A DNA stretch of 64,000 nucleotides from Pseudomonadota bacterium. GTDB lineage: Bacteria; Pseudomonadota; Gammaproteobacteria; Steroidobacterales; Steroidobacteraceae. The position numbers were made by a program, and so were the translations under genes. The notes under the pieces were generated by a model. That model had not been told where the DNA came from, searched no databases, and saw nothing but the letters and a program-made list of their open reading frames with translations. Positions 1 to 64,000 of the stretch are shown piece by piece; position 1 is the stretch's first letter, and every line of letters starts with the position of its first letter. The stretch covers positions 1-64,000 of the forward strand of contig JAPLSH010000014.1 in the NCBI GenBank assembly GCA_026398735.1, read 5' to 3'.

Positions 1-1
1 T

Positions 2-997
2 GCCAACACCAAGGCCATTTTCGGTCATGTGTCGATCAAGGCAACCGACCAGCTCACCGTGACCGGTGGCCTGCGCAATACGCAGGAGCATAAGGACTAC
101 ACGTTCTCGCGTCGCACTTATGCCGGTGCATTGCATCCGGCACTCGGTGGCTTGGATGGCGTGACCAGCAACTACGACGGCAGCAAGATGGATTACCGTC
201 TCAATGCCCAGTATCAACTGACCTCGGGCGTCATGACGTATCTGCAGTACGCCACAGGCTTCAAGGGTGGCGGTGTGTCGCCGCGTCCGTTCTCGCCTGC
301 GCAGGCTGTGCCCTTCAAGCCCGAAACACTCAAGTCTTATGAGTTTGGTGTGAAGGCCGATCTGTTCCAGAAGCTGTTGCGCGTGAACGCATCGGTGTTC
401 AAGAGCGACTACACCGATCTGCAGCTGGGTCTGTCAACCTGCCCGGTGCAGTACGCTCCGGTATCGCCTTGCGCGGTGATCGCCAATGCCGGCGACGCAG
501 AGATCAAGGGTGTGGAAATCGAGACGGTTCTGCGTCCGATGGACGGCCTGTCGATCGATGCGTCGTACAGCCAGCTGGACTTCCAGTACAAGCGCTTCAA
601 CGACTTTGCAGGCGGTGCTACCAACCTGCGCGGCCCGCAGTTCGGCATGCGTCCGGCCTATGTGCCCAAGAGCAAGTGGAGTGCTGGCATCCAGTACGAA
701 ATCTCCTTGGGTGATCACGGCACGCTGGTGCCTCGTCTGGACTTGAGCCATCAGGGTGAGTTGTTCACCAGTGGCTTCAATGCTGCCACCAACCTCATCG
801 ATGCTTACAACCTGTCCAATGCGCGCGTGACCTGGCGCAGTGCGAAGGGTGATTGGGAAAGTGCTGTGGAAGTCACCAATGTGGGTGACAAGTACTACTT
901 CCTGACGCGCTTTGATCAGTTCACCACCACGGGCGTGACCGACGGCCAGCCGGGCCGTCCGCGTGAGTGGGCGCTGACCATCAAGCGCAAGTTCTGA
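2..997 (+). CDS. TonB-dependent receptor, C-terminal part (5' end outside window)
   Basis: This is the beta-barrel end of an outer-membrane TonB-dependent receptor. The frame is open from base 2, so the plug domain and signal peptide lie upstream of the window. Visible barrel features include repeated Tyr/Gly-rich antiparallel strands (QYQLTSGVMTYLQYATGFKG, then the adjacent PETLKSYEFGVKADLF), the usual late-barrel pattern of catabolic siderophore-type receptors, and a C-terminal strand ending REWALTIKRKF with the terminal Phe expected for BAM recognition. Substrate cannot be read from this fragment. A GC-rich terminator-like hairpin follows within 15 bases. It converges on the next receptor gene, so the two are not one operon. 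Family assignment is secure and substrate is unknown. Confidence 0.93.
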   Translation, partial: ANTKAIFGHVSIKATDQLTVTGGLRNTQEHKDYTFSRRTYAGALHPALGGLDGVTSNYDGSKMDYRLNAQYQLTSGVMTYLQYATGFKGGGVSPRPFSPAQAVPFKPETLKSYEFGVKADLFQKLLRVNASVFKSDYTDLQLGLSTCPVQYAPVSPCAVIANAGDAEIKGVEIETVLRPMDGLSIDASYSQLDFQYKRFNDFAGGATNLRGPQFGMRPAYVPKSKWSAGIQYEISLGDHGTLVPRLDLSHQGELFTSGFNAATNLIDAYNLSNARVTWRSAKGDWESAVEVTNVGDKYYFLTRFDQFTTTGVTDGQPGRPREWALTIKRKF

Positions 998-1009
998 GCT
1001 GAATAACAG

Positions 1010-1036
1010 CCGCCGGGCCTCACGGCCCGGCGGTTT
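1010..1036 (+). terminator. Rho-independent-type terminator hairpin
   Basis: A perfect 10-bp GC-rich stem (CCGCCGGGCC, loop TCAC, GGCCCGGCGG) begins 13 bases after the stop codon of the first receptor and is followed by TTT. The T-run is short. The stem is symmetrical, so it may also act on the convergent receptor gene ending at 1064. Confidence 0.75.
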
Positions 1037-1063
1037 GCTATCAGCGCTTGTTTACGTTCTGCC

Positions 1064-4000
1064 TCAGAAACGTAGTTTCACGTTCACGAAGTATCGACGT
1101 CCCAACACGTCGTAGTACCCCGCGTTGGTAGAGCCCGAGCCGTTGGTGATCGTCGATCCACCGCCTTCGGCGGCGGAGATATTGATCACCTGACCTGCAC
1201 CGACGCGCTCCGGTTGGCGGTCAAACACGTTGTCGATGCCGCCGCTGATGGCCAGATGCGGTGTTATAGACCAATTGGCTGTAAGACCAAACACGTCGTA
1301 GGCATTGGCGCCTTGCACGGTGGTTGCCGGGTCCGTCACATAATTGGAACTGAGGATGGCCGGCAGGTACCGCCAGTTCAGTCCCACATCCCAAGTGCGG
1401 TTTGCATAGCGCAGTGTTGTAACTGTGCGCCAGTCAAACAGACCTCCGCGTGCCAGTGTGCCGGCGTTTTCCAACACCGTACCGCCAACATAGTCCTGTG
1501 CAGTGAATCCCAACAACTTGGTGTATGACATGTTCAGGCCGAGGCTGCCAGGTAACGTGTCCAGACCCATGTCTGCCAGTGTCGCCCGCCAGTTCAGTGA
1601 AATGTCCAGACCTGATGTTTCGATGCTGCCTGTGTTTGCATAGGTGGAGTTAACCGTTGATGCCGTGCCGGTGATCGCATCGCGTGTGATGTTGCGGCAC
1701 ACTCCATTTGGATCATCAATGGAGTAAGTCGGGTTGCTCGAGCCGTCACGGTTAAAGCACAGATCATAGGTAGTTTGAGCACTGATCTGCGTGATTGCCT
1801 GGTTGATCGCTGCCTTGTACCAGTCGATCGCGAGCGTGGTGTTGGCCACCAACGCGTTGTCAAAGGGCGCACGCAGAACGGTTCCTACCGTCCAGGTCGT
1901 ACCTTCCTCGCTCTTGAGGCTGCGGTTGCCGCTTGTGACCTGCAACATCACGCCATCGGCACGACCACCAATGAAGTTGTTGGGGTCAGACGAAAACGGC
2001 GACGAAGTGTTGCCGATGATTGCTGCACACAAGGCCTGCGCCGCGGCCCTGTTGGCATTGGCGGGGTTGTTTCCCGACTTCTCGGTAGTGTCTGCGCGGC
2101 AGTAATCAGCGGCGCGTAGAGTCACGGCTTGGCTGCTGGCATCCAGGAACAGCTCGTTGATATTAGGTGCACGGTTGGCAAGCTGATAGCCGCCTCTGAA
2201 GCGCATCCAATCCAGCGGCGCCCAACTTACCAGTGCCTTATAAGTGGGCACTTTGCCCGACGAACCGTAGTCGGAGTAGCGGTACCCGAGCTCCAATTCC
2301 AGACTCTTTGCCAGGAAGGCATCTTTGAGCACGGGGACTAGCAGTTCGCCATAGGTCTCCTTGATATCAGTCTTGCCAAATACATTGGCTTGACCGAAAG
2401 CGCCTACGATTGCGTCGGAGATGTTGTTGACCTCGCGAATCGCGTCCGGCATGTAAGCGAAGCTGTTGCTGCGTCCGCTGACACCGACAGCGGCACGAAC
2501 CTCTCCAGCCGGCAGGCTGAAAACCTTGCCTTGGGCAGTGGCTTCGAGGATGTCCTGATTCAGTCGAGTCCGATCAGTGTAGTTGCCTGTGATGGCCTTT
2601 ATGCAATCGGTGCTGGTTGTGAACTGCTGGAACACCGGGAGACCACTGGTGCAGGTCAGCTGTGTGCTGCCCAGTCCGGTGGTCGTAAAGCCGCGACCGA
2701 AGTTCGGTGCCTGGGCCACAGCCTGGAACCGCTTGGTAGAAAGAAAGCCGATGTAATCGAGGTCCGTGCGTGTTGCGCCATGAGAGAAATAGGCCTCCCA
2801 GGTCCAATCGCCAAGACCAAGATCGCCACGAAATCCGGCCAGTACTTGAAACAGGTTCGTGTTGTTCTCGATGGTGCGTGCCGGCAGGAAGTCGGTAGTG
2901 GCACCGAAGTTCCATGGCGAATTAACGCCCTGCACGGGAATTTCGACTCCGGTTACCGGATCAAAGGTGCGACCGGTTTTCGCAAAGACGCTCGGACCGC
3001 GTGCATCGAGCAGTGCGGCAAGCTGCGTTGAAACCGGGAAGGCCTGTGAGTTGGTGCAGCCGCCGGTGGCGGGGCAACTGGTGCCCCGCGATCCGCCCGC
3101 TCGATATTCAGTTAGCGTGGTCACGCCGTCAGCAGCCAATGAAGGCCCGTAGATGGCAGTGCCATGCGGTACGGACGCACCGAAGCCACCGACGGCGCCA
3201 GTGGGCTGAAGCACCTGACGAGTTGTTGTGTTCACGAAGTTCACCTGCGTGAAGGCTTCGATGTGACCGTTGATCGCAAAGTCGGCTTTGCCAAAAAGCG
3301 AATAGCGCTCTAACGGGCTTGAGTAACGCAGATCGAGATTGGTTTGAATCAACTGACCCGATGGCTGGATCTTGTAGTTGATGTCGTTGGCCACGTCGCC
3401 CTTGAAGCCCAGGCCTTTTTGTTCGAGCTTGTACAGCGAACCATCAGTGTTGACGTTGAACACGCTGCTGGTCGATACCGTGTAGTTGGTAGGTCGAGTG
3501 GGGTACAGCGCGTTGGCAGCAGCCTGGAACGCAGCCTTCGTGGCTGTGGACATGTTGGTGGTGCTGGGTGCGTACTGATATCCGTTCATGCGGCCGTTGG
3601 AGCCCGAATTAGTCAGCGGATCCTTGAGTGCATCGCGGTAAAACGGCCTGTCGATGGCCAGTACCTCGCCGCGCTGGCTCCATTCAATTCCCAGCATTGC
3701 ATTGCCGCGGCCATCCGCGAGCTTGCTACCGAGCAGCATGCTGATGCGGCTTTCCTCGCCATCGCCTCGCTCCGTCATACCACTGCGCAGTTGCAGATCC
3801 ATGCCCTGGAAATCTTTCCGCAGCTTGAAGTTGGTTACACCGGCCAGGGCGTCGGCACCATAGACTGCTGAGGCACCACCGCTGATTATCTCCACGCTCT
3901 CCAGCGCAGAAGATGGGATTGAATTGGTGTCAATGACCAAGGTCGAGTTGACCGGTTGGGCGCGGCGGCCATCGACCAGCACCAGAGTGCGGTTGGCTCC

Positions 4001-4357
4001 GAGACCGCGCAGGCTGACGGTCGAGATGCCCGGTGTGCTGGTAGCAGAAGGGAATACATCCGACGTATTGAACTGGGTGTTGGCCGGCACGAACTGCGGC
4101 AGTTGGTTGAGTACGCTCTCGACAGCCAGCGTGCTGGATTGCTCGAATACTTGGCTGTCTACGGTGACAACGGGACTTGCAGCTTCCAAGTCGCGCCTCA
4201 CGATACGTGAGCCTGTGACGGTGACTTCAGTCAGTTCAGCTGCATCGGCTGCTAGCGTCGGTGTAGCGTGCCAAGTGGCGAGAGCTGCTGCCACAGCTGC
4301 AGCAACACCCCAATGGGGACGCGTGCCCGCAGAGCGGGCTTTAGATACATCAAGCAT
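1064..4357 (-). CDS. TonB-dependent outer-membrane receptor, complete
   Basis: A complete outer-membrane receptor of 1097 residues, importing an unidentified ligand with energy from TonB-ExbBD. I start at the ATG at 4357 because AAGGAG sits eight bases upstream. A longer reading from a TTG at 4378 would put this ribosome-binding site inside the gene. Order: signal peptide to about residue 37 (ending TLAADA), a TonB-box-like ELTEVTVTGSRI, a plug domain with LRGLGANRTLVLVDGRR and GGASAVYGADALAG, then a long barrel ending YFVNVKLRF. At about 1100 residues it is larger than siderophore receptors (about 700) and matches the large receptors common in polymer- and aromatic-degrading proteobacteria. 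The catabolic island starts 2 kb away, so a role in substrate uptake is possible but is inference. Confidence 0.92.
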   Translation of the reverse strand: MLDVSKARSAGTRPHWGVAAAVAAALATWHATPTLAADAAELTEVTVTGSRIVRRDLEAASPVVTVDSQVFEQSSTLAVESVLNQLPQFVPANTQFNTSDVFPSATSTPGISTVSLRGLGANRTLVLVDGRRAQPVNSTLVIDTNSIPSSALESVEIISGGASAVYGADALAGVTNFKLRKDFQGMDLQLRSGMTERGDGEESRISMLLGSKLADGRGNAMLGIEWSQRGEVLAIDRPFYRDALKDPLTNSGSNGRMNGYQYAPSTTNMSTATKAAFQAAANALYPTRPTNYTVSTSSVFNVNTDGSLYKLEQKGLGFKGDVANDINYKIQPSGQLIQTNLDLRYSSPLERYSLFGKADFAINGHIEAFTQVNFVNTTTRQVLQPTGAVGGFGASVPHGTAIYGPSLAADGVTTLTEYRAGGSRGTSCPATGGCTNSQAFPVSTQLAALLDARGPSVFAKTGRTFDPVTGVEIPVQGVNSPWNFGATTDFLPARTIENNTNLFQVLAGFRGDLGLGDWTWEAYFSHGATRTDLDYIGFLSTKRFQAVAQAPNFGRGFTTTGLGSTQLTCTSGLPVFQQFTTSTDCIKAITGNYTDRTRLNQDILEATAQGKVFSLPAGEVRAAVGVSGRSNSFAYMPDAIREVNNISDAIVGAFGQANVFGKTDIKETYGELLVPVLKDAFLAKSLELELGYRYSDYGSSGKVPTYKALVSWAPLDWMRFRGGYQLANRAPNINELFLDASSQAVTLRAADYCRADTTEKSGNNPANANRAAAQALCAAIIGNTSSPFSSDPNNFIGGRADGVMLQVTSGNRSLKSEEGTTWTVGTVLRAPFDNALVANTTLAIDWYKAAINQAITQISAQTTYDLCFNRDGSSNPTYSIDDPNGVCRNITRDAITGTASTVNSTYANTGSIETSGLDISLNWRATLADMGLDTLPGSLGLNMSYTKLLGFTAQDYVGGTVLENAGTLARGGLFDWRTVTTLRYANRTWDVGLNWRYLPAILSSNYVTDPATTVQGANAYDVFGLTANWSITPHLAISGGIDNVFDRQPERVGAGQVINISAAEGGGSTITNGSGSTNAGYYDVLGRRYFVNVKLRF

Positions 4358-4883
4358 GGTGATACTCCTTAGTTCCAAGGAACTTTTTTTTATTATTAAT
4401 TGCAGAGCAGGCTTGCCCCGCGTTCTGCCACACAGCGCGGATCAACCATGTCCACTGTAGCCTTGCTCTCGTAAAATCGTTGATAAATCACAGATTGAAA
4501 GCTTTGGGATTTTGGCTCCGCGACGCAACCTAGGCGGCGTGGAGCGCCCGCGGTGATTCCCACGAGGTCTAGCCCGATTACCTGTAGATCAACGAAATAG
4601 CAGAAGGGGCGTTGCAGGTTTTGTGGCGTCAGCCCTATGAAAATGCGCCGCTATGCTTGGGTCGTGGCCTTTGGCTTTGGCTTGTTGCACGGGTTGAGGT
4701 TCGCCCGTGTCCGCAGTTGCGGGGCTCTGCCGGCGCTCAGCGGGACGGTTGCGGCCTATTGGATGTTCGACGGGCGGGCAAGGCTGCTCGGAGCCACTAT
4801 TAACTCGTTCGGGCACGATTCAGGGCGGCTGAGGCACAATGGGCCTCTGCCAGTAAGGCTGCCGCTGACTCAGATTCTTCTCG
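4358..4883. other. Divergent intergenic region, no supported gene
   Basis: This 526-base gap separates the leftward receptor gene from the rightward M23 peptidase gene and should hold both promoters. Short open frames here are Arg/Pro-rich, lack good ribosome-binding sites or run into the peptidase gene, so I call none. Next to the receptor start lies a small palindrome (GTTCCAAGGAAC, 4372-4383) followed by eight T on the + strand. I see no convincing operator or riboswitch. Confidence 0.6.
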
Positions 4884-6398
4884 ATGCCCAAACCGCCTCT
4901 TTTGCGTGTGTTGCTAATGTTGCTGTCCGGTGTGGTGCTGGGGGCTGGGTTGCCCGTGCCTGTTGCCCAGGCGGCTGGCCAAACCACAGCGGCGCAGGCC
5001 GAGGCCAAAGCCAAACCCAAAGCGAAAGCAAAAGCTCCAACGAAGGCCAAGGCTAAAGCCCCAAGCAAGGCCAAGGCGCCAGCAGCCGCCAAAGCCAAGG
5101 CGGTCGCCAAACGCAGTAAGAAGGCCACTGCCAAAGCGCCAAGCAAGCCGCGTATCGCCACAGTGCCTTTGCCTGCAAGCTTGGGCCACAAGCGGCAGTT
5201 CACTACTTTGGCTGCACAGCAGCCCTTGTCTGGCAGCCAGCGCGTCGTATCCCTGCGCCAAGGCTGCATGGGTTTGAATATCGGCGAGCTGCCAGTCGAT
5301 GTTGCTGTGGCGCCGCCTGTCGGTGCTGCATTGGCCGAGGGTCCTGTGGATGCCGTGCCTTCATCGCCCTGTCAGCACTATGCCTACGCAATCAACGCCA
5401 ACGGTGCGGTGTCGGTATTTGCGATGGTGCGACCGGACTCGCCGGGCGATGTACCCGATGCGCCCTTGGTAGAAACTGTGGCGCCGGCGCTCGATGATGT
5501 GATGGAAGTCGTGCCTCACAACGGCCCGACACTGGCCGATGCTTCGCATGTACGCATCATCGATATCGATCCGCAGTTGTTGGAAGATCCGCCCGTCGAG
5601 GGCTTGTTTGCCTTCACTGCGGGTCAGGCCAGCGAAATCGAGACACTGCTGCCGCAGTTGCGTGTCGGTGTGTCGGTGCCGGATGCGTTGCAATTGCTGC
5701 GCGTCGCAGTACGCGTAGACGACAACGAGCGCATTGTGCAGTTGCTGTCTGTGTCATTGCTTGATGCTGAGCGCGAACAACTGCTCGAACGTGCTGTGTT
5801 CCTTGAACGTCAGGACATGCCAGCAGGTTGGTTCTCGGGTCGCGATGGTCGCGGCCTGCAGCGCGAGTTCTGGATCAGTCCGGTGGCTTACACACGTATT
5901 TCGCGCGGTGTGAGCGAGGCCAAGTCTAAAACGGTAAAAGGCCGCGCATCCTCCAAGGGCGGTCGGGCTGTCAAAGCTGCGCCGCGCATCATCCGATCAA
6001 GAGCTCACACTGGTGTTGATTACGCCGCGTCGCGCGGTACACCAGTGCATTGCGTGGCTGCCGGCACGGTGGTGTTCGCGGGTCGCCATGCTGCCTATGG
6101 CAATTTGGTGATTGTTGAACATCTGGGCGGCTTTACCAGTTACTACGGTCATCTGGATCGCTTCGCCGAGGGGTTGCAGCAAGGCAGCGTGTTGGGTCGA
6201 GAGGAGCAGTTGGGTGTGGTGGGCAGCACGGGCCGCGCCACCGGACCGCATCTGCACTTTGAGATTCGCCATGAGGGCAATTACCTCGATGTCCTCGAAG
6301 AGCCCCGCAATTCTTCGCTGTGGTCATTACGTGGCGGCGACTGGGTCGACTTCATGACGCGCGTCGTCTTCGCCCAGTGGATTGCTGACCGGCCCTGA
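4884..6398 (+). CDS. Exported M23-family metallopeptidase with Lys/Ala/Pro-rich segment
   Basis: Probable periplasmic peptidoglycan endopeptidase, or an EnvC/NlpD-like amidase activator, of 504 residues. An N-terminal signal peptide (LLRVLLMLLSGVVLGAGLPV, cleavage near QAAG) precedes a low-complexity stretch at about residues 37-95 built from AKAK, APTK and APSK units, resembling a histone-H1 tail. A middle region without clear homology follows. The M23 (LytM) domain at about 370-480 keeps the zinc ligands: His375 and Asp379 in HTGVDYA, and His456/His458 in PHLHFE. Retained ligands suggest catalysis rather than a degenerate activator. The gene stands alone, divergent from the receptor. The cationic tail is unusual for this family and may bind wall polymers, which is inference. 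Confidence 0.88.
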   Translation: MPKPPLLRVLLMLLSGVVLGAGLPVPVAQAAGQTTAAQAEAKAKPKAKAKAPTKAKAKAPSKAKAPAAAKAKAVAKRSKKATAKAPSKPRIATVPLPASLGHKRQFTTLAAQQPLSGSQRVVSLRQGCMGLNIGELPVDVAVAPPVGAALAEGPVDAVPSSPCQHYAYAINANGAVSVFAMVRPDSPGDVPDAPLVETVAPALDDVMEVVPHNGPTLADASHVRIIDIDPQLLEDPPVEGLFAFTAGQASEIETLLPQLRVGVSVPDALQLLRVAVRVDDNERIVQLLSVSLLDAEREQLLERAVFLERQDMPAGWFSGRDGRGLQREFWISPVAYTRISRGVSEAKSKTVKGRASSKGGRAVKAAPRIIRSRAHTGVDYAASRGTPVHCVAAGTVVFAGRHAAYGNLVIVEHLGGFTSYYGHLDRFAEGLQQGSVLGREEQLGVVGSTGRATGPHLHFEIRHEGNYLDVLEEPRNSSLWSLRGGDWVDFMTRVVFAQWIADRP

Positions 6399-6491
6399 GC
6401 CCATGCCGGCATCGCTCTCGGTGCCCAGTGCGCTGGTTTGCGTTTATGATCCGGCCACTGTCGACCCAAAAGAACAACCAGGAAGATTTCC

Positions 6492-7634
6492 ATGAGTTCA
6501 CACAAGCGTTTCCTGACCACGCACGTGGGCAGCCTGCCGCGCCGCGAAGACCTGATGCACTACATGTTCGCGCGTGAGGATGGCATCCCGCTCGACCCGC
6601 AGGCGATGGAGGACAAGATCGTCGAAGAGGTCGCCCATGTGGCCGCCTCCCAGATCAAGGCTGGCGTCGACATCATCAACGACGGTGAAATGTCCAAGCC
6701 CAGCTATGCCACCTACGTAAAGGACCGTCTCAACGGTTTCGGCGGCACCGGCAACAGCTTCCTGTTTCAGGACATCGAAGATTTTCCCAACACCAAGTCG
6801 CGGGTGTTTGCAGATCCGGGTCGTAAGCACCGTAAAACCCCCGCCTGCAACGGTCCGGTGAGCATGCGCGATGTCGAGGCACCCACGCGTGATGCCGAGC
6901 GACTCAAGCTGGCCATTGCCAACAACAAGCCCACCGGCACGTTCCTTAGCTCTGCGTCACCGGGCGTCACCACGTTCTTCTTCCGCAATGACTACTACCC
7001 CAGTCATCAGGACTATGTGTTTGCGGTGGCCGAGGCGCTGCGTCATGAGTACGAGGCCATCGTCAACGCGGGCATGATGCTGCAGATCGACTGCCCGGAC
7101 CTTGCCATGGGTCGTCACACGCAGTTTGCCAAGCTGGGCCTCAATGAGTTCCTGGCGGCGATGGAGCTGCATATCGAGGCGATGAACCGCGCGCTGGTCA
7201 ACATCCCCGCAGAGAAGGTGCGCATGCACCTGTGCTGGGGCAACTATCCCGGCCCGCATCACTTCGACGTGCCGTTCGCCGACATCGTCTCGCGCCTGTG
7301 GAAGGCCAAGCCGCATGCCATCCAATTTGAAGCAGCCAATCCGCGCCATGCGCATGAGTGGGCGATGTTCGAGTCGGTCAAGTTGCCCGAGGGCAAGGTG
7401 CTGATCCCCTGCGTCATCGAATGCCAGTCCAATTACATCGAGCATCCGGAGCTGGTGGCACAGCGCATCGGCCGCTATGCCCATCTGGTGGGCCGTGACA
7501 ATGTCATGGCCGGTGTGGATTGCGGCTTCAGCATCCATGTCGGTTCGGGCGGTGTGGACCCGGACGTGGTGTGGGCCAAGATGGCGGTGCTGGCCGAAGG
7601 TGCCGCACTGGCCAGCAAGAAGTTCTGGCCCTGA
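6492..7634 (+). CDS. Short MetE-like zinc protein (cobalamin-independent methionine synthase / epoxyalkane:CoM transferase family)
   Basis: A 380-residue protein with only the C-terminal (catalytic) half of MetE, which is normally about 750 residues. It opens with TTHVGSLPRR, the typical start of the short family members that include epoxyalkane:coenzyme M transferase. All four MetE-type zinc ligands are present: His246 and Cys248 (MHLCWG), Glu280 (IQFEAANP) and Cys344 (GVDCGF). These enzymes activate a thiol for alkyl transfer. AGGAAG lies eight bases before the ATG. It lies alone on the + strand at the edge of the catabolic island and converges on the hydrolase gene. No coenzyme M genes are visible, so a CoM-transferase role is unlikely. 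The real acceptor and donor are unknown. Confidence 0.85.
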   Translation: MSSHKRFLTTHVGSLPRREDLMHYMFAREDGIPLDPQAMEDKIVEEVAHVAASQIKAGVDIINDGEMSKPSYATYVKDRLNGFGGTGNSFLFQDIEDFPNTKSRVFADPGRKHRKTPACNGPVSMRDVEAPTRDAERLKLAIANNKPTGTFLSSASPGVTTFFFRNDYYPSHQDYVFAVAEALRHEYEAIVNAGMMLQIDCPDLAMGRHTQFAKLGLNEFLAAMELHIEAMNRALVNIPAEKVRMHLCWGNYPGPHHFDVPFADIVSRLWKAKPHAIQFEAANPRHAHEWAMFESVKLPEGKVLIPCVIECQSNYIEHPELVAQRIGRYAHLVGRDNVMAGVDCGFSIHVGSGGVDPDVVWAKMAVLAEGAALASKKFWP

Positions 7635-7659
7635 TAGCGGCCTGACAGATCAGCCGACT

Positions 7660-8511
7660 TTACGGACCGGCACACCGGGTCGTGAAGTCGGCCAAGTCTG
7701 CGTTAAAGCGTTCTGGTTGCTCCCAGAACGCCATATGACCGACGTTCTCATACATCCGTAATTGCGCGTCGGGCGCTTGAGAAGTCGTGTACTGCGCCAT
7801 GGCCGGCAGGTTGATCTGGTCCTGCTCACCATGCACCACCAGCACGGGCACCTTCAGGGAGCGCAGGGTGCTGCCGTAATCCAGACCGGGCCGGCGCATA
7901 TTCGCCCGCACCCACGCTGGCACCTGCAGGTTGTAGTCCAGCATGAACTGCGCCTGCTCAGCAGGTAGCGGATGCACGACGCAACTGGCCAGCATCTGCC
8001 GCGTAGCGGCCTCATTGATCAGCGGGTCTGCATCACCCATCTCGGCTAGCAAGGCCGCTGCTGGCCCCAGCAGCTCGGGTGTGGCCCGTGAGGTGGCATT
8101 GACCATCAGCAAGCCGCCGATAGCGCCATCACCGTACTCGCTGAGGTAATCCAGGGCGATGCGCCCTGCATACGACCACGCCACCAACACAGGCCGGTGC
8201 AGACCCAGCGCAGTGATGACGGCATGGACTTCATCTGCCCAGCGTTTGGGTTCTTGGTAGTAGCGCGCGCCGCGAGGTTTGTCGGAGTCACCATGACCAC
8301 GCAGGTCATAGGTGACTAATCGAAGTTGACGCGCGAGAGGGCTGCCCACTTGCAGGGCCCAGGCTTTGTGGCTTTGCGAGTAGCCATGCAACAGCAGCAC
8401 ATCTGAAAGACGCCCGGCTTCACCGGGCGCCCCCCAATCCTGCACCGCTACCGCGACCCCATCGGGCGTCAGGACACGCGAGGGCGCGTGTCGCGGTAGC
8501 GTTAAGGTCAC
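7660..8511 (-). CDS. Alpha/beta-fold hydrolase, cluster-associated
   Basis: A 283-residue cytoplasmic alpha/beta hydrolase. Nucleophile elbow AWSYAG carries the catalytic Ser, the acid is in VVHGEQDQ and the His in NVGHMAFWEQPERF. An oxyanion-type HGYSQS loop is near the N-terminus. It starts with GTG inside the stop of the dioxygenase gene (GTGA), so the two are translationally coupled. Hydrolases paired with extradiol dioxygenases usually hydrolyse the ring-cleavage product or a related ester or C-C bond, and pairs of this kind are known from hydroquinone-responsive loci (MhqD with MhqO). The exact substrate is not visible. Confidence 0.85.
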   Translation of the reverse strand: MTLTLPRHAPSRVLTPDGVAVAVQDWGAPGEAGRLSDVLLLHGYSQSHKAWALQVGSPLARQLRLVTYDLRGHGDSDKPRGARYYQEPKRWADEVHAVITALGLHRPVLVAWSYAGRIALDYLSEYGDGAIGGLLMVNATSRATPELLGPAAALLAEMGDADPLINEAATRQMLASCVVHPLPAEQAQFMLDYNLQVPAWVRANMRRPGLDYGSTLRSLKVPVLVVHGEQDQINLPAMAQYTTSQAPDAQLRMYENVGHMAFWEQPERFNADLADFTTRCAGP

Positions 8512-9464
8512 AGAACGATAGGGTCGTTCAGGCGACGCAGAAGCTCTTCCTTCTGAGACTCGAACTGCGGCGAGATGATGAAGGCCTGACCCAAGGTCTC
8601 CTCCGGCTCATCGACCGTAAAGCCCAGCGTGTGGGCCGCTTCGAACAGCGCACCGGCCGGGGTACGCACGTACACCGACTGGAAGTAGCCGCGGTGCTTG
8701 CGATCCGACGTATCGGTGAAGCCCAGGCCTTCGAGTTCGTTCTTGACCTGCTCTTGCACGTCCAGATCGGGAATGCCGAATGCACCGTGGTGCACCATGC
8801 CTTCGCCATACGACCAGTTGCCCGGCGCCAGGTCTGGCTTGAGCAGCAGGTCTACGGTCTTGGCAGCACCACCGCCGTTGACGGTGTAGCGAGTGAACTC
8901 GCCATCGGTGCCGACCTTCTCGTGGTTCCAGCCTTCGCTCATGAAGAAGTGCATGTCTTCCAGATCGCGCAGCGTGACGGTCCAGCTATGGAAGCCGCGA
9001 ATCGCGTACTGCTTGGGCACGTAGGGCGAATCGAAGGGCGCACGCGTGTCGCCGGCATCTTCGATCAACTCAAAATGCAGGGCGGGGCAGTCCGGATGCT
9101 CCATCTTGAGCACCTTCTGGCCGAAGCGCTCATAGCGCTCCAGGACGTTGACGGCCTTCTTGCCAAGGTTCTCGTTCCACCACTCCAGCGAACCGGTAGG
9201 CACTGAATAGCTGGTGAGGCTGATTTGACCCGAGCCTGACTTGGCCTTGCGACCGGTGCGGCGCCAGGGGAACGTGGTGGTCAGGTTGCCGGGCGAGCCC
9301 AGACGGTCAGAGAAGTACAGGTGATACACCGGCTCTTTTCCGTCGTACAGAAGCGTGCGCTTGACCAGGTTCAAACCCAGCGTTTTGACGAAGAAGTTGA
9401 CATCACCTTGCGCGGTGCCCGTGCACAGCGTGATGTGATGCAACCCTTGAATGCGGTCGGACAT
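8508..9464 (-). CDS. VOC-family ring-cleaving dioxygenase (MhqO-like)
   Basis: A 318-residue vicinal-oxygen-chelate protein with two glyoxalase-type modules. Likely metal ligands are His in GLHHITL, His in GMVHHGAFG and Glu in GALFEAAH, matching extradiol or hydroquinone-type dioxygenases of the MhqO/MhqA group. I start at ATG 9464. A longer frame opens with TTG at 9476, but GGGGGT directly precedes the ATG. It forms a two-gene operon with the hydrolase and is divergent from maleylacetate reductase. It gives the island a second oxygenolytic ring-opening activity beside the intradiol enzyme, or detoxifies quinol intermediates. Activity class is likely and substrate is inferred. Confidence 0.87.
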   Translation of the reverse strand: MSDRIQGLHHITLCTGTAQGDVNFFVKTLGLNLVKRTLLYDGKEPVYHLYFSDRLGSPGNLTTTFPWRRTGRKAKSGSGQISLTSYSVPTGSLEWWNENLGKKAVNVLERYERFGQKVLKMEHPDCPALHFELIEDAGDTRAPFDSPYVPKQYAIRGFHSWTVTLRDLEDMHFFMSEGWNHEKVGTDGEFTRYTVNGGGAAKTVDLLLKPDLAPGNWSYGEGMVHHGAFGIPDLDVQEQVKNELEGLGFTDTSDRKHRGYFQSVYVRTPAGALFEAAHTLGFTVDEPEETLGQAFIISPQFESQKEELLRRLNDPIVL

Positions 9465-9476
9465 CAGGACCCCCAA

Positions 9477-9490
9477 CGCGGCATGCCGCG
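9477..9490. promoter_or_regulatory. Perfect 14-bp palindrome in divergent promoter region
   Basis: CGCGGCATGCCGCG is a perfect palindrome twelve bases upstream of the dioxygenase start, within the gap between it and the maleylacetate reductase gene. It could be an operator for a dimeric regulator or a leader hairpin of the leftward transcript. No regulator gene is in the island, so the ligand is unknown. Confidence 0.35.
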
Positions 9491-9599
9491 GCTTGTTTCG
9501 ATTCGTTGAAAACTCTAGGACCGATGCGCAGTGCTGTCAAACTTCATGCACGCGGTTTGCAGGGTTTTACAGCTACCCATCAGTGCTGGACAAGCTCTG

Positions 9600-10733
9600 A
9601 TGCGCACCGTCAATATGACCCAAATAACAGCGGGGGATGGCAGCCTTGTCACACGGGTACGGCCTTTGAACGCGTTCACCTATTCCAGTGCCGCAGCGCG
9701 GGTCGTATTCGGCCCCGGCAGCCTAGAGCATTTAGAGCGCGAAATTGCATTGTTGGGCGCCCGTCGGGCTCTGGTGCTGTGCACGCCGGAGCAGACTGGT
9801 ATCGCCACTGCGGTGCTGCAGCGGCTTGGGGAGCGCGGCGCAGGCTTGTTCGCCAAGGCCGCCATGCACGTGCCCATCGAAGTGGCGCGCGAGGCGCGAG
9901 CCGAGGCGCTGCGTCTGGGCGCCGATTGCGCGGTGGCGGTGGGTGGCGGTTCTACCATCGGCTTGGGCAAGGCCATCGCGCTGGAGGCCCCGCCCGGCGC
10001 GCTGCCCGTGCTGGCCATCCCCACGACTTATGCAGGCTCCGAGATGACGCCCATCTATGGCATCACCGAAGGCGGCATCAAAAAGACCGGCAAAGACGAG
10101 CGCGTTTTGCCGCGCACCGTCATCTATGACGCACAGCTCACGCTCAGTTTGCCCGTCGGCTTGTCGATGACCAGCGGCCTCAATGCCATCGCGCATTCTG
10201 CTGAGGGCCTCTATGCCCGCGATAGCAACCCGATCATGGCGTTGCTGGCCGAAGAGGGCATCCGTGCGCTGGCGGCCGCTCTGCCGCTGGTTCAAGCGCG
10301 GCCCGACGACATCGAGGCGCGGTCCCAGGCCCAATACGGCGCCTGGCTGTGTGGCACGGTGCTGGGCAATGTCGGCATGGCGCTGCATCACAAGCTCTGT
10401 CACACGCTGGGCGGCAGCTTCAATCTGCCGCATGCCGAGACCCACGCTATCGTGCTGCCGCATGCGCTGGCCTACAACGCCGCGGCGGTACCGCAGGCCA
10501 TGGCCGCGTTGCGTCGCGCCTTGGGCTGCGACGATCCGGCGCAGGCGCTGTTTGAACTGGGCCAGCGGCTGGGCGTGCCAGCAGGCCTTGCGGCATTGGG
10601 TATGCCCGCCGAGGGCATCGATCGGGCTGTCGACATCGCCCTGCAAAATGCGTATTGGAATCCAAGGCCGCTAGAGAAGGCTGCCTTGCACAACCTGTTG
10701 AGTCGGGCCCATGCGGGTCTGGCTCCTGCCTGA
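9600..10733 (+). CDS. Maleylacetate reductase
   Basis: An iron-containing-alcohol-dehydrogenase-like enzyme of about 377 residues that reduces maleylacetate to 3-oxoadipate with NAD(P)H. Family signatures are the nucleotide loop VAVGGGSTIGLGKA, the PTTYAGSEMTPIYG block and HHKLCHTLGG followed by PHAETHAIVLPHALAYN. It is short like known maleylacetate reductases (about 350-360). Start choice is uncertain: ATG 9600 or ATG 9615, and an in-frame ATG at 9531 would add a poorly conserved tail. It is the first gene of a three-gene operon with the 3-oxoadipate CoA-transferase subunits, exactly the next step. That context makes the assignment strong. Confidence 0.9.
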   Translation: MRTVNMTQITAGDGSLVTRVRPLNAFTYSSAAARVVFGPGSLEHLEREIALLGARRALVLCTPEQTGIATAVLQRLGERGAGLFAKAAMHVPIEVAREARAEALRLGADCAVAVGGGSTIGLGKAIALEAPPGALPVLAIPTTYAGSEMTPIYGITEGGIKKTGKDERVLPRTVIYDAQLTLSLPVGLSMTSGLNAIAHSAEGLYARDSNPIMALLAEEGIRALAAALPLVQARPDDIEARSQAQYGAWLCGTVLGNVGMALHHKLCHTLGGSFNLPHAETHAIVLPHALAYNAAAVPQAMAALRRALGCDDPAQALFELGQRLGVPAGLAALGMPAEGIDRAVDIALQNAYWNPRPLEKAALHNLLSRAHAGLAPA

Positions 10734-10748
10734 CCTTCCGGGAGTGAC

Positions 10749-11609
10749 ATGACCGAGTTTGTGACGTTACGCGAGGCCGTTGCCGGTCTCATCCACGATG
10801 GCGACTGCGTGGCGATGGAAGGCTTCACGCACCTTATCCCCAGCGCCGCCGGCCACGAGGTCATCCGCCAAGGCCGCAAAGACCTGTATCTGGTGCGCAT
10901 GACGCCCGATCTGATCTACGACCAGTTGATCGGCTCCGGTTGTGTCAGCCGGCTGCGTTTTTCTTGGGGTGGAAATCCGGGTGTGGGTTCGTTGCACCGG
11001 TTGCGCGATGCCGTCGAGCGCGGTTGGCCGGGCCCGCTGGCGCTGGAAGAACACAGCCACGCCGACATGGCCAATGCCTATGTGGCCGGTGCCGCCAACC
11101 TGCCGTTCTCGGTGCTGCGCGGCTACCAAGGTTCCGACCTGCCGCGCCACAACACCAACATCCGCTTTATCCGCTGCCCGTTCACCGATGAAGAGCTGGC
11201 GGTCAGTCCCGCCATACGCCCCGACGTGACGGTGATCCACGCTCAAAAGGCCGACCGCCGCGGCAACGTGTTGCTGTGGGGCATCTTGGGCGTGCAGAAA
11301 GAAGCCGCTATGGCAGCCAAGCGCGTCATCGTCACGGTTGAAGAGATCGTCGACTCGCTCGATGCACCGCCCAACGCCTGCATCCTGCCGCGCGTGGTGG
11401 TCAATGCGGTGTGCCTGCAGCCCGGCGGTGCGTTCCCGTCTTATGCGCATGGCTACTATGCGCGCGACAACCGCTATTACATTGCTTGGGATGATATTGC
11501 TCGCGATCGCGAGACCTTCAAGGCTTTGATGCAAAAGCACGTACACAACACGGCAGACTTTAATGAGTTCCGTCGTGTGTTGGCCGAGAGCGCCGGAGCT
11601 GCAGCATGA
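10749..11609 (+). CDS. catI: 3-oxoadipate CoA-transferase subunit A (CatI/PcaI-like)
   Basis: Alpha subunit (286 residues) of a family-I CoA-transferase that moves CoA from succinyl-CoA to 3-oxoadipate. Length and sequence style match the long CatI type, also related to glutaconate CoA-transferase, rather than the short PcaI. Visible are the MEGFTHLIPSAAGHEV start, the FSWGGNPGVGSLHRLRDAVE block and an RPDVTVIHAQKADRRGN segment. GGGAGTG precedes the ATG and the gene follows maleylacetate reductase by 15 bases. Its stop overlaps the subunit B start (ATGA), as expected for a heteromeric enzyme. Membership is certain and substrate is supported by context. Confidence 0.9.
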   Translation: MTEFVTLREAVAGLIHDGDCVAMEGFTHLIPSAAGHEVIRQGRKDLYLVRMTPDLIYDQLIGSGCVSRLRFSWGGNPGVGSLHRLRDAVERGWPGPLALEEHSHADMANAYVAGAANLPFSVLRGYQGSDLPRHNTNIRFIRCPFTDEELAVSPAIRPDVTVIHAQKADRRGNVLLWGILGVQKEAAMAAKRVIVTVEEIVDSLDAPPNACILPRVVVNAVCLQPGGAFPSYAHGYYARDNRYYIAWDDIARDRETFKALMQKHVHNTADFNEFRRVLAESAGAAA

Positions 11610-12391
11610 GCTACACCACCAACGAGATCATGACGGTGGCCGCTGCACGACGATTGCCCGATGGGTCCGTGTGCTTTGTGGGCATTGGCTTGCCGTCGAC
11701 CGCGGCCAACTTGGCCAGGCTTACGCATGCGCCCGATGTCACGCTCATCTATGAGTCGGGTCCCATCGGTGCACGACCCGATGTGCTGCCGCTGTCGATT
11801 GGTGACGGCGAACTAGCAGAGACTGCAGACACTGTGGTGCCCACGCCCGAGATCTTCCGCTATTGGCTGCAGGGCGGCCGCGTCGATGTGGGCTTTCTCG
11901 GTACGGCGCAGATCGATCGCTTTGCCAATCTCAACACCACGGTCATCGGGCCTTACGACAAGCCCAAGGTGCGGTTGCCCGGCGCTGGTGGTGCACCCGA
12001 GATCGCCAGCAATGCGCGCGAAGTGCTGATCATCGTTAAGCAGACGGCACGCAGCTTTGTGGCCAAGCTCGACTTCGTGACCTCTGCAGGTCATCTGGAC
12101 GGTGGCGATGTACGCGCGCGCCTTAAGCTTCCCGGCAAGGGCCCGGTCGCGGTGATTACTGACCTGTGCATCATGGAGCCGGATCCGGTCACGCGTGAAC
12201 TGACTGTAGTGAGCTTGCACGAAGGGATCACCCGCGAGCAGGTCACCGCAGCCACCGGTTGGCCGGTGCGTTTTGCCGACAGTCTGGGCACTACGCCAGC
12301 ACCCACCGATCACGAGTTGCAGGTGCTGCGTGCGTTGCAGCAGCGCACCGCCCTGGCACATGGCACCGCGGGCGGCGGCGGCGGCGACTGA
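11606..12391 (+). CDS. catJ: 3-oxoadipate CoA-transferase subunit B (CatJ/PcaJ-like)
   Basis: Beta subunit (261 residues) of the same CoA-transferase. The catalytic glutamate that forms the enzyme-CoA thioester is expected in LIYESGPIGA near residue 52. GVGLP-type loops appear as CFVGIGLPSTAANLA, and LKLPGKGPVAVITDLCIMEPDP is typical. It ends in Gly-rich TAGGGGGD. It overlaps subunit A by four bases and converges on the thiolase gene, whose stop codon follows after one base. It supplies 3-oxoadipyl-CoA, the thiolase substrate. Confidence 0.9.
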   Translation: MSYTTNEIMTVAAARRLPDGSVCFVGIGLPSTAANLARLTHAPDVTLIYESGPIGARPDVLPLSIGDGELAETADTVVPTPEIFRYWLQGGRVDVGFLGTAQIDRFANLNTTVIGPYDKPKVRLPGAGGAPEIASNAREVLIIVKQTARSFVAKLDFVTSAGHLDGGDVRARLKLPGKGPVAVITDLCIMEPDPVTRELTVVSLHEGITREQVTAATGWPVRFADSLGTTPAPTDHELQVLRALQQRTALAHGTAGGGGGD

Positions 12392-12392
12392 C

Positions 12393-13595
12393 CTAGACGC
12401 GTTCGATCAACATCGCGATGCCCTGACCCACGCCGATGCACATGGTGCACAGGGCATAGCGGCCACCGTTCAGTTGCAACTGCCAAGCGGCAGTGGTCGC
12501 CAGACGCGCACCACTGGCACCCAGGGGGTGACCCAGTGCGATGGCACCCCCGTTGGGATTCACGCGGGCATCGTCATCGGCCAGGCCCAGTTGGCGCGTG
12601 ACTGCCAACGCCTGTGCGGCAAAGGCTTCGTTGAGCTCGATGACATCGATGTCAGCCATCGACAAGCCCGTCTGCTGGAGCAACTTGCGCACGGCAGGCA
12701 CAGGACCAATACCCATGATGCGCGGCGCCACGCCGGCAGTGGCAGTGGCCACTATGCGCGCCAAGGGCCGCAAGCCGTGGCGTTGGATAGCATCCTGGCT
12801 GGCCAGCAGCAGCGCACAACTGCCGTCGTTAATGCCCGAGGCATTGCCGGCCGTTACGGTGCCATCGGCACGCACTACGCCTTTGAGCTTGGTCAAACTT
12901 TCCAACGTGGTATCTGCGCGCGGGTGTTCGTCGATCTCGACGCGCGTATCGCCCTTGCGACCTTTAATGATCACCGGTGTGATCTCGATGGCAAAGCGTC
13001 CGGCAGCCTGCGCAGCGGCGCAACGCTGTTGGCTGCGCAGCGCAAAGGCATCCTGATCAGCACGAGAAATAGAGAACTCTGCTGCGACGTTCTCTGCAGT
13101 CTCGATCATGGCATCGACACCAAAGCGGGCCTGCATCAACGGATTGATGAAGCGCCAGCCCATGGTGGTGTCTTCGATCTTGGCAGCGCGTGAATAGGCG
13201 CTGTCAGCTTTACCCATGACATAGGGCGCGCGGGACATACCCTCGACGCCGCCGGCAATCACCAGTTGGGCTTCGCCGGTTTTAATGGCACGAGCAGCTT
13301 GGGTGACGGCTTCGATACCCGATGCGCACAGACGGTTGACGGTGATGCCGGTGACACTCTCTGGCAGGCCTGACAGCAGCACTGCCATGCGTGCAACGTT
13401 GCGATTGTCTTCGCCGGCCTGATTAGCACAGCCCATAAACACATCATCGACCGCAGACCAATCCACCTGCGTGTTGCGAGCCTGCAAGGCGGTCAGGGGG
13501 ATAGCCGCCAAGTCGTCCACCCGAACACTGGCAAGGCCACCGCCATAGCGGCCGATGGGTGTACGGATCGCATCGCAGATAAACGCATCACGCAT
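12393..13595 (-). CDS. pcaF: 3-oxoadipyl-CoA thiolase
   Basis: A 400-residue thiolase cleaving 3-oxoadipyl-CoA to succinyl-CoA and acetyl-CoA, the end of the 3-oxoadipate pathway. It follows the PcaF pattern closely: [15 protein letters not shown] at the start, [16 protein letters not shown], nucleophile Cys90 in NRLCASG, His in [14 protein letters not shown] and the second Cys in TMCIGVGQG. The length equals the family norm. I start at ATG 13595, preceded by AAGGAG. A TTG at 13601 is also possible. The start overlaps the stop of the CaiB-type gene, so this is the last gene of the leftward operon. Confidence 0.94.
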
Positions 13596-14724
13596 TGCCA
13601 AGCTCCTTGCGGATCTCTTCGTTGTGTTCGCCCAGTGTGGGCGGCGCAGTCACTTCCATGGCGCGCTCGCCGTCGAAAGACACTGGGGAACGGATGGTAC
13701 GGAACGAACCCATCACCGGGTGCTGCGCTTCGGTGAGCAGTTGCAGGTGCTGCACCTGCGGATCGGCCAGCACTTCGGCGGCGTCGTACATAGGTGAATG
13801 CGGCACGTCTTGGGCCTTGAGCAGCTCGCACCACTGCGCGCGCGGGCGACGCTTGAAGTGTTCGCCCAGCACTTTGATGAGGATCTCTTGATTAGCGATG
13901 CGCTGATCGCGGCTGCTGAACTGCGGATCCTGCAGCAACTGCGGGTTTTCGATCGCGTTGGCCAAGCCTTGCCAGAATTTTTCGGGCGATGACATATGCA
14001 GGGCGATCCACTTGCCGTCGCCGCATTCCAGAACATACGACTGCGATACACGCGGCCGGCTGTAAGGGCCCATCAGTTCGTCGGCCTGCAGATAGTGCGT
14101 GAACGAGTCGAGATTGAAGTGGCTCATGGCCTCGAGCATCGACACTTCGACCTTGCGACCCACACCGGTGCGACCGCGCTCGACCAGTGCACCCATGATG
14201 CCGTAGGCGGCATAAAAGCCAGTCAGCGAATCGGCTATGGCCGGGCCGACCACGCGCGGGTTGTCGGGATTGACCAGCAGATGCAAGAAGCCTGCAGCGG
14301 CCTGTGCAACGGTGTCGTAGGCGGGGCTGTCGGCTTGCGGGCCGGTGGAGCCAAAGCCACTGATGGCGCAGTACACCAAGCGCGGATTGATCTCACGCAA
14401 GCGCGCTTCGCCAGCCCCCAACTTCTCTGCTACACCGGGCCGAAAGTTCTGGATGTATACATCGGCGCCGGCGATGAGCTTATCGAACACCTTGCGGTCT
14501 TCGGGGTTCTTGGCATCGATCGTGAGGCTGCGCTTGTTGCGGTTGTAGGTCTGAAAGTGCGGGCTGTACAAGCCGCCCTTGAAGGCACGAAACGGATCGC
14601 CGCCATTGGGTGCTTCGACCTTGATGACATCTGCACCCAGATCCGCCAGCAGCATGCCTGCGGCAGGGCCGGTGATGAACGTGCCTTGCTCGATGACGCG
14701 AACGCCTTGCAACACCTTGATCAT
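13588..14724 (-). CDS. CaiB/BaiF family III CoA-transferase
   Basis: A 378-residue family-III CoA-transferase, which moves CoA between acids through an aspartyl intermediate. Characteristic are [33 protein letters not shown] at the N-terminus (quoted in part: [20 protein letters not shown]), the [17 protein letters not shown] block with the usual catalytic Asp region upstream, and [13 protein letters not shown]. It overlaps the lyase-like gene by ATGA and the thiolase by 8 bp. It should activate an organic acid of the island as a CoA ester, perhaps for the adjacent citryl-CoA-lyase-like enzyme. Acid identity is unknown. Confidence 0.92.
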
Positions 14725-15509
14725 TTGGCAGCCTCTCCGGTGTACTGCAACTCGCGCGTGGCTTGGTAGGTGAGTGCAAAGCCAATCGGCTGCTGCAGCT
14801 CTTCATACAAGTGCGCGATGAGCCCGGCTGTGCGCGCCAGGATGGGCACACCCTTGAGTGCTTCCAGCGGAAAGCCTGCGCCCAGTAGCACCGAGGGAAT
14901 GGCACCTGACACATTCAGGCGCAGGTCCTTGCCGATGAGGCTGGCGGTCAGCGATTCGACTTCGCGTGCGATAGCAATAAAACGCAGATCGGTGCCGGCT
15001 GCAGTGGCTACTGCGAACAGCGCATCGACGCGCGGATCGCGCTGCTTGTGCTGCGGGTGGCCATAGCCTGGGATGGGCTTGCGCGCGGCCTTCCATGCTT
15101 TCATCACGGTGGTGGCCGCTTCGGTGAGCGGAGTGCCTGCTTGCACCAGCGCATCGATCTCGGTGAACAGCCGCCCCGCGGTCTCTGATGCTCCCAGAAT
15201 AACTGAGCCGCAGCCCAGGATGCCTGCCGCCACTGCGCCCTGCATGGCATCGGGTGCTGCAGCGAAGGTCATGCGTGAGGCTTGCACGCTGGGTACCAAG
15301 CCGTGTTCGGCTATGGCTACCAGCGTGGCATCGAGCACTGCCAGTTCTGCTGTTGTGCCCAAACGGCCCGTGAGCAACAGAAAGAAGTGACCGGTGAAGC
15401 CGATCTTGCCGATGAGGTCCCGGGCCAAGTCATGGCCGCGCACCACGATGGTGTCTTCGTTCGAGGTGCAGATCGCCGTAGTCGGGATCGTGCTCTTACC
15501 AATCTTCAT
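14721..15509 (-). CDS. Citryl-CoA lyase-like protein (short citrate synthase homologue)
   Basis: A 262-residue citrate-synthase-fold protein lacking the N-terminal half of citrate synthase (normally about 430). It matches the short citryl-CoA lyase type, which cleaves citryl-CoA to acetyl-CoA and oxaloacetate. Visible blocks are FTGHFFLLLTGRLG, AAGILGCGSVILGASETAG and KPIPGYGHPQHKQRDPR (CoA and active-site His region), then LNVSGAIPSVLLGAGFPLEAL. It overlaps the CaiB-type gene by ATGA, so the pair likely makes and then cleaves a 3-hydroxyacyl-CoA. In this island the substrate is probably not citrate itself, which is inference. Ribosome-binding site is weak. Confidence 0.85.
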   Translation of the reverse strand: MKIGKSTIPTTAICTSNEDTIVVRGHDLARDLIGKIGFTGHFFLLLTGRLGTTAELAVLDATLVAIAEHGLVPSVQASRMTFAAAPDAMQGAVAAGILGCGSVILGASETAGRLFTEIDALVQAGTPLTEAATTVMKAWKAARKPIPGYGHPQHKQRDPRVDALFAVATAAGTDLRFIAIAREVESLTASLIGKDLRLNVSGAIPSVLLGAGFPLEALKGVPILARTAGLIAHLYEELQQPIGFALTYQATRELQYTGEAAK

Positions 15510-15530
15510 GCGTTATCCAAAGGTTGTCGC

Positions 15531-16409
15531 TCAGGCGGAGACGGGGGCCAGACGGAAGTTGTAACTGGTCGTGTAGTACTGCTTGGTCATGACGGTGCCA
15601 TCGGGCGCAGTGCCCGGGGCGTGGGGTGCGAAGGCTACGACCAAGCTGTCGCGCTTGCCGAACACCGCATCCTGATCCAGGTAGGGGCTGTTGGCCACGA
15701 ACAGGTGTGTGGTCACTGGCACATGGCCCTCTGCCGACACCATCATGTGAATGTGTCCGGGCCGGTTGATGGAGCGGTGCGTGGCGCGCATCAAGTCGCC
15801 CACTGGGCCATCGCTGGGAATGGGGTAGAAAGTCGGCCGGATCGACCAGAAGCGGAACTGTCCCTGTGCGTCGGTGCGGATCTTGCCGCGAGCCTGCATG
15901 CTGGGCGTGGCAGACAGTTGCACGTCATAGTTGCCCTCGCCATCGCCGCTCCACAGGTCCAACAGCGCACCAGGCAACGGCGTGCCGGCCACATCCGTGA
16001 CCGTGCCGGTGTAGTAAGCCGGTTCGCCAACCACGCCTTCTGCAATGTTGCCGCCCAAGCCCACTTCAGGCGCGCCTTCCCAGTAAAAAGGGCCTTCGAC
16101 AGTAGCCTCGGTGGCTCCCACGATGCTTTTGCTCTCGCGCGCCTGTGTGAGCGAGACCACCATCATCGACAGACCCAGTACGTCCGACAGCAGAATGAAC
16201 TCTGGGCGGCGCTCGGTGCTGATCTGCCCGGTCTTGGTCAGAAATTGCAGACCTGCCAGCCACTCTTCGGGCTTGAGGTCGACCTCACGCGTGAAGGCGT
16301 GCAGATGCTTGACGAGGCTGGACATGATCTCACCCAAGCGACCGGCCTGCGGCGTGGCGAAGGCTTTCATCACTTCCTGCGTCAGCAGGTCTTGGTTGTA
16401 ATCGGACAT
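15531..16409 (-). CDS. Intradiol ring-cleavage dioxygenase, hydroxyquinol 1,2-dioxygenase type
   Basis: A 292-residue non-haem Fe(III) dioxygenase. It has the N-terminal helical dimerisation domain (about 1-100) and a catalytic beta-sandwich. Fe ligands appear as Tyr in GEGNYDVQ, Tyr in RPTFYPIPSDGPVG, and His pair in RPGHIHMMV. The WSGDGEGNY and GPVGDLMRAT patterns agree with hydroxyquinol or chlorocatechol enzymes. I start at ATG 16409, with GGAG ten bases upstream. A longer open frame to 16478 would overlap the next gene. Product would be maleylacetate if the substrate is hydroxyquinol, which feeds directly into the reductase, CoA-transferase and thiolase nearby. Confidence 0.92.
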   Translation of the reverse strand: MSDYNQDLLTQEVMKAFATPQAGRLGEIMSSLVKHLHAFTREVDLKPEEWLAGLQFLTKTGQISTERRPEFILLSDVLGLSMMVVSLTQARESKSIVGATEATVEGPFYWEGAPEVGLGGNIAEGVVGEPAYYTGTVTDVAGTPLPGALLDLWSGDGEGNYDVQLSATPSMQARGKIRTDAQGQFRFWSIRPTFYPIPSDGPVGDLMRATHRSINRPGHIHMMVSAEGHVPVTTHLFVANSPYLDQDAVFGKRDSLVVAFAPHAPGTAPDGTVMTKQYYTTSYNFRLAPVSA

Positions 16410-16432
16410 GAGGGTGTCTCCGTTGAATAGGG

Positions 16433-17599
16433 TTAATGCCGACGACGGGTGACGACGAAGCTTTCGTCGTTGAACCACAGGCCGCCATGCTTTTGCAGCA
16501 CAGCAGAGGTCACGTCGAGGTATTGCGAGTTCTGCATCACCTGCTCTACGCGCTCGTCTTCAATCTGCGCCACATAGATGGCCGCATTCCAAGCTGCAAA
16601 CAGCGTAGAGGTGCCCACGCGATCGCCGATCTCTGACGGCAGCGTATGCATGTGATAGCGAAACATCGCGCGATCGTCGGGCACAGTGGGCAGCAGGAAG
16701 TCGCGAGCGTCTTTGCCCAATTCGGCACGCAGTGCAGCCAGCAGCTGGTGACGGTCGATCTGGAAGGGGCTCTCGCCGGGCCACAATTGCTCGACGATTT
16801 CCAGCGCCGGATCGCGACCACAGCTTTGCACTGCGACCAGTTTGCCGCCCGGTGCCAGGGCGCGTGCCAACGGCGCCAGCACTTTCTGCGCCTTGAACTG
16901 CGCCGACATACGCGCGCGCCACGGCTGGGAGGCGAGGATCAAATCGTATTGACCCATCGCATGGCCCGGTCGTGGGATCACGCTGTCGAGCATGAACTTG
17001 TGATCTTCGCGATAGATCACCAGCACTGTGGGGCGTACGGGCATAGGGTTGCCGGTGCGCGGTGAAGGACGCGTTTGCCAGCCGTGGGCCAGCGTGGCGC
17101 CGAGTGCTTCAATCTGTTCTGCATAATCATGCGACGACGTACCGGCCAGTCGCAGCTCTTGCCAGTTGAAGGCAGCCGCCGCCTGCACATCACGCGTCAT
17201 CAGTTGTGGCGCTTCGGCGTAGTTGAGATTGGTGATGACCAGTACAGTGGCCGGGTGCTCCACAAAGCGATCGGGCATTTTCTCAAGGCCCAGTCGCACG
17301 TCTTCAAGACTGATCTCTTTGGCCACTGCCAGCAGCGGCACAGCCGGATGCAAGGCATGCACCTGCCGCATCAAGCGCGACAGGATGGTGGCATCGCCCA
17401 TGCCGGCATCAAACAGCTTCATGGCCGGCGGCGAGGGATGCAGCGAGGCCAGTTCCTTGGAGACGCGCCGTGCTACAGCAGACTTTTCGCTGCAGGTGCT
17501 GACGAAGGCCAGGTACTTTTGACGGTTGTCGTAAAAGCGAAATGGCGGGCTGTCGGCTTCACTGCTGACGGTGCTATTCACGAGTATGGGTTTGCTCAT
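16433..17599 (-). CDS. Class I methyltransferase-fold protein of unknown substrate
   Basis: A 388-residue protein with a Rossmann SAM-binding pattern: motif I is MKLFDAGMGDATILSRLM near residue 60 and the post-motif region is ALAPGGKLVAVQSCGRDP near 235. The middle insertion and C-terminal half (GLWFNDESFVV at the end) do not match a methyltransferase subfamily I can name. GGGGA precedes the start, and its ATG overlaps the stop of the MetE-like gene (ATGA), while the dioxygenase begins 23 bases after it. That coupling suggests the two act together, for instance in moving a methyl group off or onto an aromatic intermediate. Fold is fairly sure, function is open. Confidence 0.75.
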   Translation of the reverse strand: MSKPILVNSTVSSEADSPPFRFYDNRQKYLAFVSTCSEKSAVARRVSKELASLHPSPPAMKLFDAGMGDATILSRLMRQVHALHPAVPLLAVAKEISLEDVRLGLEKMPDRFVEHPATVLVITNLNYAEAPQLMTRDVQAAAAFNWQELRLAGTSSHDYAEQIEALGATLAHGWQTRPSPRTGNPMPVRPTVLVIYREDHKFMLDSVIPRPGHAMGQYDLILASQPWRARMSAQFKAQKVLAPLARALAPGGKLVAVQSCGRDPALEIVEQLWPGESPFQIDRHQLLAALRAELGKDARDFLLPTVPDDRAMFRYHMHTLPSEIGDRVGTSTLFAAWNAAIYVAQIEDERVEQVMQNSQYLDVTSAVLQKHGGLWFNDESFVVTRRRH

Positions 17600-18618
17600 C
17601 GTTTTCCCCTGACCAGCGCAGCGCCGGCAACCATGGCTTCAAGCTTGCCCACTGCAGTGGCGCGCGGCAGGTACTTCATGCCGCAATCGGGCGCCACGAT
17701 GATGTCGGCGGCATCCACATAAGGCAGTGCGCGTTCAATGCGATGTGCCACCACGTCTGGCGTTTCGATGTTCGGGTCCGACAGGTCGATCACACCGAGG
17801 ATGAACTTCTTGCCCTTGAGCGGCACCAGCGTGCTGCAGTCCAGGTTCGATTGCGCTGTCTCGATCGACAGCTGCTTGCAGCTGCACTGCGCAAACTCGG
17901 GCAGAAACGAATAGCCCGAGGGGCGCTCGTGGATGATCGCTGCATAGCCGAAGCAGATATGCACGGCGGTGTTGCCCGTTACACCCAGCAGTGCTGCGTT
18001 GAGTGCATCCAGACCCCAGGCGCGTGCTTCATCGGGACGCGCCTGCATGTACGGCTCATCGATCTGTACAACATCTGCGCCCGCCGCAAACAGATCTTTG
18101 ATCTCTGCGTTGAGTGCAATTGCATAGTCCATTGCGGCCAGCTGGCGGCTACCGCCGTAGTGATCAATCTGTGCCTGCTGCGCCATCGTGAACGGACCGG
18201 GTACGGTGATCTTTACCTGACGCTTGCTGTGACGCTTCATGAACAGCAAGTCATCGACAGTCACGGCATGACGGCGGCTGATGGGCCCTATGACACGCGG
18301 CACCGGGTTGGGGTGACCGCTGCGATCCAGTGCAGTGCCAGGGTTGTCCAAGTCCACGCCATTGAGTGCGGTGGCAAAGTGGTTGGAATAGCTTTCGCGA
18401 CGGATCTCACCGTCGGTGATGATGTCGATGCCAGCATCTTCCTGCGCCTTGATCGCCATGATCGTGGCGTCTTCCTGTGCTTCGGCCAGGTACTGCGCCG
18501 GGATGCGCCACAGTTCGCGTGCGCGGACGCGCGGTGGGAAACGGCCGGCCAACTTCTGGCGGTCGATAAGCCATTCGGGCTGCGGAAAACTACCAACTAG
18601 TGTCGTGGGGAACAGCAT
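17596..18618 (-). CDS. Short MetE-like zinc methyltransferase-family protein
   Basis: A 340-residue stand-alone version of the MetE catalytic domain. It starts FPTTLVGSFPQPEWL and retains the complete zinc tetrad: His220 and Cys222 (VHICFGY), Glu253 (LSIETAQ) and Cys312 (APDCGMK). Core-MetE proteins of this size are known as folate-independent methionine synthases and relatives. Here the gene is coupled to a methyltransferase-fold gene inside an aromatic catabolic operon and not to methionine or MesX-like (DUF1852) genes. CGGAG lies six bases before the ATG. A role in taking a methyl group from the growth substrate to a thiol such as homocysteine is my inference. Confidence 0.85.
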   Translation of the reverse strand: MLFPTTLVGSFPQPEWLIDRQKLAGRFPPRVRARELWRIPAQYLAEAQEDATIMAIKAQEDAGIDIITDGEIRRESYSNHFATALNGVDLDNPGTALDRSGHPNPVPRVIGPISRRHAVTVDDLLFMKRHSKRQVKITVPGPFTMAQQAQIDHYGGSRQLAAMDYAIALNAEIKDLFAAGADVVQIDEPYMQARPDEARAWGLDALNAALLGVTGNTAVHICFGYAAIIHERPSGYSFLPEFAQCSCKQLSIETAQSNLDCSTLVPLKGKKFILGVIDLSDPNIETPDVVAHRIERALPYVDAADIIVAPDCGMKYLPRATAVGKLEAMVAGAALVRGKR

Positions 18619-18645
18619 GGAAAACTCCGTATTAAATTCGTGTGA

Positions 18646-20274
18646 TCAGCCCAATGCTTTGAGCAGTGCGCGCCGCTCGGCGCCTGCAGGATCGTCGCCC
18701 AGCCATGATTGCGTGTTGAACACCATGACCTTGCGGTTGGCGGGCGAGTAGGCCGGCCAGGCAGCAAGACCCGGTGCCGAAGGCGTGCCATGGTGCGCAA
18801 AATTAGCCCAAGCGGTGCTCATCGTGGCGGCCAGTGCTTCGTTGCCTTCGCCGGTGCCCACCAGTGCGGCGACACGGATGGTGTTGTCGAACATGAAGCC
18901 CAGTTCCATGGTGTGCATCGCCCTGCGATGGCCATCCATCGCCGGTGATTCCCAGTCGAAGCGGTACACATACACCGGCGCTTTGCCGCGCGCGATTTTG
19001 CGCTCGGCCAGCACGATGGTGTTGGCGCCGAAGATGCGATCGGTGTTGATCAGCACCAGCAGGTCAAAGGGCGAGGCGTTGGGGTTGCCCTGACGATACG
19101 CACCGATCAGTGCCTGCGCATCGGCCTTGGGGAACCCTGCCTTGATACGCTGCAGCAGACCGGCCTCGTCCATCGCGCGCTCTGTTGCATTGATGGGCAT
19201 GAAGGGCGGGAAGGTGGCCTCATGACGGTTGCTGCCAATGAGCAGCGGCACATCATCAGAGACCGCCGGCGAATCCGGATCAAACGGATGACGCGGCAAG
19301 GCCAGACCATCGACTACCGGCGCAAAGGTGCCGCCGGTCACGCCCGCGGCACGCAGCTTGGGCTGGATGTTGAAGTAGGCCGACAGCAGTCGCTCCTGCG
19401 GCACGGCTTGCAGGCCACGTACATCACCGGCCTTAAGGCCCAGTTCGCTAATCAGCAGTTCTGCGGCACGCGCGCCGTCTTGGGCAGTGCCCGAGCGAAT
19501 GCCAGGACCGCTTTGGATGATGGCTTTGTGAAACAGACCCTTCGCGGCCGGCATCGCCATCACTGTCGATACCTTGGCGCCACCGCCGGACTCACCAAAG
19601 ATAGTGACGTTGGACGGATCGCCACCAAAGGCGGCGATGTGAGTCTTGACCCACTGCAGCACCTGCACCACATCGAGGATGCCGACATTGCCCGAACTGG
19701 CAAATGCCTCGCCGCCGATGCTGGCCAGATGCGTATAGCCGAACACGTTGAGGCGATGATTGACGCCCACGAACACGATGTCGCCACGACGCGCGAGATT
19801 GGCACCGTCATATAGCGGTGCGGAGGCTGAGCCAGAAGAGAAGCCGCCGCCATGCAACCACACCATGACCGGGCGTTTGCCCGTTATCGCAGGCGTCCAC
19901 ACGTTCACTGCCAGACAGTCTTCGGCTTCGCGCACGCCCGGCGGGTCCTGCGGTAGCGCGGCGCGCATGATCACGTTGGGATCGCCGCCGGCCGGATTGC
20001 TCTGCGGTGAGCTGGAGCCAAACAGCGTGGCTTCGCGCACGCCCTTCCAAGGCTTGACCGGTTGCGGTGGCATAAAGCGGTTGGCGCCGCCAGTGGGCGC
20101 GCCATAGGGTAGGCCACGGAAGGTCAAGATGCCGTGATCGATGAGCCCGCGGACCTTGCCGCTGGGGGTATCGACGATCGGGCCTTCAGCCAGTTGCGCC
20201 AGCGCCGGCGTTGCCAGCGGGGCCAGCAGTCCTGCAGCCAGCAGTTCGCGCCGCGAGAGATCCACACGTTTCAT
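18646..20274 (-). CDS. Exported type-B carboxylesterase (Tat signal)
   Basis: A 542-residue carboxylesterase/cholinesterase-family enzyme. The N-terminus has a twin-arginine motif (SRRELLAAGLLAPLATPALA), so it is probably folded before export to the periplasm. Catalytic Ser is in FGESGGGAK and the oxyanion region in MVWLHGGGFSSGSAS. The fold start GLIDHGILTFRGLPYG is typical. It is the first gene of the leftward operon, 27 bases upstream of the MetE-like gene, and an inverted repeat lies in its upstream region. It probably releases the aromatic substrate or its acyl group from an ester. A second exported type-B esterase is at 31523-33187. Confidence 0.92.
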   Translation of the reverse strand: MKRVDLSRRELLAAGLLAPLATPALAQLAEGPIVDTPSGKVRGLIDHGILTFRGLPYGAPTGGANRFMPPQPVKPWKGVREATLFGSSSPQSNPAGGDPNVIMRAALPQDPPGVREAEDCLAVNVWTPAITGKRPVMVWLHGGGFSSGSASAPLYDGANLARRGDIVFVGVNHRLNVFGYTHLASIGGEAFASSGNVGILDVVQVLQWVKTHIAAFGGDPSNVTIFGESGGGAKVSTVMAMPAAKGLFHKAIIQSGPGIRSGTAQDGARAAELLISELGLKAGDVRGLQAVPQERLLSAYFNIQPKLRAAGVTGGTFAPVVDGLALPRHPFDPDSPAVSDDVPLLIGSNRHEATFPPFMPINATERAMDEAGLLQRIKAGFPKADAQALIGAYRQGNPNASPFDLLVLINTDRIFGANTIVLAERKIARGKAPVYVYRFDWESPAMDGHRRAMHTMELGFMFDNTIRVAALVGTGEGNEALAATMSTAWANFAHHGTPSAPGLAAWPAYSPANRKVMVFNTQSWLGDDPAGAERRALLKALG

Positions 20275-20292
20275 GAGCCTGCCCCTGTGTTC

Positions 20293-20317
20293 TGGTTGTT
20301 TGGTCGCAGTACAACCA
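20293..20317. promoter_or_regulatory. Operator-like inverted repeat before the catabolic operon
   Basis: Perfect 7-bp arms TGGTTGT and ACAACCA are separated by 11 bases, 19 bases upstream of the esterase start and 96 bases before the FMN protein gene. The arms resemble GntR/TetR-type half-sites. A CCCTGCAGGG palindrome follows at 20318-20327. No regulator gene is adjacent. Confidence 0.45.
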
Positions 20318-20412
20318 CCCTGCAGGGCAAAGTAAAGAGCTGCGCAGACAGGCCGGTCTGCGACGCCCGCAGGCGTATCCTGCGCCAGACGGCGGCGGCA
20401 TCAGGAGACGGC

Positions 20413-22011
20413 ATGGACATCTTTTGGGGGCGCTATTCGGCAGTGTTTTATTCGGCGATCGGTGCGCTGTTTGCCGCCCTGCTGGCGGGGCAACAGCCGC
20501 TGTGGTGGTGGGCAGCGGCGGCATTGCTGGCGCTGACCGCCATCGGCTTATACAACCTGCGGCAAAAACAGCATCCGGTGCTGGCCAACTATCCGTTGCT
20601 CGGCTATCTGCGTTATTTCCTCGAGAGCCTGCGACCCGAGCTTCGCCAGTATTTTCTCGAGTCCGACGACGAACAGGTGCCCTATTCGCGCAATCAGCGC
20701 GCCATGGTGTATCAGCGCGCTAAACAGCAGGTCGCCGTGCGGCCATTTGGCTCGTTGACGGACATGTATGCCGATGAGTTCGACTGGCTCAACCACTCCA
20801 TACGACCCGTGCCGGTTCCCGATTCGGACTTCCGTATTACGGTGGGAGAGGGGCCTGCGGCCTATGCCATGTCGGTGCTCAATATCTCGGGCACCTCGTT
20901 TGGCGCGTTGTCTCCGCCGGCCATCCAAGCTCTCAATGCGGGTGCGCGTCTGGGCGGCTTTGCACATAACACCGGCGAGGGGTCGCTCTCGCCTTACCAC
21001 CTGGCCGGCGGCGGCGACATCATCTGGCAGGTTGCCACGGGCTATTTTGGCTGTCGCACACCGGACGGACTGTTTGATGCCGGGCAATTTGCGGCCAAAG
21101 CTGCAGCGCCGCAGGTGCGCATGATCGAGATCAAACTCAGCCAGGGCGCCAAGCCCGGCCACGGCGGCATGCTGCTGGCCGCCAAGGTCACGGCCGAAAT
21201 TGCGGCGATCCGCGGCGTGCCGCAGGGCAAGGACTGCATCTCGCCGGCGTTTCACACGGCATTTTCCACGCCGGACGAGTTACTGCAGTTTGCCGCGCAA
21301 TTGCGCCGCATGTCCGGTGGCAAGCCGGTCGGTGTGAAGCTGTGCATCGGCCATCCCTGGGAGTTCATCGCGCTGGTCAAGGCGATGGTGGAGTCGGGAC
21401 TGCTGCTCGACTTCATTACGGTCGATGGGGCCGAGGGTGGTACCGGCGCCGCACCGGTTGAATTCACCGATCATCTGGGCACCCCGCTGCAGGATGCCTT
21501 GGTGTTCGTCGACAACTGCCTGACCGGCGCGGGCCTGCGCGAGCGCGTCAAAATTGGCGCGTCCGGCCGCATGGTCAGTGCCTATGACATCGTGCGCGGC
21601 TGTGCGTTGGGGGCCGACTGGATCAACATGGCGCGGCCGTTCATGTTTGCGCTGGGCTGCATCCAGGCGCGTGACTGTGCCTCGGGGAACTGTCCTACCG
21701 GGCTTGCCACGATGAACCCGGGTCGCTATCGCGTTGTCGATGTAGATATCAAGGCGCAACGCGTGGCCAACTTCCATCACAACACGGTGCATGCGCTGGC
21801 CGAGCTGCTGGCGGCCAGCGGCGTCAGCCATCCGGGCCAGTTGACCCGCCACCACATCATGCGGCGGCTGTCGGGCAGTCGCGTGTTGCCGATGGACGAG
21901 TTGTATCCCCAGGTGGAGCCTGGCGCGCTGCTACGCGGTGGCCCCGTAGGCGATGCGCGGCTGACGCAGTTCTGGCCGCGCGTTAGCGGGGCCAGTTTCG
22001 GCCTGCACTGA
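20413..22011 (+). CDS. FMN-binding glutamate-synthase-family protein, membrane-anchored
   Basis: A 532-residue protein with the GltB synthase (TIM-barrel) domain but no amidotransferase domain. ATG 20413 is preceded by CAGGAGACGGC, a strong site, so the longer upstream frame is rejected. Two N-terminal hydrophobic segments (about 8-25 and 28-48) anchor it. Domain landmarks are [25 protein letters not shown] (FMN/2-oxoglutarate region), [16 protein letters not shown] and a 3Fe-4S cysteine set C-x5-C-x4-C in [15 protein letters not shown]. The physiological reaction of these stand-alone proteins is not established. It is divergent from the esterase and may share its control region. Confidence 0.88.
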
Positions 22012-22148
22012 CGCTGCCGTCGACTGATCGACAGTCTAAGGCTCGACCCGGATACGTCCGGCGTGGCAAAATGTGGGATTACCGGCAGCCGCCCCGACAG
22101 GTGCGGCAACGCCAGTCCCTTTCCCCAGAACTGCAACGGAACCCCGCA

Positions 22149-24289
22149 ATGGCTCGCACAACGCCCCTGGCCGACATCCGCAACATCGGCATCATTGCCC
22201 ACGTCGACGCCGGCAAGACGACTACGACCGAGCGCATCCTGTATTACACGGGCCGCAAGCACACGATCATTGACATCCATGACACCAAGGATCTCAAGAC
22301 GTCCACCACCACTGACTACCTGGAGCAGGAGCAGAAGCGTGGTATCACCATTCAGTCGGCCGCCGTGTCGGCCTTCTGGCGTGGCAAGAAGATCAACGTC
22401 ATCGACACCCCGGGGCACGTGGACTTCACCATCGAAGTCAACCGCTCGCTGCGCGTGCTCGACGGCGCCGTGGTGGTGTTCGACGGCGTGGCCGGTGTAG
22501 AGCCGCAGTCAGAGACCAACTGGCGCCTGGCCGACAACTACAACGTACCGCGCCTGTGCTACGTCAACAAAATGGACCGCAGCGGTGCCTCGTTCACACG
22601 CTGCATGGACATGATCAAAAAGCGCCTCGGCGCGCGCCCCTTGGCGGTGCAGATCCCGATCGGCTCCGAAGACAACTTCAAGGGCATGGTAGATCTGGTC
22701 ACCATGGAAGCGCTGGTCTGGGATTCAGACGACAAGGATGCGCAGTGGCAGGTCATTCCTGTCACCGAGGGCATGGCCGACAAGTTGGGCATCACGGTGC
22801 CCAGCGATCGCGCCATCCTTGATGCTGTGCAGGCCTATCACACCGAGCTGGTCGACACCTGCCTCGAGATGGACGATGCGGCCATGGAAGCCTATCTCGA
22901 AGGCACTGCACCTTCGGTTGAAGTCATCCGTGCCTGCTTGCGCAAGGGCACGCTGACCGGCGCCTTCAATCCGGTGCTGTGCGGCTCGTCCTACAAGAAC
23001 AAGGGCGTGCAGCAGGTGCTCGATGCGGTTGTCGACTATCTGCCGGCGCCCACCGACGTGTCTGCTATCAACACTGTGGATGCCGACGGCAACCCCATCG
23101 GCGAGCGCAATTGCTCGGACGAGGAGCCGTTCTCGGCGTTGGCCTTCAAGGTCATCAACGATGTCTACGGCGCGCTGACCTTCATCCGCGTCTATTCGGG
23201 CGTGTTGACGCGTGGCGCGTCGGTGCAGAACTCCACTCGCGGCAAGCGCGAGAAGATCGGCCGCATGGTCGAGATGTTCGCCAAGGAAGCTATCGCCATC
23301 GAAGAAGCCCGCGCCGGCGACATCGTTGCGCTGGTCTCGCTGGCCGAGACCGACACCGGCGACAGTGCGATTCGGCCAATCCCGTGGTGCTCGAGCGCAT
23401 GCGCTTCCCCGCGCCCGTCATCAGTGTCTCGGTCAAGCCCAAGAACAAGGGTGAGCAAGAGAAGTTCAACGCCGCCATTGGCAAGATGGTTCGCGCCGAT
23501 CCTTCGCTGCATCTGGAAACCGATCGCGAAACCGGTCAGACCATCCTGCGCGGCATGGGTGAGTTGCATCTGGACGTGACACTCGATCGCATGCGCACCG
23601 AGTTCAACGTCGAAGGCATCATGGGCGAGCCGCAGGTTGCCTATCGCGAAACCATCACCAAGCCGATTCAAGAAAACTACACCCACAAAAAGCAGACCGG
23701 CGGTTCGGGCCAGTTCGCCGAGGTGTGGATCAAGTTCGAGCCGCTGGAGCGTGGCGAGGGCTTTGTGTTCGAAGACAAGACGGTCGGTGGCTCGGTGCCG
23801 CGCGAGTACGTGCCTTCGGTCGAGAAGGGCCTGCGCATGCAGATGGATGACGGCGTGCTGGCGCGCTTCCCCACCGTGGATTTCAAGGCCACGTTGGTGG
23901 ACGGCAGCTATCACGATGTGGACTCCAACGCGCTGACCTTCGAAATCGCTGCTAAGGCAGCGTTCCGCGAGGCCATGAAGAAGGCCGGTCCGATCCTGCT
24001 CGAGCCGGTCATGAAGGTTGAGGTGGTCACTCCTGGCGACTACCTGGGTGACGTGATCGGTGACATTAACCGTCGTCGTGGCCAGATTCAGGAGCAGCTC
24101 GATCGCGGCGCCAACATCGCCGTCGTATCGACCGTTCCGCTGTCGGAAATGTTCGGCTACATCGGCCAGCTGCGCGCGATGAGCTCGGGCCGCGCGTCCT
24201 ACACCATGGAGTTCTCGCATTACGATCCGGTCCCGCGCAACGTGGCCGAGGTGGTGATCCTGGCCTCTAAGGCGCCTGCCGCCGGCTGA
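22149..24289 (+). pseudogene. fusA: Elongation factor G, frameshifted
   Basis: Two overlapping frames together encode a near-complete EF-G of about 714 residues. The first frame (ATG 22149, stop 23579) has the GTPase domain with [18 protein letters not shown] and GSSYKNKG, plus domain II up to [11 protein letters not shown]. Homology continues in the next frame from about 23366 ([15 protein letters not shown]) through domains III-V to SKAPAAG at 24289. Comparison with the usual GDTVCDxANPVV suggests a 1- or 4-base deletion near 23363-23366. No second lesion is visible downstream, so it is a recent mutation or an assembly error. It is not in a ribosomal str operon, so it may be a second EF-G. 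I see no slippery heptamer. Confidence 0.82.
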
Positions 24290-24323
24290 TCCCGGCGGTT
24301 CGCACAGCAGCGCCAGCCGCCGC

Positions 24324-25469
24324 ATGAAAGCCATCTCGATTGGTGATTACCGCGAGTTGGCGCGGCGGCGGCTGCCGCGGTTTCTGTTCGATTACATCGA
24401 CGGCGGGTCCTTCTCTGAAGAGACCCTGAGGCGCAACGTCGGTGAGTTGCAGACGCTGGCCTTGCGCCAGCGTGTGTTGCGCGATGTTTCTGGCGCAGAC
24501 CTTTCCACCACTGTGTTGGGCCAGAGCTGGCAATTGCCTGTGGCGCTTGCGCCTATTGGTCTGGGCGGGCTGGTGGCCCGGCGTGGCGAGACACAGGCCG
24601 TGCGTGCCGCTGAAACTGCGGGCATTCCGTTCATCCTCTCCACTGTTGCCGCCTGTCCTATCGAGGAAGTGGCTGCCGCAGCCACACAGCCGTTCTGGTT
24701 TCAGCTCTACATGATTCGCGATCGCGCGTTCATGCGTGATCTGCTGGCGCGTGCCAGTGCGGCACGCTGCAGCACTCTGGTGTTTACCGTCGACATGCCG
24801 GTACCAGGTACGCGCTATCGCGACTACCACTCGGGTCTGGCCGGTGCTGCCGGTTTGGGCGGCCAGTTGCGACGTGTCGCACAAGCACTGGGTCGCCCGC
24901 GGTGGGCTTGGGATGTGGGCCTGTTGGGCAGGCCGCATGGACTGGGCAACATCGCGCCGTTGTTGGGCGATAACACTGGCCTGGAAGATTTCTTTGCCTG
25001 GATGCGGGGCAACTTCGATCCACAAATCGGCTGGCGTGATCTGGACTGGATCCGTGCCGAGTGGAAGGGGCCTATCGTGCTCAAGGGTGTGCTCGATGCC
25101 GAGGATGCGCGTGAAGCGGCAGCCAACGGCGTCGATGGGATCATTGTCTCCAATCACGGTGGTCGCCAACTCGATGGTGTGCCGGCCTCTGCGTTGGCGT
25201 TGCCAGAGATTGCGGCGGCAGTGGGCGACAAGCTCACCGTGTTGGCCGATGGCGGCGTGCGCTCCGGCCTTGATGTGTTGCGCTTGCTGGCGCTGGGTGC
25301 GCGCGGTGTACTGCTGGGGCGGGCTTGGGTCTGGGCGTTGGCGGCAGGCGGCCAGCCTGCAGTCGAACAGATGCTTTCTCAACTGGCCGCGGAGTTGCGT
25401 GTGGCCATGGCGCTCACCGGTGTGCGCCGCATAGCGGACATCGACAGCAGCGTATTGCTGCGCAAATAA
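24324..25469 (+). CDS. lldD: FMN-dependent L-lactate dehydrogenase
   Basis: A 381-residue alpha-hydroxyacid dehydrogenase oxidising L-lactate to pyruvate and passing electrons to the respiratory chain. It follows E. coli LldD through most of its length: DYRELARRRLPRFLFDYIDGG, ALAPIGLGGL, FTVDMPVPGTRYRDYHSG, WDVGLLGRPHGLGNI and IVSNHGGRQLDG with the catalytic base His278, then LADGGVRSGLDVLRLLALGA for the FMN phosphate. The family is membrane-associated. Malic enzyme starts 30 bases downstream, giving a short lactate/malate-to-pyruvate operon. Confidence 0.93.
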   Translation: MKAISIGDYRELARRRLPRFLFDYIDGGSFSEETLRRNVGELQTLALRQRVLRDVSGADLSTTVLGQSWQLPVALAPIGLGGLVARRGETQAVRAAETAGIPFILSTVAACPIEEVAAAATQPFWFQLYMIRDRAFMRDLLARASAARCSTLVFTVDMPVPGTRYRDYHSGLAGAAGLGGQLRRVAQALGRPRWAWDVGLLGRPHGLGNIAPLLGDNTGLEDFFAWMRGNFDPQIGWRDLDWIRAEWKGPIVLKGVLDAEDAREAAANGVDGIIVSNHGGRQLDGVPASALALPEIAAAVGDKLTVLADGGVRSGLDVLRLLALGARGVLLGRAWVWALAAGGQPAVEQMLSQLAAELRVAMALTGVRRIADIDSSVLLRK

Positions 25470-25499
25470 TCACGTACTTTTTACCGGGAACTACAGACC

Positions 25500-27794
25500 A
25501 TGACAGAGAAGCTGACCGAGGCCGAACAGGCCCTGCGCGAAGCCGCGCGCGAATACCATCGTCTGCCAACGCCCGGCAAGATCACCGTCACGCCGACCAA
25601 GCTGCTGTCCAACCAGCGGGATCTGTCGCTGGCTTATTCGCCTGGTGTGGCCTATCCCTGCCTCGATATCCATGCAGACCCCAAGATGGCTGCCGAGTAC
25701 ACCTCGCGCGGCAATCTGGTGGCTGTCATCACCAATGGCACTGCGGTGCTGGGTCTGGGTGACATCGGTCCGCTGGCCGCCAAGCCGGTCATGGAAGGCA
25801 AGGGTTGCCTGTTCAAGAAGTTCGCCAACATCGATGTGTTTGATATCGAGCTCGACGAGCGTGACCCCGACAAACTGATCGACATCATCGCTGCCATGGA
25901 GCCGACTGTCGGTGGTGTAAACCTTGAAGACATCAAGGCGCCGGAGTGCTTCTACATCGAGCGCAAGCTGCGCGATCGCATGAACATCCCGGTGTTCCAT
26001 GATGATCAGCACGGCACGGCGATCATCTCTGCCGCTGCAGTGCTCAATGGCCTGGAGCTGGTGGGCAAGGAAATGGGCGCAGTCAAAGTGGCCGTTTCCG
26101 GCGCTGGCGCTGCGGCCATCGCCTGCCTTGATCTCATGGTGGGTCTGGGCATTCGCCGCGAGAACATCTGGGCCTGCGATTCCAAGGGTCTCATTTACAC
26201 CGGTCGTGCCGGTGGCTTGGATGAGTCCAAGGCACGTTATGCCCAGACCACCGAGCAGCGCACGCTGGCCGATGCGGTCAATGGTGCCGATGTGTTCCTG
26301 GGCTGCTCGACCAACGGCGTCTTGACGCCCGAGATGGTCAAGACCATGGCCAACCGCCCGATCATTCTGGCACTGGCTAATCCCGAACCCGAGATTCGTC
26401 CTGAGCTGGCCCTGGCCGCGCGTCCGGATTGCATCATTGCGACCGGTCGTTCGGACTATCCCAACCAGGTCAACAACGTCCTGTGCTTCCCCTACATCTT
26501 CCGTGGCGCGCTCGATTGCGGCGCCACCAAGATCACTGACGAGATGAAGCTGGCCTGCGTGCGGCAGATTGCCGATCTGGCCAAGGAAGACATCAGCGAA
26601 GAAGTCGCCAATGCCTATTCGGGTCAGGACCTGGAGTTCGGCGCGGATTACATCATCCCCAAGCCGTTTGATTCGCGACTGATCGTGCGCATTGCGCCGG
26701 CCGTGGCCGCTGCTGCTGCCGCGTCGGGCGTGGCCACGCGGCCCATCGCCGATATGGATGCCTATCGCCAGCAGCTGTCGCGGTTGTTCTCTTCAGCCAG
26801 TCAGCTGGTGCAGCCCGTGTTCGAGGCAGCGCAGAGCAGCCCGGCCAAGCGCATTGCTTATGCCGAAGGCGAAGACCTGCGCGTGTTGCGTGCTGCACAG
26901 TCTGCGGTAGAAGACGGTATTGCCCGTCCCATCCTCATCGGTCGACCTGCAGTCATCGAGGCGCGTATTGCCAAGGCTGGCCTGCGTATCCGATTGGGTG
27001 AGCATGTCGAGGTGGTCAATCCCGATGACGATGCGCGCTTCAAGCAGTACTGGCAGACCTTCCATCGCATCATGGGTCGTCGTGGCTACAGCCCGGAAGC
27101 AGCCAAGGCTGCAGTGCATCGCTCCACCACCACTATCGCTGCGTTGATGGTGCACTTGGGCGATGCCGATGCCATGGTGTGCGGTCTGCACGGTCGCTTT
27201 GATGCGCATCTGTCGCACATCGAGGATGTCATCGGTCTGCGCCCGGGTGCGCGTGAGCTGGCAACGCTCAACGCGTTGATGCTCGACAAGCACACGCTGT
27301 TTATCGCAGACACCTACGTCAATTCAGATCCGTCGGCCGAGCAGTTGGCGCGTATCGCCAAGATGGCCGTAGAGGAAGTGCGTCGCTTTGGCATCGTGCC
27401 CAAGGTCGCCTTCCTGTCGCACTCCAACTACGGTTCGTCGCAGCGTGCGTCGGCCGTCAAGATGCGCGAGGCTTGGCAACAGTTCGCAGCGATGTGCCCG
27501 GACGTTGAGTCCGATGGCGAGATGCACGGCGATGCTGCGTTGTCAGAGCTCATCCGCAAGTCCAACTTGATGGACAGCATGCTGCAGGGCGAAGCCAACG
27601 TGCTCATCTGCCCCAACGTGGATGCCGCCAACATCCTCTACAACGTGCTCAAGGTGCTGGCCGGTGACGGCAAGACCGTGGGCCCGATTCTGTTGGGTGC
27701 AGCCAAGCCGGCTCACGTGATGACACCCTCCTCGAGCGTTCGTCGCATCAGCTACATGACGGCGCTGGCCGTGGCGCAAGGCCGTCACGCCTGA
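25500..27794 (+). CDS. maeB: NADP-dependent malic enzyme with phosphotransacetylase-like domain
   Basis: A 764-residue MaeB-type enzyme decarboxylating malate to pyruvate with NADP. The malic enzyme part (about 1-430) shows [49 protein letters not shown] and the nucleotide loop [16 protein letters not shown]. The C-terminal part (about 440-764) is phosphate-acetyltransferase-like ([39 protein letters not shown]), which in this family is regulatory, usually sensing acetyl-CoA. The length is normal for MaeB. A strong hairpin terminator follows at 27810. Confidence 0.95.
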
Positions 27795-27809
27795 GGCTGC
27801 AGGGCCTTC

Positions 27810-27840
27810 GGTGACGAACTCTTCTGAGTTCGTCACCTTG
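27810..27840 (+). terminator. Hairpin terminator after malic enzyme
   Basis: A perfect 12-bp stem (GGTGACGAACTC, loop TTCT, GAGTTCGTCACC) starts 15 bases after the stop codon and is followed by TTGT. The U-run is weak but the stem is strong, marking the end of the lldD-maeB unit. Confidence 0.8.
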
Positions 27841-27987
27841 TGGGCCAAAACGCACGCGTCGCTGGTACTGGCGCTCCCCAATTGCCGTAGGTCACGCGGG
27901 CGACGCATACTCAGCCCAGTCCTGTTGCTTGCAGATCCCCAGTAGAGGATCGGGCGGCAGGTTCAGTGTCATTACGGGGGTTCAGGC

Positions 27988-28770
27988 ATGGCTATTTTGC
28001 TTGCGTTGCGCACGCGTTGCGCCGCGTTGGTTGTTGCAGTTTCCATGGTCGCGTTGGTAGGCACTGCTGCCGCCCAGCAGGCACCGCGGCCCACGCCGCC
28101 CATCCCCGCTGCGCAAAAGGTCGGCAAGTCGCCCGATCCGCGCAACCTCGAGGGTGTGTGGTTCACCGGTGGCTACGATCGCACCTTCAAACAACTCGAC
28201 CGTTCTGAGCCGCCCTTCAACGCTGCGACTCGCAAAGAGTGGCTGCGGCACATTCAGGCCGAAAAAGACGGCACGCCGATCGGTGATGCGCCGACGCGCT
28301 GCTATCCGCACGGTGTGCCGCGTCTGATTGCCTCGCCCTATCCGATCCAGATCATCCAGACGCCCGGACTGATCACGATCCTGCACGAGGTCGGTCACAA
28401 CATCCGCTACGTGCACATGAACCAAAAGCTGCCTGCTAACGTGAAGCCCAGCTTCCTGGGTTATTCGGTGGGCCATTGGGATGAAGACACGTTGGTCATC
28501 GAGACCACTGCGCTCAATACCCGCACGCGCATCGACGAGGAAGGCATCGTGCATTCCGACAAGCTCAAGGTCACTGAATATATCCGCAAGATTGAGGATG
28601 GCCAGCGTCTGGAAAACATCATCCACATCGAGGATCCGGGCAGCTTCATCAAGCCTTGGGACGCGCGTCGCTACTTCAACTGGCGGCCCGACCTGCACCT
28701 GACCGAATACATCTGCGAAGAGAACAACCGCAACTCGCCCAACGAAAGCGGCTTCACGACGGCCAAGTGA
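27988..28770 (+). CDS. Exported protein of unknown function, paralogue 1
   Basis: A 260-residue protein with a signal peptide (MAILLALRTRCAALVVAVSM, cleavage near AAAQQA). I do not recognise a named domain. Conserved-looking blocks are CYPHGVPRLIASPYPIQIIQ, HEVGHNIRYVHMN, GHWDEDTLVIETT and KPWDARRYFNW. The next gene carries the same blocks in the same order (PHGLPRL, YPFRLYQ, HELTHYFRVAYLNE, YEGDTLVVTS, KPWTARMVYD), so the two are diverged tandem paralogues. HEVGH looks like a zincin HExxH motif, but the paralogue has HELTH. Whether this is catalytic is unknown. It likely acts in the periplasm. Confidence 0.75.
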   Translation: MAILLALRTRCAALVVAVSMVALVGTAAAQQAPRPTPPIPAAQKVGKSPDPRNLEGVWFTGGYDRTFKQLDRSEPPFNAATRKEWLRHIQAEKDGTPIGDAPTRCYPHGVPRLIASPYPIQIIQTPGLITILHEVGHNIRYVHMNQKLPANVKPSFLGYSVGHWDEDTLVIETTALNTRTRIDEEGIVHSDKLKVTEYIRKIEDGQRLENIIHIEDPGSFIKPWDARRYFNWRPDLHLTEYICEENNRNSPNESGFTTAK

Positions 28771-28805
28771 CCGTCCCCTACAGAATCAAGCAGGAATTAC
28801 ACCCG

Positions 28806-29531
28806 ATGTTCTCCATGAAGCACACGATGCTCGCACTGGCCGCCACGCTGGCAATGGCCACTGCTACCGCGCAGACCGTTCCCGCCGACCAGCAGGGTCG
28901 TCCGGCGGGCGCGCCCGATATGTTCGCTGTTTGGAAGGCCGCTGCAGCGGTAGACACCTTGCGCACCGTCGACGGCAAGTTGCCGCCACTCAATGCCAAG
29001 GGTCAGGCGCTGTACAACAAGCGTGTGAAGGCCCGCGCTGCCGGCAAGCCGATCGACGACGGCACTGTCGAGTGTCTGCCGCATGGCTTGCCGCGCCTGA
29101 TGCTCAGCGACTACCCGTTCCGTCTCTACCAGAAGCCCACTTTTGTGGCCTTCGCACATGAGCTGACGCATTACTTCCGTGTGGCCTATCTCAACGAGAA
29201 GTCCAAGGACGTTGATGACCTCGATCCGACTTACACCGGCTATCCGGTATCGGTCTATGAAGGCGATACGCTGGTCGTGACCAGCAATGGCTTCAACGAC
29301 GAGACCACGATGGACCGCAGTGGTCTGCCCAAGTCGGCGGCACTGGTGCTTACCGAGCGCTATCGACTGATCAATGGTGGCAAGCAGCTGGAGCTGAACT
29401 TCACCGTCGACGACAAGACTTGGTACACCAAGCCTTGGACTGCTCGCATGGTCTATGACCGCAACGAGACCAATCAGCTGCTCAACGAATACGTGTGCAC
29501 GGACAAAAATCCGGAAGCCACGCGTAAATGA
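28806..29531 (+). CDS. Exported protein of unknown function, paralogue 2
   Basis: A 241-residue tandem paralogue of the preceding protein, with its own signal peptide (HTMLALAATLAMATATAQTV). Shared blocks are listed under its neighbour. HELTH in FVAFAHELTHYFRVAY keeps the HExxH spacing (His-Glu-x-x-His), as does HEVGH in paralogue 1, so both could in principle bind zinc. I have not found a third ligand with confidence. The stop overlaps the start of the methyltransferase gene (ATGA), tying a secreted protein and a cytoplasmic methyltransferase into one unit. Confidence 0.75.
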   Translation: MFSMKHTMLALAATLAMATATAQTVPADQQGRPAGAPDMFAVWKAAAAVDTLRTVDGKLPPLNAKGQALYNKRVKARAAGKPIDDGTVECLPHGLPRLMLSDYPFRLYQKPTFVAFAHELTHYFRVAYLNEKSKDVDDLDPTYTGYPVSVYEGDTLVVTSNGFNDETTMDRSGLPKSAALVLTERYRLINGGKQLELNFTVDDKTWYTKPWTARMVYDRNETNQLLNEYVCTDKNPEATRK

Positions 29532-30532
29532 GCGGCGCGCGCGAGCGCGTCAACGAGATGATCACTGGGTGCTGGCGCACCCAGGTGATCCACGAAGCAG
29601 TAAAGCTCGGCTTGCCCGAGCATCTGGCAGCAGGCCAGGGCCACAGTGATGCCCTGGCTGTTTCGCTGGGAGTAGATGCCGACGGCCTTTACCGCCTGCT
29701 GCGCGGCATGGCCGCGTTGGGCCTGGCCAGTCATGTGGCCGATCACCAGTTCGAGCTGACTGACGAGGGCGCCACGCTATGCGCCAGCCACCCCGAGTCC
29801 TTGCGCGGTGTTGCCCTTCATTGGGGTGACCGGCAATGGAAATCCTTCGGGCTGTTGGGTAAAGCCATTCAAACCGGCCGTAGCCAAATGCAGGCTGGCT
29901 CTGCAGGCTTTGTGGATCTGCAGCGCGATGCTGCGCAGGCAGAAGTGTTCAATCGAGCCATGGCAGAGCAGTCGCTGCGTATTGGCCACGCAGCTGCGCG
30001 CGCTTATGACTTCAGTCACTTCGATGCCGTGCTGGATGTTGGTGGTGGCTTCGGTGCGGTCTTGGTAGCGGTGTTGAAGTCTGTGCCGCGACTACGAGGG
30101 GACAGCTTCGATCTGCCGGCAGTGGCCGATAGCGCTGCGGCCTACTTGGGCAAGTCAGGTGTGGGTGATCGTGCGGGCTTTGTGGGCGGCAGCTTTTTTG
30201 AGCAAGTGCCCCGCGGCTATGACTGCCACCTACTCAAATACATCGTGCATGACTGGGATGATGCTCACAGCATTACGTTGCTCAGTCGCTGTGCACAGGC
30301 TTTGGCCCCAGGCGGCGTGGTGCTGTTGCTCGAGCAGGTGCTGCCAGAATTAGTCACGGCGGATCCGGGTGTCGCCGGCATGGTCCGTGGCGACTTGATC
30401 ATGCTCAATATCGGCGGCAAAGAGCGCACAGCGGCGCAGTACCGAGTGTTGCTCGCACAGGCGGGACTGCAGTTGACGCGTATCGTTCCCACCGACACCG
30501 TATTCAGCTTGATTGAAGCCAAACCGCTCTAG
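29528..30532 (+). CDS. SAM-dependent O-methyltransferase (acetylserotonin/hydroxyneurosporene type)
   Basis: A 334-residue methyltransferase of the plant-type O-methyltransferase family found in secondary metabolism. It has an N-terminal winged-helix dimerisation domain (VNEMITGCWRTQVIHEAVKL, then LGVDADGLYRLLRGMAALGL) and a C-terminal Rossmann domain with LDVGGGFGAVLVAVLKSVP, FDLPAV, and the catalytic-base-type HDWDD in LLKYIVHDWDDAHSITLL. It is coupled by ATGA to the upstream exported protein. Acceptor is probably a phenolic or carboxylic hydroxyl, unknown here. Confidence 0.85.
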   Translation: MSGARERVNEMITGCWRTQVIHEAVKLGLPEHLAAGQGHSDALAVSLGVDADGLYRLLRGMAALGLASHVADHQFELTDEGATLCASHPESLRGVALHWGDRQWKSFGLLGKAIQTGRSQMQAGSAGFVDLQRDAAQAEVFNRAMAEQSLRIGHAAARAYDFSHFDAVLDVGGGFGAVLVAVLKSVPRLRGDSFDLPAVADSAAAYLGKSGVGDRAGFVGGSFFEQVPRGYDCHLLKYIVHDWDDAHSITLLSRCAQALAPGGVVLLLEQVLPELVTADPGVAGMVRGDLIMLNIGGKERTAAQYRVLLAQAGLQLTRIVPTDTVFSLIEAKPL

Positions 30533-30559
30533 ACGCAGACGTCATTTTCTGCCTAAAAT
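30530..30559 (+). promoter_or_regulatory. Probable sigma-70 promoter of tRNA-Arg
   Basis: TAGACG (30530-30535) and TAAAAT (30554-30559) with an 18-base spacer sit just ahead of the tRNA, starting inside the methyltransferase stop codon. The -10 element is good and the -35 fair. Confidence 0.5.
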
Positions 30560-30572
30560 GGCGGTTCGCGAT

Positions 30573-30649
30573 GCGGCTGTAGCTCAGTTGGATAGAGCGT
30601 CTGGCTACGAACCAGAAGGCCGGGAGTTCGAATCTCTCCAGCCGCACCA
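30573..30649 (+). tRNA. tRNA-Arg (anticodon ACG), CCA encoded
   Basis: A 77-base tRNA with all arms visible: acceptor GCGGCTG/CAGCCGC, D arm GCTC...GAGC, anticodon stem TCTGG/CCAGA around loop CTACGAA (anticodon ACG), T loop TTCGAAT between GGGAG and CTCTC, and a genome-encoded CCA end. ACG is read as inosine-containing in bacteria through TadA and decodes CGU/CGC/CGA. A terminator follows after nine bases. Confidence 0.97.
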
Positions 30650-30658
30650 TCGACTTCA

Positions 30659-30685
30659 AGGGCTCACGTTTGCGTGGGCCTTTTT
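30659..30685 (+). terminator. Rho-independent terminator of tRNA-Arg
   Basis: A 10-bp stem with two G-T pairs (AGGGCTCACG, loop TTTG, CGTGGGCCTT) followed by TTT sits nine bases after the CCA end. The cyclophilin gene starts 28 bases further on, so its transcription either starts here or depends on read-through. Confidence 0.8.
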
Positions 30686-30712
30686 CGTTTCCAGCATCGC
30701 GCAGGTGTACGC

Positions 30713-31417
30713 ATGAAACCCACACTTGGTTTGTTTGCTGTGTTGCTTCTGGCTGCAGGCTTTGCCACAGCTGCCGGGGCTCAGGAGGCCTCTGCCGACC
30801 CCGCGGCAGCGGTTACAACCGCTGCCGACACGCCGCCGCTGCCACCTGAGCCGGTGCCACCCCCGCAGGCGCCACCCCTGCCGCCTGCGGTGCCGCCGGT
30901 CAATGTGCTCATGCACACCGCCCTGGGCGACATCCGCGTCGCCCTCGACAAGCAGCATGCGCCGGTCACGGTGGCCAACTTCCTGCGTTATGTCGACAGC
31001 AAGCGCTTTGACGGCATCACGTTCTATCGCGCCGTCAAGATCGGCCCCTATGGCAACTACGGGATGCTGCAAGGAGGCCTGCGCGGCAACCCCAAGAAGG
31101 TCTATCCGCCGATTGCTCATGAGTCGCCGCGAGTCACCGGGCTCAGTCATGTTGATGGCGCACTGTCGATGGCACGAGCCGCCCCAGGCAGTGCTAAGGC
31201 GGATTTCTTCTTTGTGATCGGTGATCTGGTGTCGCTCGATGGTCAACCCACCGGCGAGGATGTGGGCTATGCCGTGTTCGGCCGGGTGATCGAGGGCATG
31301 GATGTAGTGCGCAAGATCCTCGATGAGCCGATTGCGCTGGAGGCCGGCGAGGGCGTCATGAAGGGCCAGATGCTGTTTGATCCGGTCAAGATCCTGACGG
31401 TGCGACGCACCGATTGA
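30713..31417 (+). CDS. Periplasmic cyclophilin-type peptidyl-prolyl isomerase
   Basis: A 234-residue exported proline isomerase assisting protein folding. I start at ATG 30713, which gives a clean signal peptide (LGLFAVLLLAAGFATAAGAQ). The longer reading from 30674 would overlap the tRNA terminator. A Pro-rich linker (about residues 40-62, PPLPPEPVPPPQAPPLPP) leads into the cyclophilin domain with TALGDIRVALDKQHAPVTVA, GITFYRAVK, MLQGG, SMARAAPGSAKADFFFVIGD and FGRVIEGMDVVRKI. The usual FHR motif reads FYR, so an active-site residue varies. Confidence 0.9.
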   Translation: MKPTLGLFAVLLLAAGFATAAGAQEASADPAAAVTTAADTPPLPPEPVPPPQAPPLPPAVPPVNVLMHTALGDIRVALDKQHAPVTVANFLRYVDSKRFDGITFYRAVKIGPYGNYGMLQGGLRGNPKKVYPPIAHESPRVTGLSHVDGALSMARAAPGSAKADFFFVIGDLVSLDGQPTGEDVGYAVFGRVIEGMDVVRKILDEPIALEAGEGVMKGQMLFDPVKILTVRRTD

Positions 31418-31522
31418 CTGCACGTCGCCAGGGTCGCTGGCAGGCACTTCCTACGGCATGAACTAAATGGTTAGTATCAGGCCGAGGAGCCGCCATGTCG
31501 TGCGGCATTGCAGGGGGCGGGC

Positions 31523-33187
31523 ATGAATTCATTGCGCAAATTGGTGGGCACGATAGTGCTGGTCGCGGCTGTGGCTGCAGCTGCAAGTGCCGCGCCGGTA
31601 CACAAGGCGCTGGCGCCTATCACCACCTCCAGCGGCGCGGTCGCTGGCATGGTGCTGCCGTCAGGCGTCAAGGCCTGGTATGGCGTGCCCTTCGCCAAGC
31701 CGCCCACCGGTGCCCTGCGTTGGCAGCCGCCTCAGCCGATCAGCTGGCAGGGCGTATGGAACGCTGACCGCAAGGGTGCCGAGTGCATGCAGGTGCTGCG
31801 GCCGCACGGCATCAACCACTACTTCGGCGAAGAGGCCACGTCAGAAGACTGCCTCTATCTCAACATCTGGGCGCCGCAAAGTGCCGGCGCCACCTCCAAG
31901 CTGCCGGTCGTCGTGTTCATCTATGGCGGCGGCTACACCATCGGTTCATCGGGTTCGCCGCTGTATGCCGGCGAGAACGTTGCGCGCAACAACGCGGTAT
32001 TCGTGAACTTCAACTACCGCGTCGGCGTGCTGGGCTTTCTATCGCACCCTGAGTTGACGGCTGAGCAGGGCGGGCATTCGGGCAACTACGCCTTCCTGGA
32101 CCAGGTGGCGGCGCTCAAATGGGTACATGACAACATCGCCCGCTTCGGCGGTGATCCCTCGCGCGTGGTGATCATGGGCCAGTCCGCTGGCGCAGGATCA
32201 GTGGTGCAGCAGACCTTCAGTCCGCTGGCCAAGGGCCTGTTCCGCGGCGCCGTGATGTCGTCCGGGTGCAATTGGGAGGGTGCCCAGACATCGCTCGCCG
32301 ATGGCGAACGCAACGGCCTGGAAATTCAAAAGCGCTTGAATGCGGCCAGCCTCGCTGAGATGCGTGACATCCCCGCCGATCGCATCATCGCCCTGCAGAA
32401 CGAGTCGCAGGTGGGGGTCAACGTCAACACCGGTGTGCGTGCCGGGGCGGTCATCGATGGCTGGTTCATGCCTAAGGCACCGCTCGATCTGCTGCGCGCA
32501 GGTCAGGCCAATGACGTGGCGCTGATTGCCGGCTTCAACCAAGACGAAGCAGTCAGTGCGTTGATGAATGCCACCAGCGTCGAAGACTATGCGGCCATTG
32601 CGCGGCGTATGTATGGCGCCGATGCCGATGCTTTCCTCAAGCTCTATCCGGTCAGCAGCACTGCCGATATCAAGCGTGTGGGCGGGCAAGTGGCCCGCGA
32701 GAGTGGTTTGGAGAACAACGCCCGCACTTGTGCGCAGTTGCAGAGCCAGCATCACAAGTCGCCTCTGTGGATCAACCAGTTCTCGCGCCGGCATTCCTAT
32801 GCGCCAGGCGCCAAGATTGCCGATCAAGACTTGTCGACGATCGGCGCCTATCACACCGCGGACATTCCGTTTTGGTTCGGCAACCTTGATGTCTTCAACA
32901 GCCTGCGCACCACGCGTGCGTGGACTGCCGACGATCGCGCGCTGTCGTCCGCCATGATGGGGTCGCTGATTGCGTTTGCCGCTACCGGTAACCCGCAGAC
33001 TGCGGCGGTGCAGTGGCCTGCTTGGACGGCAGGCAATGAGGTCAAGGTGGAGTTTGGTACGGCAGCGCCAGCTGCTATGGTCAAGCTCAACGTGGCCGGG
33101 CTGACCTGGCTCAAAGCCCATCCGCCGCAGGCCGTCACGGCCGCACCGGGCACAGGTGGTCGAGTGGGTAACGGCCCGCGCGATTGA
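31523..33187 (+). CDS. Exported type-B carboxylesterase
   Basis: A 554-residue carboxylesterase/lipase of the type-B family. ATG 31523, preceded by GGGGGCGGG, gives a signal peptide (LVGTIVLVAAVAAAASAAP). A TTG at 31508 is less likely. The sequence shows VKAWYGVPFAKPPTGALRW, SEDCLYLNIW, VVVFIYGGGYTIGSSGS (oxyanion region) and the nucleophile elbow VIMGQSAGAGSV. Unlike the esterase at 18646-20274 it uses a Sec-type signal and lies outside the catabolic island. A stem-loop follows at 33211. Substrate unknown. Confidence 0.92.
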   Translation: MNSLRKLVGTIVLVAAVAAAASAAPVHKALAPITTSSGAVAGMVLPSGVKAWYGVPFAKPPTGALRWQPPQPISWQGVWNADRKGAECMQVLRPHGINHYFGEEATSEDCLYLNIWAPQSAGATSKLPVVVFIYGGGYTIGSSGSPLYAGENVARNNAVFVNFNYRVGVLGFLSHPELTAEQGGHSGNYAFLDQVAALKWVHDNIARFGGDPSRVVIMGQSAGAGSVVQQTFSPLAKGLFRGAVMSSGCNWEGAQTSLADGERNGLEIQKRLNAASLAEMRDIPADRIIALQNESQVGVNVNTGVRAGAVIDGWFMPKAPLDLLRAGQANDVALIAGFNQDEAVSALMNATSVEDYAAIARRMYGADADAFLKLYPVSSTADIKRVGGQVARESGLENNARTCAQLQSQHHKSPLWINQFSRRHSYAPGAKIADQDLSTIGAYHTADIPFWFGNLDVFNSLRTTRAWTADDRALSSAMMGSLIAFAATGNPQTAAVQWPAWTAGNEVKVEFGTAAPAAMVKLNVAGLTWLKAHPPQAVTAAPGTGGRVGNGPRD

Positions 33188-33210
33188 CCGCAAACACCAG
33201 CAGTTTCACG

Positions 33211-33237
33211 GTCCCGGACTCTACGCAAGTTCGGGAC
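33211..33237 (+). terminator. Stem-loop after the esterase gene
   Basis: A 10-bp stem (GTCCCGGACT, loop CTACGCA, AGTTCGGGAC, one G-T pair) lies 23 bases after the stop. There is no T-run, so termination by this element alone is uncertain. Confidence 0.4.
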
Positions 33238-33342
33238 ATCCGCGGGTCACGGTCACCTCTGGCGGTGTAACCTCACGCAGCAACGGCCAGATCGACCCTA
33301 CGTGGACGGCTGTGCCACGGTGATCCTCTGGCGGAGTGTGAG

Positions 33343-33879
33343 ATGTACGAGCAGGTGCTGCAGTTCTGGTTCACTGAGTGCACTGCAGCACAGTGGTGGG
33401 GCAGTGATGCGCAGTTCGATACGCTGATCCGCGAGCGGTTCGCCACGCTGCACGGCAAAGCGGTTGCCGGTGAGTTGCACGGCTGGCGCCAGTCCGTGCA
33501 GGGGCGCTTGGCTGAAGTCATCGTGCTCGATCAATTCTCGCGCAACCTGTACAGAGATCTGCCTGCGGCATTTGCTGCCGACGCCATGGCGCTGGCGCTG
33601 GCTCAGGAGGCTGTGGCAGCAGGCCTTGATGCACAACTGCCGGATGCACAGCGGCCGTTTCTGTACATGCCTTACATGCACAGCGAATCTGCCTACATCC
33701 ATGTTCAGGCTCAATCGCTGTTCGCGGCCGCTGGTAACGCTGCCACCTTGAAGTTCGAACTCAAACACAAAGCCATCATCGACCGCTTTGGCCGCTATCC
33801 TCACCGCAACGCGATCCTGGGTCGCCCTTCCACGGCCGAGGAACTGGCCTTTTTGGCAATGCCGGGCTCCTCGTTTTGA
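33343..33879 (+). CDS. DUF924 family protein
   Basis: A 178-residue cytoplasmic helical protein of the DUF924 (TPR-like) family, function unknown. Landmarks are VLQFWFTECTAAQWWG, LAEVIVLDQFSRNLYRDLPAAF, RPFLYMPYMHSES and the C-terminal FGRYPHRNAILGRPSTAEEL. Length is normal for the family. The next small gene starts 20 bases later. Confidence 0.9.
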   Translation: MYEQVLQFWFTECTAAQWWGSDAQFDTLIRERFATLHGKAVAGELHGWRQSVQGRLAEVIVLDQFSRNLYRDLPAAFAADAMALALAQEAVAAGLDAQLPDAQRPFLYMPYMHSESAYIHVQAQSLFAAAGNAATLKFELKHKAIIDRFGRYPHRNAILGRPSTAEELAFLAMPGSSF

Positions 33880-33899
33880 GGTTGGCGGCGGAGTGATAT

Positions 33900-34385
33900 A
33901 TGGAACATGAACCCAGTTCTGCAGGTTTGCGACTGTTGAGTGAGGCAGCGACCTGCGATTCGCAGGCGGACCGGTTGGGTGTGCTGTTGCTGGCCACCAC
34001 AGAGGAGCCCTCCTGGCCGCGGCTGGTGTTGTGGTTCGACAATCCGCTGGCCTTCGGCCGGTTCCTGGTCGAGGCATTGCCCGAGTTTTATTGCGGTGAG
34101 GACGATGTCGGCGATCTGGTCGAACGGCTGGAGTCGCTGCTGCCGGCGATGGTTGCGGACGGCGTCACCCAAGAGCTGCTCGATGAGTTGGATAGCTGGG
34201 TCAACCGTTGGGTCACCATTGCGTGGTTGGGCAGCTTTAGCGATCTGTGTATCGCCGATACCGAAGCTACAGCGCGGGTAGTCGAGGCGTTTCGTATGGA
34301 CCAGGGGCAGGATGGTGCGGACCCCGTGTTACCCGATGAGGCCGATGACTTTGCCGATTATTTGACGCTGTGGTTTGAGGGCTGA
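33900..34385 (+). CDS. Hypothetical acidic protein
   Basis: A 161-residue acidic protein I do not recognise. No signal peptide or membrane segment is visible. It is rich in Leu, Asp, Glu and Trp and is probably helical (WPRLVLWFDNPLAFGRFLVE, VGDLVERLESLLPAMVADGV). CGGAG precedes the ATG by six bases and the frame is uninterrupted, so it is likely real. It closely follows the DUF924 gene and may be co-transcribed with it. Confidence 0.65.
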   Translation: MEHEPSSAGLRLLSEAATCDSQADRLGVLLLATTEEPSWPRLVLWFDNPLAFGRFLVEALPEFYCGEDDVGDLVERLESLLPAMVADGVTQELLDELDSWVNRWVTIAWLGSFSDLCIADTEATARVVEAFRMDQGQDGADPVLPDEADDFADYLTLWFEG

Positions 34386-34474
34386 AGAGTTCAGCAAGAC
34401 AGGTATTGTTTACAATGCGGCGTCTCGTATTAGCCAAACAGGTCGCACGGCTGTCATGCGCATAGGCTAAATTT

Positions 34475-34491
34475 ACATCCAATATGGATGT
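34475..34491. promoter_or_regulatory. Palindrome covering the start codon of the HTH-hydrolase gene
   Basis: Arms ACATCC and GGATGT with a 5-base spacer span the ATG at 34484. It could be an autoregulatory operator or a translation-blocking hairpin. No Shine-Dalgarno site is evident ahead of this start. Confidence 0.35.
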
Positions 34492-36124
34492 TATTGCGCG
34501 CTTCAAAACCGACGACAGCTCCCCGGCTCTGGAAATCATTGACCACGTCTACGGCGTGGTCGATTCGGGTCAGATATGGCCGCAACTCACGGCGCGGTTG
34601 CTGGATCTGCTCGAGACGCTAGATGCCGCCTTGCCATCGCCCATCGATGACCATTCGCTGGTGGCGTTGCTTGAGCCGCACTTGCTGCGCGCGCTGCGTT
34701 TGCAGCAGAACCAGTTCGCGCAAAATGGCTTGATAGAGCTGCAGGAAAGCCTACTCGACAAGCATCACTTGGCCATTGCCGTGTGCGACGAGGTGGGCAA
34801 GGTTCACTGGGCTAATCGCGGTATGCAGGAATGCTTGGCCAACCTGCCCGGGCAAACGCTACGCGCTATGGTCGCCGCGCAAACCGTACGCCCGATGGCC
34901 CAGCGCGTGCAAATGCCGGAGGGCGAATTCACGCTGCTGGCGCTGAACATCCCGTCATTAGGTCCAGGTCGGGTGGTGCTACTCGCCTCAACCACTTATG
35001 CGGTAAGACTGGATCCGGTCGCACTCAAATCGCTGTTCCAATTGACCGACGCGGAGATCCGCGTAGCGCAAGGATTGGTCGAAGGCCATGCCCCGGAGGG
35101 CATTGCCGAGCAGGGCGGTACCTCTGTCCATACCGTGCGCACCCAACTCAAACAGTTGCTGGGCAAGCTGGGTGCTAACCGGCAAAGCGAGGCGGTTGCG
35201 CGGCTGGTGACGAGCCCGGCCGGACTTGCAATGCAGGACGCTGTCGATGCTCCGCCGGCACCACCTCTGTTGCTGCGCATGGGTAACCGGGACTTGGCGT
35301 TTGCCGACTATGGACCGCGCTCCGGTCGGCCGGTGATCTTCCTGCATTGTTGGGGTGGCTCGCGATTGCATGTGCCTGCTGATGTCCAGCCGCTGTATTC
35401 GCATGGCCTGCGGGTTGTCGTGCCCGAGCGTCCTGGCTTGGGTTACTCGAGCATGACTGCAGAGGACAGCCTGGACGTGTGTGCGGCAGATGTTGAGCGG
35501 CTGGCAGATCATTTGGGCTTTGCTAGCTTTGATGTCATCGGTCACACCATGGGTAGCATCGTGGCGTGTGCGGTAGCGCGGCGCATGCCCCAGCGGGTGC
35601 GCTCCCTCACTTTGGTGTCACCGTTGTCACCGCTACGCGGGCTGTCTGATTTGCACGGCATGCTGCCGGTTGCCAAGTTGCTGGCCGGTATCAGTCTGCG
35701 ACTGCCTGCTGCGGCACCGTCACTATTGAAGCTGCTCATTGGCAGAGTACGGCGCGAGCCGGCCGTCTATTTCGAAAACATCCTGCCGCACTTGCCGCCG
35801 GCGGACGCAGCTGTGATGAGTCAGCCGCGGGTGCGTGCGCGTTATCTGACTGCAGTGGCTGAGTCTATTGCCCACGGCGACGATGGCGTGCTCAAGGATC
35901 TGCGCCTGCAAACCTGCCGCTGGGAGCACCTGTTGCCAGTGCCGGGCACGTTGCCCGTTGTCTTGTGGCACGGCGAGCAAGACCGGCACGTGCCCATCTT
36001 GCACAGCGAGCGCCTGCTGGCGCTGTTACCGCAGGCAACGCTACATCGTGTGGCAGATGCAGGTCATTACCTCCTCTATCACAGCTGGGACCGCATCCTG
36101 GCGCATCTTGCTGCGGGTCGCTGA
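34484..36124 (+). CDS. LuxR-type HTH regulator fused to an alpha/beta hydrolase domain
   Basis: A 546-residue fusion. Residues about 1-180 form a sensor-like region with a PAS-like stretch (LAIAVCDEVGKVHWANRGMQ). Residues about 184-245 are a LuxR-type DNA-binding domain (FQLTDAEIRVAQGLVEGHAP, then SVHTVRTQLKQLLGKLGA). Residues about 260-546 are an alpha/beta hydrolase with VIFLHCWGGSRLHVP, DVIGHTMGSIVA, Asp500 in GEQDRHVP and His528 in DAGHYLLYH. The nucleophile position holds Thr355 (G-H-T-M-G) instead of Ser, so the domain may bind rather than hydrolyse its ligand. This makes it a candidate ligand-sensing regulator. Fusion is clear within one uninterrupted frame. Targets are unknown. Confidence 0.85.
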   Translation: MDVIARFKTDDSSPALEIIDHVYGVVDSGQIWPQLTARLLDLLETLDAALPSPIDDHSLVALLEPHLLRALRLQQNQFAQNGLIELQESLLDKHHLAIAVCDEVGKVHWANRGMQECLANLPGQTLRAMVAAQTVRPMAQRVQMPEGEFTLLALNIPSLGPGRVVLLASTTYAVRLDPVALKSLFQLTDAEIRVAQGLVEGHAPEGIAEQGGTSVHTVRTQLKQLLGKLGANRQSEAVARLVTSPAGLAMQDAVDAPPAPPLLLRMGNRDLAFADYGPRSGRPVIFLHCWGGSRLHVPADVQPLYSHGLRVVVPERPGLGYSSMTAEDSLDVCAADVERLADHLGFASFDVIGHTMGSIVACAVARRMPQRVRSLTLVSPLSPLRGLSDLHGMLPVAKLLAGISLRLPAAAPSLLKLLIGRVRREPAVYFENILPHLPPADAAVMSQPRVRARYLTAVAESIAHGDDGVLKDLRLQTCRWEHLLPVPGTLPVVLWHGEQDRHVPILHSERLLALLPQATLHRVADAGHYLLYHSWDRILAHLAAGR

Positions 36125-36133
36125 GCTCACCCG

Positions 36134-37102
36134 TCAAGCTGCTGCATCCGCTTTGGCCAGCAGGGCCTCGGCCATACGGATACTGGCCAGATCGATTAAG
36201 CGACCGTCCAGTGACACTGCGCCACGCCCCTCGCTGGCTGCTTGCTGCATCGCACTGATGATGCGCCGTGCCCGCAATATCTCGTCGGCTGTGGGTGTGA
36301 AAACCTGATTGGCGAGCGCGACCTGTGAGGGATGTATGGCCCACTTGCCTTCAAAGCCCAGCACTGCGGCGCGCTGTGCGGCCACGCGATAGCCTTCCGG
36401 ATCGCTGAAATCGCCAAACGGTCCATCGATGGGTCGCAGGCCGTGCGCACGGCAGGCTACCAATAGCCGCGTTTGGGCAGCATGCCAAGGATCGCTCCAA
36501 TGGCGTTGACGATGACCGCCAGCATCGGCATCTGTTAGCACGACCGAGTCGGGGCTGGTGCCGCCGATCACTGTAGTGCGCGCACGCGTGGACGCAGCGT
36601 AATCGGCGACTCCAAACGACAAGGCTTCCAGTCGTCGCGAGGACTGTGCGATCGCTTCAACGTTGGACAGACCCAACGCAGTTTCAATGAGTACTTCAAA
36701 CCCCAGTCGTTTATCACGACCCACCGCGGTTTCGATCTGCGTGACCAGCATGTCCAGCGCATAGACATCAGCCGCAACGCCGACCTTGGGGATCAGTAGC
36801 ATGTCCAGTCGCGGACAGCTCTCCACGACATCCACCACATCGCGGTACATGTAGTGGGTGTCCAAGCCGTTGATGCGCAGCATCAGTGTCTTGCTGCCCC
36901 AGTCGATGTCGTTGAGTGCCGCAATGACATTGCGCCGCGCTTGCGGTTTGTCATCCGGCGCAACGGCATCTTCCAGATCAAGGAACACCACGTCTGCCGC
37001 AGACGCAGCGGCTTTCTCGAACAACGCAGTGTTTGAGCCGGGCACTGCCAACTCTGAACGCTGCAGTCGGGGCCGTGCCTGAGTAATGCTGGTGAAGCTC
37101 AT
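36134..37102 (-). CDS. HpcH/HpaI-type CoA lyase (CitE / malyl-CoA lyase-like)
   Basis: A 322-residue TIM-barrel lyase of the CitE/malyl-CoA lyase family, which cleaves or forms 3-hydroxyacyl-CoA esters. Features: LAVPGSNTALFEKAAASAAD, VFLDLEDAVAPDDKPQAR, catalytic Arg in LMLRINGLDT, metal-binding Glu in EVLIETALGLSN and Asp in FGVADYAAS, then KWAIHPSQVALAN. The next gene upstream on the same strand is a 2-hydroxyacid dehydrogenase, 10 bases apart, so they form a pair that could act on malyl-, citramalyl- or related C4-C5 acids. Exact substrate unknown. Confidence 0.88.
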   Translation of the reverse strand: MSFTSITQARPRLQRSELAVPGSNTALFEKAAASAADVVFLDLEDAVAPDDKPQARRNVIAALNDIDWGSKTLMLRINGLDTHYMYRDVVDVVESCPRLDMLLIPKVGVAADVYALDMLVTQIETAVGRDKRLGFEVLIETALGLSNVEAIAQSSRRLEALSFGVADYAASTRARTTVIGGTSPDSVVLTDADAGGHRQRHWSDPWHAAQTRLLVACRAHGLRPIDGPFGDFSDPEGYRVAAQRAAVLGFEGKWAIHPSQVALANQVFTPTADEILRARRIISAMQQAASEGRGAVSLDGRLIDLASIRMAEALLAKADAAA

Positions 37103-37112
37103 GGGCGAGTCT

Positions 37113-38063
37113 TCAGGTAACCAGATGCTGTGGGTTGCCCTTCTGCCAAGCCTCGACGTTGTCGATCAGTTGGTCGGCCAGGAACTGCATTGCTTCGTTG
37201 GAGGCCCAAGCCACATGTGGCGTGAGGATGAAGTTGGGACGGCGGAGTTCGAGCAGCGGATGGCCGTTACGCGGTGGTTCACTGGTTAGAACGTCAAAGC
37301 CCGCACCGGCAATCAATCCTTCATCCAAGGCCTGAATCAGCGCGGCTTCATCCACCAGACCGCCGCGGGCGGTGTTGATCAGCAGCGCGCTGCGCTTCAT
37401 GCGCCGCAGTTGCTCGATACCGATGAGGTTGCGGGTCGCTGGCGTTAGAGGGCAATGCAGAGACAGTACATCGGACTCGGCCAGCACTTGTTCGAAGGGT
37501 GTGAACTCGACACCCGGCACCTTGGGCGGCGCATGGTCGGCAAACAGCACGCGCATACCAAAGGCGCGACCGATGGCCGCAGTGGCTTGACCGATAGCCC
37601 CTTCGCCGATGATGCCCAGCGTGCTGCCGCTGAGATCGGCAATATCGTGGGTGAAGAAACAGAAGTTAGTGGCCTTTTGCCACAGACCGGCTTCCACGTC
37701 CTGACGATAGGCCAGAATGTTGCGCCGCAGTGCCAGGATCAGCGCGAAACTGTGCTCAGGGACAGTGTGGATGGCGTAGTTGCGGATGTTGGCTACTGCG
37801 ATGCCCAGTTGCCGGCAGGCAGTGATATCCACGCAGTCGTAGCCGGTGGCAGCGACGCCGATCATGCGCAGATCCGGCAGCTGCGCCAGCACTTCGGCCC
37901 GCAACTGTGTCTTGTTGATCAGCACCACGCTGGCCCCTTGCAGGCGTTCCACTACCTGATCAGCGGTCGTCGAGGCGTATTCGGCCCACTCATGGGCGAA
38001 ACCGGGTCGCCGTACGTTGGCTTTGATGGAATCGCGCTCCAGGAAAACGACTTTGTGCGACAT
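37113..38063 (-). CDS. D-2-hydroxyacid dehydrogenase
   Basis: A 316-residue NAD-dependent dehydrogenase of the glycerate/hydroxypyruvate reductase type. The Rossmann loop is TLGIIGEGAIGQATAAIGRA. Catalytic residues are Arg in NTARGGLVDE, Glu in the helix that follows and His in LTPHVAWAS. The N-terminal substrate-binding half shows GVAATGYDCVDITAC. It precedes the CitE-like lyase by 10 bases in a probable two-gene operon and is divergent from the SOUL gene. Substrate is not determinable from sequence alone. Confidence 0.9.
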   Translation of the reverse strand: MSHKVVFLERDSIKANVRRPGFAHEWAEYASTTADQVVERLQGASVVLINKTQLRAEVLAQLPDLRMIGVAATGYDCVDITACRQLGIAVANIRNYAIHTVPEHSFALILALRRNILAYRQDVEAGLWQKATNFCFFTHDIADLSGSTLGIIGEGAIGQATAAIGRAFGMRVLFADHAPPKVPGVEFTPFEQVLAESDVLSLHCPLTPATRNLIGIEQLRRMKRSALLINTARGGLVDEAALIQALDEGLIAGAGFDVLTSEPPRNGHPLLELRRPNFILTPHVAWASNEAMQFLADQLIDNVEAWQKGNPQHLVT

Positions 38064-38200
38064 CTGCGGGTGACCTCAGGAAACAGTGCAAAGTCTGAAG
38101 GGTAGACCACCTTGGCCTCTGCTGACAGCCGGAGCGTCATCGCGCCGTGGCATAGTTGACCCTGCAGCGTGTGGCCCTACGGCCACCGTCAGGAGGATTT

Positions 38201-38779
38201 ATGGCTCGTTGGGTGCGCAGTCTGTGGATGGTGGTGGCTTTGGCCGGTTTCGGGAGTAGTGCTATGGCAGTCGAAGAGGCGGCCTACACGGTCGTGCGCG
38301 CGGATGGCGCTTATGAGCTGCGCGACTATGCGCCGCAGGTGTTGGCAGAGACGGTGGTGGAGGGAGACTTGGATGCAGCCGGCAGCGCCGCCTTCAGCCC
38401 TCTGTTTGGCTACATCAGCGGCAAGAACGCCTCACGCAGCAAGTTCGAGATGACTGCGCCGGTGGCACAGCGTCCAGCCGCTGGTAAAGACCGCTGGGCA
38501 GTGAGCTTTCTCATGCCGGCAGGCAACGCACTGGAAAAGATGCCCATAGCCAGTGATTCACGCGTGCAGTTGCGCCAAGTGCCGGCCCAGCGCATGGCCG
38601 CGCTGCGCTATTCGGGAACGTGGAGCCTGAAGAACTATCAGCAGCACAAGCAGCAATTGGATGCCTGGATTGTGGCGCAAGGCTTGAAGCCAGCAGGAGA
38701 GGCAGTGTGGGCTCGATATAACGCACCCTTTACGCCGTGGTTCATGCGGCGCAACGAAATTCTCGTGCCGGTGACCTGA
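38201..38779 (+). CDS. SOUL haem-binding family protein, exported
   Basis: A 192-residue SOUL/HBP-family protein. ATG 38201 follows AGGAGGATTT, a near-perfect ribosome-binding site, so the longer frame from 38156 is rejected. A signal peptide ends near SSAMAVEEA. The family core is YELRDYAPQVLAETVV, LFGYISGKN, FEMTAPVAQRP, WAVSFLMPAG and the C-terminal ARYNAPFTPWFMRRNEIL. Bacterial members are periplasmic proteins of uncertain function, with haem binding shown only for some relatives. It begins a closely spaced gene chain. Confidence 0.92.
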   Translation: MARWVRSLWMVVALAGFGSSAMAVEEAAYTVVRADGAYELRDYAPQVLAETVVEGDLDAAGSAAFSPLFGYISGKNASRSKFEMTAPVAQRPAAGKDRWAVSFLMPAGNALEKMPIASDSRVQLRQVPAQRMAALRYSGTWSLKNYQQHKQQLDAWIVAQGLKPAGEAVWARYNAPFTPWFMRRNEILVPVT

Positions 38780-38781
38780 CG

Positions 38782-39732
38782 ATGATCGAGAGCGGCTTGA
38801 TGCGCGCTTATCGCAGCGCGATTTTGAGTGGGCTGTTGATGCTGAGCACTGCCAGCGCGGCCGACTATGACCCACCGGTAGGCTTCAATGGCCATGCGTG
38901 GGGTGAGCCTTTGTCTGCGTCACCAGCACTGGTGTTGTGGCAGGCCAATAAGGCCACTGGTTACGCCGGTAAAGTTACCGAGTTTCAGATGCGCTGCACG
39001 CCAGAGGGCAACAGCTGCAACTATCTGCAAGCCGAGATGGTGCAGCGCGTGGAGGGCGCAGGCTCCTATGCACTGGCGGAGTACTACCTGCGCAGCGATA
39101 CCAACCCTTGGCAGGGCGCAGGCGTTGGTCTGATCGGCGTGACCTATATGTATTGTGCTAGCGGTGTGGGCAATCATCTGCCTGCACCGCTGCGTAAAAA
39201 TCTGGGGTTGTGCGGCGCCCGCGCGTACTTCACCAGCGACACAGATGAGCTCAAAGCTCAGTTGGGTCCTGATCATCAGTCCAACCTCGATCGACTGTTG
39301 CGCAAGCTGGTGGCAGAGCACGGCATGCCGCCCGGCTACAAACCGCGCGGCAGTATCACCATTGATGCACTGGAGCCTGACGGCGCAGCTTTGCCAGCGG
39401 CTGCGGGCGGCGAACAACTGCGCGCTTGGCGTTGGTGTGGCCTCAAGGAAGCTGGTAGCAGTCTTACGCCACCGTGTCCGGCCACGCTGACGCTGGTGTT
39501 TGATGGCAGCAAGGGCACCGGCATGCTGCTGTATGCCACGCCGCCGATGTATGCCTATGCCTGGGCCAGACACGAGATGGGCGACGCGGAAAACGAATTG
39601 TTTGTGTTGTTGTCGGGCCAGATCAAGGCGCCTGTGAAGCGCGACAAAATTCGTCAGTGCACGGGATCGCGCAACTGCGGGACCAGTAATACCGGTCTGT
39701 CTGCGAAGAGCCTGGCCGAGTTTCAACCCTGA
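38782..39732 (+). CDS. Exported protein of unknown function
   Basis: A 316-residue exported protein I cannot name. ATG 38782 or, more plausibly, ATG 38800 (GAGAG upstream, better signal peptide AYRSAILSGLLMLSTASAAD). Recognisable features are VGFNGHAWGE at the mature start and eight cysteines, most paired by context (RCTPEGNSCNYL, YCASGVG, LGLCGA, RWCGLKE, PPCPATL, QCTGSRNCG), which suggests a disulphide-rich periplasmic protein. It follows the SOUL gene after two bases. Confidence 0.75.
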   Translation: MIESGLMRAYRSAILSGLLMLSTASAADYDPPVGFNGHAWGEPLSASPALVLWQANKATGYAGKVTEFQMRCTPEGNSCNYLQAEMVQRVEGAGSYALAEYYLRSDTNPWQGAGVGLIGVTYMYCASGVGNHLPAPLRKNLGLCGARAYFTSDTDELKAQLGPDHQSNLDRLLRKLVAEHGMPPGYKPRGSITIDALEPDGAALPAAAGGEQLRAWRWCGLKEAGSSLTPPCPATLTLVFDGSKGTGMLLYATPPMYAYAWARHEMGDAENELFVLLSGQIKAPVKRDKIRQCTGSRNCGTSNTGLSAKSLAEFQP

Positions 39733-39740
39733 GGGTCGTC

Positions 39741-40421
39741 ATGTATCGACTGTGGATCGCCAACAAGAACTATTCGTCCTGGTCGTTGCGGCCGTGGCTG
39801 ATGATGCGCGCGCTCGACATACCGTTCGAAGAAGTGCTGCTTCCCTTCGGTCACACAGTCGAAGGGAAAAGCTTGGCGCAGCTGTCACCCAGTGCTCGTG
39901 TGCCATTTTTGGAACATGAAGGTTTGCAGATCTGGGACTCGCTGGCCATTGTCGAATATCTGGCTGAACGGCATCCGCAGGTATGGCCGCATGCATCGCC
40001 GGCCAGGGCCTATGCGCGCAGCGCCGCGGCCGAAATGCATTCGGGTTTTGCTGCACTGCGCAACGTGTGTGGGATGAACTGCGGCGTACGTGTGCAATTG
40101 CATGAGGTATCGGCAGCCCTGCATGCAGACATGGAGCGCCTCGACCGCTTGTGGCAGGACGGCCTGTCGCGTCATGGCGGACCGTGGCTGGCTGGACGCA
40201 GGTATAGCGCTGTAGACGCATTCTTCGCGCCGGTCGCATTTCGCATGCAAACCTATGGCTTGCCGTTTGCCGCCACATCGCAGGCCTATCTACGGCGGCT
40301 GCTCGACTTGCCGGCCATGCAGGCCTGGTATTCGGCAGGCCTTGCCGAGACTTGGCGCGATGCGGCACACGAGCAAGAGCTACAGGCTGTCGGCACCATC
40401 ACCCAGGATCTGCGCGCATGA
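39741..40421 (+). CDS. Glutathione S-transferase family protein
   Basis: A 226-residue cytoplasmic glutathione transferase. The N-terminal thioredoxin-fold domain shows YRLWIANKNYSSWSLRPWLM with the active-site Ser region, ARVPFLEHEGLQIWDSLAIV (the cis-Pro and ES/DS glutathione motifs) and YLAERHP. The helical C-terminal domain ends near QELQAVG. The SSWS-type start groups it with GSTs often annotated near maleylacetoacetate isomerases, but no substrate can be assigned. Its stop overlaps the methyltransferase start (ATGA). Confidence 0.92.
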   Translation: MYRLWIANKNYSSWSLRPWLMMRALDIPFEEVLLPFGHTVEGKSLAQLSPSARVPFLEHEGLQIWDSLAIVEYLAERHPQVWPHASPARAYARSAAAEMHSGFAALRNVCGMNCGVRVQLHEVSAALHADMERLDRLWQDGLSRHGGPWLAGRRYSAVDAFFAPVAFRMQTYGLPFAATSQAYLRRLLDLPAMQAWYSAGLAETWRDAAHEQELQAVGTITQDLRA

Positions 40422-41263
40422 GCGAACCGCTAAGAACGGATGATTGGGCCGGTGAGATGGGCCAACGCTGGTTGGCCAACCTCGATCGCTTTGAATCGAT
40501 GATGGAGCCGGTGGGCGATGCATTGCTGGCCCATGCGAAGTTCGAGCCCGGACAGCGGGTGCTCGATATTGGTTGTGGTGGTGGAGGCACCACGTTGGCC
40601 ATTGCAGGCGCGGTGGCGCCCGCTGGACATGTGCTGGGCCTGGATGTGTCGCCTGTGTTGGTGGCTGAGGCGCGACGCCGTACCCGTGCGTTGGCGGCGC
40701 AAGGCCTCGACTATGTGCTTGCTGATGCGTCTTGCGATACGCCTCAAGGTGCGCCGTTTGACCGGTTGTTCTCGCGCTTTGGCGTGATGTTCTTTCCCGA
40801 TCCTCCCAAAGCATTTGCACATCTGGCAACACTGCTCAAAGCGGGTGGGCGATTTGATTTTGCTTGTTGGACACCGCTGTCCGAGAACCCGTGGATGGGT
40901 GCACTGGCCGAGGTGGTGCGCGCTCATATCGAATTGCCTGTGCCGCCGCCTGGTGCGCCGGGTCCGTTCTCGTTGGCTGACGAGACACTGCTGCGTCAGT
41001 TGCTGCAAGACAGTGGCTATAGCCAAGTCAGTTGCCGGCGTTGGCAGGGGCCACAATGGCTAGGCGGTAAAGGCGCTAGCGTGCACCAAGCTGCCGAATT
41101 CGCGCTGCAGTCGATGTCTTTCGGACGTGTGGTAGAGGCATTGGAACCGACGCTACGCGAGCGTGTTGAAGCGGACATTGTTGCTTTCCTTGCGCGACAC
41201 CATACGCCAGAGGGTATTGCCTTGGATGCGGCAGCTTGGCTGGTCACCGCATATCGCACATGA
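40418..41263 (+). CDS. SAM-dependent methyltransferase (class I)
   Basis: A 281-residue methyltransferase. ATG 40418 overlaps the GST stop (ATGA), so I reject the longer frame from 40352. Motif I is VLDIGCGGGGTTLAIAGAVA, followed by GLDVSPVLVAEARRR and the motif IV region FDRLFSRFGVMFF. Its pattern fits small-molecule methylases of the UbiE/arsenite-type neighbourhood, not a defined subfamily. Its stop overlaps the porin start (ATGA). Coupling to GST and a porin suggests handling of a xenobiotic or exported metabolite. Confidence 0.88.
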   Translation: MSEPLRTDDWAGEMGQRWLANLDRFESMMEPVGDALLAHAKFEPGQRVLDIGCGGGGTTLAIAGAVAPAGHVLGLDVSPVLVAEARRRTRALAAQGLDYVLADASCDTPQGAPFDRLFSRFGVMFFPDPPKAFAHLATLLKAGGRFDFACWTPLSENPWMGALAEVVRAHIELPVPPPGAPGPFSLADETLLRQLLQDSGYSQVSCRRWQGPQWLGGKGASVHQAAEFALQSMSFGRVVEALEPTLRERVEADIVAFLARHHTPEGIALDAAAWLVTAYRT

Positions 41264-42594
41264 GAGTTGCTATAGGGCTCTTAGGGTTGCTGGCTTGCGC
41301 CGCAGCGCTGCCAGTCTGTTCTGCAGAGGGTTGGCAGTTCTCCGGTGCGATGCGTCTGCGCTACGAGGCCATCAGCGATCAGCCGCGTCTGGCCTATAAC
41401 GAAGACGATCAGGTGCTGCTGGCGCGTACTTCAGTACAAGCGCGGTACACACAGGGGCGCTGGCGCTGGGTTGTAGACCTGCAAGACAGTCGTACCTGGA
41501 TGGCCGATGCCGGCACGCCGCTGTCGACCAACGAGGTTAACCCCATCGATCTGACCCAAGCTTATGTGGTGGGGGACTTCGCTGGCAGCTTGGGCGAGGG
41601 CAGCTTGTTGTCGGTGCAGGCTGGCAGATTTTCGATGTCGCTGGGTTCGCGTCGCTTGGCTGCTTCGGAGGACTATCGCAACACCACCAACTCGATGACC
41701 GGGTTCAAAGCGGATTGGCAGCTTCGCAGCGGCACTGGCGGCACTGCATTTTTGGCCTTCCCGGTGCCGCGATTGCCCGATACGCCTGCAGACTTGCTGC
41801 GTAACGAGGTGGTTGTCGATCATGAGCGCCTCGACACGCTGTGGTATGGCGCACAGTGGCGATCCGCGATGCACTCCAAGTTCGGTGCAGTGGAAGTGTT
41901 GGCAGTAGGTCTGCGGGATCGTGACGCGCCCGGCCGTCCAACCCGTGACCGCGATTTGCGTACAGTGGATGTGCGCCTGATCCGTGAGCCTGCTGCTGGA
42001 AAGTGGGACTGGGACCTGGAAGGTGCGCTGCAGTGGGGGCATGCCAGCATCAGCACAGCGGCCACCGCAGCTCCCCGCGAGGTAGCAGCCAATTACCTGC
42101 ATCTGCGCGCGGGCTATCAATGGAATATGGCGTGGAAGCCGCGTCTGGCACTGGACTATGACTGGGCCAGTGGTGATGGCAGTGGTACGGTCAATCATCG
42201 CTTTGACACGTTATATGGCGGACGGCGCGGTGACTTTGCGCCGTCGGGTTTGTATGCGCTGGTCGGGCGCGCCAACATCAGTTCGCCGGGCTTACGCGTA
42301 GAGCTGACACCTAATGCTCGTCTTGATTGGATGGCGACGCTGCGCGGGTTATGGCTTGCGTCGCCCAGCGATGTGTTCTCTACCAGCACCATCAAAGACC
42401 CATCGGGCGCAGCAGGGCGTTATGCCGGCACCCAATGGGATACACGCTTGCGGTGGTGGGTGGTGCCCAAGCGTGTGCAGTTGGAAGTCAATGCGGTGCT
42501 ACTGCAGCATGGACGCTTCTTACAAGAAGCACCGGCTGCGCGTCGCCAGTCTGCGACGCGCTTTGTTGCCGTCAGCGTGATGACCAGTTTCTAG
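41260..42594 (+). CDS. Outer-membrane porin, alginate-export (AlgE-like) type
   Basis: A 444-residue outer-membrane beta-barrel. ATG 41260 overlaps the methyltransferase stop. A signal peptide (VAIGLLGLLACAAALPVCSA) precedes a barrel of alternating polar/hydrophobic strands, with WQFSGAMRLRYEAISDQPRL, TSVQARYTQGRWRWVVDLQD and VQAGRFSMSLGSRRL typical of the alginate-export domain family. The terminal strand ends in Phe (VSVMTSF). Members transport varied anionic solutes and not only alginate. It converges on the beta-helix protein gene, four bases apart. Confidence 0.88.
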   Translation: MRVAIGLLGLLACAAALPVCSAEGWQFSGAMRLRYEAISDQPRLAYNEDDQVLLARTSVQARYTQGRWRWVVDLQDSRTWMADAGTPLSTNEVNPIDLTQAYVVGDFAGSLGEGSLLSVQAGRFSMSLGSRRLAASEDYRNTTNSMTGFKADWQLRSGTGGTAFLAFPVPRLPDTPADLLRNEVVVDHERLDTLWYGAQWRSAMHSKFGAVEVLAVGLRDRDAPGRPTRDRDLRTVDVRLIREPAAGKWDWDLEGALQWGHASISTAATAAPREVAANYLHLRAGYQWNMAWKPRLALDYDWASGDGSGTVNHRFDTLYGGRRGDFAPSGLYALVGRANISSPGLRVELTPNARLDWMATLRGLWLASPSDVFSTSTIKDPSGAAGRYAGTQWDTRLRWWVVPKRVQLEVNAVLLQHGRFLQEAPAARRQSATRFVAVSVMTSF

Positions 42595-42598
42595 CGGC

Positions 42599-44602
42599 TC
42601 AGCGAGGCCGCGGACCGTAATGCGGCAGCGGCGCGCCATATTCATAGGCACCTAAGTCTGGTGCCTTGCCCAAGAAACCATCGGTGATGTTGGGCAGTAG
42701 CGTGCCGGCATCGATGGCGACGGCACCTTTGCGCAACTGTAGGTCTATGGTGTCGCTCTTGACCACATGAGTGACATCGCTGAAGTCGGGCATGGGCGCG
42801 TTGACAAAAATGTCGTAGTCCACCAACCGGCTGTGGCGGTCTTGTCCCGTCGCTTTTGCAAAGGCTGCCAATGTTGCAAAGCTGCGCTTTACCAGCGGTG
42901 CGGTGGTGTCCGCGGACTCGGGGCGTTTGCGCTCGTTATAGTAGTTGCGTACCTGCTCAAACGGCGGGGAGTTCCAGGCAAACGCTTCGGGCTGTCCGGG
43001 GTTGGGTCTAAAGCCGTTGTAATCCGAACTGCTGTAATTGGTGAAGCTGTCTACTGCATAGACGCGTGGCTGTGTGCCCTGACCCAAAATAAGGTTGTTG
43101 CGCAGGTGCATGTTGGACGTAGGCATTAATTGCTTGAACTCGCCTACATAGGTGTTGTTCAGATAAAAGATGCCGGCTGGCTCGGCGTGGATTTTTACCG
43201 GCCCCCACCAGTTGTTGTAGACCACGTTACGGATGAAATAGACCGGACCGCCAAAGATCGGCTGCGGGCTCATACCACCGAGGACTGCGTTGAAGCAGCG
43301 ATTGCGCAGCACCCGTACGTTGCGCGCACTGCCATCTGTTTCGATGCAGTTGTCGTGCATCACGTCGATATCGTTGTTGTAGATGTCGATAGACACCGGC
43401 AGTCGATCGGCCGGCGTATCGGGATAGTTGTCGGGCATCCCGTAGGTGGCATGGTCCAGCCCGTCATGAAAACCGCGTACGCGGTTATAAGCCAAGATGT
43501 GGCCTTGGCCATAAATGGACACGGCATAAAACGACTTCATCTTGGCCTGCTCAAGGAAGTCTGGCCGGTCGATCCAGGGCTTGACGCCATACCAAGTGGC
43601 CAGCCGGTCCAGTCGCTCGCGTCCAAGCATGTCGTTGTCGGCAATATAAAATCCGGAAGAGCCACTCCAGTCCGAGTGCACTGCAACACCGACGTCGACA
43701 AACCTTGAATGCTTGACGGTCAAGCCTTTGGCGCCGGCAATATGCTTTTGGCCTGCTTCGATAGCTGTACCGGTGTTGCGGAAGGTCACGCCCTCGAAAT
43801 AGGTGTGATCGGCTGCCATGACGTTGAAAAGCACTGTATTACCAGCACCGTCGAAAATGGCCTCGCCATCTCCGGCACCGACAATGGCAATGGGCTGTTG
43901 CGCTGTGCCTTTGACATCCAAGTAGTACGTGCCATCCCAAGGCGTGGCGCAGCAGGTCGTGTACTTGCTGTTGATCTCGTGGCTGTAGTGGTCTCGCTTA
44001 CTCAAGTAGACGCCGGCATGAATCAGCAAGGTGTCGCCCGGACGCACACGCGGCGGCGAGGCGCGGCTCCAGTCGCCGCCCAATCCGGCCACGTTGTAAG
44101 CCTCAAGCAGACCTGAATAGGCCGGCTCTAGCCGCTCACCGGTATAACCCGGGGGGTAGACGTGCAGCACCCGACCGCCAGCGGCCGGGCGTGGTTCGGC
44201 ACGGGTACGTGCAACGAGTGTGCGCACTGATTCGCCGCTAATCCCATCGGGATCGCTCAGCGTGAAGCGCACTTCATAGTTGGTGTCTTCTTGCAGGTCG
44301 AACAGGCTGCCGGAGAACAAATTCGGGGCGATGAAATCCAGTGCGTTGCGCACGAAACTCTCTTCGCGCTGCAGTCGCAGTAGATCCATGCCCTGTTTCC
44401 ACTGGCTGTCGCCTTGGCGGCGGTATTGCACTGCCACGCGGGCGTTGCGGTTGTCGTCGCCGTCTATCTGCCAGTCAAAGCCCAATGCCATGAGCGTTGG
44501 CGGCTCAACTTGCAGGGCTCCGGCGGTGATGGCATTGCCGGCGTGGGCCGTGGTCAGGCCGCCGCAGAGCAGCAGGCAGGCAGCGGTGAGCGTTGCGCGC
44601 AT
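42599..44602 (-). CDS. Exported right-handed beta-helix protein, polysaccharide-lyase-like
   Basis: A 667-residue exported protein. ATG 44602 follows AAGGAGAATTCTC, a strong site, so the longer frame to 44746 is rejected. A signal peptide (ATLTAACLLLCGGLTTAHA) precedes a fibronectin-like N-terminal part (YEVRFTLSDPDGISGESV) and a parallel beta-helix of stacked turns: AIVGAGDGEAIFDGAGN, TYFEGVTFRNTGTAI, LTVKHSRFVDVGVAV, NNDIDVMHDNCIETDGSARN. This architecture fits polysaccharide lyases or surface pectate-lyase-like proteins, but no catalytic set is certain. It lies next to an AlgE-like porin, convergent, which may be coincidental. Confidence 0.82.
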   Translation of the reverse strand: MRATLTAACLLLCGGLTTAHAGNAITAGALQVEPPTLMALGFDWQIDGDDNRNARVAVQYRRQGDSQWKQGMDLLRLQREESFVRNALDFIAPNLFSGSLFDLQEDTNYEVRFTLSDPDGISGESVRTLVARTRAEPRPAAGGRVLHVYPPGYTGERLEPAYSGLLEAYNVAGLGGDWSRASPPRVRPGDTLLIHAGVYLSKRDHYSHEINSKYTTCCATPWDGTYYLDVKGTAQQPIAIVGAGDGEAIFDGAGNTVLFNVMAADHTYFEGVTFRNTGTAIEAGQKHIAGAKGLTVKHSRFVDVGVAVHSDWSGSSGFYIADNDMLGRERLDRLATWYGVKPWIDRPDFLEQAKMKSFYAVSIYGQGHILAYNRVRGFHDGLDHATYGMPDNYPDTPADRLPVSIDIYNNDIDVMHDNCIETDGSARNVRVLRNRCFNAVLGGMSPQPIFGGPVYFIRNVVYNNWWGPVKIHAEPAGIFYLNNTYVGEFKQLMPTSNMHLRNNLILGQGTQPRVYAVDSFTNYSSSDYNGFRPNPGQPEAFAWNSPPFEQVRNYYNERKRPESADTTAPLVKRSFATLAAFAKATGQDRHSRLVDYDIFVNAPMPDFSDVTHVVKSDTIDLQLRKGAVAIDAGTLLPNITDGFLGKAPDLGAYEYGAPLPHYGPRPR

Positions 44603-44702
44603 GAGAATTCTCCTTGAACTGCGGGTTTTATACGCCCGGCGCGCGGTGCCTACCAGCGGGGCTATGCTGAGGCCGCCGCAAATCTGCAGCAGGAGGGTGC
44701 TC

Positions 44703-45572
44703 ATGGCGATCGACATCAATAAGTTCAAGGTGGCCGCAGGCACCAAGTTGGATCTGGGCCGGCGCCCGACACTGGTCGATCCGTTCTATGAGTCCGAGGA
44801 CGATGCGCGCGATCGTCTGGCATCGCAGGTGCAATTGACCAGTGAATTGCAGGACATGTTGTATGCCTCCGCGCGCTGGTCGTTACTGGTTATTTTTCAG
44901 GCGATGGATGCTGCCGGCAAAGACGGCGCCATTAAGCATGTGATGTCTGGCGTCAATCCCATGGGTTGCCAAGTCACCAGCTTCAAACAGCCCAGCAGCG
45001 ACGAGCTGGCACACGATTTTTTGTGGCGTGCCGCGGTGGCCTTGCCCCGTCGTGGCTATATCGGCCTGTTCAACCGCAGCTTTTACGAGGAAGTGCTGGT
45101 GGTGCGCGTGCATCCGGATCTGCTACAGCATCAGGGGTTGCCGCAGCCTATGCAGCATGGCAAGGCGTTTTGGGAGCAGCGCTATCAGTCCATTAAAGAT
45201 TTCGAGGCTCATCTGGAGCGAAATGGCACGCGGGTTATCAAGTTCTATCTACACGTCAGTAAGGCAGAGCAGAAAAAACGCTTTCTCGAACGCATCGACC
45301 ACCCTGAGAAGAACTGGAAATTTCAGCTCGGTGATGTCGCCGAGCGTGCGCACTGGGATGAGTATCGCGAGGCTTATGAACAGTGCCTTGAGGCCACCAG
45401 CACTGCTGATGCACCGTGGTATGTGGTGCCGGCAGATGACAAGAAGAACGCGCGATTGATCATGTCGCAGGTGATCAATCGGTCTCTGGAGTCCCTGAAG
45501 CTGGCCTATCCGGTGTTGAGCAAGAGTCGACGCGACGACCTGCAGGCGGCACGGCGCGATCTGGAGCGTTGA
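44703..45572 (+). CDS. ppk2: Polyphosphate kinase 2
   Basis: A 289-residue PPK2-family kinase using polyphosphate to phosphorylate nucleotides. ATG 44703 is preceded by CAGGAGGGTGCTC. Walker A-like GKDG in IFQAMDAAGKDGAIKHVM, the lid/Walker B region LPRRGYIGLFNRSFYEEVL, and VPADDKKNARLIMSQVIN are the family hallmarks. Length corresponds to single-domain PPK2 enzymes. Whether it prefers ADP, GDP or AMP cannot be judged here. Its promoter region lies between it and the divergent beta-helix gene. Confidence 0.93.
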   Translation: MAIDINKFKVAAGTKLDLGRRPTLVDPFYESEDDARDRLASQVQLTSELQDMLYASARWSLLVIFQAMDAAGKDGAIKHVMSGVNPMGCQVTSFKQPSSDELAHDFLWRAAVALPRRGYIGLFNRSFYEEVLVVRVHPDLLQHQGLPQPMQHGKAFWEQRYQSIKDFEAHLERNGTRVIKFYLHVSKAEQKKRFLERIDHPEKNWKFQLGDVAERAHWDEYREAYEQCLEATSTADAPWYVVPADDKKNARLIMSQVINRSLESLKLAYPVLSKSRRDDLQAARRDLER

Positions 45573-45580
45573 GCGGCGCT

Positions 45581-46750
45581 TCAGTCGTGTTGGCGCACCG
45601 GAAACACCCACAGCGTCAGCAGCCAACAGATGGCTATGACGGCGATGAAGCCTTGCCACGCGCCGGCGGCGGCTAGTGTCAGCCACAGCTGTGGGGTAAA
45701 AAAGGTGCTCAGTGCGGCGATTTGGCTCAGTAGCCCTGCCGCAGCAGCACCGCGTGACGGATCGGACAGGACCAGCGGCAAGCTGGAGGTGATGGCTGCC
45801 GTTGATGCACCGGATCCCAACAACCACAGTCCCAATGCCACCAGCCCCAGTGCCTGTGGCGTGCCAGGCCAGAACAGTGCGCTGCCGGCAACGATGCCCA
45901 GCACTGACAAGCCAGTCAGCAATCGAAGTGGCGCGATGCCGCGGCTCAACGCGAAGGCAGTCAGCACGCCACCGAGCACCATGATGAGGTTGGTGGTAGC
46001 CAGCAGTGATGAAGCGTGTCCGATAGTGATGCCTTGCTGATGGGCATACCACGTGGGGAACACGGTACTGACTCCAAAGCCCATTACCACCAACAAGCCA
46101 AAGCACACTGCAATACGCAGCGGTCCACGTTGACGCCAGGCCTCAAACAAGCCGGCGGTTGCAGGACGTGCTGTGGTGGTGGTTTGCGAGGGTCTATCCG
46201 GTAACAGCAAGCCCGCTATTGCCAGAGCGGCGAACAAGCCGCAGTGCAGGGCATAACCTCCGCGCCACTGCGTCGTGCCGGCAAACTCGCTTGACAGCAA
46301 TAGGCCCGCTGAGATGCCCACTGGTGTGTAAGTGGACCAGAATGCCATGGCCTGTCCGCGCTTGCGCCCAGAGGTGGTTGCCATAATCAGCGCCGGAGCA
46401 GCTGAATAGGCACCGATCAGAATACAGCCCTCCAGCACACGCAGTGCATAGAAAGCCGGCAAGCTTTCAGCCCATAAATACAGACCATTGATTACCGCGC
46501 CGCAGAGCGCAGCGCTGATCAATGTGGCGCGTGATCCGAAGCGGTCGCAGAGTGAGCCGCCCACTGAGGCAAACAGTGCCGGTGCGAGTGTCAGTGCTGC
46601 CAGCAATAAGCCGAAGCTGGCCGGCGTGACGCCCAGGTGCTGGGCATAGTCGGTTTGCAGCGGGATCAGTTTGCTCAGCGAGGCCGAGCTGAGCGCACCA
46701 AAAAAATAGGTGAGCACGATCGCGGGCCAGCCGCCTGCTGTAAAACGCAT
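45581..46750 (-). CDS. MFS transporter
   Basis: A 389-residue, about 12-helix major-facilitator permease. I prefer the ATG at 46750 over a longer frame to 46846, because the extra residues are hydrophilic and unlike a transporter. Recognisable loops are SKLIPLQTDYAQHLGVTPAS, GGSLCDRFGSRATLISAALC (the GxLaDrxGrr motif between helices 2 and 3) and SGRKRGQAMAFWSTYTPVGI. It lies beside the MarR gene but is transcribed from its own start, 20 bases downstream of that gene's stop, so it may be co-transcribed with marR. Substrate unknown. Confidence 0.88.
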   Translation of the reverse strand: MRFTAGGWPAIVLTYFFGALSSASLSKLIPLQTDYAQHLGVTPASFGLLLAALTLAPALFASVGGSLCDRFGSRATLISAALCGAVINGLYLWAESLPAFYALRVLEGCILIGAYSAAPALIMATTSGRKRGQAMAFWSTYTPVGISAGLLLSSEFAGTTQWRGGYALHCGLFAALAIAGLLLPDRPSQTTTTARPATAGLFEAWRQRGPLRIAVCFGLLVVMGFGVSTVFPTWYAHQQGITIGHASSLLATTNLIMVLGGVLTAFALSRGIAPLRLLTGLSVLGIVAGSALFWPGTPQALGLVALGLWLLGSGASTAAITSSLPLVLSDPSRGAAAAGLLSQIAALSTFFTPQLWLTLAAAGAWQGFIAVIAICWLLTLWVFPVRQHD

Positions 46751-46769
46751 TAAGAATTCTGTGGCGCAG

Positions 46770-47345
46770 TCAGGCTGCGTTGTTGCAGCCGCAGGTGACT
46801 TGCCATAGCACGCGATCTGCGGCTGCCAAGTCACGATCGCTGACATCGGCCATCAAATGTGAGATGAACTCGTGGATCGGTTTACGGACGCGGCGATAGA
46901 GCTTGCGTCCACTGGGCGTGAGTGTGAACTGCGGGCTGCGCTTGTCGGCAGGGTCTTCGCGCCGGTTAAGCAGACCCCGGCGCAGCAGTTCGCGTGTTGC
47001 GCGACTCATCTCGGCCCGATCTACTGCAGCGCCGTCAGCAAGCGAGCGTACAGTTCCAGTGGTGGTCACACCGAGTTGGGTGATCACGCGCCACTGCGGC
47101 AGGCTGACCTCACCATGCTGCGCCAGCAGTTTGCTGACCACACGATCAAACATCTTGGCTGCCACCACCATGCGATAGCCGAAGTAAGATCGGTTGCCTT
47201 TGTTGTAGAGCGGCAGCAGACCGATTACATCTGTGGCAGGACGTGCCGAAACTTTTCCCGGTACGCGCTTGGATTTTTGGGATTTTTTGAGCTTCATGGC
47301 AGGCTTGCGTATCGATTTAGTGCGTTCCAGTGTCGCAGGCTGCAT
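46770..47345 (-). CDS. MarR-family transcriptional regulator
   Basis: A winged-helix MarR regulator. Its core is SLPQWRVITQLGVTTTGTVR, LADGAAVDRAEMSRATRELL (recognition helix) and LLNRREDPADKRSPQFTLTP (wing). A basic N-terminal extension (MKLKKSQKSKRVPGK) precedes it. The start is uncertain: ATG 47345 is used here (191 residues), and ATG 47297 would give 175. It is divergent from the alcohol dehydrogenase gene, and a 27-base dyad at 47350-47376 lies between them, so it probably represses both. Ligand is likely an aromatic compound handled by that enzyme, by inference. Confidence 0.87.
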   Translation of the reverse strand: MQPATLERTKSIRKPAMKLKKSQKSKRVPGKVSARPATDVIGLLPLYNKGNRSYFGYRMVVAAKMFDRVVSKLLAQHGEVSLPQWRVITQLGVTTTGTVRSLADGAAVDRAEMSRATRELLRRGLLNRREDPADKRSPQFTLTPSGRKLYRRVRKPIHEFISHLMADVSDRDLAAADRVLWQVTCGCNNAA

Positions 47346-47349
47346 TGCC

Positions 47350-47376
47350 GTTGACAATTGATATTGAGTTTTCAAC
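47350..47376. promoter_or_regulatory. MarR operator-like dyad
   Basis: A 27-base imperfect dyad from GTTGA to TCAAC, centred on GATATT, matches its own reverse complement at 9 of 13 base pairs. It begins 18 bases upstream of the dehydrogenase ATG and 5 bases from the preferred regulator start, an ideal position for dimer binding and repression of both genes. Confidence 0.6.
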
Positions 47377-47393
47377 GAAATTGCGGAGGATTG

Positions 47394-48497
47394 ATGAAAA
47401 TCACAGCAGCGGTGTCGCGCGCGACAACTGAACCTCCGCAACTCGAAGAGCTGGAGTTAGGTGCCCCGCGTGCCGATGAGGTGCTGGTACGCGTGATGGC
47501 AGCAGGTGTGTGTCATACGGATGTGCGTGCGCATGCCGGTGGTGGCCTGCCCGTGCCGCGCCCGGTTGTGTTGGGTCATGAGGGTGCTGGCATCATTCTG
47601 CAGGTAGGCAGTGCGGTACAGCATCTGCAGCCTGGCGATCACGTGGTGTTGTCTGGTTCCAGTTGCGGGGGGTGCCCGTCGTGCCGCGCCAACCTGCCCA
47701 GCTACTGCGATGAAGTCCTGCCGCGTAGCTTTGGTGGCCAGCGCATCGATGGCTCATCGGCATTAAGCGCCCAAGGTGAGCGCATTCACGGCCATTTCTT
47801 CGGTCAATCGAGTTTCGCTACTTACTGTCTGGCGGATGCGCGCGGAGCAGTGCGCATTGATAAGGACATTCCGTTGCAGGTGGCTGCACCGTTGGGTTGC
47901 GGCGTGATTACCGGCGCCGGCACCGTCTTGCATGTGTTTGGCTTGCGCCCGGGTGCGTCGCTGGTGGTGATTGGTGCCGGTAGCGTAGGGCTCAGTGCGG
48001 TTATGGCGGCACGGCTGTCTGGCGCCAGCCAGATCATTACCGTAGATCCACTGCCGCAGCGACGTGCCTTGTCGCTGGAACTGGGCGCTACGGCAACCCT
48101 GGATGCCGCTGGCGACGACATCGTGGCCCGCGTGCGAGAGCTGCTGCCCCGCGGTGCGGACTTCGCCCTCAACACCACTGCCGTTCCAGCCGCCTATGAA
48201 ACGTCGCTGCAAGTGTTGGGCACTCGGGGCGTGGCTGGTTTTGTGACTTCACCGGCAGAGCTGTTTACAACGCGCTTACAGACACTGCAGTACGGCGGCC
48301 GCAGTCTGCGTGGCATCATCGGTGGTGATGCTGCCCCGCAGCTCACCATACCGTTGCTGCTCGATCACTGGAGACAAGGACGCTTCCCTATGGACCGCCT
48401 CATCACACCCTTTCATTTTTCTGACATCGCGCAGGCTTTTGCGGCAGCCAAAGCCGGGCAGGTGGTTAAGCCTGTGTTGCTCATGGAGCACGCATGA
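47394..48497 (+). CDS. Zinc-dependent alcohol dehydrogenase (aryl-alcohol type)
   Basis: A 367-residue medium-chain NAD-dependent alcohol dehydrogenase. Catalytic zinc ligands are Cys in GVCHTDVRAH and His in VVLGHEGAG, and the structural zinc lobe has four cysteines with spacing C-x2-C-x2-C-x7-C (SCGGCPSCRANLPSYC). The nucleotide loop is VVIGAGSVGLSAVMAARLSG. It resembles benzyl-alcohol dehydrogenase (XylB) types. GGAGGATTG precedes the ATG. It is coupled to the esterase-like hydrolase by ATGA and is controlled by the adjacent MarR and operator. Confidence 0.92.
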   Translation: MKITAAVSRATTEPPQLEELELGAPRADEVLVRVMAAGVCHTDVRAHAGGGLPVPRPVVLGHEGAGIILQVGSAVQHLQPGDHVVLSGSSCGGCPSCRANLPSYCDEVLPRSFGGQRIDGSSALSAQGERIHGHFFGQSSFATYCLADARGAVRIDKDIPLQVAAPLGCGVITGAGTVLHVFGLRPGASLVVIGAGSVGLSAVMAARLSGASQIITVDPLPQRRALSLELGATATLDAAGDDIVARVRELLPRGADFALNTTAVPAAYETSLQVLGTRGVAGFVTSPAELFTTRLQTLQYGGRSLRGIIGGDAAPQLTIPLLLDHWRQGRFPMDRLITPFHFSDIAQAFAAAKAGQVVKPVLLMEHA

Positions 48498-49390
48498 GCG
48501 CTGTACGCGAGGTGCTGGCGCGGCTGCGGGCCTTGGACCCCGAATTCAACATGGCGCAGATTGCTGCCACGCGCGAGATTCTCGCGCCGCGTGTGCCGTA
48601 CCCCGATGCGGCTGTCTGCACAGTGCAACGTGATGTGGCCTATGGTTCCGATCCGCGTCAGCGACTCGATGTGTTTGCACCTAAAGCTATCGCTTCAGCG
48701 CCGCGCACGGTGTTTGTCTATGTGCACGGCGGTGGCTTTGTTCAAGGTGACAAGGGCGGCGCAGAGGCGCCCTTCTTCAATAACGTCGGTGCCTGGGCTG
48801 TTGCGCAGGGCTATGTCGGTGTGACCGTGACCTATCGGCTGGCGCCCGCGCACCCGTGGCCAGCCGGTTCAGCAGACCTGCATGCGGCCGTCGAGTGGTT
48901 GCGGGCCAATGTCGCATCAGTGGGCGGTGATCCGCAGCGCATTGTGCTGTGTGGTCAGTCTGCTGGTGCGACGCATGTGGCCGGCTATATCGCAGGTCAT
49001 GGCCGCCCTGATGCTTTACGACCGCCACTGGCTGCGGCTGTGCTGGTGTCTGGTGTATTTGATTTGACGCAAGCGGTCGACAGCGTCAATCACGCTGCCT
49101 ATTACGGCGCTGATCGTAGTGTTGATGTGCAGCGCTCGACGCTGGATGCGCTGGCACACACGACGGTGCCCTGCCTGTATGTGATCTGCGAGAACGATCC
49201 GCCGCAGTTTCAACGGCAGGCCGAGCGTGTGGTGCAGGCCTGCATGGCGCAGCGTGGCGTGTGGCCCCCGTTCATACATCTTGCGGGACACAATCACGTG
49301 TCGAGTGTGCTTCAGGTGGGCAGCGACATCGACACGCTTGGCCCGCAGCTGCGGCAATTTATCGACGTGGGCGTCGGTTTGCCGGGCTGA
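48494..49390 (+). CDS. Alpha/beta hydrolase of the HSL esterase group
   Basis: A 298-residue esterase of the hormone-sensitive-lipase group. The oxyanion motif is YVHGGGFVQGDKGG, the nucleophile elbow VLCGQSAGATHVAGY, and the C-terminal His is in LAGHNHVSSVLQVG. It lacks a signal peptide. The ATG overlaps the dehydrogenase stop, so it likely releases the alcohol that the dehydrogenase oxidises. Its 3' end overlaps the convergent DUF3106 gene by 32 bases. Confidence 0.9.
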   Translation: MSAVREVLARLRALDPEFNMAQIAATREILAPRVPYPDAAVCTVQRDVAYGSDPRQRLDVFAPKAIASAPRTVFVYVHGGGFVQGDKGGAEAPFFNNVGAWAVAQGYVGVTVTYRLAPAHPWPAGSADLHAAVEWLRANVASVGGDPQRIVLCGQSAGATHVAGYIAGHGRPDALRPPLAAAVLVSGVFDLTQAVDSVNHAAYYGADRSVDVQRSTLDALAHTTVPCLYVICENDPPQFQRQAERVVQACMAQRGVWPPFIHLAGHNHVSSVLQVGSDIDTLGPQLRQFIDVGVGLPG

Positions 49391-49826
49391 CCGGCAGCGG
49401 CTCTTCAGCCAAACAGGCCAGTCTTGCTTCCGGCGGTCCCGGGCAGGCTGCCTCTACGCCGCCGGGTTGACGCTTTAGTTCGTCAAAACGCTCTTTGATG
49501 TGTTTGCGCATCTGTGGCGGCAGTTCGCGCAGTCGCTCGCGTTGCAGTAGCGCACGCTGACGTTGTTTGGGTGTCAGCGCCTGCCACTGTTGCAGGTTGG
49601 CAATTACCTGCTGACGCTGCTCTGCAGGCATCTGCAACACTCGGTCGGCGTTGAGTGCCAGTGCTGCACGCCGGCGTGGCGGCAGCGAGTTAAAGTCAAA
49701 TTGCAGCACACCCAGTACTTGCTGCTGGTCGAGGCTCAGCTGCGACCAAGTGGGCGCATCGGCCGCCGGGGCCCCCAGGGGCAGCAACGCCAACAACACC
49801 CAGGTGGCAAGGCGATGCTTAAACAT
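49359..49826 (-). CDS. DUF3106 family exported protein
   Basis: A 155-residue protein with a signal peptide (RLATWVLLALLPLGAPAADA) and the helical DUF3106 repeats: FNSLPPRRRAALALNADRVL, MPAEQRQQVIANLQQWQAL and TPKQRQRALLQRERLRELPP. Function unknown. In betaproteobacteria and gammaproteobacteria it commonly follows a sigma factor and a DUF3619 gene, as it does here. Its start overlaps the DUF3619 stop by 8 bases. Confidence 0.88.
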   Translation of the reverse strand: MFKHRLATWVLLALLPLGAPAADAPTWSQLSLDQQQVLGVLQFDFNSLPPRRRAALALNADRVLQMPAEQRQQVIANLQQWQALTPKQRQRALLQRERLRELPPQMRKHIKERFDELKRQPGGVEAACPGPPEARLACLAEEPLPVSPANRRPRR

Positions 49827-50181
49827 GCGGGTCTTGCTCTGGTGCCAGCCACTGCAACAGCTCTAGATCGTCGCCGAACTCTGGCGCCAGATCCTCGCTG
49901 GCCGCTTCCACCGCATCGAGGGTGGCGGGCGCACTGCCCTGTAGCCACTGACCGGACGGTGCAATGAGGGCCAGCACGAACAGTACCGAGGCAATGGCCA
50001 GACCATCGAGGCCGTAGCGCCAAACGTCGCGGGGTTTGTGGATGGCGGCGACAGCTTTACGGCGCGCGCTGGCCAGTGTGGCTGCCGCCTCGGCATCGAT
50101 GGGCTGTTCAATGCGCAACCGTGAGCGCAAGGCACGCGCGAAATCGCGCTGCTGGGAGTCCAGATCGTTGAGGTTGTTCAC
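49819..50181 (-). CDS. DUF3619-like membrane protein
   Basis: A 120-residue protein with one membrane segment (about residues 65-82, LDGLAIASVLFVLALIAPSG). A GTG start at 50181 overlaps the sigma stop as GTGA, so the longer upstream frame is rejected. A cytoplasmic N-terminal part (NDLDSQQRDFARALRSRLRI) and acidic periplasmic tail complete it. Its position between an ECF sigma gene and DUF3106 suggests an anti-sigma-like or envelope-sensing partner, but no anti-sigma domain is identifiable. Confidence 0.78.
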   Translation of the reverse strand: MNNLNDLDSQQRDFARALRSRLRIEQPIDAEAAATLASARRKAVAAIHKPRDVWRYGLDGLAIASVLFVLALIAPSGQWLQGSAPATLDAVEAASEDLAPEFGDDLELLQWLAPEQDPHV

Positions 50182-50795
50182 AGTGACACTTCTTTGAGTT
50201 CGTCTCGCAATCGGTGTAGGGCTCGCGACAGGTGGGTTTTGACGCTGCCCTGAGAGCAGCCCATAGCCTGCGCCGTGGCATCGACATCCAGACCTTCCCA
50301 GATACGCAATTCGAAGGCTTCGCGCTGGCGCCCTGGCAGTTGCCACAGAGCGGCCTGCAGGCGCTGCAGCAGTTGATCCCGTTCCAACGCGTCGCAGGCA
50401 TCTACGCCGGCAGGATCGGCAACGGTGTCGAGGATGTCCGGTGCGGACTCATCCGTAGCTGACTGCCAGAAGAAGAGGGTCTGACGCAGCTTTCGGCGGC
50501 GGTGCCAGTCCCGGATACCGTTGGTCAGGATGCGCGAAAACAGCAGCGGCCATTCGGCTTCGGGGCGCTGGGCGTACCTGCGGGCCAGCTGCAGCATGGC
50601 GTCCTGCACCAGGTCCAGCGCATCTTCGCGGTGGCGGGTGGCGAACTCTGCGCGGCGCAGCGCCTGACGCTCGGTGGCGGCCAGAAAGCGGTCGAGGCGG
50701 GCCGCATCGGTGGCAGCCCGTTCGGCAGGCGGCAGTGCTCCCGCAGGGTCGAATTGGGCAGCCAAATTGCGATTGATCCAAGGCTCTGAAGACAA
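50178..50795 (-). CDS. ECF-type RNA polymerase sigma factor
   Basis: An ECF sigma factor. Region 2 is DALDLVQDAMLQLARRYAQ with RILTNGIRDWHRRRKLR, and region 4 is LPGRQREAFELRIWEGLDVD then MGCSQGSVKTHLSRALHRLR. The start is uncertain. A long frame runs to 50909 into the divergent gene, and I place it at a TTG at 50795 because that gives a normal length of 205 residues. It heads a sigma/DUF3619/DUF3106 operon. Its regulon cannot be deduced. Confidence 0.85.
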   Translation of the reverse strand: MSSEPWINRNLAAQFDPAGALPPAERAATDAARLDRFLAATERQALRRAEFATRHREDALDLVQDAMLQLARRYAQRPEAEWPLLFSRILTNGIRDWHRRRKLRQTLFFWQSATDESAPDILDTVADPAGVDACDALERDQLLQRLQAALWQLPGRQREAFELRIWEGLDVDATAQAMGCSQGSVKTHLSRALHRLRDELKEVSL

Positions 50796-50908
50796 GGTTA
50801 CACTCGGTAGTGTTGCGGCTGGCTCGGGGTACAACGTAAGTTTGTAGCCGAGGTTGACCGCGGGTGGCAAAAAGTCGCGCAACTGGCGCGGGGGATATTG
50901 GCACAGCA

Positions 50909-51835
50909 ATGACGAGCGCTTCTTCCAGACGGGATTTTCTTGGCATGGCCCTGGCCGGTACGGCGCTGGGCTGCACCTCCCGCCTGCACGCTGCCACCGA
51001 TACCGCAGTGAGGGTGACCGCTCTGGGTGACTCTGTGGCGGTATTGTCCGGTGCGGGCGGTAATGCCACGTATGTGCGCGGCCCGACTGGCCCGCTGCTG
51101 GTTGACGGTGGCTCGGCAGCAGGCAGCAGCGCTCTGCTTGCGCAGGTGGCGCGTATCAGTGGCCAGCGTGGCGTGTCGGTGTTGTTCAACACCCACTGGC
51201 ATGTTGATCAGACCGGTTCCAACCTTGCCGTGGGTAAGGCCGGTGGCCGCATCATCGCGCACGCGAACACACGTCTGTGGCTCAACACCACTGTCGACTC
51301 TACTTGGCAGAAGCAGCAGTTCAAGCCACTGCCGAAGGCCGCGCTACCTAACGATACGTTTTACACCAGCGGCGCGATGCAGCATGGTGACCAGCACATT
51401 GAGTACGGTCATCTATTGCAGGCGCATACCGACGGCGACATCTTCGTGCACCTGCGTGACGCCAACGTGCTGGTCGTGGGTGATTTGCTGGCCGTCGATG
51501 CTTACCCGATCTGTGACTACGTTACGTTTGGCTGGATTGGCGGCATGGTCGATGCCAACAAAGCCTTGTTGGCGATTTGTAATGCCGACACGCGCATCGT
51601 CCCTGGTCAGGGGCCTGTGCAAACCCGCGTGGATCTGCAGCGTCAGCACGACATGCTGGTCATTCTGCGCGACCGGCTTTATGAGCTGGTAAAGCGTGGC
51701 TATTCAGCCGACGAACTGATCGCCGCCAAACCTACCCAAGATTACGATTCACGTTGCGGCGATCCGCTGCTGTTCATCCGCAATGCTGCGCGTGGCATCG
51801 CGCAGCACCAGCGACAGATTCCGGGAGTTGTATGA
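50909..51835 (+). CDS. Tat-exported metallo-beta-lactamase-fold protein
   Basis: A 308-residue exported metallo-hydrolase, start at ATG 50909. A twin-arginine signal (SRRDFLGMALAGTALGCTSR) precedes the fold. The signature HxHxDH reads NTHWHVDQTGSN: His96, His98 and Asp100 are kept but the last His is Gln101. Further ligands are likely in LQAHTDGDIFVHL and near VPGQGP. A metal site with a replaced ligand suggests one metal or altered chemistry. It resembles the group of quinoprotein-relay hydrolases. The stop overlaps the start of the DUF1592 gene (ATGA). Confidence 0.85.
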   Translation: MTSASSRRDFLGMALAGTALGCTSRLHAATDTAVRVTALGDSVAVLSGAGGNATYVRGPTGPLLVDGGSAAGSSALLAQVARISGQRGVSVLFNTHWHVDQTGSNLAVGKAGGRIIAHANTRLWLNTTVDSTWQKQQFKPLPKAALPNDTFYTSGAMQHGDQHIEYGHLLQAHTDGDIFVHLRDANVLVVGDLLAVDAYPICDYVTFGWIGGMVDANKALLAICNADTRIVPGQGPVQTRVDLQRQHDMLVILRDRLYELVKRGYSADELIAAKPTQDYDSRCGDPLLFIRNAARGIAQHQRQIPGVV

Positions 51836-54228
51836 GACTGTCTTTTGCATCTGCGCTGAGTAGCGTTGTACTGCTGCTGGGCGCTACTTCGACGGCTTTT
51901 GCCGCCGACCCACCGCTTGCACCGTTCGTCGATGAGTATTGCGGCGGCTGCCACAATGCGGTTGATTGGGCCGGTGGTCTGGCGTTCGATACGCTGAGCT
52001 CTACTGATGACCCGACTGCCGAGGCTGCAGTGTGGGAAAATGCGGTACGCAAACTGCGCGGCCGATTGATGCCGCCGCCGGGCCGTCCACAACCGACCCA
52101 GGCCAAAATCGACGGCATGGTCGGTTGGCTCGAAGGTCGACTCGACTCTGCAGCAGCAGCCCATCCGGATCCGGGTCATGTGGTGTTGCGTCGCCTCAAT
52201 CGCACCGAATATTCGCGAGCGGTCGAGGATGTGCTGGGCGTAAAGGTCGATGCCAAAATTGTTCTGCCGCGGGATGTATCCAGCGACGGCTTCGACACTG
52301 TTGCTGCCTCGTTGCGCATTTCCCCGGCATTCTTAGAGCAATACATCGCTGCAGCACGTGCGGTTGCACGCCAAGCGGTGGCACGGCCGCAGGTCAAACC
52401 GGCAAGTCGCGAATACCGCCATCCGGGCGGCGAGCAGTTGTCGCACGTGCAGGGACTGCCGCTGGGTACGCGCGGTGGCATGGTGGTAGATCACTATTTT
52501 CCTGCCGACGGTGAGTACGAGTTCAGCATCACGGACTTTCATTTTGCCGGCGCCGGGTACATCACCAAGATCGATGCAGCGCATCGTGTGGTGTTGTTGA
52601 TCGATGACCGGCGCGTGTTTGAGAACAGCTTCGGGGGTCCCGAAGACCTCAAACTGGTCGATCAGACTTTTGCCGGTGGCGAAGGCGCGTTGCAGAGTCG
52701 CTTCAACCACATCCGTGTCCAGGTCAAAGCCGGTCAGCGCCGCGTGGGCGTGGCCTTTGTGCAGCGCTCGCATGCTGAGTCCGACTCGCAGTTGCAACCT
52801 ATCGCGATGCTGCCGGAAATGGAGCGCATACCCGGCATACCGGGTGTGGTGATATCCGGTCCGTTCAATTCCACTGGTGTGACCCCCACCACCAGTCGGC
52901 AGCGTTTGTTCGTGTGTCGCCCGGCTACGGCTGAAGATGAACTGCCCTGCGCCAAGCGCATTCTGGGCAGTGTTGCCCAGCGTGCGTTTCGCCGCAGCAT
53001 TACCGACGAAGACTTGCGCGCACCGTTGCAGTTCTTTGCCCAAGGTCGTGCGGGTAACGACTTTGATGCAGGTATCGAGAGTGGCCTGACGGCAATCTTG
53101 TCGAGTGCCAACTTTCTGTTTCAGGCCAAGTCCGTGCCCGAGGGTCTTGCTCCTGGTGGTATCTGGAAGCTCAGCGACGTAGAACTCGCATCGCGTTTGT
53201 CGTTCTTCTTGTGGAGCAGCGGCCCTGACCAAACACTGATCGATCTGGCGTCCCGCGGAGGTCTGCAGGACCCGGCGCAGTTGCGCCGTCAAGTCACACG
53301 CATGTTGGCCGACCCACGCTCTTCGTCGCTGGTCAGCAACTTTGCCTTTCAATGGCTCAATGTCGGCCGCATCGACAACATCGAGCCCGATCCGCTTACG
53401 TTCCCGGATTTTGACCGCACCCTGCGTGAAGGCCTGCGTGAAGAGATCCGCTTGTTTATTGACAGCGTGTTGCGTGCCGATCGCAGCGTGCTGGATTTGC
53501 TGCAGGCCGATTACAGCTTTCTCAACGAGCGTGTTGCCAGGCATTACGGCATTGAGGGCATTCGTGGCTCGCAGTTCCGGCGTGTGAGCTTGGCCGATGC
53601 CAACCGCCATGGTCTGCTAGGCAAGGGCGCCCTGTTGATGGGTACGTCCTATGGAAACCGCACTTCGCCGGTACTGCGCGGCGCTTGGGTGCTCGAGACG
53701 TTGTCCGGTACACCGCCTACTGCGCCGCCGTTGGGTGTCGAGGCCTTGGCCGAAGGCGAGTCAGGCAAGCGCGTGCTGACGGTGCGCGAACGTATCGAAG
53801 CACATCGTGCACAAGCGTCCTGCAATGCCTGCCACGGAGTCATGGATCCGCTGGGCTTTGCGCTAGAAAACTACGATGTCACGGGCGCCTGGCGTGCCAA
53901 AGATATCGATGCCGGCCATGTCATCGATGCCAGTGGCGTGTTGCCGGACGGGCAGAGAGTCGCCAGCCCTGCCGATCTGCGTCGTGCGCTGTTGTCACGG
54001 CCTCAGCAGTTTGTGCAGACGCTGACCGAGAAGTTGATGGTCTATGCGCTGGGGCGCGGCGTGGAGCATCAAGACATGCCGTTGGTGCGCGCCATCACGC
54101 GCGATAGTGCAACGGCAGGCTATCGTTTCGAGGCCATCGTTCAGGCCGTGGTGGCCAGCGATGCATTTCGTCTGCAGCGCTTGCCGCCGCAGGTAGAGAC
54201 TCGTCAGGCGTCAAACGCCGGACATTAG
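51832..54228 (+). CDS. Exported di-haem DUF1592-family protein
   Basis: A 798-residue exported protein of the planctomycete-type family. A signal peptide (ASALSSVVLLLGATSTAFAA) is followed by a cytochrome-c haem motif CGGCH, then DUF1587-like (HVVLRRLNRTEYSRAVEDVL), DUF1592-like (VELASRLSFFLWSSGPDQTL) and DUF1588/1585-like regions, where the second haem-like motif CNACH occurs (SCNACHGVMDPLGFALENYD). So it carries two CxxCH sites. The biochemical role is unproven; redox or degradative functions are proposed for the family. It is coupled to the MBL-fold gene and followed by the DUF1552 partner 12 bases later. Confidence 0.9.
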   Translation: MRLSFASALSSVVLLLGATSTAFAADPPLAPFVDEYCGGCHNAVDWAGGLAFDTLSSTDDPTAEAAVWENAVRKLRGRLMPPPGRPQPTQAKIDGMVGWLEGRLDSAAAAHPDPGHVVLRRLNRTEYSRAVEDVLGVKVDAKIVLPRDVSSDGFDTVAASLRISPAFLEQYIAAARAVARQAVARPQVKPASREYRHPGGEQLSHVQGLPLGTRGGMVVDHYFPADGEYEFSITDFHFAGAGYITKIDAAHRVVLLIDDRRVFENSFGGPEDLKLVDQTFAGGEGALQSRFNHIRVQVKAGQRRVGVAFVQRSHAESDSQLQPIAMLPEMERIPGIPGVVISGPFNSTGVTPTTSRQRLFVCRPATAEDELPCAKRILGSVAQRAFRRSITDEDLRAPLQFFAQGRAGNDFDAGIESGLTAILSSANFLFQAKSVPEGLAPGGIWKLSDVELASRLSFFLWSSGPDQTLIDLASRGGLQDPAQLRRQVTRMLADPRSSSLVSNFAFQWLNVGRIDNIEPDPLTFPDFDRTLREGLREEIRLFIDSVLRADRSVLDLLQADYSFLNERVARHYGIEGIRGSQFRRVSLADANRHGLLGKGALLMGTSYGNRTSPVLRGAWVLETLSGTPPTAPPLGVEALAEGESGKRVLTVRERIEAHRAQASCNACHGVMDPLGFALENYDVTGAWRAKDIDAGHVIDASGVLPDGQRVASPADLRRALLSRPQQFVQTLTEKLMVYALGRGVEHQDMPLVRAITRDSATAGYRFEAIVQAVVASDAFRLQRLPPQVETRQASNAGH

Positions 54229-54240
54229 GAGAGGACTGTC

Positions 54241-55563
54241 ATGTTCATCACTCGTAAGCACCTTGATCGACGCACACTGCTGCGTGGCTTGGGCGCCAGT
54301 GTGGCGCTGCCGTTGCTGGATGCGATGATTCCGGCGCGTACTGCATTAGCCAAAACTGCCGCGGCACCTAAGCCGCGTCTGGGTTTTGTCTACTTTCCGC
54401 ATGGCGCCATCATGGAAAAGTGGACGCCGTCGACAGCCGGTAGGGACTTCGCACTCAGTCCTATTCTCGAGCCACTGGCGGCGTTTAAAAAGCAGCTGAC
54501 GGTGGTGAGCAATCTGGGTAACAAGCCCGGTGAAAGTCGCGCTGTGCATGCGCTGGTGCCGGGTACCTGGCTCACCTGCACGCATCCGACCGAAGGCGTC
54601 AGTTCACATATCAGCACCTCTGCCGATCAACTTGCTGCGCAGTACATGGGGCAGGACACGCCGTATCCGTCACTGGAGATCGCCACGGCTCAAGGGCATG
54701 GTGTGGGCAGCGCCTGCGAGCGCGGCTACGGTTGCAGCTATTCAGGTACGGTGTCGTTTCGTACGCCTACTACGCCGCTGCCGGTTGAGAGCAATCCGCG
54801 CGAATTGTTTCTGCGCTTGTTCGGCCAAGGAGACACGCCTGAAGAGCGGCGCTTTCTTGCCGATCAAACGCGCAGCCTGCTGGACATGGTTGCTGGCGAG
54901 GCTGCGCAGCTCAAGCGTCGTATCGGGGCGCAGGATCAGGCGATGCTCGGCGATTACCTCGACAGCATCCGCGAGATTGAACGGCGTGTGCAGAACGCGG
55001 GCAACGGCGACCGTTCGCGGATCGTTCTGCCCGATACACCCGGGGCGACACCGGACTCGTTCCACGAGCACCTGACGCTGTTGTTTGATTTGCTGGCGCT
55101 GGCTTATCAGGGTGATCTGACTCGCGTAAGCACCTTCATGATGGCCCCCGAGGTCAGCGAACAGACCTATAACCACATCGGTGTGCCCGATGCGTTCCAT
55201 GCGGTTTCCCATCACGCCAACGACCAAGCCAAAAAAGACCGGTTGGTGATGATTCAGCGTTATCACACCGAGGTGTTTGCCGGCTTCCTGAGCAAACTGT
55301 CACGCATGCCTGATGGTGATGGCAGCCTGCTCGATCACTCCACGTTCATGTATGGCAGCAACATGAGCAACAGCAACATGCACAACCAGTGGCCGCTGCC
55401 AGCGGTGATTGTCGGTGGTGGTGCGGGTAAGTGGCGCGGCGGACAGCATATTGAGTTTGCCCAGCGCACGCCCTTGGCCAATCTGCTACTCACAGTGGTG
55501 CAAAAGGCGGGTGTTCCGGTGGAGAAGTTTGGCGATAGCACCGGCGCGATAGCAGAGGCTTGA
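54241..55563 (+). CDS. Tat-exported DUF1552 family protein
   Basis: A 440-residue protein of family DUF1552, which almost always neighbours DUF1592 proteins. The N-terminal Tat motif is DRRTLLRGLGASVALPLLDA. Landmarks are RLGFVYFPHGAIMEKWTP, NLGNKPGESRAVHALVP, DGDGSLLDHSTFMYGSNMSN and VIVGGGAGKWRGGQHIEFAQ. These resemble alkaline-phosphatase-like or sulfatase-fold proteins, but the reaction is unknown. GAGAGGA precedes the ATG. The ankyrin gene starts just three bases after its stop. Confidence 0.9.
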   Translation: MFITRKHLDRRTLLRGLGASVALPLLDAMIPARTALAKTAAAPKPRLGFVYFPHGAIMEKWTPSTAGRDFALSPILEPLAAFKKQLTVVSNLGNKPGESRAVHALVPGTWLTCTHPTEGVSSHISTSADQLAAQYMGQDTPYPSLEIATAQGHGVGSACERGYGCSYSGTVSFRTPTTPLPVESNPRELFLRLFGQGDTPEERRFLADQTRSLLDMVAGEAAQLKRRIGAQDQAMLGDYLDSIREIERRVQNAGNGDRSRIVLPDTPGATPDSFHEHLTLLFDLLALAYQGDLTRVSTFMMAPEVSEQTYNHIGVPDAFHAVSHHANDQAKKDRLVMIQRYHTEVFAGFLSKLSRMPDGDGSLLDHSTFMYGSNMSNSNMHNQWPLPAVIVGGGAGKWRGGQHIEFAQRTPLANLLLTVVQKAGVPVEKFGDSTGAIAEA

Positions 55564-55565
55564 TC

Positions 55566-56990
55566 ATGACAAGTGCATCACGACTGACTTGTATTCTGGG
55601 CGCCACCCTGTGGGCAGCCAGTGGTGTTGCCTTGGCGGCCACGCCCAGCGATGTGGCCGGCGATGGCACTACGGCTTTGCATTGGGCCGTGCATCACGGC
55701 AACAAAGTCGAAGTTGAGCGGCTGCTCAAAGCTGGTGCCGATGTGCGTGCGCGCAATGACTACGGCGCTACAGCGATGTCTGAGGCAGCAGTGCTCGGTG
55801 ATGCCGCGTTGATTGAACGGCTGCTCAAGGCCGGTGCCAATGTCGACTCGCCCAACGACGATGGCCAAACTGCGCTCATGCTGGTGGCGCGCAGCGGCAA
55901 CGTGGCCGCTGCAAAGGTGCTGCTGCGCAATGGCGCCAACATCAACGCACGTGAGAACTGGAGACAGCAGACAGCATTGATGTGGGCTGCTGCGCAGGCA
56001 CAACCGGAGATGGTCAAGCTGCTGGCCGGCAGGGGCGCAGAGCTTAACGCGCGCTCTTTGGTCAACGAGTGGGACCGACAGATCACGGTAGAGCCGCGCA
56101 GCCAAGCTAGGCCAGGCGGCGGTTTCACGCCGCTGCTGTATGCAGCGCGGCGTGGATGCATGCCCTGTGCGAAGGCGTTGGTTGAGGCCGGTGCAGATAT
56201 GAATCTGGCGTCGCCTGAAGGCGTCACGCCGCTGCTGATGGCCACGCAAAATCTGGCTTTCGATACGGCTGCCTATTTGCTTTCAAAGGGCGCTGACCCG
56301 GATCGCTGGGATTCAACCGGTCGCGTGCCGCTCTACGCCGCCGTAGACGTCAACACCTTGCCCAGTGGTGGCCGCGCGGATCGACCGTCGGTGGATGCGG
56401 TCTCGTCCATTGAATTGATTGAGCGTCTGCTCAAAGCCGGCGCCAATCCCAACATCCAACTCAAGCTGATGCCGCCGTTTCGCTCGCTGCGGGATGACCG
56501 CGGCGCGGATAATCTGCTCACGACAGGCACTACGCCCTTGCTGCGTGCGGCCAAGGCCGGCGACGTTGCAGCGGTCAAACTGTTGCTGGCGCATGGAGCC
56601 AAGACTGATATCGGCAATGTCACGGGTATTACGCCGTTGATGGCCGCGGCCGGCAATGCATCATCAAAAATCGATACGCGCGGCCGTTATAAAACACCCG
56701 CTCAAGCTATCGAGACGATAGAGCTGCTGGTCAAGGCTGGAGCGGATGTGAATCAGCGTGATGCCGGGGGGCAGACGGCGCTATTCGGGGCTGCCATGTG
56801 GGGTTGGAACGACGTGATCCACAGACTATTGGCGCATGGCGCGGCTGTAGATGCCAAGGATGCGCGCGGTCGTAATGCGGCCGACGCAGCGATGGGTGTT
56901 GGCGGCGGCTCTGGCCGCACTAGCAGTGAGCCGCAGCCCGCGACAGCGGCCATGCTGCGTGACTTGATCGCCCAAACTGGCGCCAAATAA
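55566..56990 (+). CDS. Exported ankyrin-repeat protein
   Basis: A 474-residue protein with a signal peptide (LTCILGATLWAASGVALAAT) and about nine ankyrin repeats, for example DGTTALHWAVHHGNKVEVER, DGQTALMLVARSGNVAAAKV, GFTPLLYAARRGCMPCAKAL and GQTALFGAAMWGWNDVIHRL. A non-repeat insertion (about residues 260-320) interrupts the array. Ankyrin proteins bind partners, so it is probably a periplasmic scaffold for the MBL/DUF1592/DUF1552 proteins of the same operon. It converges on the DUF1295 gene. Confidence 0.92.
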   Translation: MTSASRLTCILGATLWAASGVALAATPSDVAGDGTTALHWAVHHGNKVEVERLLKAGADVRARNDYGATAMSEAAVLGDAALIERLLKAGANVDSPNDDGQTALMLVARSGNVAAAKVLLRNGANINARENWRQQTALMWAAAQAQPEMVKLLAGRGAELNARSLVNEWDRQITVEPRSQARPGGGFTPLLYAARRGCMPCAKALVEAGADMNLASPEGVTPLLMATQNLAFDTAAYLLSKGADPDRWDSTGRVPLYAAVDVNTLPSGGRADRPSVDAVSSIELIERLLKAGANPNIQLKLMPPFRSLRDDRGADNLLTTGTTPLLRAAKAGDVAAVKLLLAHGAKTDIGNVTGITPLMAAAGNASSKIDTRGRYKTPAQAIETIELLVKAGADVNQRDAGGQTALFGAAMWGWNDVIHRLLAHGAAVDAKDARGRNAADAAMGVGGGSGRTSSEPQPATAAMLRDLIAQTGAK

Positions 56991-56996
56991 CGCCGG

Positions 56997-57773
56997 TCAG
57001 CTGCGGCGCGGCGGACGCGGCAGGAAGGCCGAGGTCCGTCGCACGTAGTCGGCGTAGCCGGGTCGACGCTCGCCGATGTCTTTTTCCAGCAAGGTCACGC
57101 CAGAGACTTTGAGCAGCAGCAGGGTCATCAGCAGCGGGCCTGGAATGCTCCACCAGCCACCTGCTGCAAGGCCCAGCACTCCCAATGCCCACCAAGCGCA
57201 GGCATCACCAAAGTAATTGGGATGGCGCGTCCAGCCCCAGAAGCCACGATCCATTACTTTGCCGGCATTGGCAGGATTAGCGGTAAAACGCGCCAATTGC
57301 CAATCACCACCGGCTTCAAACACAAAGCCGATCAGCCACAGCGCACAGCCCACTGCGTCGAGCAGGCCAAGCGGTGCGGTGCTGGTAGCAGCCGCTAGCA
57401 ACGGCAGCGATATGACCCAAGCCAGCAGGGCCTGCAATCCGAACACGATGTACAGACTCTTAAAGGCAAAGCCTGGGTCGTTGTTGCGGCGAATCTGCTG
57501 GTAGCGGCGGTCTTCACCGTGACCGTGATTGCGCCACGTAATGTGCGCTGACAAGCGTACTGCCCACACGCCTACCAGCAGCAGCATCAGTTGCGCACGC
57601 GGTGAGGGCGCAGCCTGTGCCACGACATAAACACCGGCACACAGCAGAAACTTGAGCGACCAGATGCTGTCGACCAAGCTGACATTGCGAAGCGGCAGGC
57701 TGATGAGCCAGCCTGCGACCGCCACCACCAGCAACGCGCCCAGTGCCTGTGACCACAGGGTGAAATCAAACAT
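56997..57773 (-). CDS. DUF1295 membrane protein, steroid 5-alpha-reductase-like fold
   Basis: A 258-residue polytopic membrane protein of about six to seven helices. Family landmarks are ITWRNHGHGEDRRYQQIRRN, GLQALLAWVISLPLLA, DRGFWGWTRHPNYFGDACAW and the C-terminal GVTLLEKDIGERRPGYADYV. The conserved WTRHPNYFG motif is shared with steroid 5-alpha reductases and isoprenylcysteine methyltransferases. Reaction unknown. Three bases after the next gene's stop on the same strand, so it is probably in one operon with the two membrane proteins upstream. Confidence 0.92.
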   Translation of the reverse strand: MFDFTLWSQALGALLVVAVAGWLISLPLRNVSLVDSIWSLKFLLCAGVYVVAQAAPSPRAQLMLLLVGVWAVRLSAHITWRNHGHGEDRRYQQIRRNNDPGFAFKSLYIVFGLQALLAWVISLPLLAAATSTAPLGLLDAVGCALWLIGFVFEAGGDWQLARFTANPANAGKVMDRGFWGWTRHPNYFGDACAWWALGVLGLAAGGWWSIPGPLLMTLLLLKVSGVTLLEKDIGERRPGYADYVRRTSAFLPRPPRRS

Positions 57774-57776
57774 GGC

Positions 57777-58433
57777 TTATTGCAGCCTGCCGTAGTTGAT
57801 CAGCTTGTCCTGATAGCCGCTGACCGTGAGCGTGATGGTGATGGGCTTTTCGCTGACGTTGAGCCAATACCAACCATGCTCGCCCTTGAAGGGCGCCACC
57901 AGCGAGCCGCTGCGCGCATTGATGCCGTCGGCTTCTTCGTAACGCACCCAGAACCGATCGCCTAGCGACGGGTCGTGGCCATGAAAGTCGACATAGACGT
58001 TACCACCCTCAACGCTCCATGAATAGAGAATCATTTTGCCCTTGGGCAATTGCGCTTTGATCTCGGTTTTCTCGTCGACGCCCAGCTGGATTTTGAGCGT
58101 CTCGGTTTTGGGGGCAGTGGCCTGTGCCTGATGCACCTGAGGGTTAGGCAAAGGAACAGGATCGCGCCCATCGCCGACCGGCACTTGAGTGGTCAGTGCA
58201 TCGTTGCCACCGACCATGTCCTGCAATGCAACGGTTTGGCTTGGTACTGCCGGCGTTGCTGTGGCTGCGCTACTGGCATGCAGTTTGGTAAGGCCCAGCA
58301 GTTTGCCGATGCCGGTGGGGTCGCGACCGTATTCCGCGGGTAACACAACCGTGAACAGCAGTACGACTGCTACACCGATGGCCAGTGCAATGTTGCGCAG
58401 GACGGCGGACTTGGAAGGCGAGGGTGTATTCAT
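57777..58433 (-). CDS. Membrane-anchored periplasmic protein of unknown function
   Basis: A 218-residue protein with one N-terminal membrane helix (LRNIALAIGVAVVLLFTVVL), a Pro/Thr/Ala-rich linker (about 50-105) and a compact C-terminal domain containing LPKGKMILYSWSVEGGNVYV, DFHGHDP, GSLVAPFKGEHGWYWLNVSE and TITLTVSGYQDKL. Proteins with this layout are usually annotated transmembrane anchor protein and often accompany HupE/UreJ-type genes, as here. The exact role is unknown. Confidence 0.8.
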   Translation of the reverse strand: MNTPSPSKSAVLRNIALAIGVAVVLLFTVVLPAEYGRDPTGIGKLLGLTKLHASSAATATPAVPSQTVALQDMVGGNDALTTQVPVGDGRDPVPLPNPQVHQAQATAPKTETLKIQLGVDEKTEIKAQLPKGKMILYSWSVEGGNVYVDFHGHDPSLGDRFWVRYEEADGINARSGSLVAPFKGEHGWYWLNVSEKPITITLTVSGYQDKLINYGRLQ

Positions 58434-58446
58434 GTCGTGATCCTAG

Positions 58447-59127
58447 TCATGCCAGCCAGAGGCCGGTCAGTTGGAAGCCACATAGCAGAAAACCGGCAGT
58501 CATCAGCACGAAGTTGGCGAGCCGTGCGTGGCGCGTGAAGCTGCTGGTGCTGCGCCACAGCACAAACAGCAGCACCATGAAGGTAAGGGCTGTCAGCTGT
58601 CCCAGTTCCACGCCGACATTGAAGGACAGCATGTTGCCCAGCAGGCCCTCAGGTGAAAGATTGAGCGCCTGCAGCTTGGTGGCCAAGCCCAGACCGTGCA
58701 CCAGACCAAACCCCAGCACGGCCAGACGCGAGTCCAAGCTAATCCCTAATGCGCGCATGCCACCGAGATTTTCGAAGGCCTTCCACGCCACAGACAGTCC
58801 GATGATGGCATCGACTATGTAGGCGTTGGCCTGCCAGCCCAGCATGACGCTACCCATCAGCGTAAGGCTGTGTCCCAGTGCAAACAGCGAGGCGTAAATG
58901 GCCACATCACGTAGCCGGTACAGAAAAAAGATGACACCAGCCAGAAACAACAAATGGTCATAGCCCGTGACCATGTGTTTGGCGCCCAGATACATGAAGG
59001 GCAGCACCTGCACACCGCGCACCGTTTCGATAAAGCTGGCGTCGCGCGCGGCCACCCCATGCGCCAAGGCCAGCGTGGGCAGGAGCAACAGGGCGATGCT
59101 GCTGAGGATGCTTTTATTGCGGTTCAT
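58447..59127 (-). CDS. HupE/UreJ family membrane protein
   Basis: A 226-residue polytopic protein with a signal-like first helix and about six further segments. Landmarks are KHMVTGYDHLLFLAGVIFFL (an HxxGxDH-like metal-binding motif), FALGHSLTL, FGLVHGLGLATKLQALNLS and FNVGVELGQLTALTFMVLLF. The family includes nickel/cobalt permeases, and the several His-rich membrane motifs fit metal transport, though the metal is not known. It is the first gene of the three-gene membrane cluster reaching leftward to 56997. Confidence 0.88.
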   Translation of the reverse strand: MNRNKSILSSIALLLLPTLALAHGVAARDASFIETVRGVQVLPFMYLGAKHMVTGYDHLLFLAGVIFFLYRLRDVAIYASLFALGHSLTLMGSVMLGWQANAYIVDAIIGLSVAWKAFENLGGMRALGISLDSRLAVLGFGLVHGLGLATKLQALNLSPEGLLGNMLSFNVGVELGQLTALTFMVLLFVLWRSTSSFTRHARLANFVLMTAGFLLCGFQLTGLWLA

Positions 59128-59153
59128 AAGTGATGTTTTAGCACGTCGATTGC

Positions 59154-59813
59154 TCAGCGTGCTTTACGAAAAGTCAGGTTGATGCGGCAACTGCCGGTCA
59201 GCGGATGGTCCCCGGTACGCAGCGGTGTGATGCCATGAAAGGCCAGCCGGGATTCACCGCCCCAGACCACTACATCGCCGTGCTGCAGCAGGACCGACTG
59301 CAGCGGATCACTTCGCGACAGCCCGCCGAAGCGAAACCGCGCCGGCAATCCCAGCGATACCGATACGATGGGCGCTGTGAAGTCTTGTTCATCACGGTCT
59401 TGATGCAGACCCATACCTGCGCCTATGGCATAGCGATTGATGAGGCAGGCATCTGGCTCAAAACCCGCAAAGTCAGCGGCCAGGGCGGCCTTGGTAGCTA
59501 GTTCACCAAACGCAGGCGGCATCGCCGGCCAGAGGTGGCCGCTGAGTGGATCGATACTGCTGTAGCGGTAACCCTGACGGTCACTGATCCACCCGGCTGC
59601 CCCGCAATTGCTGGTCTCTACAGCCATGGGTTTGCCGCCGGGGGTATAGAGCCTGCGCCAGGGCGATCGCTGTAACACCTCAGTCAACGCTGCATAAAGC
59701 GGTGCAGCGGCTGGTAACGCAAAGCCGCGCAGTACCACTGCCTGCGCAGCCAGCTGGTGCAGTACCGGCGTGCTTGGTGTTGTGCCAAAAAGGTCTTCTG
59801 TGAGGCTGTTCAG
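59154..59813 (-). CDS. alkB: AlkB-type 2-oxoglutarate/Fe(II) DNA repair dioxygenase
   Basis: A dioxygenase reversing alkyl lesions on DNA bases, 219 residues if translated from CTG 59813. Iron ligands are His137 and Asp139 (LHQDRDE) and His193 (LAFHGITP). Arg residues in LPARFRFGG and CRINLTF bind 2-oxoglutarate. Two in-frame starts compete. GTG 59738 would drop about 25 residues, including NSLTEDLFG, which resembles the normal AlkB N-terminus. CTG 59813 overlaps the stop of the methyltransferase gene as CTGA, like the ATGA and GTGA junctions elsewhere. I prefer CTG but this needs proof. Confidence 0.87.
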   Translation of the reverse strand: MNSLTEDLFGTTPSTPVLHQLAAQAVVLRGFALPAAAPLYAALTEVLQRSPWRRLYTPGGKPMAVETSNCGAAGWISDRQGYRYSSIDPLSGHLWPAMPPAFGELATKAALAADFAGFEPDACLINRYAIGAGMGLHQDRDEQDFTAPIVSVSLGLPARFRFGGLSRSDPLQSVLLQHGDVVVWGGESRLAFHGITPLRTGDHPLTGSCRINLTFRKAR

Positions 59814-60331
59814 GCTCGGCTCTCGCGTAGCAATAGGCGTTGTTTCAGATCAAGACCCCAGTGAAAGCCGCCCAGACTGCCGTCACTGCGCAAGACGCGA
59901 TGGCAGGGGATCAGTACTGCGATGGGATTGGCTCCACAGGCAGAGCCCACTGCGCGCACTGCGCCGGGCTGCGCTATAGCTTGAGCCAGCTGCGCATAGC
60001 TGCGTGTCTGCCCGGCGGGGATGTTGCGCAAGGCTTGCCAGACGCGTTGCTGAAATTCGGTGCCCTGAGGGTCCAGCGAGAACGACTGAGGGCCAGGCGC
60101 GCCGTTGAGTGCCGCTACCACTGCTGCGCTGCGCTCTTGCGCGCTGTCTGCTGCCAAGGCGTGCAGTTGCGCGTCAGGCAAGCGCCGCCGCAGGTCGTGC
60201 AGCAGGGCCGCAGCGTCTGAGCCCGGCAGCGCGGTACACAAGCCCTGTGCCGTCCACGCCAGCAATACCGAGCCCAGCATGCAATGGGCTGTGGTGTAGC
60301 TGACCAGCAGTGGTTTGAGCGCGGTACCCAT
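59810..60331 (-). CDS. ogt: Methylated-DNA--protein-cysteine methyltransferase
   Basis: A 173-residue DNA repair methyltransferase removing O6-alkylguanine. The active-site motif is IPCHRVLR with the acceptor Cys143. The preceding helix-turn-helix region is GTEFQQRVWQALRNIPAGQT with YAQLAQAI, and RAVGSACGANPIAVLI follows. It resembles the C-terminal domain of Ada. I start at ATG 60331, as a longer frame to 60448 would overlap the divergent transporter gene. It is directly coupled to alkB, so the two form one alkylation-repair operon. Confidence 0.92.
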   Translation of the reverse strand: MGTALKPLLVSYTTAHCMLGSVLLAWTAQGLCTALPGSDAAALLHDLRRRLPDAQLHALAADSAQERSAAVVAALNGAPGPQSFSLDPQGTEFQQRVWQALRNIPAGQTRSYAQLAQAIAQPGAVRAVGSACGANPIAVLIPCHRVLRSDGSLGGFHWGLDLKQRLLLRESRA

Positions 60332-60435
60332 GGCTTGATTGTCGGTGCAAACAGGGGCGCTTGCCACTGCGCCGTGCGGCTGTGCAAAGCCGCTGCCAAT
60401 TGCTACCGTGACAGCAGGGGTTTCTAGGACAAAAA

Positions 60436-61662
60436 ATGAACAACGCAAATAATGCCAGTGCGCCCGGCTACCAGCTGCGGCTGATCCTCATCCTCACGCT
60501 GAGCTTCGGCTTTGTGTTTCTGGACCGCAATGCCTTCAGCTTTCTGGCGCCATTTATCGTGCCGGATCTGGGATTGAGTAACACGCAAGTTGGTCTACTG
60601 ACCTCGGCGCTGTCATTTACCTGGGCGATCGCCGGCTATGTGATCAGCCGTTTGTCCGATGCCACCGGTCGCCGCAAGCCGTTCTTGCTGGCAGCGTTCG
60701 TGGTGTTTTCGCTCAGTTCGGTCTTCAGCGGTTTGGCACAGGGCTTTGTCATGCTGCTGGCTGTGCGGCTGGTCATGGGCTTTGCCGAAGGCCCGATTCT
60801 GCCGATCTCGCAATCGCTGGTGGTACTGGAGACCACCGAGCGCAACCGCGGTAATGCCATGGGCATCATGCAGAACTTTGGCAGCAACTTCATTGGCAGC
60901 TTCATCGCGCCGCTGCTGCTGGTGTGGATCGCAACGCAATACAACTGGCGTGTGTCGTTCTATGTAGCTGCAATTCCCGGCTTGATCATGGCTGCAGTCA
61001 TTGCCCTTTATGTCCGTGAGCCACCGATCGCACCGCGCGCTGCTACAGACCAGGACGAAGCTCCTATGGGCATTGGCGCCATGCTGGCCAACCGCAACAT
61101 CCGCCTGTGCGTGTTGATCTGTTGCGTGATGGTGGCGTGGATGGTGTTGGGCTGGGCTTTCATGCCGCTGTACTTCATCAACGTGCGTCATCTGCCGCCG
61201 GATGAGATGAGTCTGCTGATGAGTGTGCTGGGACTATCGGCTGCAGCGTTTGCCTTTGTGGTGCCGGCGCTGTCTGATCGATTCGGCCGTCGCCCGGTCA
61301 TCGTGTTGTTCTGTTTGGTCGGCGCATTGGTTCCGCTGTCAGCGGTGTGGTTTCAAGGCTCGTCCATCGCACTGGCTGTGCTTATCTTCCTAGGTTGGTC
61401 TGCCAGCGGTGCGCTGCCATTGATCATGGCAACCATTCCCGCTGAAACACTGCCGTTGCGCTACATCGCCTCGGCCACCGGCCTGGTGGTCGGGCTCGGA
61501 GAGGTCATCGGTGGCGTGTCTGCGCCGTCTCTGGCGGGTATGGCAGCTGATGTATGGGGTCTACAAGCACCCATGTTCATCATGGCCGGATGCGCGTTGG
61601 TGGGCGGATTGGTGTCGCTGGGTCTAACCGAGACCGCACCCGTACGTCGCGCTGCGGCTTAA
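60436..61662 (+). CDS. MFS transporter
   Basis: A 408-residue major-facilitator permease of about 12 helices. The N-terminal half shows FLDRNAFSFLAPFIVPDLGL and VISRLSDATGRRKPFLLAAF (the loop 2-3 motif). Loop 8-9 is SDRFGRRPVIVLFCLVGAL. This pattern resembles aromatic-acid/sugar-acid symporters, but substrate is not assignable. It is divergent from the repair operon and followed by alkaline phosphatase 71 bases downstream. Confidence 0.92.
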   Translation: MNNANNASAPGYQLRLILILTLSFGFVFLDRNAFSFLAPFIVPDLGLSNTQVGLLTSALSFTWAIAGYVISRLSDATGRRKPFLLAAFVVFSLSSVFSGLAQGFVMLLAVRLVMGFAEGPILPISQSLVVLETTERNRGNAMGIMQNFGSNFIGSFIAPLLLVWIATQYNWRVSFYVAAIPGLIMAAVIALYVREPPIAPRAATDQDEAPMGIGAMLANRNIRLCVLICCVMVAWMVLGWAFMPLYFINVRHLPPDEMSLLMSVLGLSAAAFAFVVPALSDRFGRRPVIVLFCLVGALVPLSAVWFQGSSIALAVLIFLGWSASGALPLIMATIPAETLPLRYIASATGLVVGLGEVIGGVSAPSLAGMAADVWGLQAPMFIMAGCALVGGLVSLGLTETAPVRRAAA

Positions 61663-61733
61663 CCGCGGCACTGCCGGCAATCAAGTTGTCATCGCCGGTC
61701 TTCAGTATTAGCAAAATGCCTCGGAGTCCCGTC

Positions 61734-63260
61734 ATGTTGCGTCCCTTATCAATTGTCGTCTCGGCCGTGCTGTTTTCTGTGTCTGTGGGCGCCATGGCTG
61801 CAGCACCGGGTCTTGATACAGAGTTCAGTCGCGGTAAGGCGCGAGTGGCTGCGCGTGCAGCGCAACAGCCGGGCAGTCGCCCGCATGCACGCAACGTTAT
61901 TTTGTTTGTCGGTGATGGCATGGGTATTTCCACCATCACTGCGGCGCGCATTCTCGAAGGTCAGCTAAAGGGCGGTATGGGCGAAGACAATCGCCTTGCC
62001 TTTGAAGACTTTCCGCAATCGGCCTTGGTTAAAACGTTTACGGCCAATCAGCAGACACCGGACTCGGCACCCACGGCCACAGCCATGGTCACCGGCTGGA
62101 AGGCCAACGATGCGGCGCTGTCCGTGTCACCGGCCACGCCCCTTAACGAGAGCGATGCTGCCAAGGTTGCACCAAATATCCTGGAGACCATTCTCGAGCA
62201 GGCCAGTGCACGTGGTTTGGGGACAGGTGTGGTCACCACGACGCGTGTGACACACGCGACGCCCGCCTCCAACTACGCGCACACACCCTATCGTGATTGG
62301 GAATACAACGCGCAGCTGCCCAAGGGCGCCACCATTGCCGATATTGCCGCCCAATTGGTCGCACGCCAGAAGATCGGTCGCGGCATCGATGTGGTGTTGG
62401 CCGGTGGTCGCGAAGCCATGATGCCCAACACGGCGGTGGATCCTGAATACACCGACAAAAAAGGCCGCCGCACGGATGGCCGCAATCTGCTCGACGAATG
62501 GGTTGCTGCGCAACCCCAGTCCGGATTTGTATGGAACAAGAAGCAATTCGACGCGGTTGATGTATCGAAAGTAGATCACTTGTTGGGCTTGTTTGAGCCC
62601 TCACACATGAAATACGAAGCTGATCGCGCCCAAGACAAAGGCGGCGAACCTTCACTGGCAGAGATGACCACCAAGGCCATCCAGATGCTGCAGAAGAACC
62701 GCAAGGGCTACTATCTGATGGTGGAGGGTGGTCGTATTGATCACGCCCACCATGCCGGTAATGCCTATCGTGCGCTGACCGATGCCATTGCGTTCTCGGA
62801 TGCAGTACGTGCTGCAGCGGCGCTCACCAAAGACAAAGACACGCTGATTCTGGTTACCGCCGACCATAGCCATGTGTTTGCGATCAATGGCTATCCGGGT
62901 CGCGGCAATCCCATCTTGGGTCTTGTAAAGGCGCCAGGAACCAAGGAGCTATCTCGCGACATCAATGGCAAACCCTATGCGACCTTGTCTTATGCCAATG
63001 GTCCGGGCTTCGGTGCGCTGGAGAAGGGTGGCGATGAAGCCGCCAATCGTCCGGTACGTGCGGGCCGTCAGGTGGATCTGAGTGAGATAGACACTGAAGA
63101 CGAGGGCTATCACCAAGAGTCATTGGTGGCTTTGTCTAGTGAAACGCATGCCGGTGAGGACGTGGCTTTGTTTGCGCGTGGCCCGGGTGCCGATGTAGTG
63201 CGTGGCTCTATCGAACAAAACGAGATCTACCACATCATGCGCAGAGCCTTGGGTTTCTGA
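61734..63260 (+). CDS. phoA: Exported alkaline phosphatase
   Basis: A 508-residue periplasmic phosphomonoesterase. ATG 61734 has CGGAG nine bases ahead, so the in-frame ATG 61716 is less likely. After a signal peptide (SIVVSAVLFSVSVGAMAAAP) the family motifs follow: FVGDGMGISTITAARI (metal Asp), nucleophile Ser111 in PDSAPTATAMVTG, GGRIDHAHHAGNA, TADHSH and the C-terminal SSETHAGEDV with the last zinc His. No neighbouring phosphate-transport genes are visible. Confidence 0.93.
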   Translation: MLRPLSIVVSAVLFSVSVGAMAAAPGLDTEFSRGKARVAARAAQQPGSRPHARNVILFVGDGMGISTITAARILEGQLKGGMGEDNRLAFEDFPQSALVKTFTANQQTPDSAPTATAMVTGWKANDAALSVSPATPLNESDAAKVAPNILETILEQASARGLGTGVVTTTRVTHATPASNYAHTPYRDWEYNAQLPKGATIADIAAQLVARQKIGRGIDVVLAGGREAMMPNTAVDPEYTDKKGRRTDGRNLLDEWVAAQPQSGFVWNKKQFDAVDVSKVDHLLGLFEPSHMKYEADRAQDKGGEPSLAEMTTKAIQMLQKNRKGYYLMVEGGRIDHAHHAGNAYRALTDAIAFSDAVRAAAALTKDKDTLILVTADHSHVFAINGYPGRGNPILGLVKAPGTKELSRDINGKPYATLSYANGPGFGALEKGGDEAANRPVRAGRQVDLSEIDTEDEGYHQESLVALSSETHAGEDVALFARGPGADVVRGSIEQNEIYHIMRRALGF

Positions 63261-63412
63261 TACACTACTGCAATCGGTTCAGGCTATTCGCGGTCAGCGG
63301 CAGCCTCCGGTTCGAGCCCTCAAAGCGCTACGACTGACTCACCCGCTCGCTACTGACCGTCTCCCCGCTGCATTGCGCCGCAGGGTTCGCGAGCCTCATA
63401 GCAAGGTTTTTC

Positions 63413-64000
63413 ATGAGTTTTACTTCACTCGGGTTGCGTCCCGAGCTTGTTGCTGCTGTGACCGAAAAAGGTTACACCGAGCCCACTCCCATTCAGTTGG
63501 CTGCTATTCCGGCTGTGTTGTCTGGACGTGATGTGCTGGCCGGCGCGCAGACTGGTACTGGCAAGACCGCTGGCTTCGTCCTGCCTATGTTGCAGCGTTT
63601 ATCTGCCCGCGAAGGCCGCGCGCCGCGCGCCCTTATTTTGACGCCCACACGCGAACTGGCAGCTCAGGTTGCCGAGAGCGCCTGCTACTACGGCAAGAAC
63701 ACCAATCTGCGTACGCAGGTGGTTTTTGGTGGCGTCAGTGAGCGCCCGCAAATCGACAAGCTGCGCAGCGGCTGCGACATCCTGGTGGCAACACCGGGAC
63801 GCTTGCTCGATCTGGTTGAGCAGGGTGCCACTACGCTCGATCAGGTGCAGATGTTCGTGCTCGATGAAGCCGATCGCATGCTCGACATGGGCTTCATACA
63901 CGCCATCAAGCGTGTGCGGACCATGTTGCCCAAGCAGCGCCAGAATCTGATGTTCTCGGCGACCTACTCAGATGACATCCGCAACCTGGCGGGCAATCTG
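63413..64000 (+). CDS. rhlE: DEAD-box RNA helicase, N-terminal part (runs off window)
   Basis: The first 196 codons of a DEAD-box helicase, cut by the window end. From ATG 63413 it reads [20 protein letters not shown] with the Q-motif, AQTGTGKT (motif I), PTRELAAQ (Ia), GG and TPGR (Ib), DEAD (II) in [13 protein letters not shown], and SAT (III). The order is complete to motif III. The short N-terminus and [11 protein letters not shown] fit RhlE-type helicases of ribosome assembly, though the C-terminal tail that separates subfamilies is missing. A 152-base leader separates it from phoA, which may be regulatory as in cold-induced helicases. Confidence 0.9.

Follow-up and report, generated by a model that had tools for sequence, protein, structure and literature searches.

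Gene content and arrangement of the island

The gene island occupies positions 6492–20274 of the window, by which we mean the whole 64,000-nucleotide stretch of DNA analysed, and all 13 genes named in a preliminary description of the sequence were located there (Table 1). Measured intergenic gaps bear out the tight transcription units that had been described: they run from −14 to +27 nt within g7–g13, are +15 and −4 nt in g4–g6 and −4 nt (a 4-nt overlap) between g3 and g2. Since the ORF caller is crude and some genes were missed or misread, gene presence was taken from tblastn. Two minus-strand ORFs (20548–21255 and 21280–21855) gave no Pfam or NCBIfam match and look non-coding. By searching other genomes for the same gene order we found it in a congener (G002, locus L038), where proteins are 96–99% identical where compared and g1 is cut by the edge of the stretch, and, without g11, in the MAG Umea_bin-08481 (L066), where they are 64–88% identical. 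The arrangement is thus more than chance.

Table 1. Genes of the island with their positions in the window; products are as predicted from the matches given.
Gene	Predicted product	Position	Strand	Basis and remarks
g1	MetE2, short MetE-like zinc protein	6492–7634	+	PF01717, 42 bits (cut-off 21)
g2	alpha/beta hydrolase	7660–8511	−	PF00561; overlaps g3 by 4 nt
g3	PcpA/LinE-like hydroquinone 1,2-dioxygenase, VOC protein	8508–9464	−	408 bits to 4HUZ; longest ORF begins at 9476
g4	maleylacetate reductase	9531–10733	+	480 bits to 3JZD; uncertain start, perhaps the ATG at 9615
g5	CoA-transferase subunit A, glutaconate-transferase branch	10749–11609	+	PF01144; 112 bits to 1POI
g6	CoA-transferase subunit B	11606–12391	+	PF01144, 170 bits
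g7	3-oxoadipyl-CoA thiolase (PcaF)	12393–13601	−	TIGR02430 equivalog, 709 bits (cut-off 597)
g8	CaiB/family III CoA-transferase	13588–14724	−	PF02515, 371 bits
g9	citrate-synthase-fold protein annotated citryl-CoA lyase	14721–15509	−	NCBIfam NF004868, 315 bits (cut-off 193)
g10	intradiol dioxygenase, hydroxyquinol 1,2-dioxygenase branch	15531–16409	−	PF00775/PF04444; longest ORF begins at 16478
g11	class I SAM-methyltransferase-fold protein	16433–17599	−	structure model, Foldseek
g12	MetE1, short MetE-like zinc protein	17596–18618	−	PF01717, 127 bits (cut-off 21)
g13	carboxylesterase, twin-arginine motif	18646–20274	−	PF00135 (COesterase), 336 bits; motif read from sequence

The lower pathway to 3-oxoadipate proposed earlier is supported. 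Although the best match of g4, 3JZD, is an Fe-containing alcohol dehydrogenase, the protein also scores 399 and 397 bits to the maleylacetate reductases 3W5S and 3HL0, and the thiolase g7 keeps its catalytic Cys/His/Cys. The CoA-transferase subunits g5 and g6 fall below the curated PcaI and PcaJ cut-offs (29 of 128.5 bits for TIGR02429 and 45 of 243.55 bits for TIGR02428) and may be CatIJ-like. Of the two ring-cleavage enzymes, g10 scores 245 bits to the hydroxyquinol 1,2-dioxygenase 1TMX but no more than 113 to catechol 1,2-dioxygenases, and its Tyr-Tyr-His-His iron ligands are kept in 33 of 33 sequences. The other, g3, is indeed the VOC protein of the preliminary description and can be narrowed to the PcpA/LinE-like hydroquinone 1,2-dioxygenase family, with predicted hydroquinone cleavage: the match to 4HUZ is full-length (residues 3–317), the His-His-Glu metal ligands are kept in 7/7 distinct sequences and, as in PcpA/LinE systems, a maleylacetate reductase gene adjoins it. 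The characterised PcpA/LinE enzymes are known for chlorinated hydroquinones, with which the title of 4HUZ agrees, whereas g3 is surrounded by O-methyl genes. The hydrolase g2 might be the esterase that acts on a ring-opened methyl ester.

A plain hydroxyquinol pathway would give no function to g3, g8, g9 or either MetE-like gene and was therefore rejected as the sole explanation. Likewise the single hydroxyquinol core with a front end, as first described, is unsupported, and the island probably holds two ring-cleavage arms.

The methyltransferase-fold protein noticed earlier corresponds to g11, which has no Pfam or NCBIfam match; Foldseek relates its structure model (mean pLDDT 80.5) to class I SAM-methyltransferases. 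It is an optional island member, absent from L066 and L065, and no relative was found in plasmids or in viral contigs, the latter covered by one pattern-based scan. For g13 the esterase assignment holds, and export is predicted from an N-terminal twin-arginine motif seen by eye.

The MetE-like proteins

In a Pfam search of the island proteins neither g1 nor g12 has the N-terminal folate-binding domain PF08267. The zinc and homocysteine residues are kept in 92/92 MetE1 sequences, and in MetE2 the zinc residues are kept too, as are the homocysteine-binding residues (26/26 sequences, save one Glu to Asp change). In NCBI, relatives of g1 carry the name 'cobalamin-independent methionine synthase II family'. 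g12 is a single MetE catalytic domain whose nearest solved relative is MesD (3RPD, 195 bits); the published threshold for MesD is about 55% identity or 390 bits, set against ACIAD3523 rather than 3RPD (PMC7857596). The folate-independent methionine synthase MesD/MesX (PMC7857596) shares with g12 the one-domain MetE form with its zinc and homocysteine residues, but no MesX lies beside g12, where the dioxygenase, CaiB and g9 are found instead: the Pfam search of the island's products gave no hit to MesX/DUF1852 (PF08908).

Some relatives of both proteins adjoin aromatic O-demethylation or ring-cleavage genes. One MetE2 relative lies beside genes for a LigM/DesA-type aminomethyltransferase, MetF, PurU, LigA, LigB and FolD, and MetE2 relatives also occur near MetK, AhcY and FolD. 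These neighbours, the two homocysteine-type enzymes themselves and two LigM/DesA-like genes elsewhere in the source genome support the methylated substrate suggested earlier. The latter two genes could also demethylate before ring cleavage, which counts against the explanation we prefer below.

A zinc site of this kind is fit for any thiol, quinone chemistry is likely in the island, and epoxyalkane:CoM transferase is a MetE homologue. The MetE-like proteins might thus be zinc-dependent transferases that, like that enzyme, join a thiol to a quinone or to a product of ring cleavage and move no methyl. We consider this very unlikely in view of the retained homocysteine-binding residues and the LigM-type, MetF, PurU, FolD, MetK and AhcY neighbours of MetE2.

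A second alternative is that g1 and g12 are the cell's methionine synthases, working with another methyl donor and merely adjoining a hydroquinone/hydroxyquinol island on whose intermediates they do not act. MesD, the nearest relative of g12, is a known core methionine synthase. A profile search found g1 and g12 to be the only PF01717 genes of the source genome, and PF02965 (MetH activation) and PF08267 (MetE N-terminal) gave no match there, the controls being positive in 7/14 and 10/14 genomes. By this inventory, which covers PF01717, PF02965 and PF08267, the two may be the sole methionine synthases of the genome, and their upkeep would then be explained without a catabolic role. Their linkage to g9 across genomes, given below, makes this alternative unlikely.

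A conserved dioxygenase–CaiB–g9 unit

The best solved relative of g8 is a succinate-hydroxymethylglutarate CoA-transferase, and its catalytic Asp is kept in 41/41 sequences. g9 had been called citryl-CoA-lyase-like. It does match the corresponding NCBIfam model and shares with citryl-CoA lyase and ATP-citrate lyase (6HXP, 6NZY) the fold, two His and an Arg near the C-terminus, but the catalytic Asp (NVDG) of those enzymes is Ser201 in the island protein. Across 41 sequences, some of them from near-identical congeners and some from stretches of a single genome that overlap (L039 and L059 share contig G266:C96, whose length L095 also has), the site is Ser in 38 and Asn in 3, and both catalytic His, at the positions known from ATP-citrate lyase, are kept in all. 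Among 16 order homologues it is Ser in 14, Thr in 1 and Asp in 1. Since the Asp is gone, the name citryl-CoA lyase is doubtful. Loss of two catalytic residues was ruled out, as the LHGG-position His of citrate synthase is also absent from the aligned ATP-citrate lyase chains and the other His is kept. An extra His (GHPxH) is not diagnostic either, being found also in L170, which keeps the Asp. The 'citryl-CoA lyase' in the portion consulted of the C. metallidurans genome paper is irrelevant here.

We surveyed the best 80 of at least 584 confirmed metE1 loci, taken from named genomes and not a random sample, 17 of them shorter than 10 kb; all counts out of 80 refer to this set. An intradiol dioxygenase, g9 and CaiB all lie beside the MetE1 relative in 19/80, and a ring-cleavage gene accompanies g9 in 31 of 32 cases. 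AMP-binding CoA ligases stand in CaiB's place in other loci, suggesting that CoA activation acts on a ring-cleavage product, and different dioxygenases occur in the same gene setting. The 3-oxoadipate genes are rare additions (PcaF thiolase in 1/80). The preliminary division into a known core and an odd front end is therefore to be reversed: the least understood genes are a conserved unit common to many other bacteria, the lower pathway is the variable part of homologous clusters, and g8 and g9 appear to form a further lower pathway and not an entry step. That an unrecognised gene set is linked to the lower pathway is upheld, and the refuting outcome foreseen for that proposal, homologous clusters devoid of front-end genes, is not what we observed. 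The ester-linked starting compound has little support, with a g13-like esterase in 3/80.

Loci bearing g9 include Variovorax, Rhizobacter, Caenimonas, Aquisalimonas, Sandarakinorhabdus and rhizobial MAGs. A molybdenum hydroxylase was considered for a conserved large/small gene pair in L039 and L054, but by sequence the pair encodes a TonB receptor plus a small VOC protein (the latter by Pfam). In G012:C181 g3-like, maleylacetate reductase and metE2-like genes are contiguous, in favour of the explanation preferred below. Two TonB-type islands (G247, G260) that have metE2 and no metE1 match count against it, as does a Burkholderia glumae plasmid carrying the dioxygenase, g9, caiB and a leuCD hydratase in a stretch with no MetE-like gene. 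The unit can therefore do without methyl transfer.

Among 246 genomes, 17 bear g9, and of these 11 have metE1 (p=9.8e-9) and 16 have metE2 (p=4e-10; one-sided Fisher tests ignoring phylogeny). Where g9 and metE1 occur in one genome, the distance between them is at most 5.1 kb in 9 of 11 cases; for g9 and metE2 it is at most 7.1 kb in 13 of 16. Housekeeping genes seldom track one catabolic unit in this way across Beta-, Gamma- and Alphaproteobacteria, which argues against g1 and g12 being only methionine synthases. On the other side, nine listed partner genes are all missing from 42/80 loci, and some loci lie amid housekeeping-looking genes, so MetE1 has another setting too.

The unit with MetE1 could instead serve gallate-type acids such as 3-O-methylgallate, giving 4-oxalomesaconate-like tricarboxylates, the hydroquinone arm being unrelated. 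Versions in Aminobacter and Sinorhizobium carry LigB-type dioxygenases, metE1 of Rhizobium/Neorhizobium lies near LigB and RraA genes, and the B. glumae hydratase also fits. (Our RraA query found 0/80 loci, yet Pfam shows RraA in L074, so the query is insensitive.) However, the usual substrates of the hydroxyquinol 1,2-dioxygenase branch, to which g10 belongs, are rings without a carboxylate, FMN_red/WrbA-type or FMN-reductase genes in 15/80 loci suggest quinones, and maleylacetate reductase does accompany metE1 in some loci (4/80). We regard gallate-type substrates as improbable. As far as the parts consulted of PMC8091115 describe it, 3-methylgallate in Novosphingobium and Sphingobium loses its methyl after ring opening, an order that favours the gallate alternative and is equally that of the route proposed below; the ring type differs, and those parts describe no MetE-like, CaiB or g9 step.

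A possible route for methoxylated phenols

We tentatively favour, at less than even confidence, degradation of methoxylated para-diphenols by ring opening followed by methyl transfer to homocysteine, with putative substrate, methyl acceptor and g9 reaction. Gene content, conserved linkage, kept catalytic residues, the exchange of CaiB for CoA ligases and the different dioxygenases in one gene setting are what the sequences show; the substrates and the order of ring opening and demethylation are proposed. Counting against it, besides the points noted above, are the missing Asp of g9, the metE1 loci that have no partner genes and the possibility that g1 and g12 are the genome's only methionine synthases. 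Island products probably open methoxylated, lignin-like phenol rings, and the methyl groups may be handed to homocysteine. Substrates would be methoxyhydroquinone, hydroxyquinol and dimethoxy relatives of the lignin-derived kind. In the first arm, g3 would open (methoxy)hydroquinone, g4 would reduce the product, hydrolase g2 or MetE2 (g1) would free the methyl ester, and g5/g6 and then thiolase g7 would convert 3-oxoadipate to succinyl-CoA and acetyl-CoA. In the second, g10 would open a more oxygenated ring, the opened compound would give up its methyl to homocysteine through MetE1 (g12), CaiB (g8) would form a CoA ester, and g9 would cleave or rearrange this ester.

The fungal methoxyhydroquinone route offers a parallel to g3 taken together with the maleylacetate reductase, the hydrolase, the CoA-transferase and the thiolase. 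In Aspergillus niger, MhdA, a proposed reductase and the esterase OmeA lead from methoxyhydroquinone through a methyl ester, its reduction and the esterase step to 3-oxoadipate, as the first arm would; that route is fungal, and the sections consulted describe no CaiB/g9 unit or MetE-like enzymes (PMC8336404). A bacterial hydroquinone dioxygenase takes 2-methoxyhydroquinone at 59% of the hydroquinone rate, according to the part consulted of PMC3222310.

More speculatively, and with low probability, oxygenative ring opening of a methoxylated aromatic may itself produce a methyl ester or vinylogous methyl enol ether that serves as an activated methyl donor. From this the MetE-like zinc enzymes would pass the methyl directly to homocysteine, so that catabolism would supply methionine independently of folate and cobalamin. 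The ring-opened dicarboxylate (e.g. 2,4-dioxoadipate) would be CoA-activated and split by the Asp-less citrate-synthase-fold enzyme into central metabolites. Such a scheme would, in addition, give a model of why MesD needs oxygen.

If our favoured explanation is true, a range of environmental Proteobacteria would have a common uncharacterised pathway for methoxylated aromatics ending in a CoA-dependent step, and lignin-type methoxy groups would be linked to methionine. The 'citryl-CoA lyase' annotation would be corrected, orphan MetE-like proteins would be given a role, and oxygen-dependent, folate-free methyl donors would become testable in cultivable strains.

Gene content of the island and its conservation

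By strand and spacing the 13 genes of the island (g1 to g13) form four units, within which the intergenic gaps run from −14 to +27 nt (see table). Family searches bore out the gene identities named in the preliminary description for every gene. The protein g3, called a VOC dioxygenase there, is more specifically PcpA/LinE-like: it scores 408 bits against the 2,6-dichlorohydroquinone 1,2-dioxygenase 4HUZ and retains all three metal ligands. Judged by sequence, g10 (dox) is a member of the hydroxyquinol 1,2-dioxygenase branch and g4 is a maleylacetate reductase (MAR). The thiolase g7 passes the PcaF cut-off. Neither CoA-transferase subunit (g5, g6) reaches the PcaI/PcaJ cut-offs; g5 belongs to the glutaconate CoA-transferase branch, which is probably also that of the CatIJ 3-oxoadipate transferases. 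The closest solved relative of g8 (CaiB) is a succinate-hydroxymethylglutarate CoA-transferase, and the structure model of g11 adopts the fold of class I SAM-methyltransferases, with histamine and fatty-acid O-methyltransferases as top Foldseek matches.

The source genome (G000; 2.77 Mb, 98.4% complete) carries the window at the start of contig C17. Two TonB-dependent receptor genes lie upstream of the island. An EF-G gene in the window is split into two reading frames and is a single open frame in the congener G002 (L038); the split is either a sequencing error or a real disruption.

Island units and other features with their coordinates
Feature	Position	Strand	Remark
Island, g1 to g13	window 6492-20274		13 genes
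Unit g1		+	
Unit g3-g2		−	
Unit g4-g5-g6		+	
Unit g13-g12-g11-g10-g9-g8-g7		−	
TonB-dependent receptor gene	window 1064-4378	−	
TonB-dependent receptor gene	window 29-997	+	truncated at window start
EF-G gene	window 22071-24289	+	reading frame changes near 23.34-23.37 kb
LigM/DesA-like gene pair	G000:C10, ~256.8-264.3 kb (L227 6834-14279)		
B. glumae plasmid psl2395s2p unit	L147 10012-18633		
YciI-family protein	L090 8070-8369		
YciI-family protein	L111 4121-4528		

We inspected the neighbourhoods of the best 80 of 584 confirmed metE1 (g12-type) matches in named genomes. Of these loci 32 have g9, 30 have caiB and 23 have dox; the three occur together at 19. At 31 of the 32 loci with g9 a gene for ring cleavage (dox, LigB or small VOC) is also present. 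Lower-pathway genes were present at few of the 80 (MAR 4, CtB 2, CtA 1, PcaF 1), as were a PcpA-like gene (1), g11 (4) and a g13-like esterase (3). None of the nine listed partner genes occurs at 42 of the 80, which counts against a catabolic reading.

Across 246 genomes of the order we detected g9 in 17, metE1 in 25, metE2 (g1-type) in 60, dox in 15 and g3 in 5 (E cut-offs 1e-30, 1e-60, 1e-80, 1e-40 and 1e-60, respectively). In one-sided tests over these genomes, with their relatedness left uncorrected, g9 occurred together with metE1 in 11 of its 17 genomes (p=9.8e-9), with metE2 in 16 of 17 (p=4e-10) and with dox in 4 (p=0.013), while metE1 and metE2 coincided in 16 (p=9.6e-6). Judged by their coordinates, g9 and metE1 are at most 5.1 kb apart in 9 of the 11 genomes that have both; for g9 and metE2 the distance is at most 7.1 kb in 13 of the 16.

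Several gene orders recur. Variovorax and Rhizobacter have LysR, dox, g9, caiB, a branched-chain-type ABC transporter and metE1. Seven genomes of the order (G018, G165, G243, G247, G260, G262 and G266) have IclR, g9, caiB, a TonB receptor, a small VOC gene, metE2 and a hydrolase; metE1 lies within this island in G018, G165, G262 and G266 and on a separate contig in G243, and searches of G247 and G260 gave no metE1 match. A WrbA/FMN-reductase-type gene was seen in six of the seven islands (all but G260) and dox in G266 only. Aminobacter MSH1 carries FMN reductase, IclR, a TRAP transporter, a CocE hydrolase, metE1, g9, caiB and a LigB-type dioxygenase, and the Sinorhizobium B11 stretch contains g9, caiB and LigB and no metE1. 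Because relatives carry dox, LigB or small VOC versions, the dioxygenase type differs within one gene setting. CaiB too is exchanged: in its place stand AMP-binding ligases, encoded by ORFs 446-448 aa long in L199, L201 and L219 (confirmed by Pfam for L199) and 555 aa long in L075. This exchange argues that the unit makes and consumes a CoA ester of a ring-cleavage product.

The B. glumae plasmid stretch encodes LysR, an intradiol dioxygenase, g9, an FAD monooxygenase, CaiB, leuC/leuD and a TIM-barrel protein, and contains no MetE-like gene; it is a related unit and may act on a non-methylated substrate. YciI-family proteins are encoded in two related clusters (L090, L111), and a search with the former found YciI at 3 of the best 80 metE1 loci. 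TftG is a YciI-type dechlorinase acting on chlorohydroxyquinol, and the YciI genes may hint at the unit's chemistry.

The g9 active site and the MetE-like proteins

Since g9 passes NCBIfam NF004868, automatic pipelines label it citryl-CoA lyase, and annotated plasmid records carry this label for the g9-type protein. Two histidines, which we equate with ATP-citrate lyase His900 and His975, are retained in 41/41 g9 sequences. At the position of the 6HXP Asp (NVDG), however, 38 of the 41 have Ser and three Asn; among 16 homologues from the order the residue is Ser in 14, Thr in one and Asp in one. All 11 of these from islands with MetE-like genes (L156-L163, L165, L168, L169) have Ser, down to ~40% identity. 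The Asp-keeping homologue (L170) is from G118, where no metE1 match was found genome-wide and the metE2-like genes are on other contigs than L170. On this evidence the g9 family differs in its active site from citryl-CoA lyase, and the annotation is not to be trusted.

The structure closest to g12 is that of MesD (3RPD, 195 bits). Four zinc and three homocysteine residues are kept in 92/92 distinct MetE1 sequences and, apart from one Glu to Asp change, in 26/26 of MetE2. Pfam searches found no N-terminal MetE domain in g1 or g12. In the source genome PF01717 matched g1 and g12 only, and PF02965 (MetH activation domain; control positive in 7/14 genomes) and PF08267 (MetE N-terminal domain; 10/14) gave no match, in a search that comprised these three families; a split MetH or a PF02574 enzyme may be present.

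One MetE2 relative, from N. pentaromativorans, lies with a LigM/DesA-type aminomethyltransferase, MetF, PurU, LigA, LigB and FolD; the neighbours of another, from Ruegeria, are a hydrolase, RraA and a SAM-methyltransferase. No aromatic genes were seen in the Rhodococcus NJ-530 MetE2 neighbourhood. G012 has a g3-like gene, MAR and a MetE2-like gene side by side. Relatives of g11 occur in 18/98 related genomes, many without adjoining dox or g9. One (L050) neighbours an adenosine-kinase-type PfkB, MetK, AhcY and FolD (Pfam) and a MetE2-like gene; in L053 and L055 a MetF-like gene, by sequence, lies beside the g11 relative. No dox or g9 match was found in L049, L050, L053 or L055, where the g11 relatives adjoin SAM-cycle and one-carbon genes and are assigned to a separate methyl-metabolism cluster. 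The source genome has two LigM/DesA-like aminomethyltransferase genes (58% identity to the Novosphingobium protein), and LigM-like genes adjoin 3 of the best 80 metE1 loci. By their sequences, the genes between the two LigM/DesA-like copies of the source genome encode a TonB-type receptor and a GntR-like regulator.

Proposed routes and relation to known pathways

The proposed g3 hydroquinone route to 3-oxoadipate (arm 1) is akin to the A. niger methoxyhydroquinone route, which, in the excerpts available, runs from a dioxygenase yielding a methyl ester through a reductase, which its authors propose, and an esterase to 3-oxoadipate (PMC8336404). A bacterial hydroquinone dioxygenase turned over 2-methoxyhydroquinone at 59% of its hydroquinone rate (PMC3222310, in part), and an MhqO-type gene adjoins maleylacetate reductase in Agrobacterium (excerpts of PMC12673573).

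The route through g10, MetE1, CaiB and g9 (arm 2) is less certain than arm 1. On chemical grounds, a ring with three neighbouring oxygens would give the same skeleton by intradiol and extradiol cleavage once demethylated, which would explain the swaps of dioxygenase type. For 3-methylgallate the ring is opened first and the methyl lost later (PMC8091115, in part). The methyl donor to zinc-activated homocysteine could plausibly be a methyl ester, or a vinylogous ester, that arises by ring opening. MesD requires oxygen and its methyl donor is given as unknown. By the prediction of the MesD authors, MesX would bind the methyl or form a methylated substrate, and would also oxidise its substrate (excerpts of PMC7857596). 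We propose that g9 may cleave 2,4-dioxoadipyl-CoA into acetyl-CoA and oxaloacetate; this reaction is the weakest point of the mechanism.

Among the papers listed by full-text searches of open-licence PMC, which covers few subscription journals, none describes the dioxygenase, CoA-activation, g9 and MetE-like unit in its title or abstract, which is a weak indication that the unit has not been described before. The ring-cleavage and 3-oxoadipate steps are of kinds already known, and the unit that combines dioxygenase, CoA activation, g9 and a MetE-like protein looks like an uncharacterised variant.
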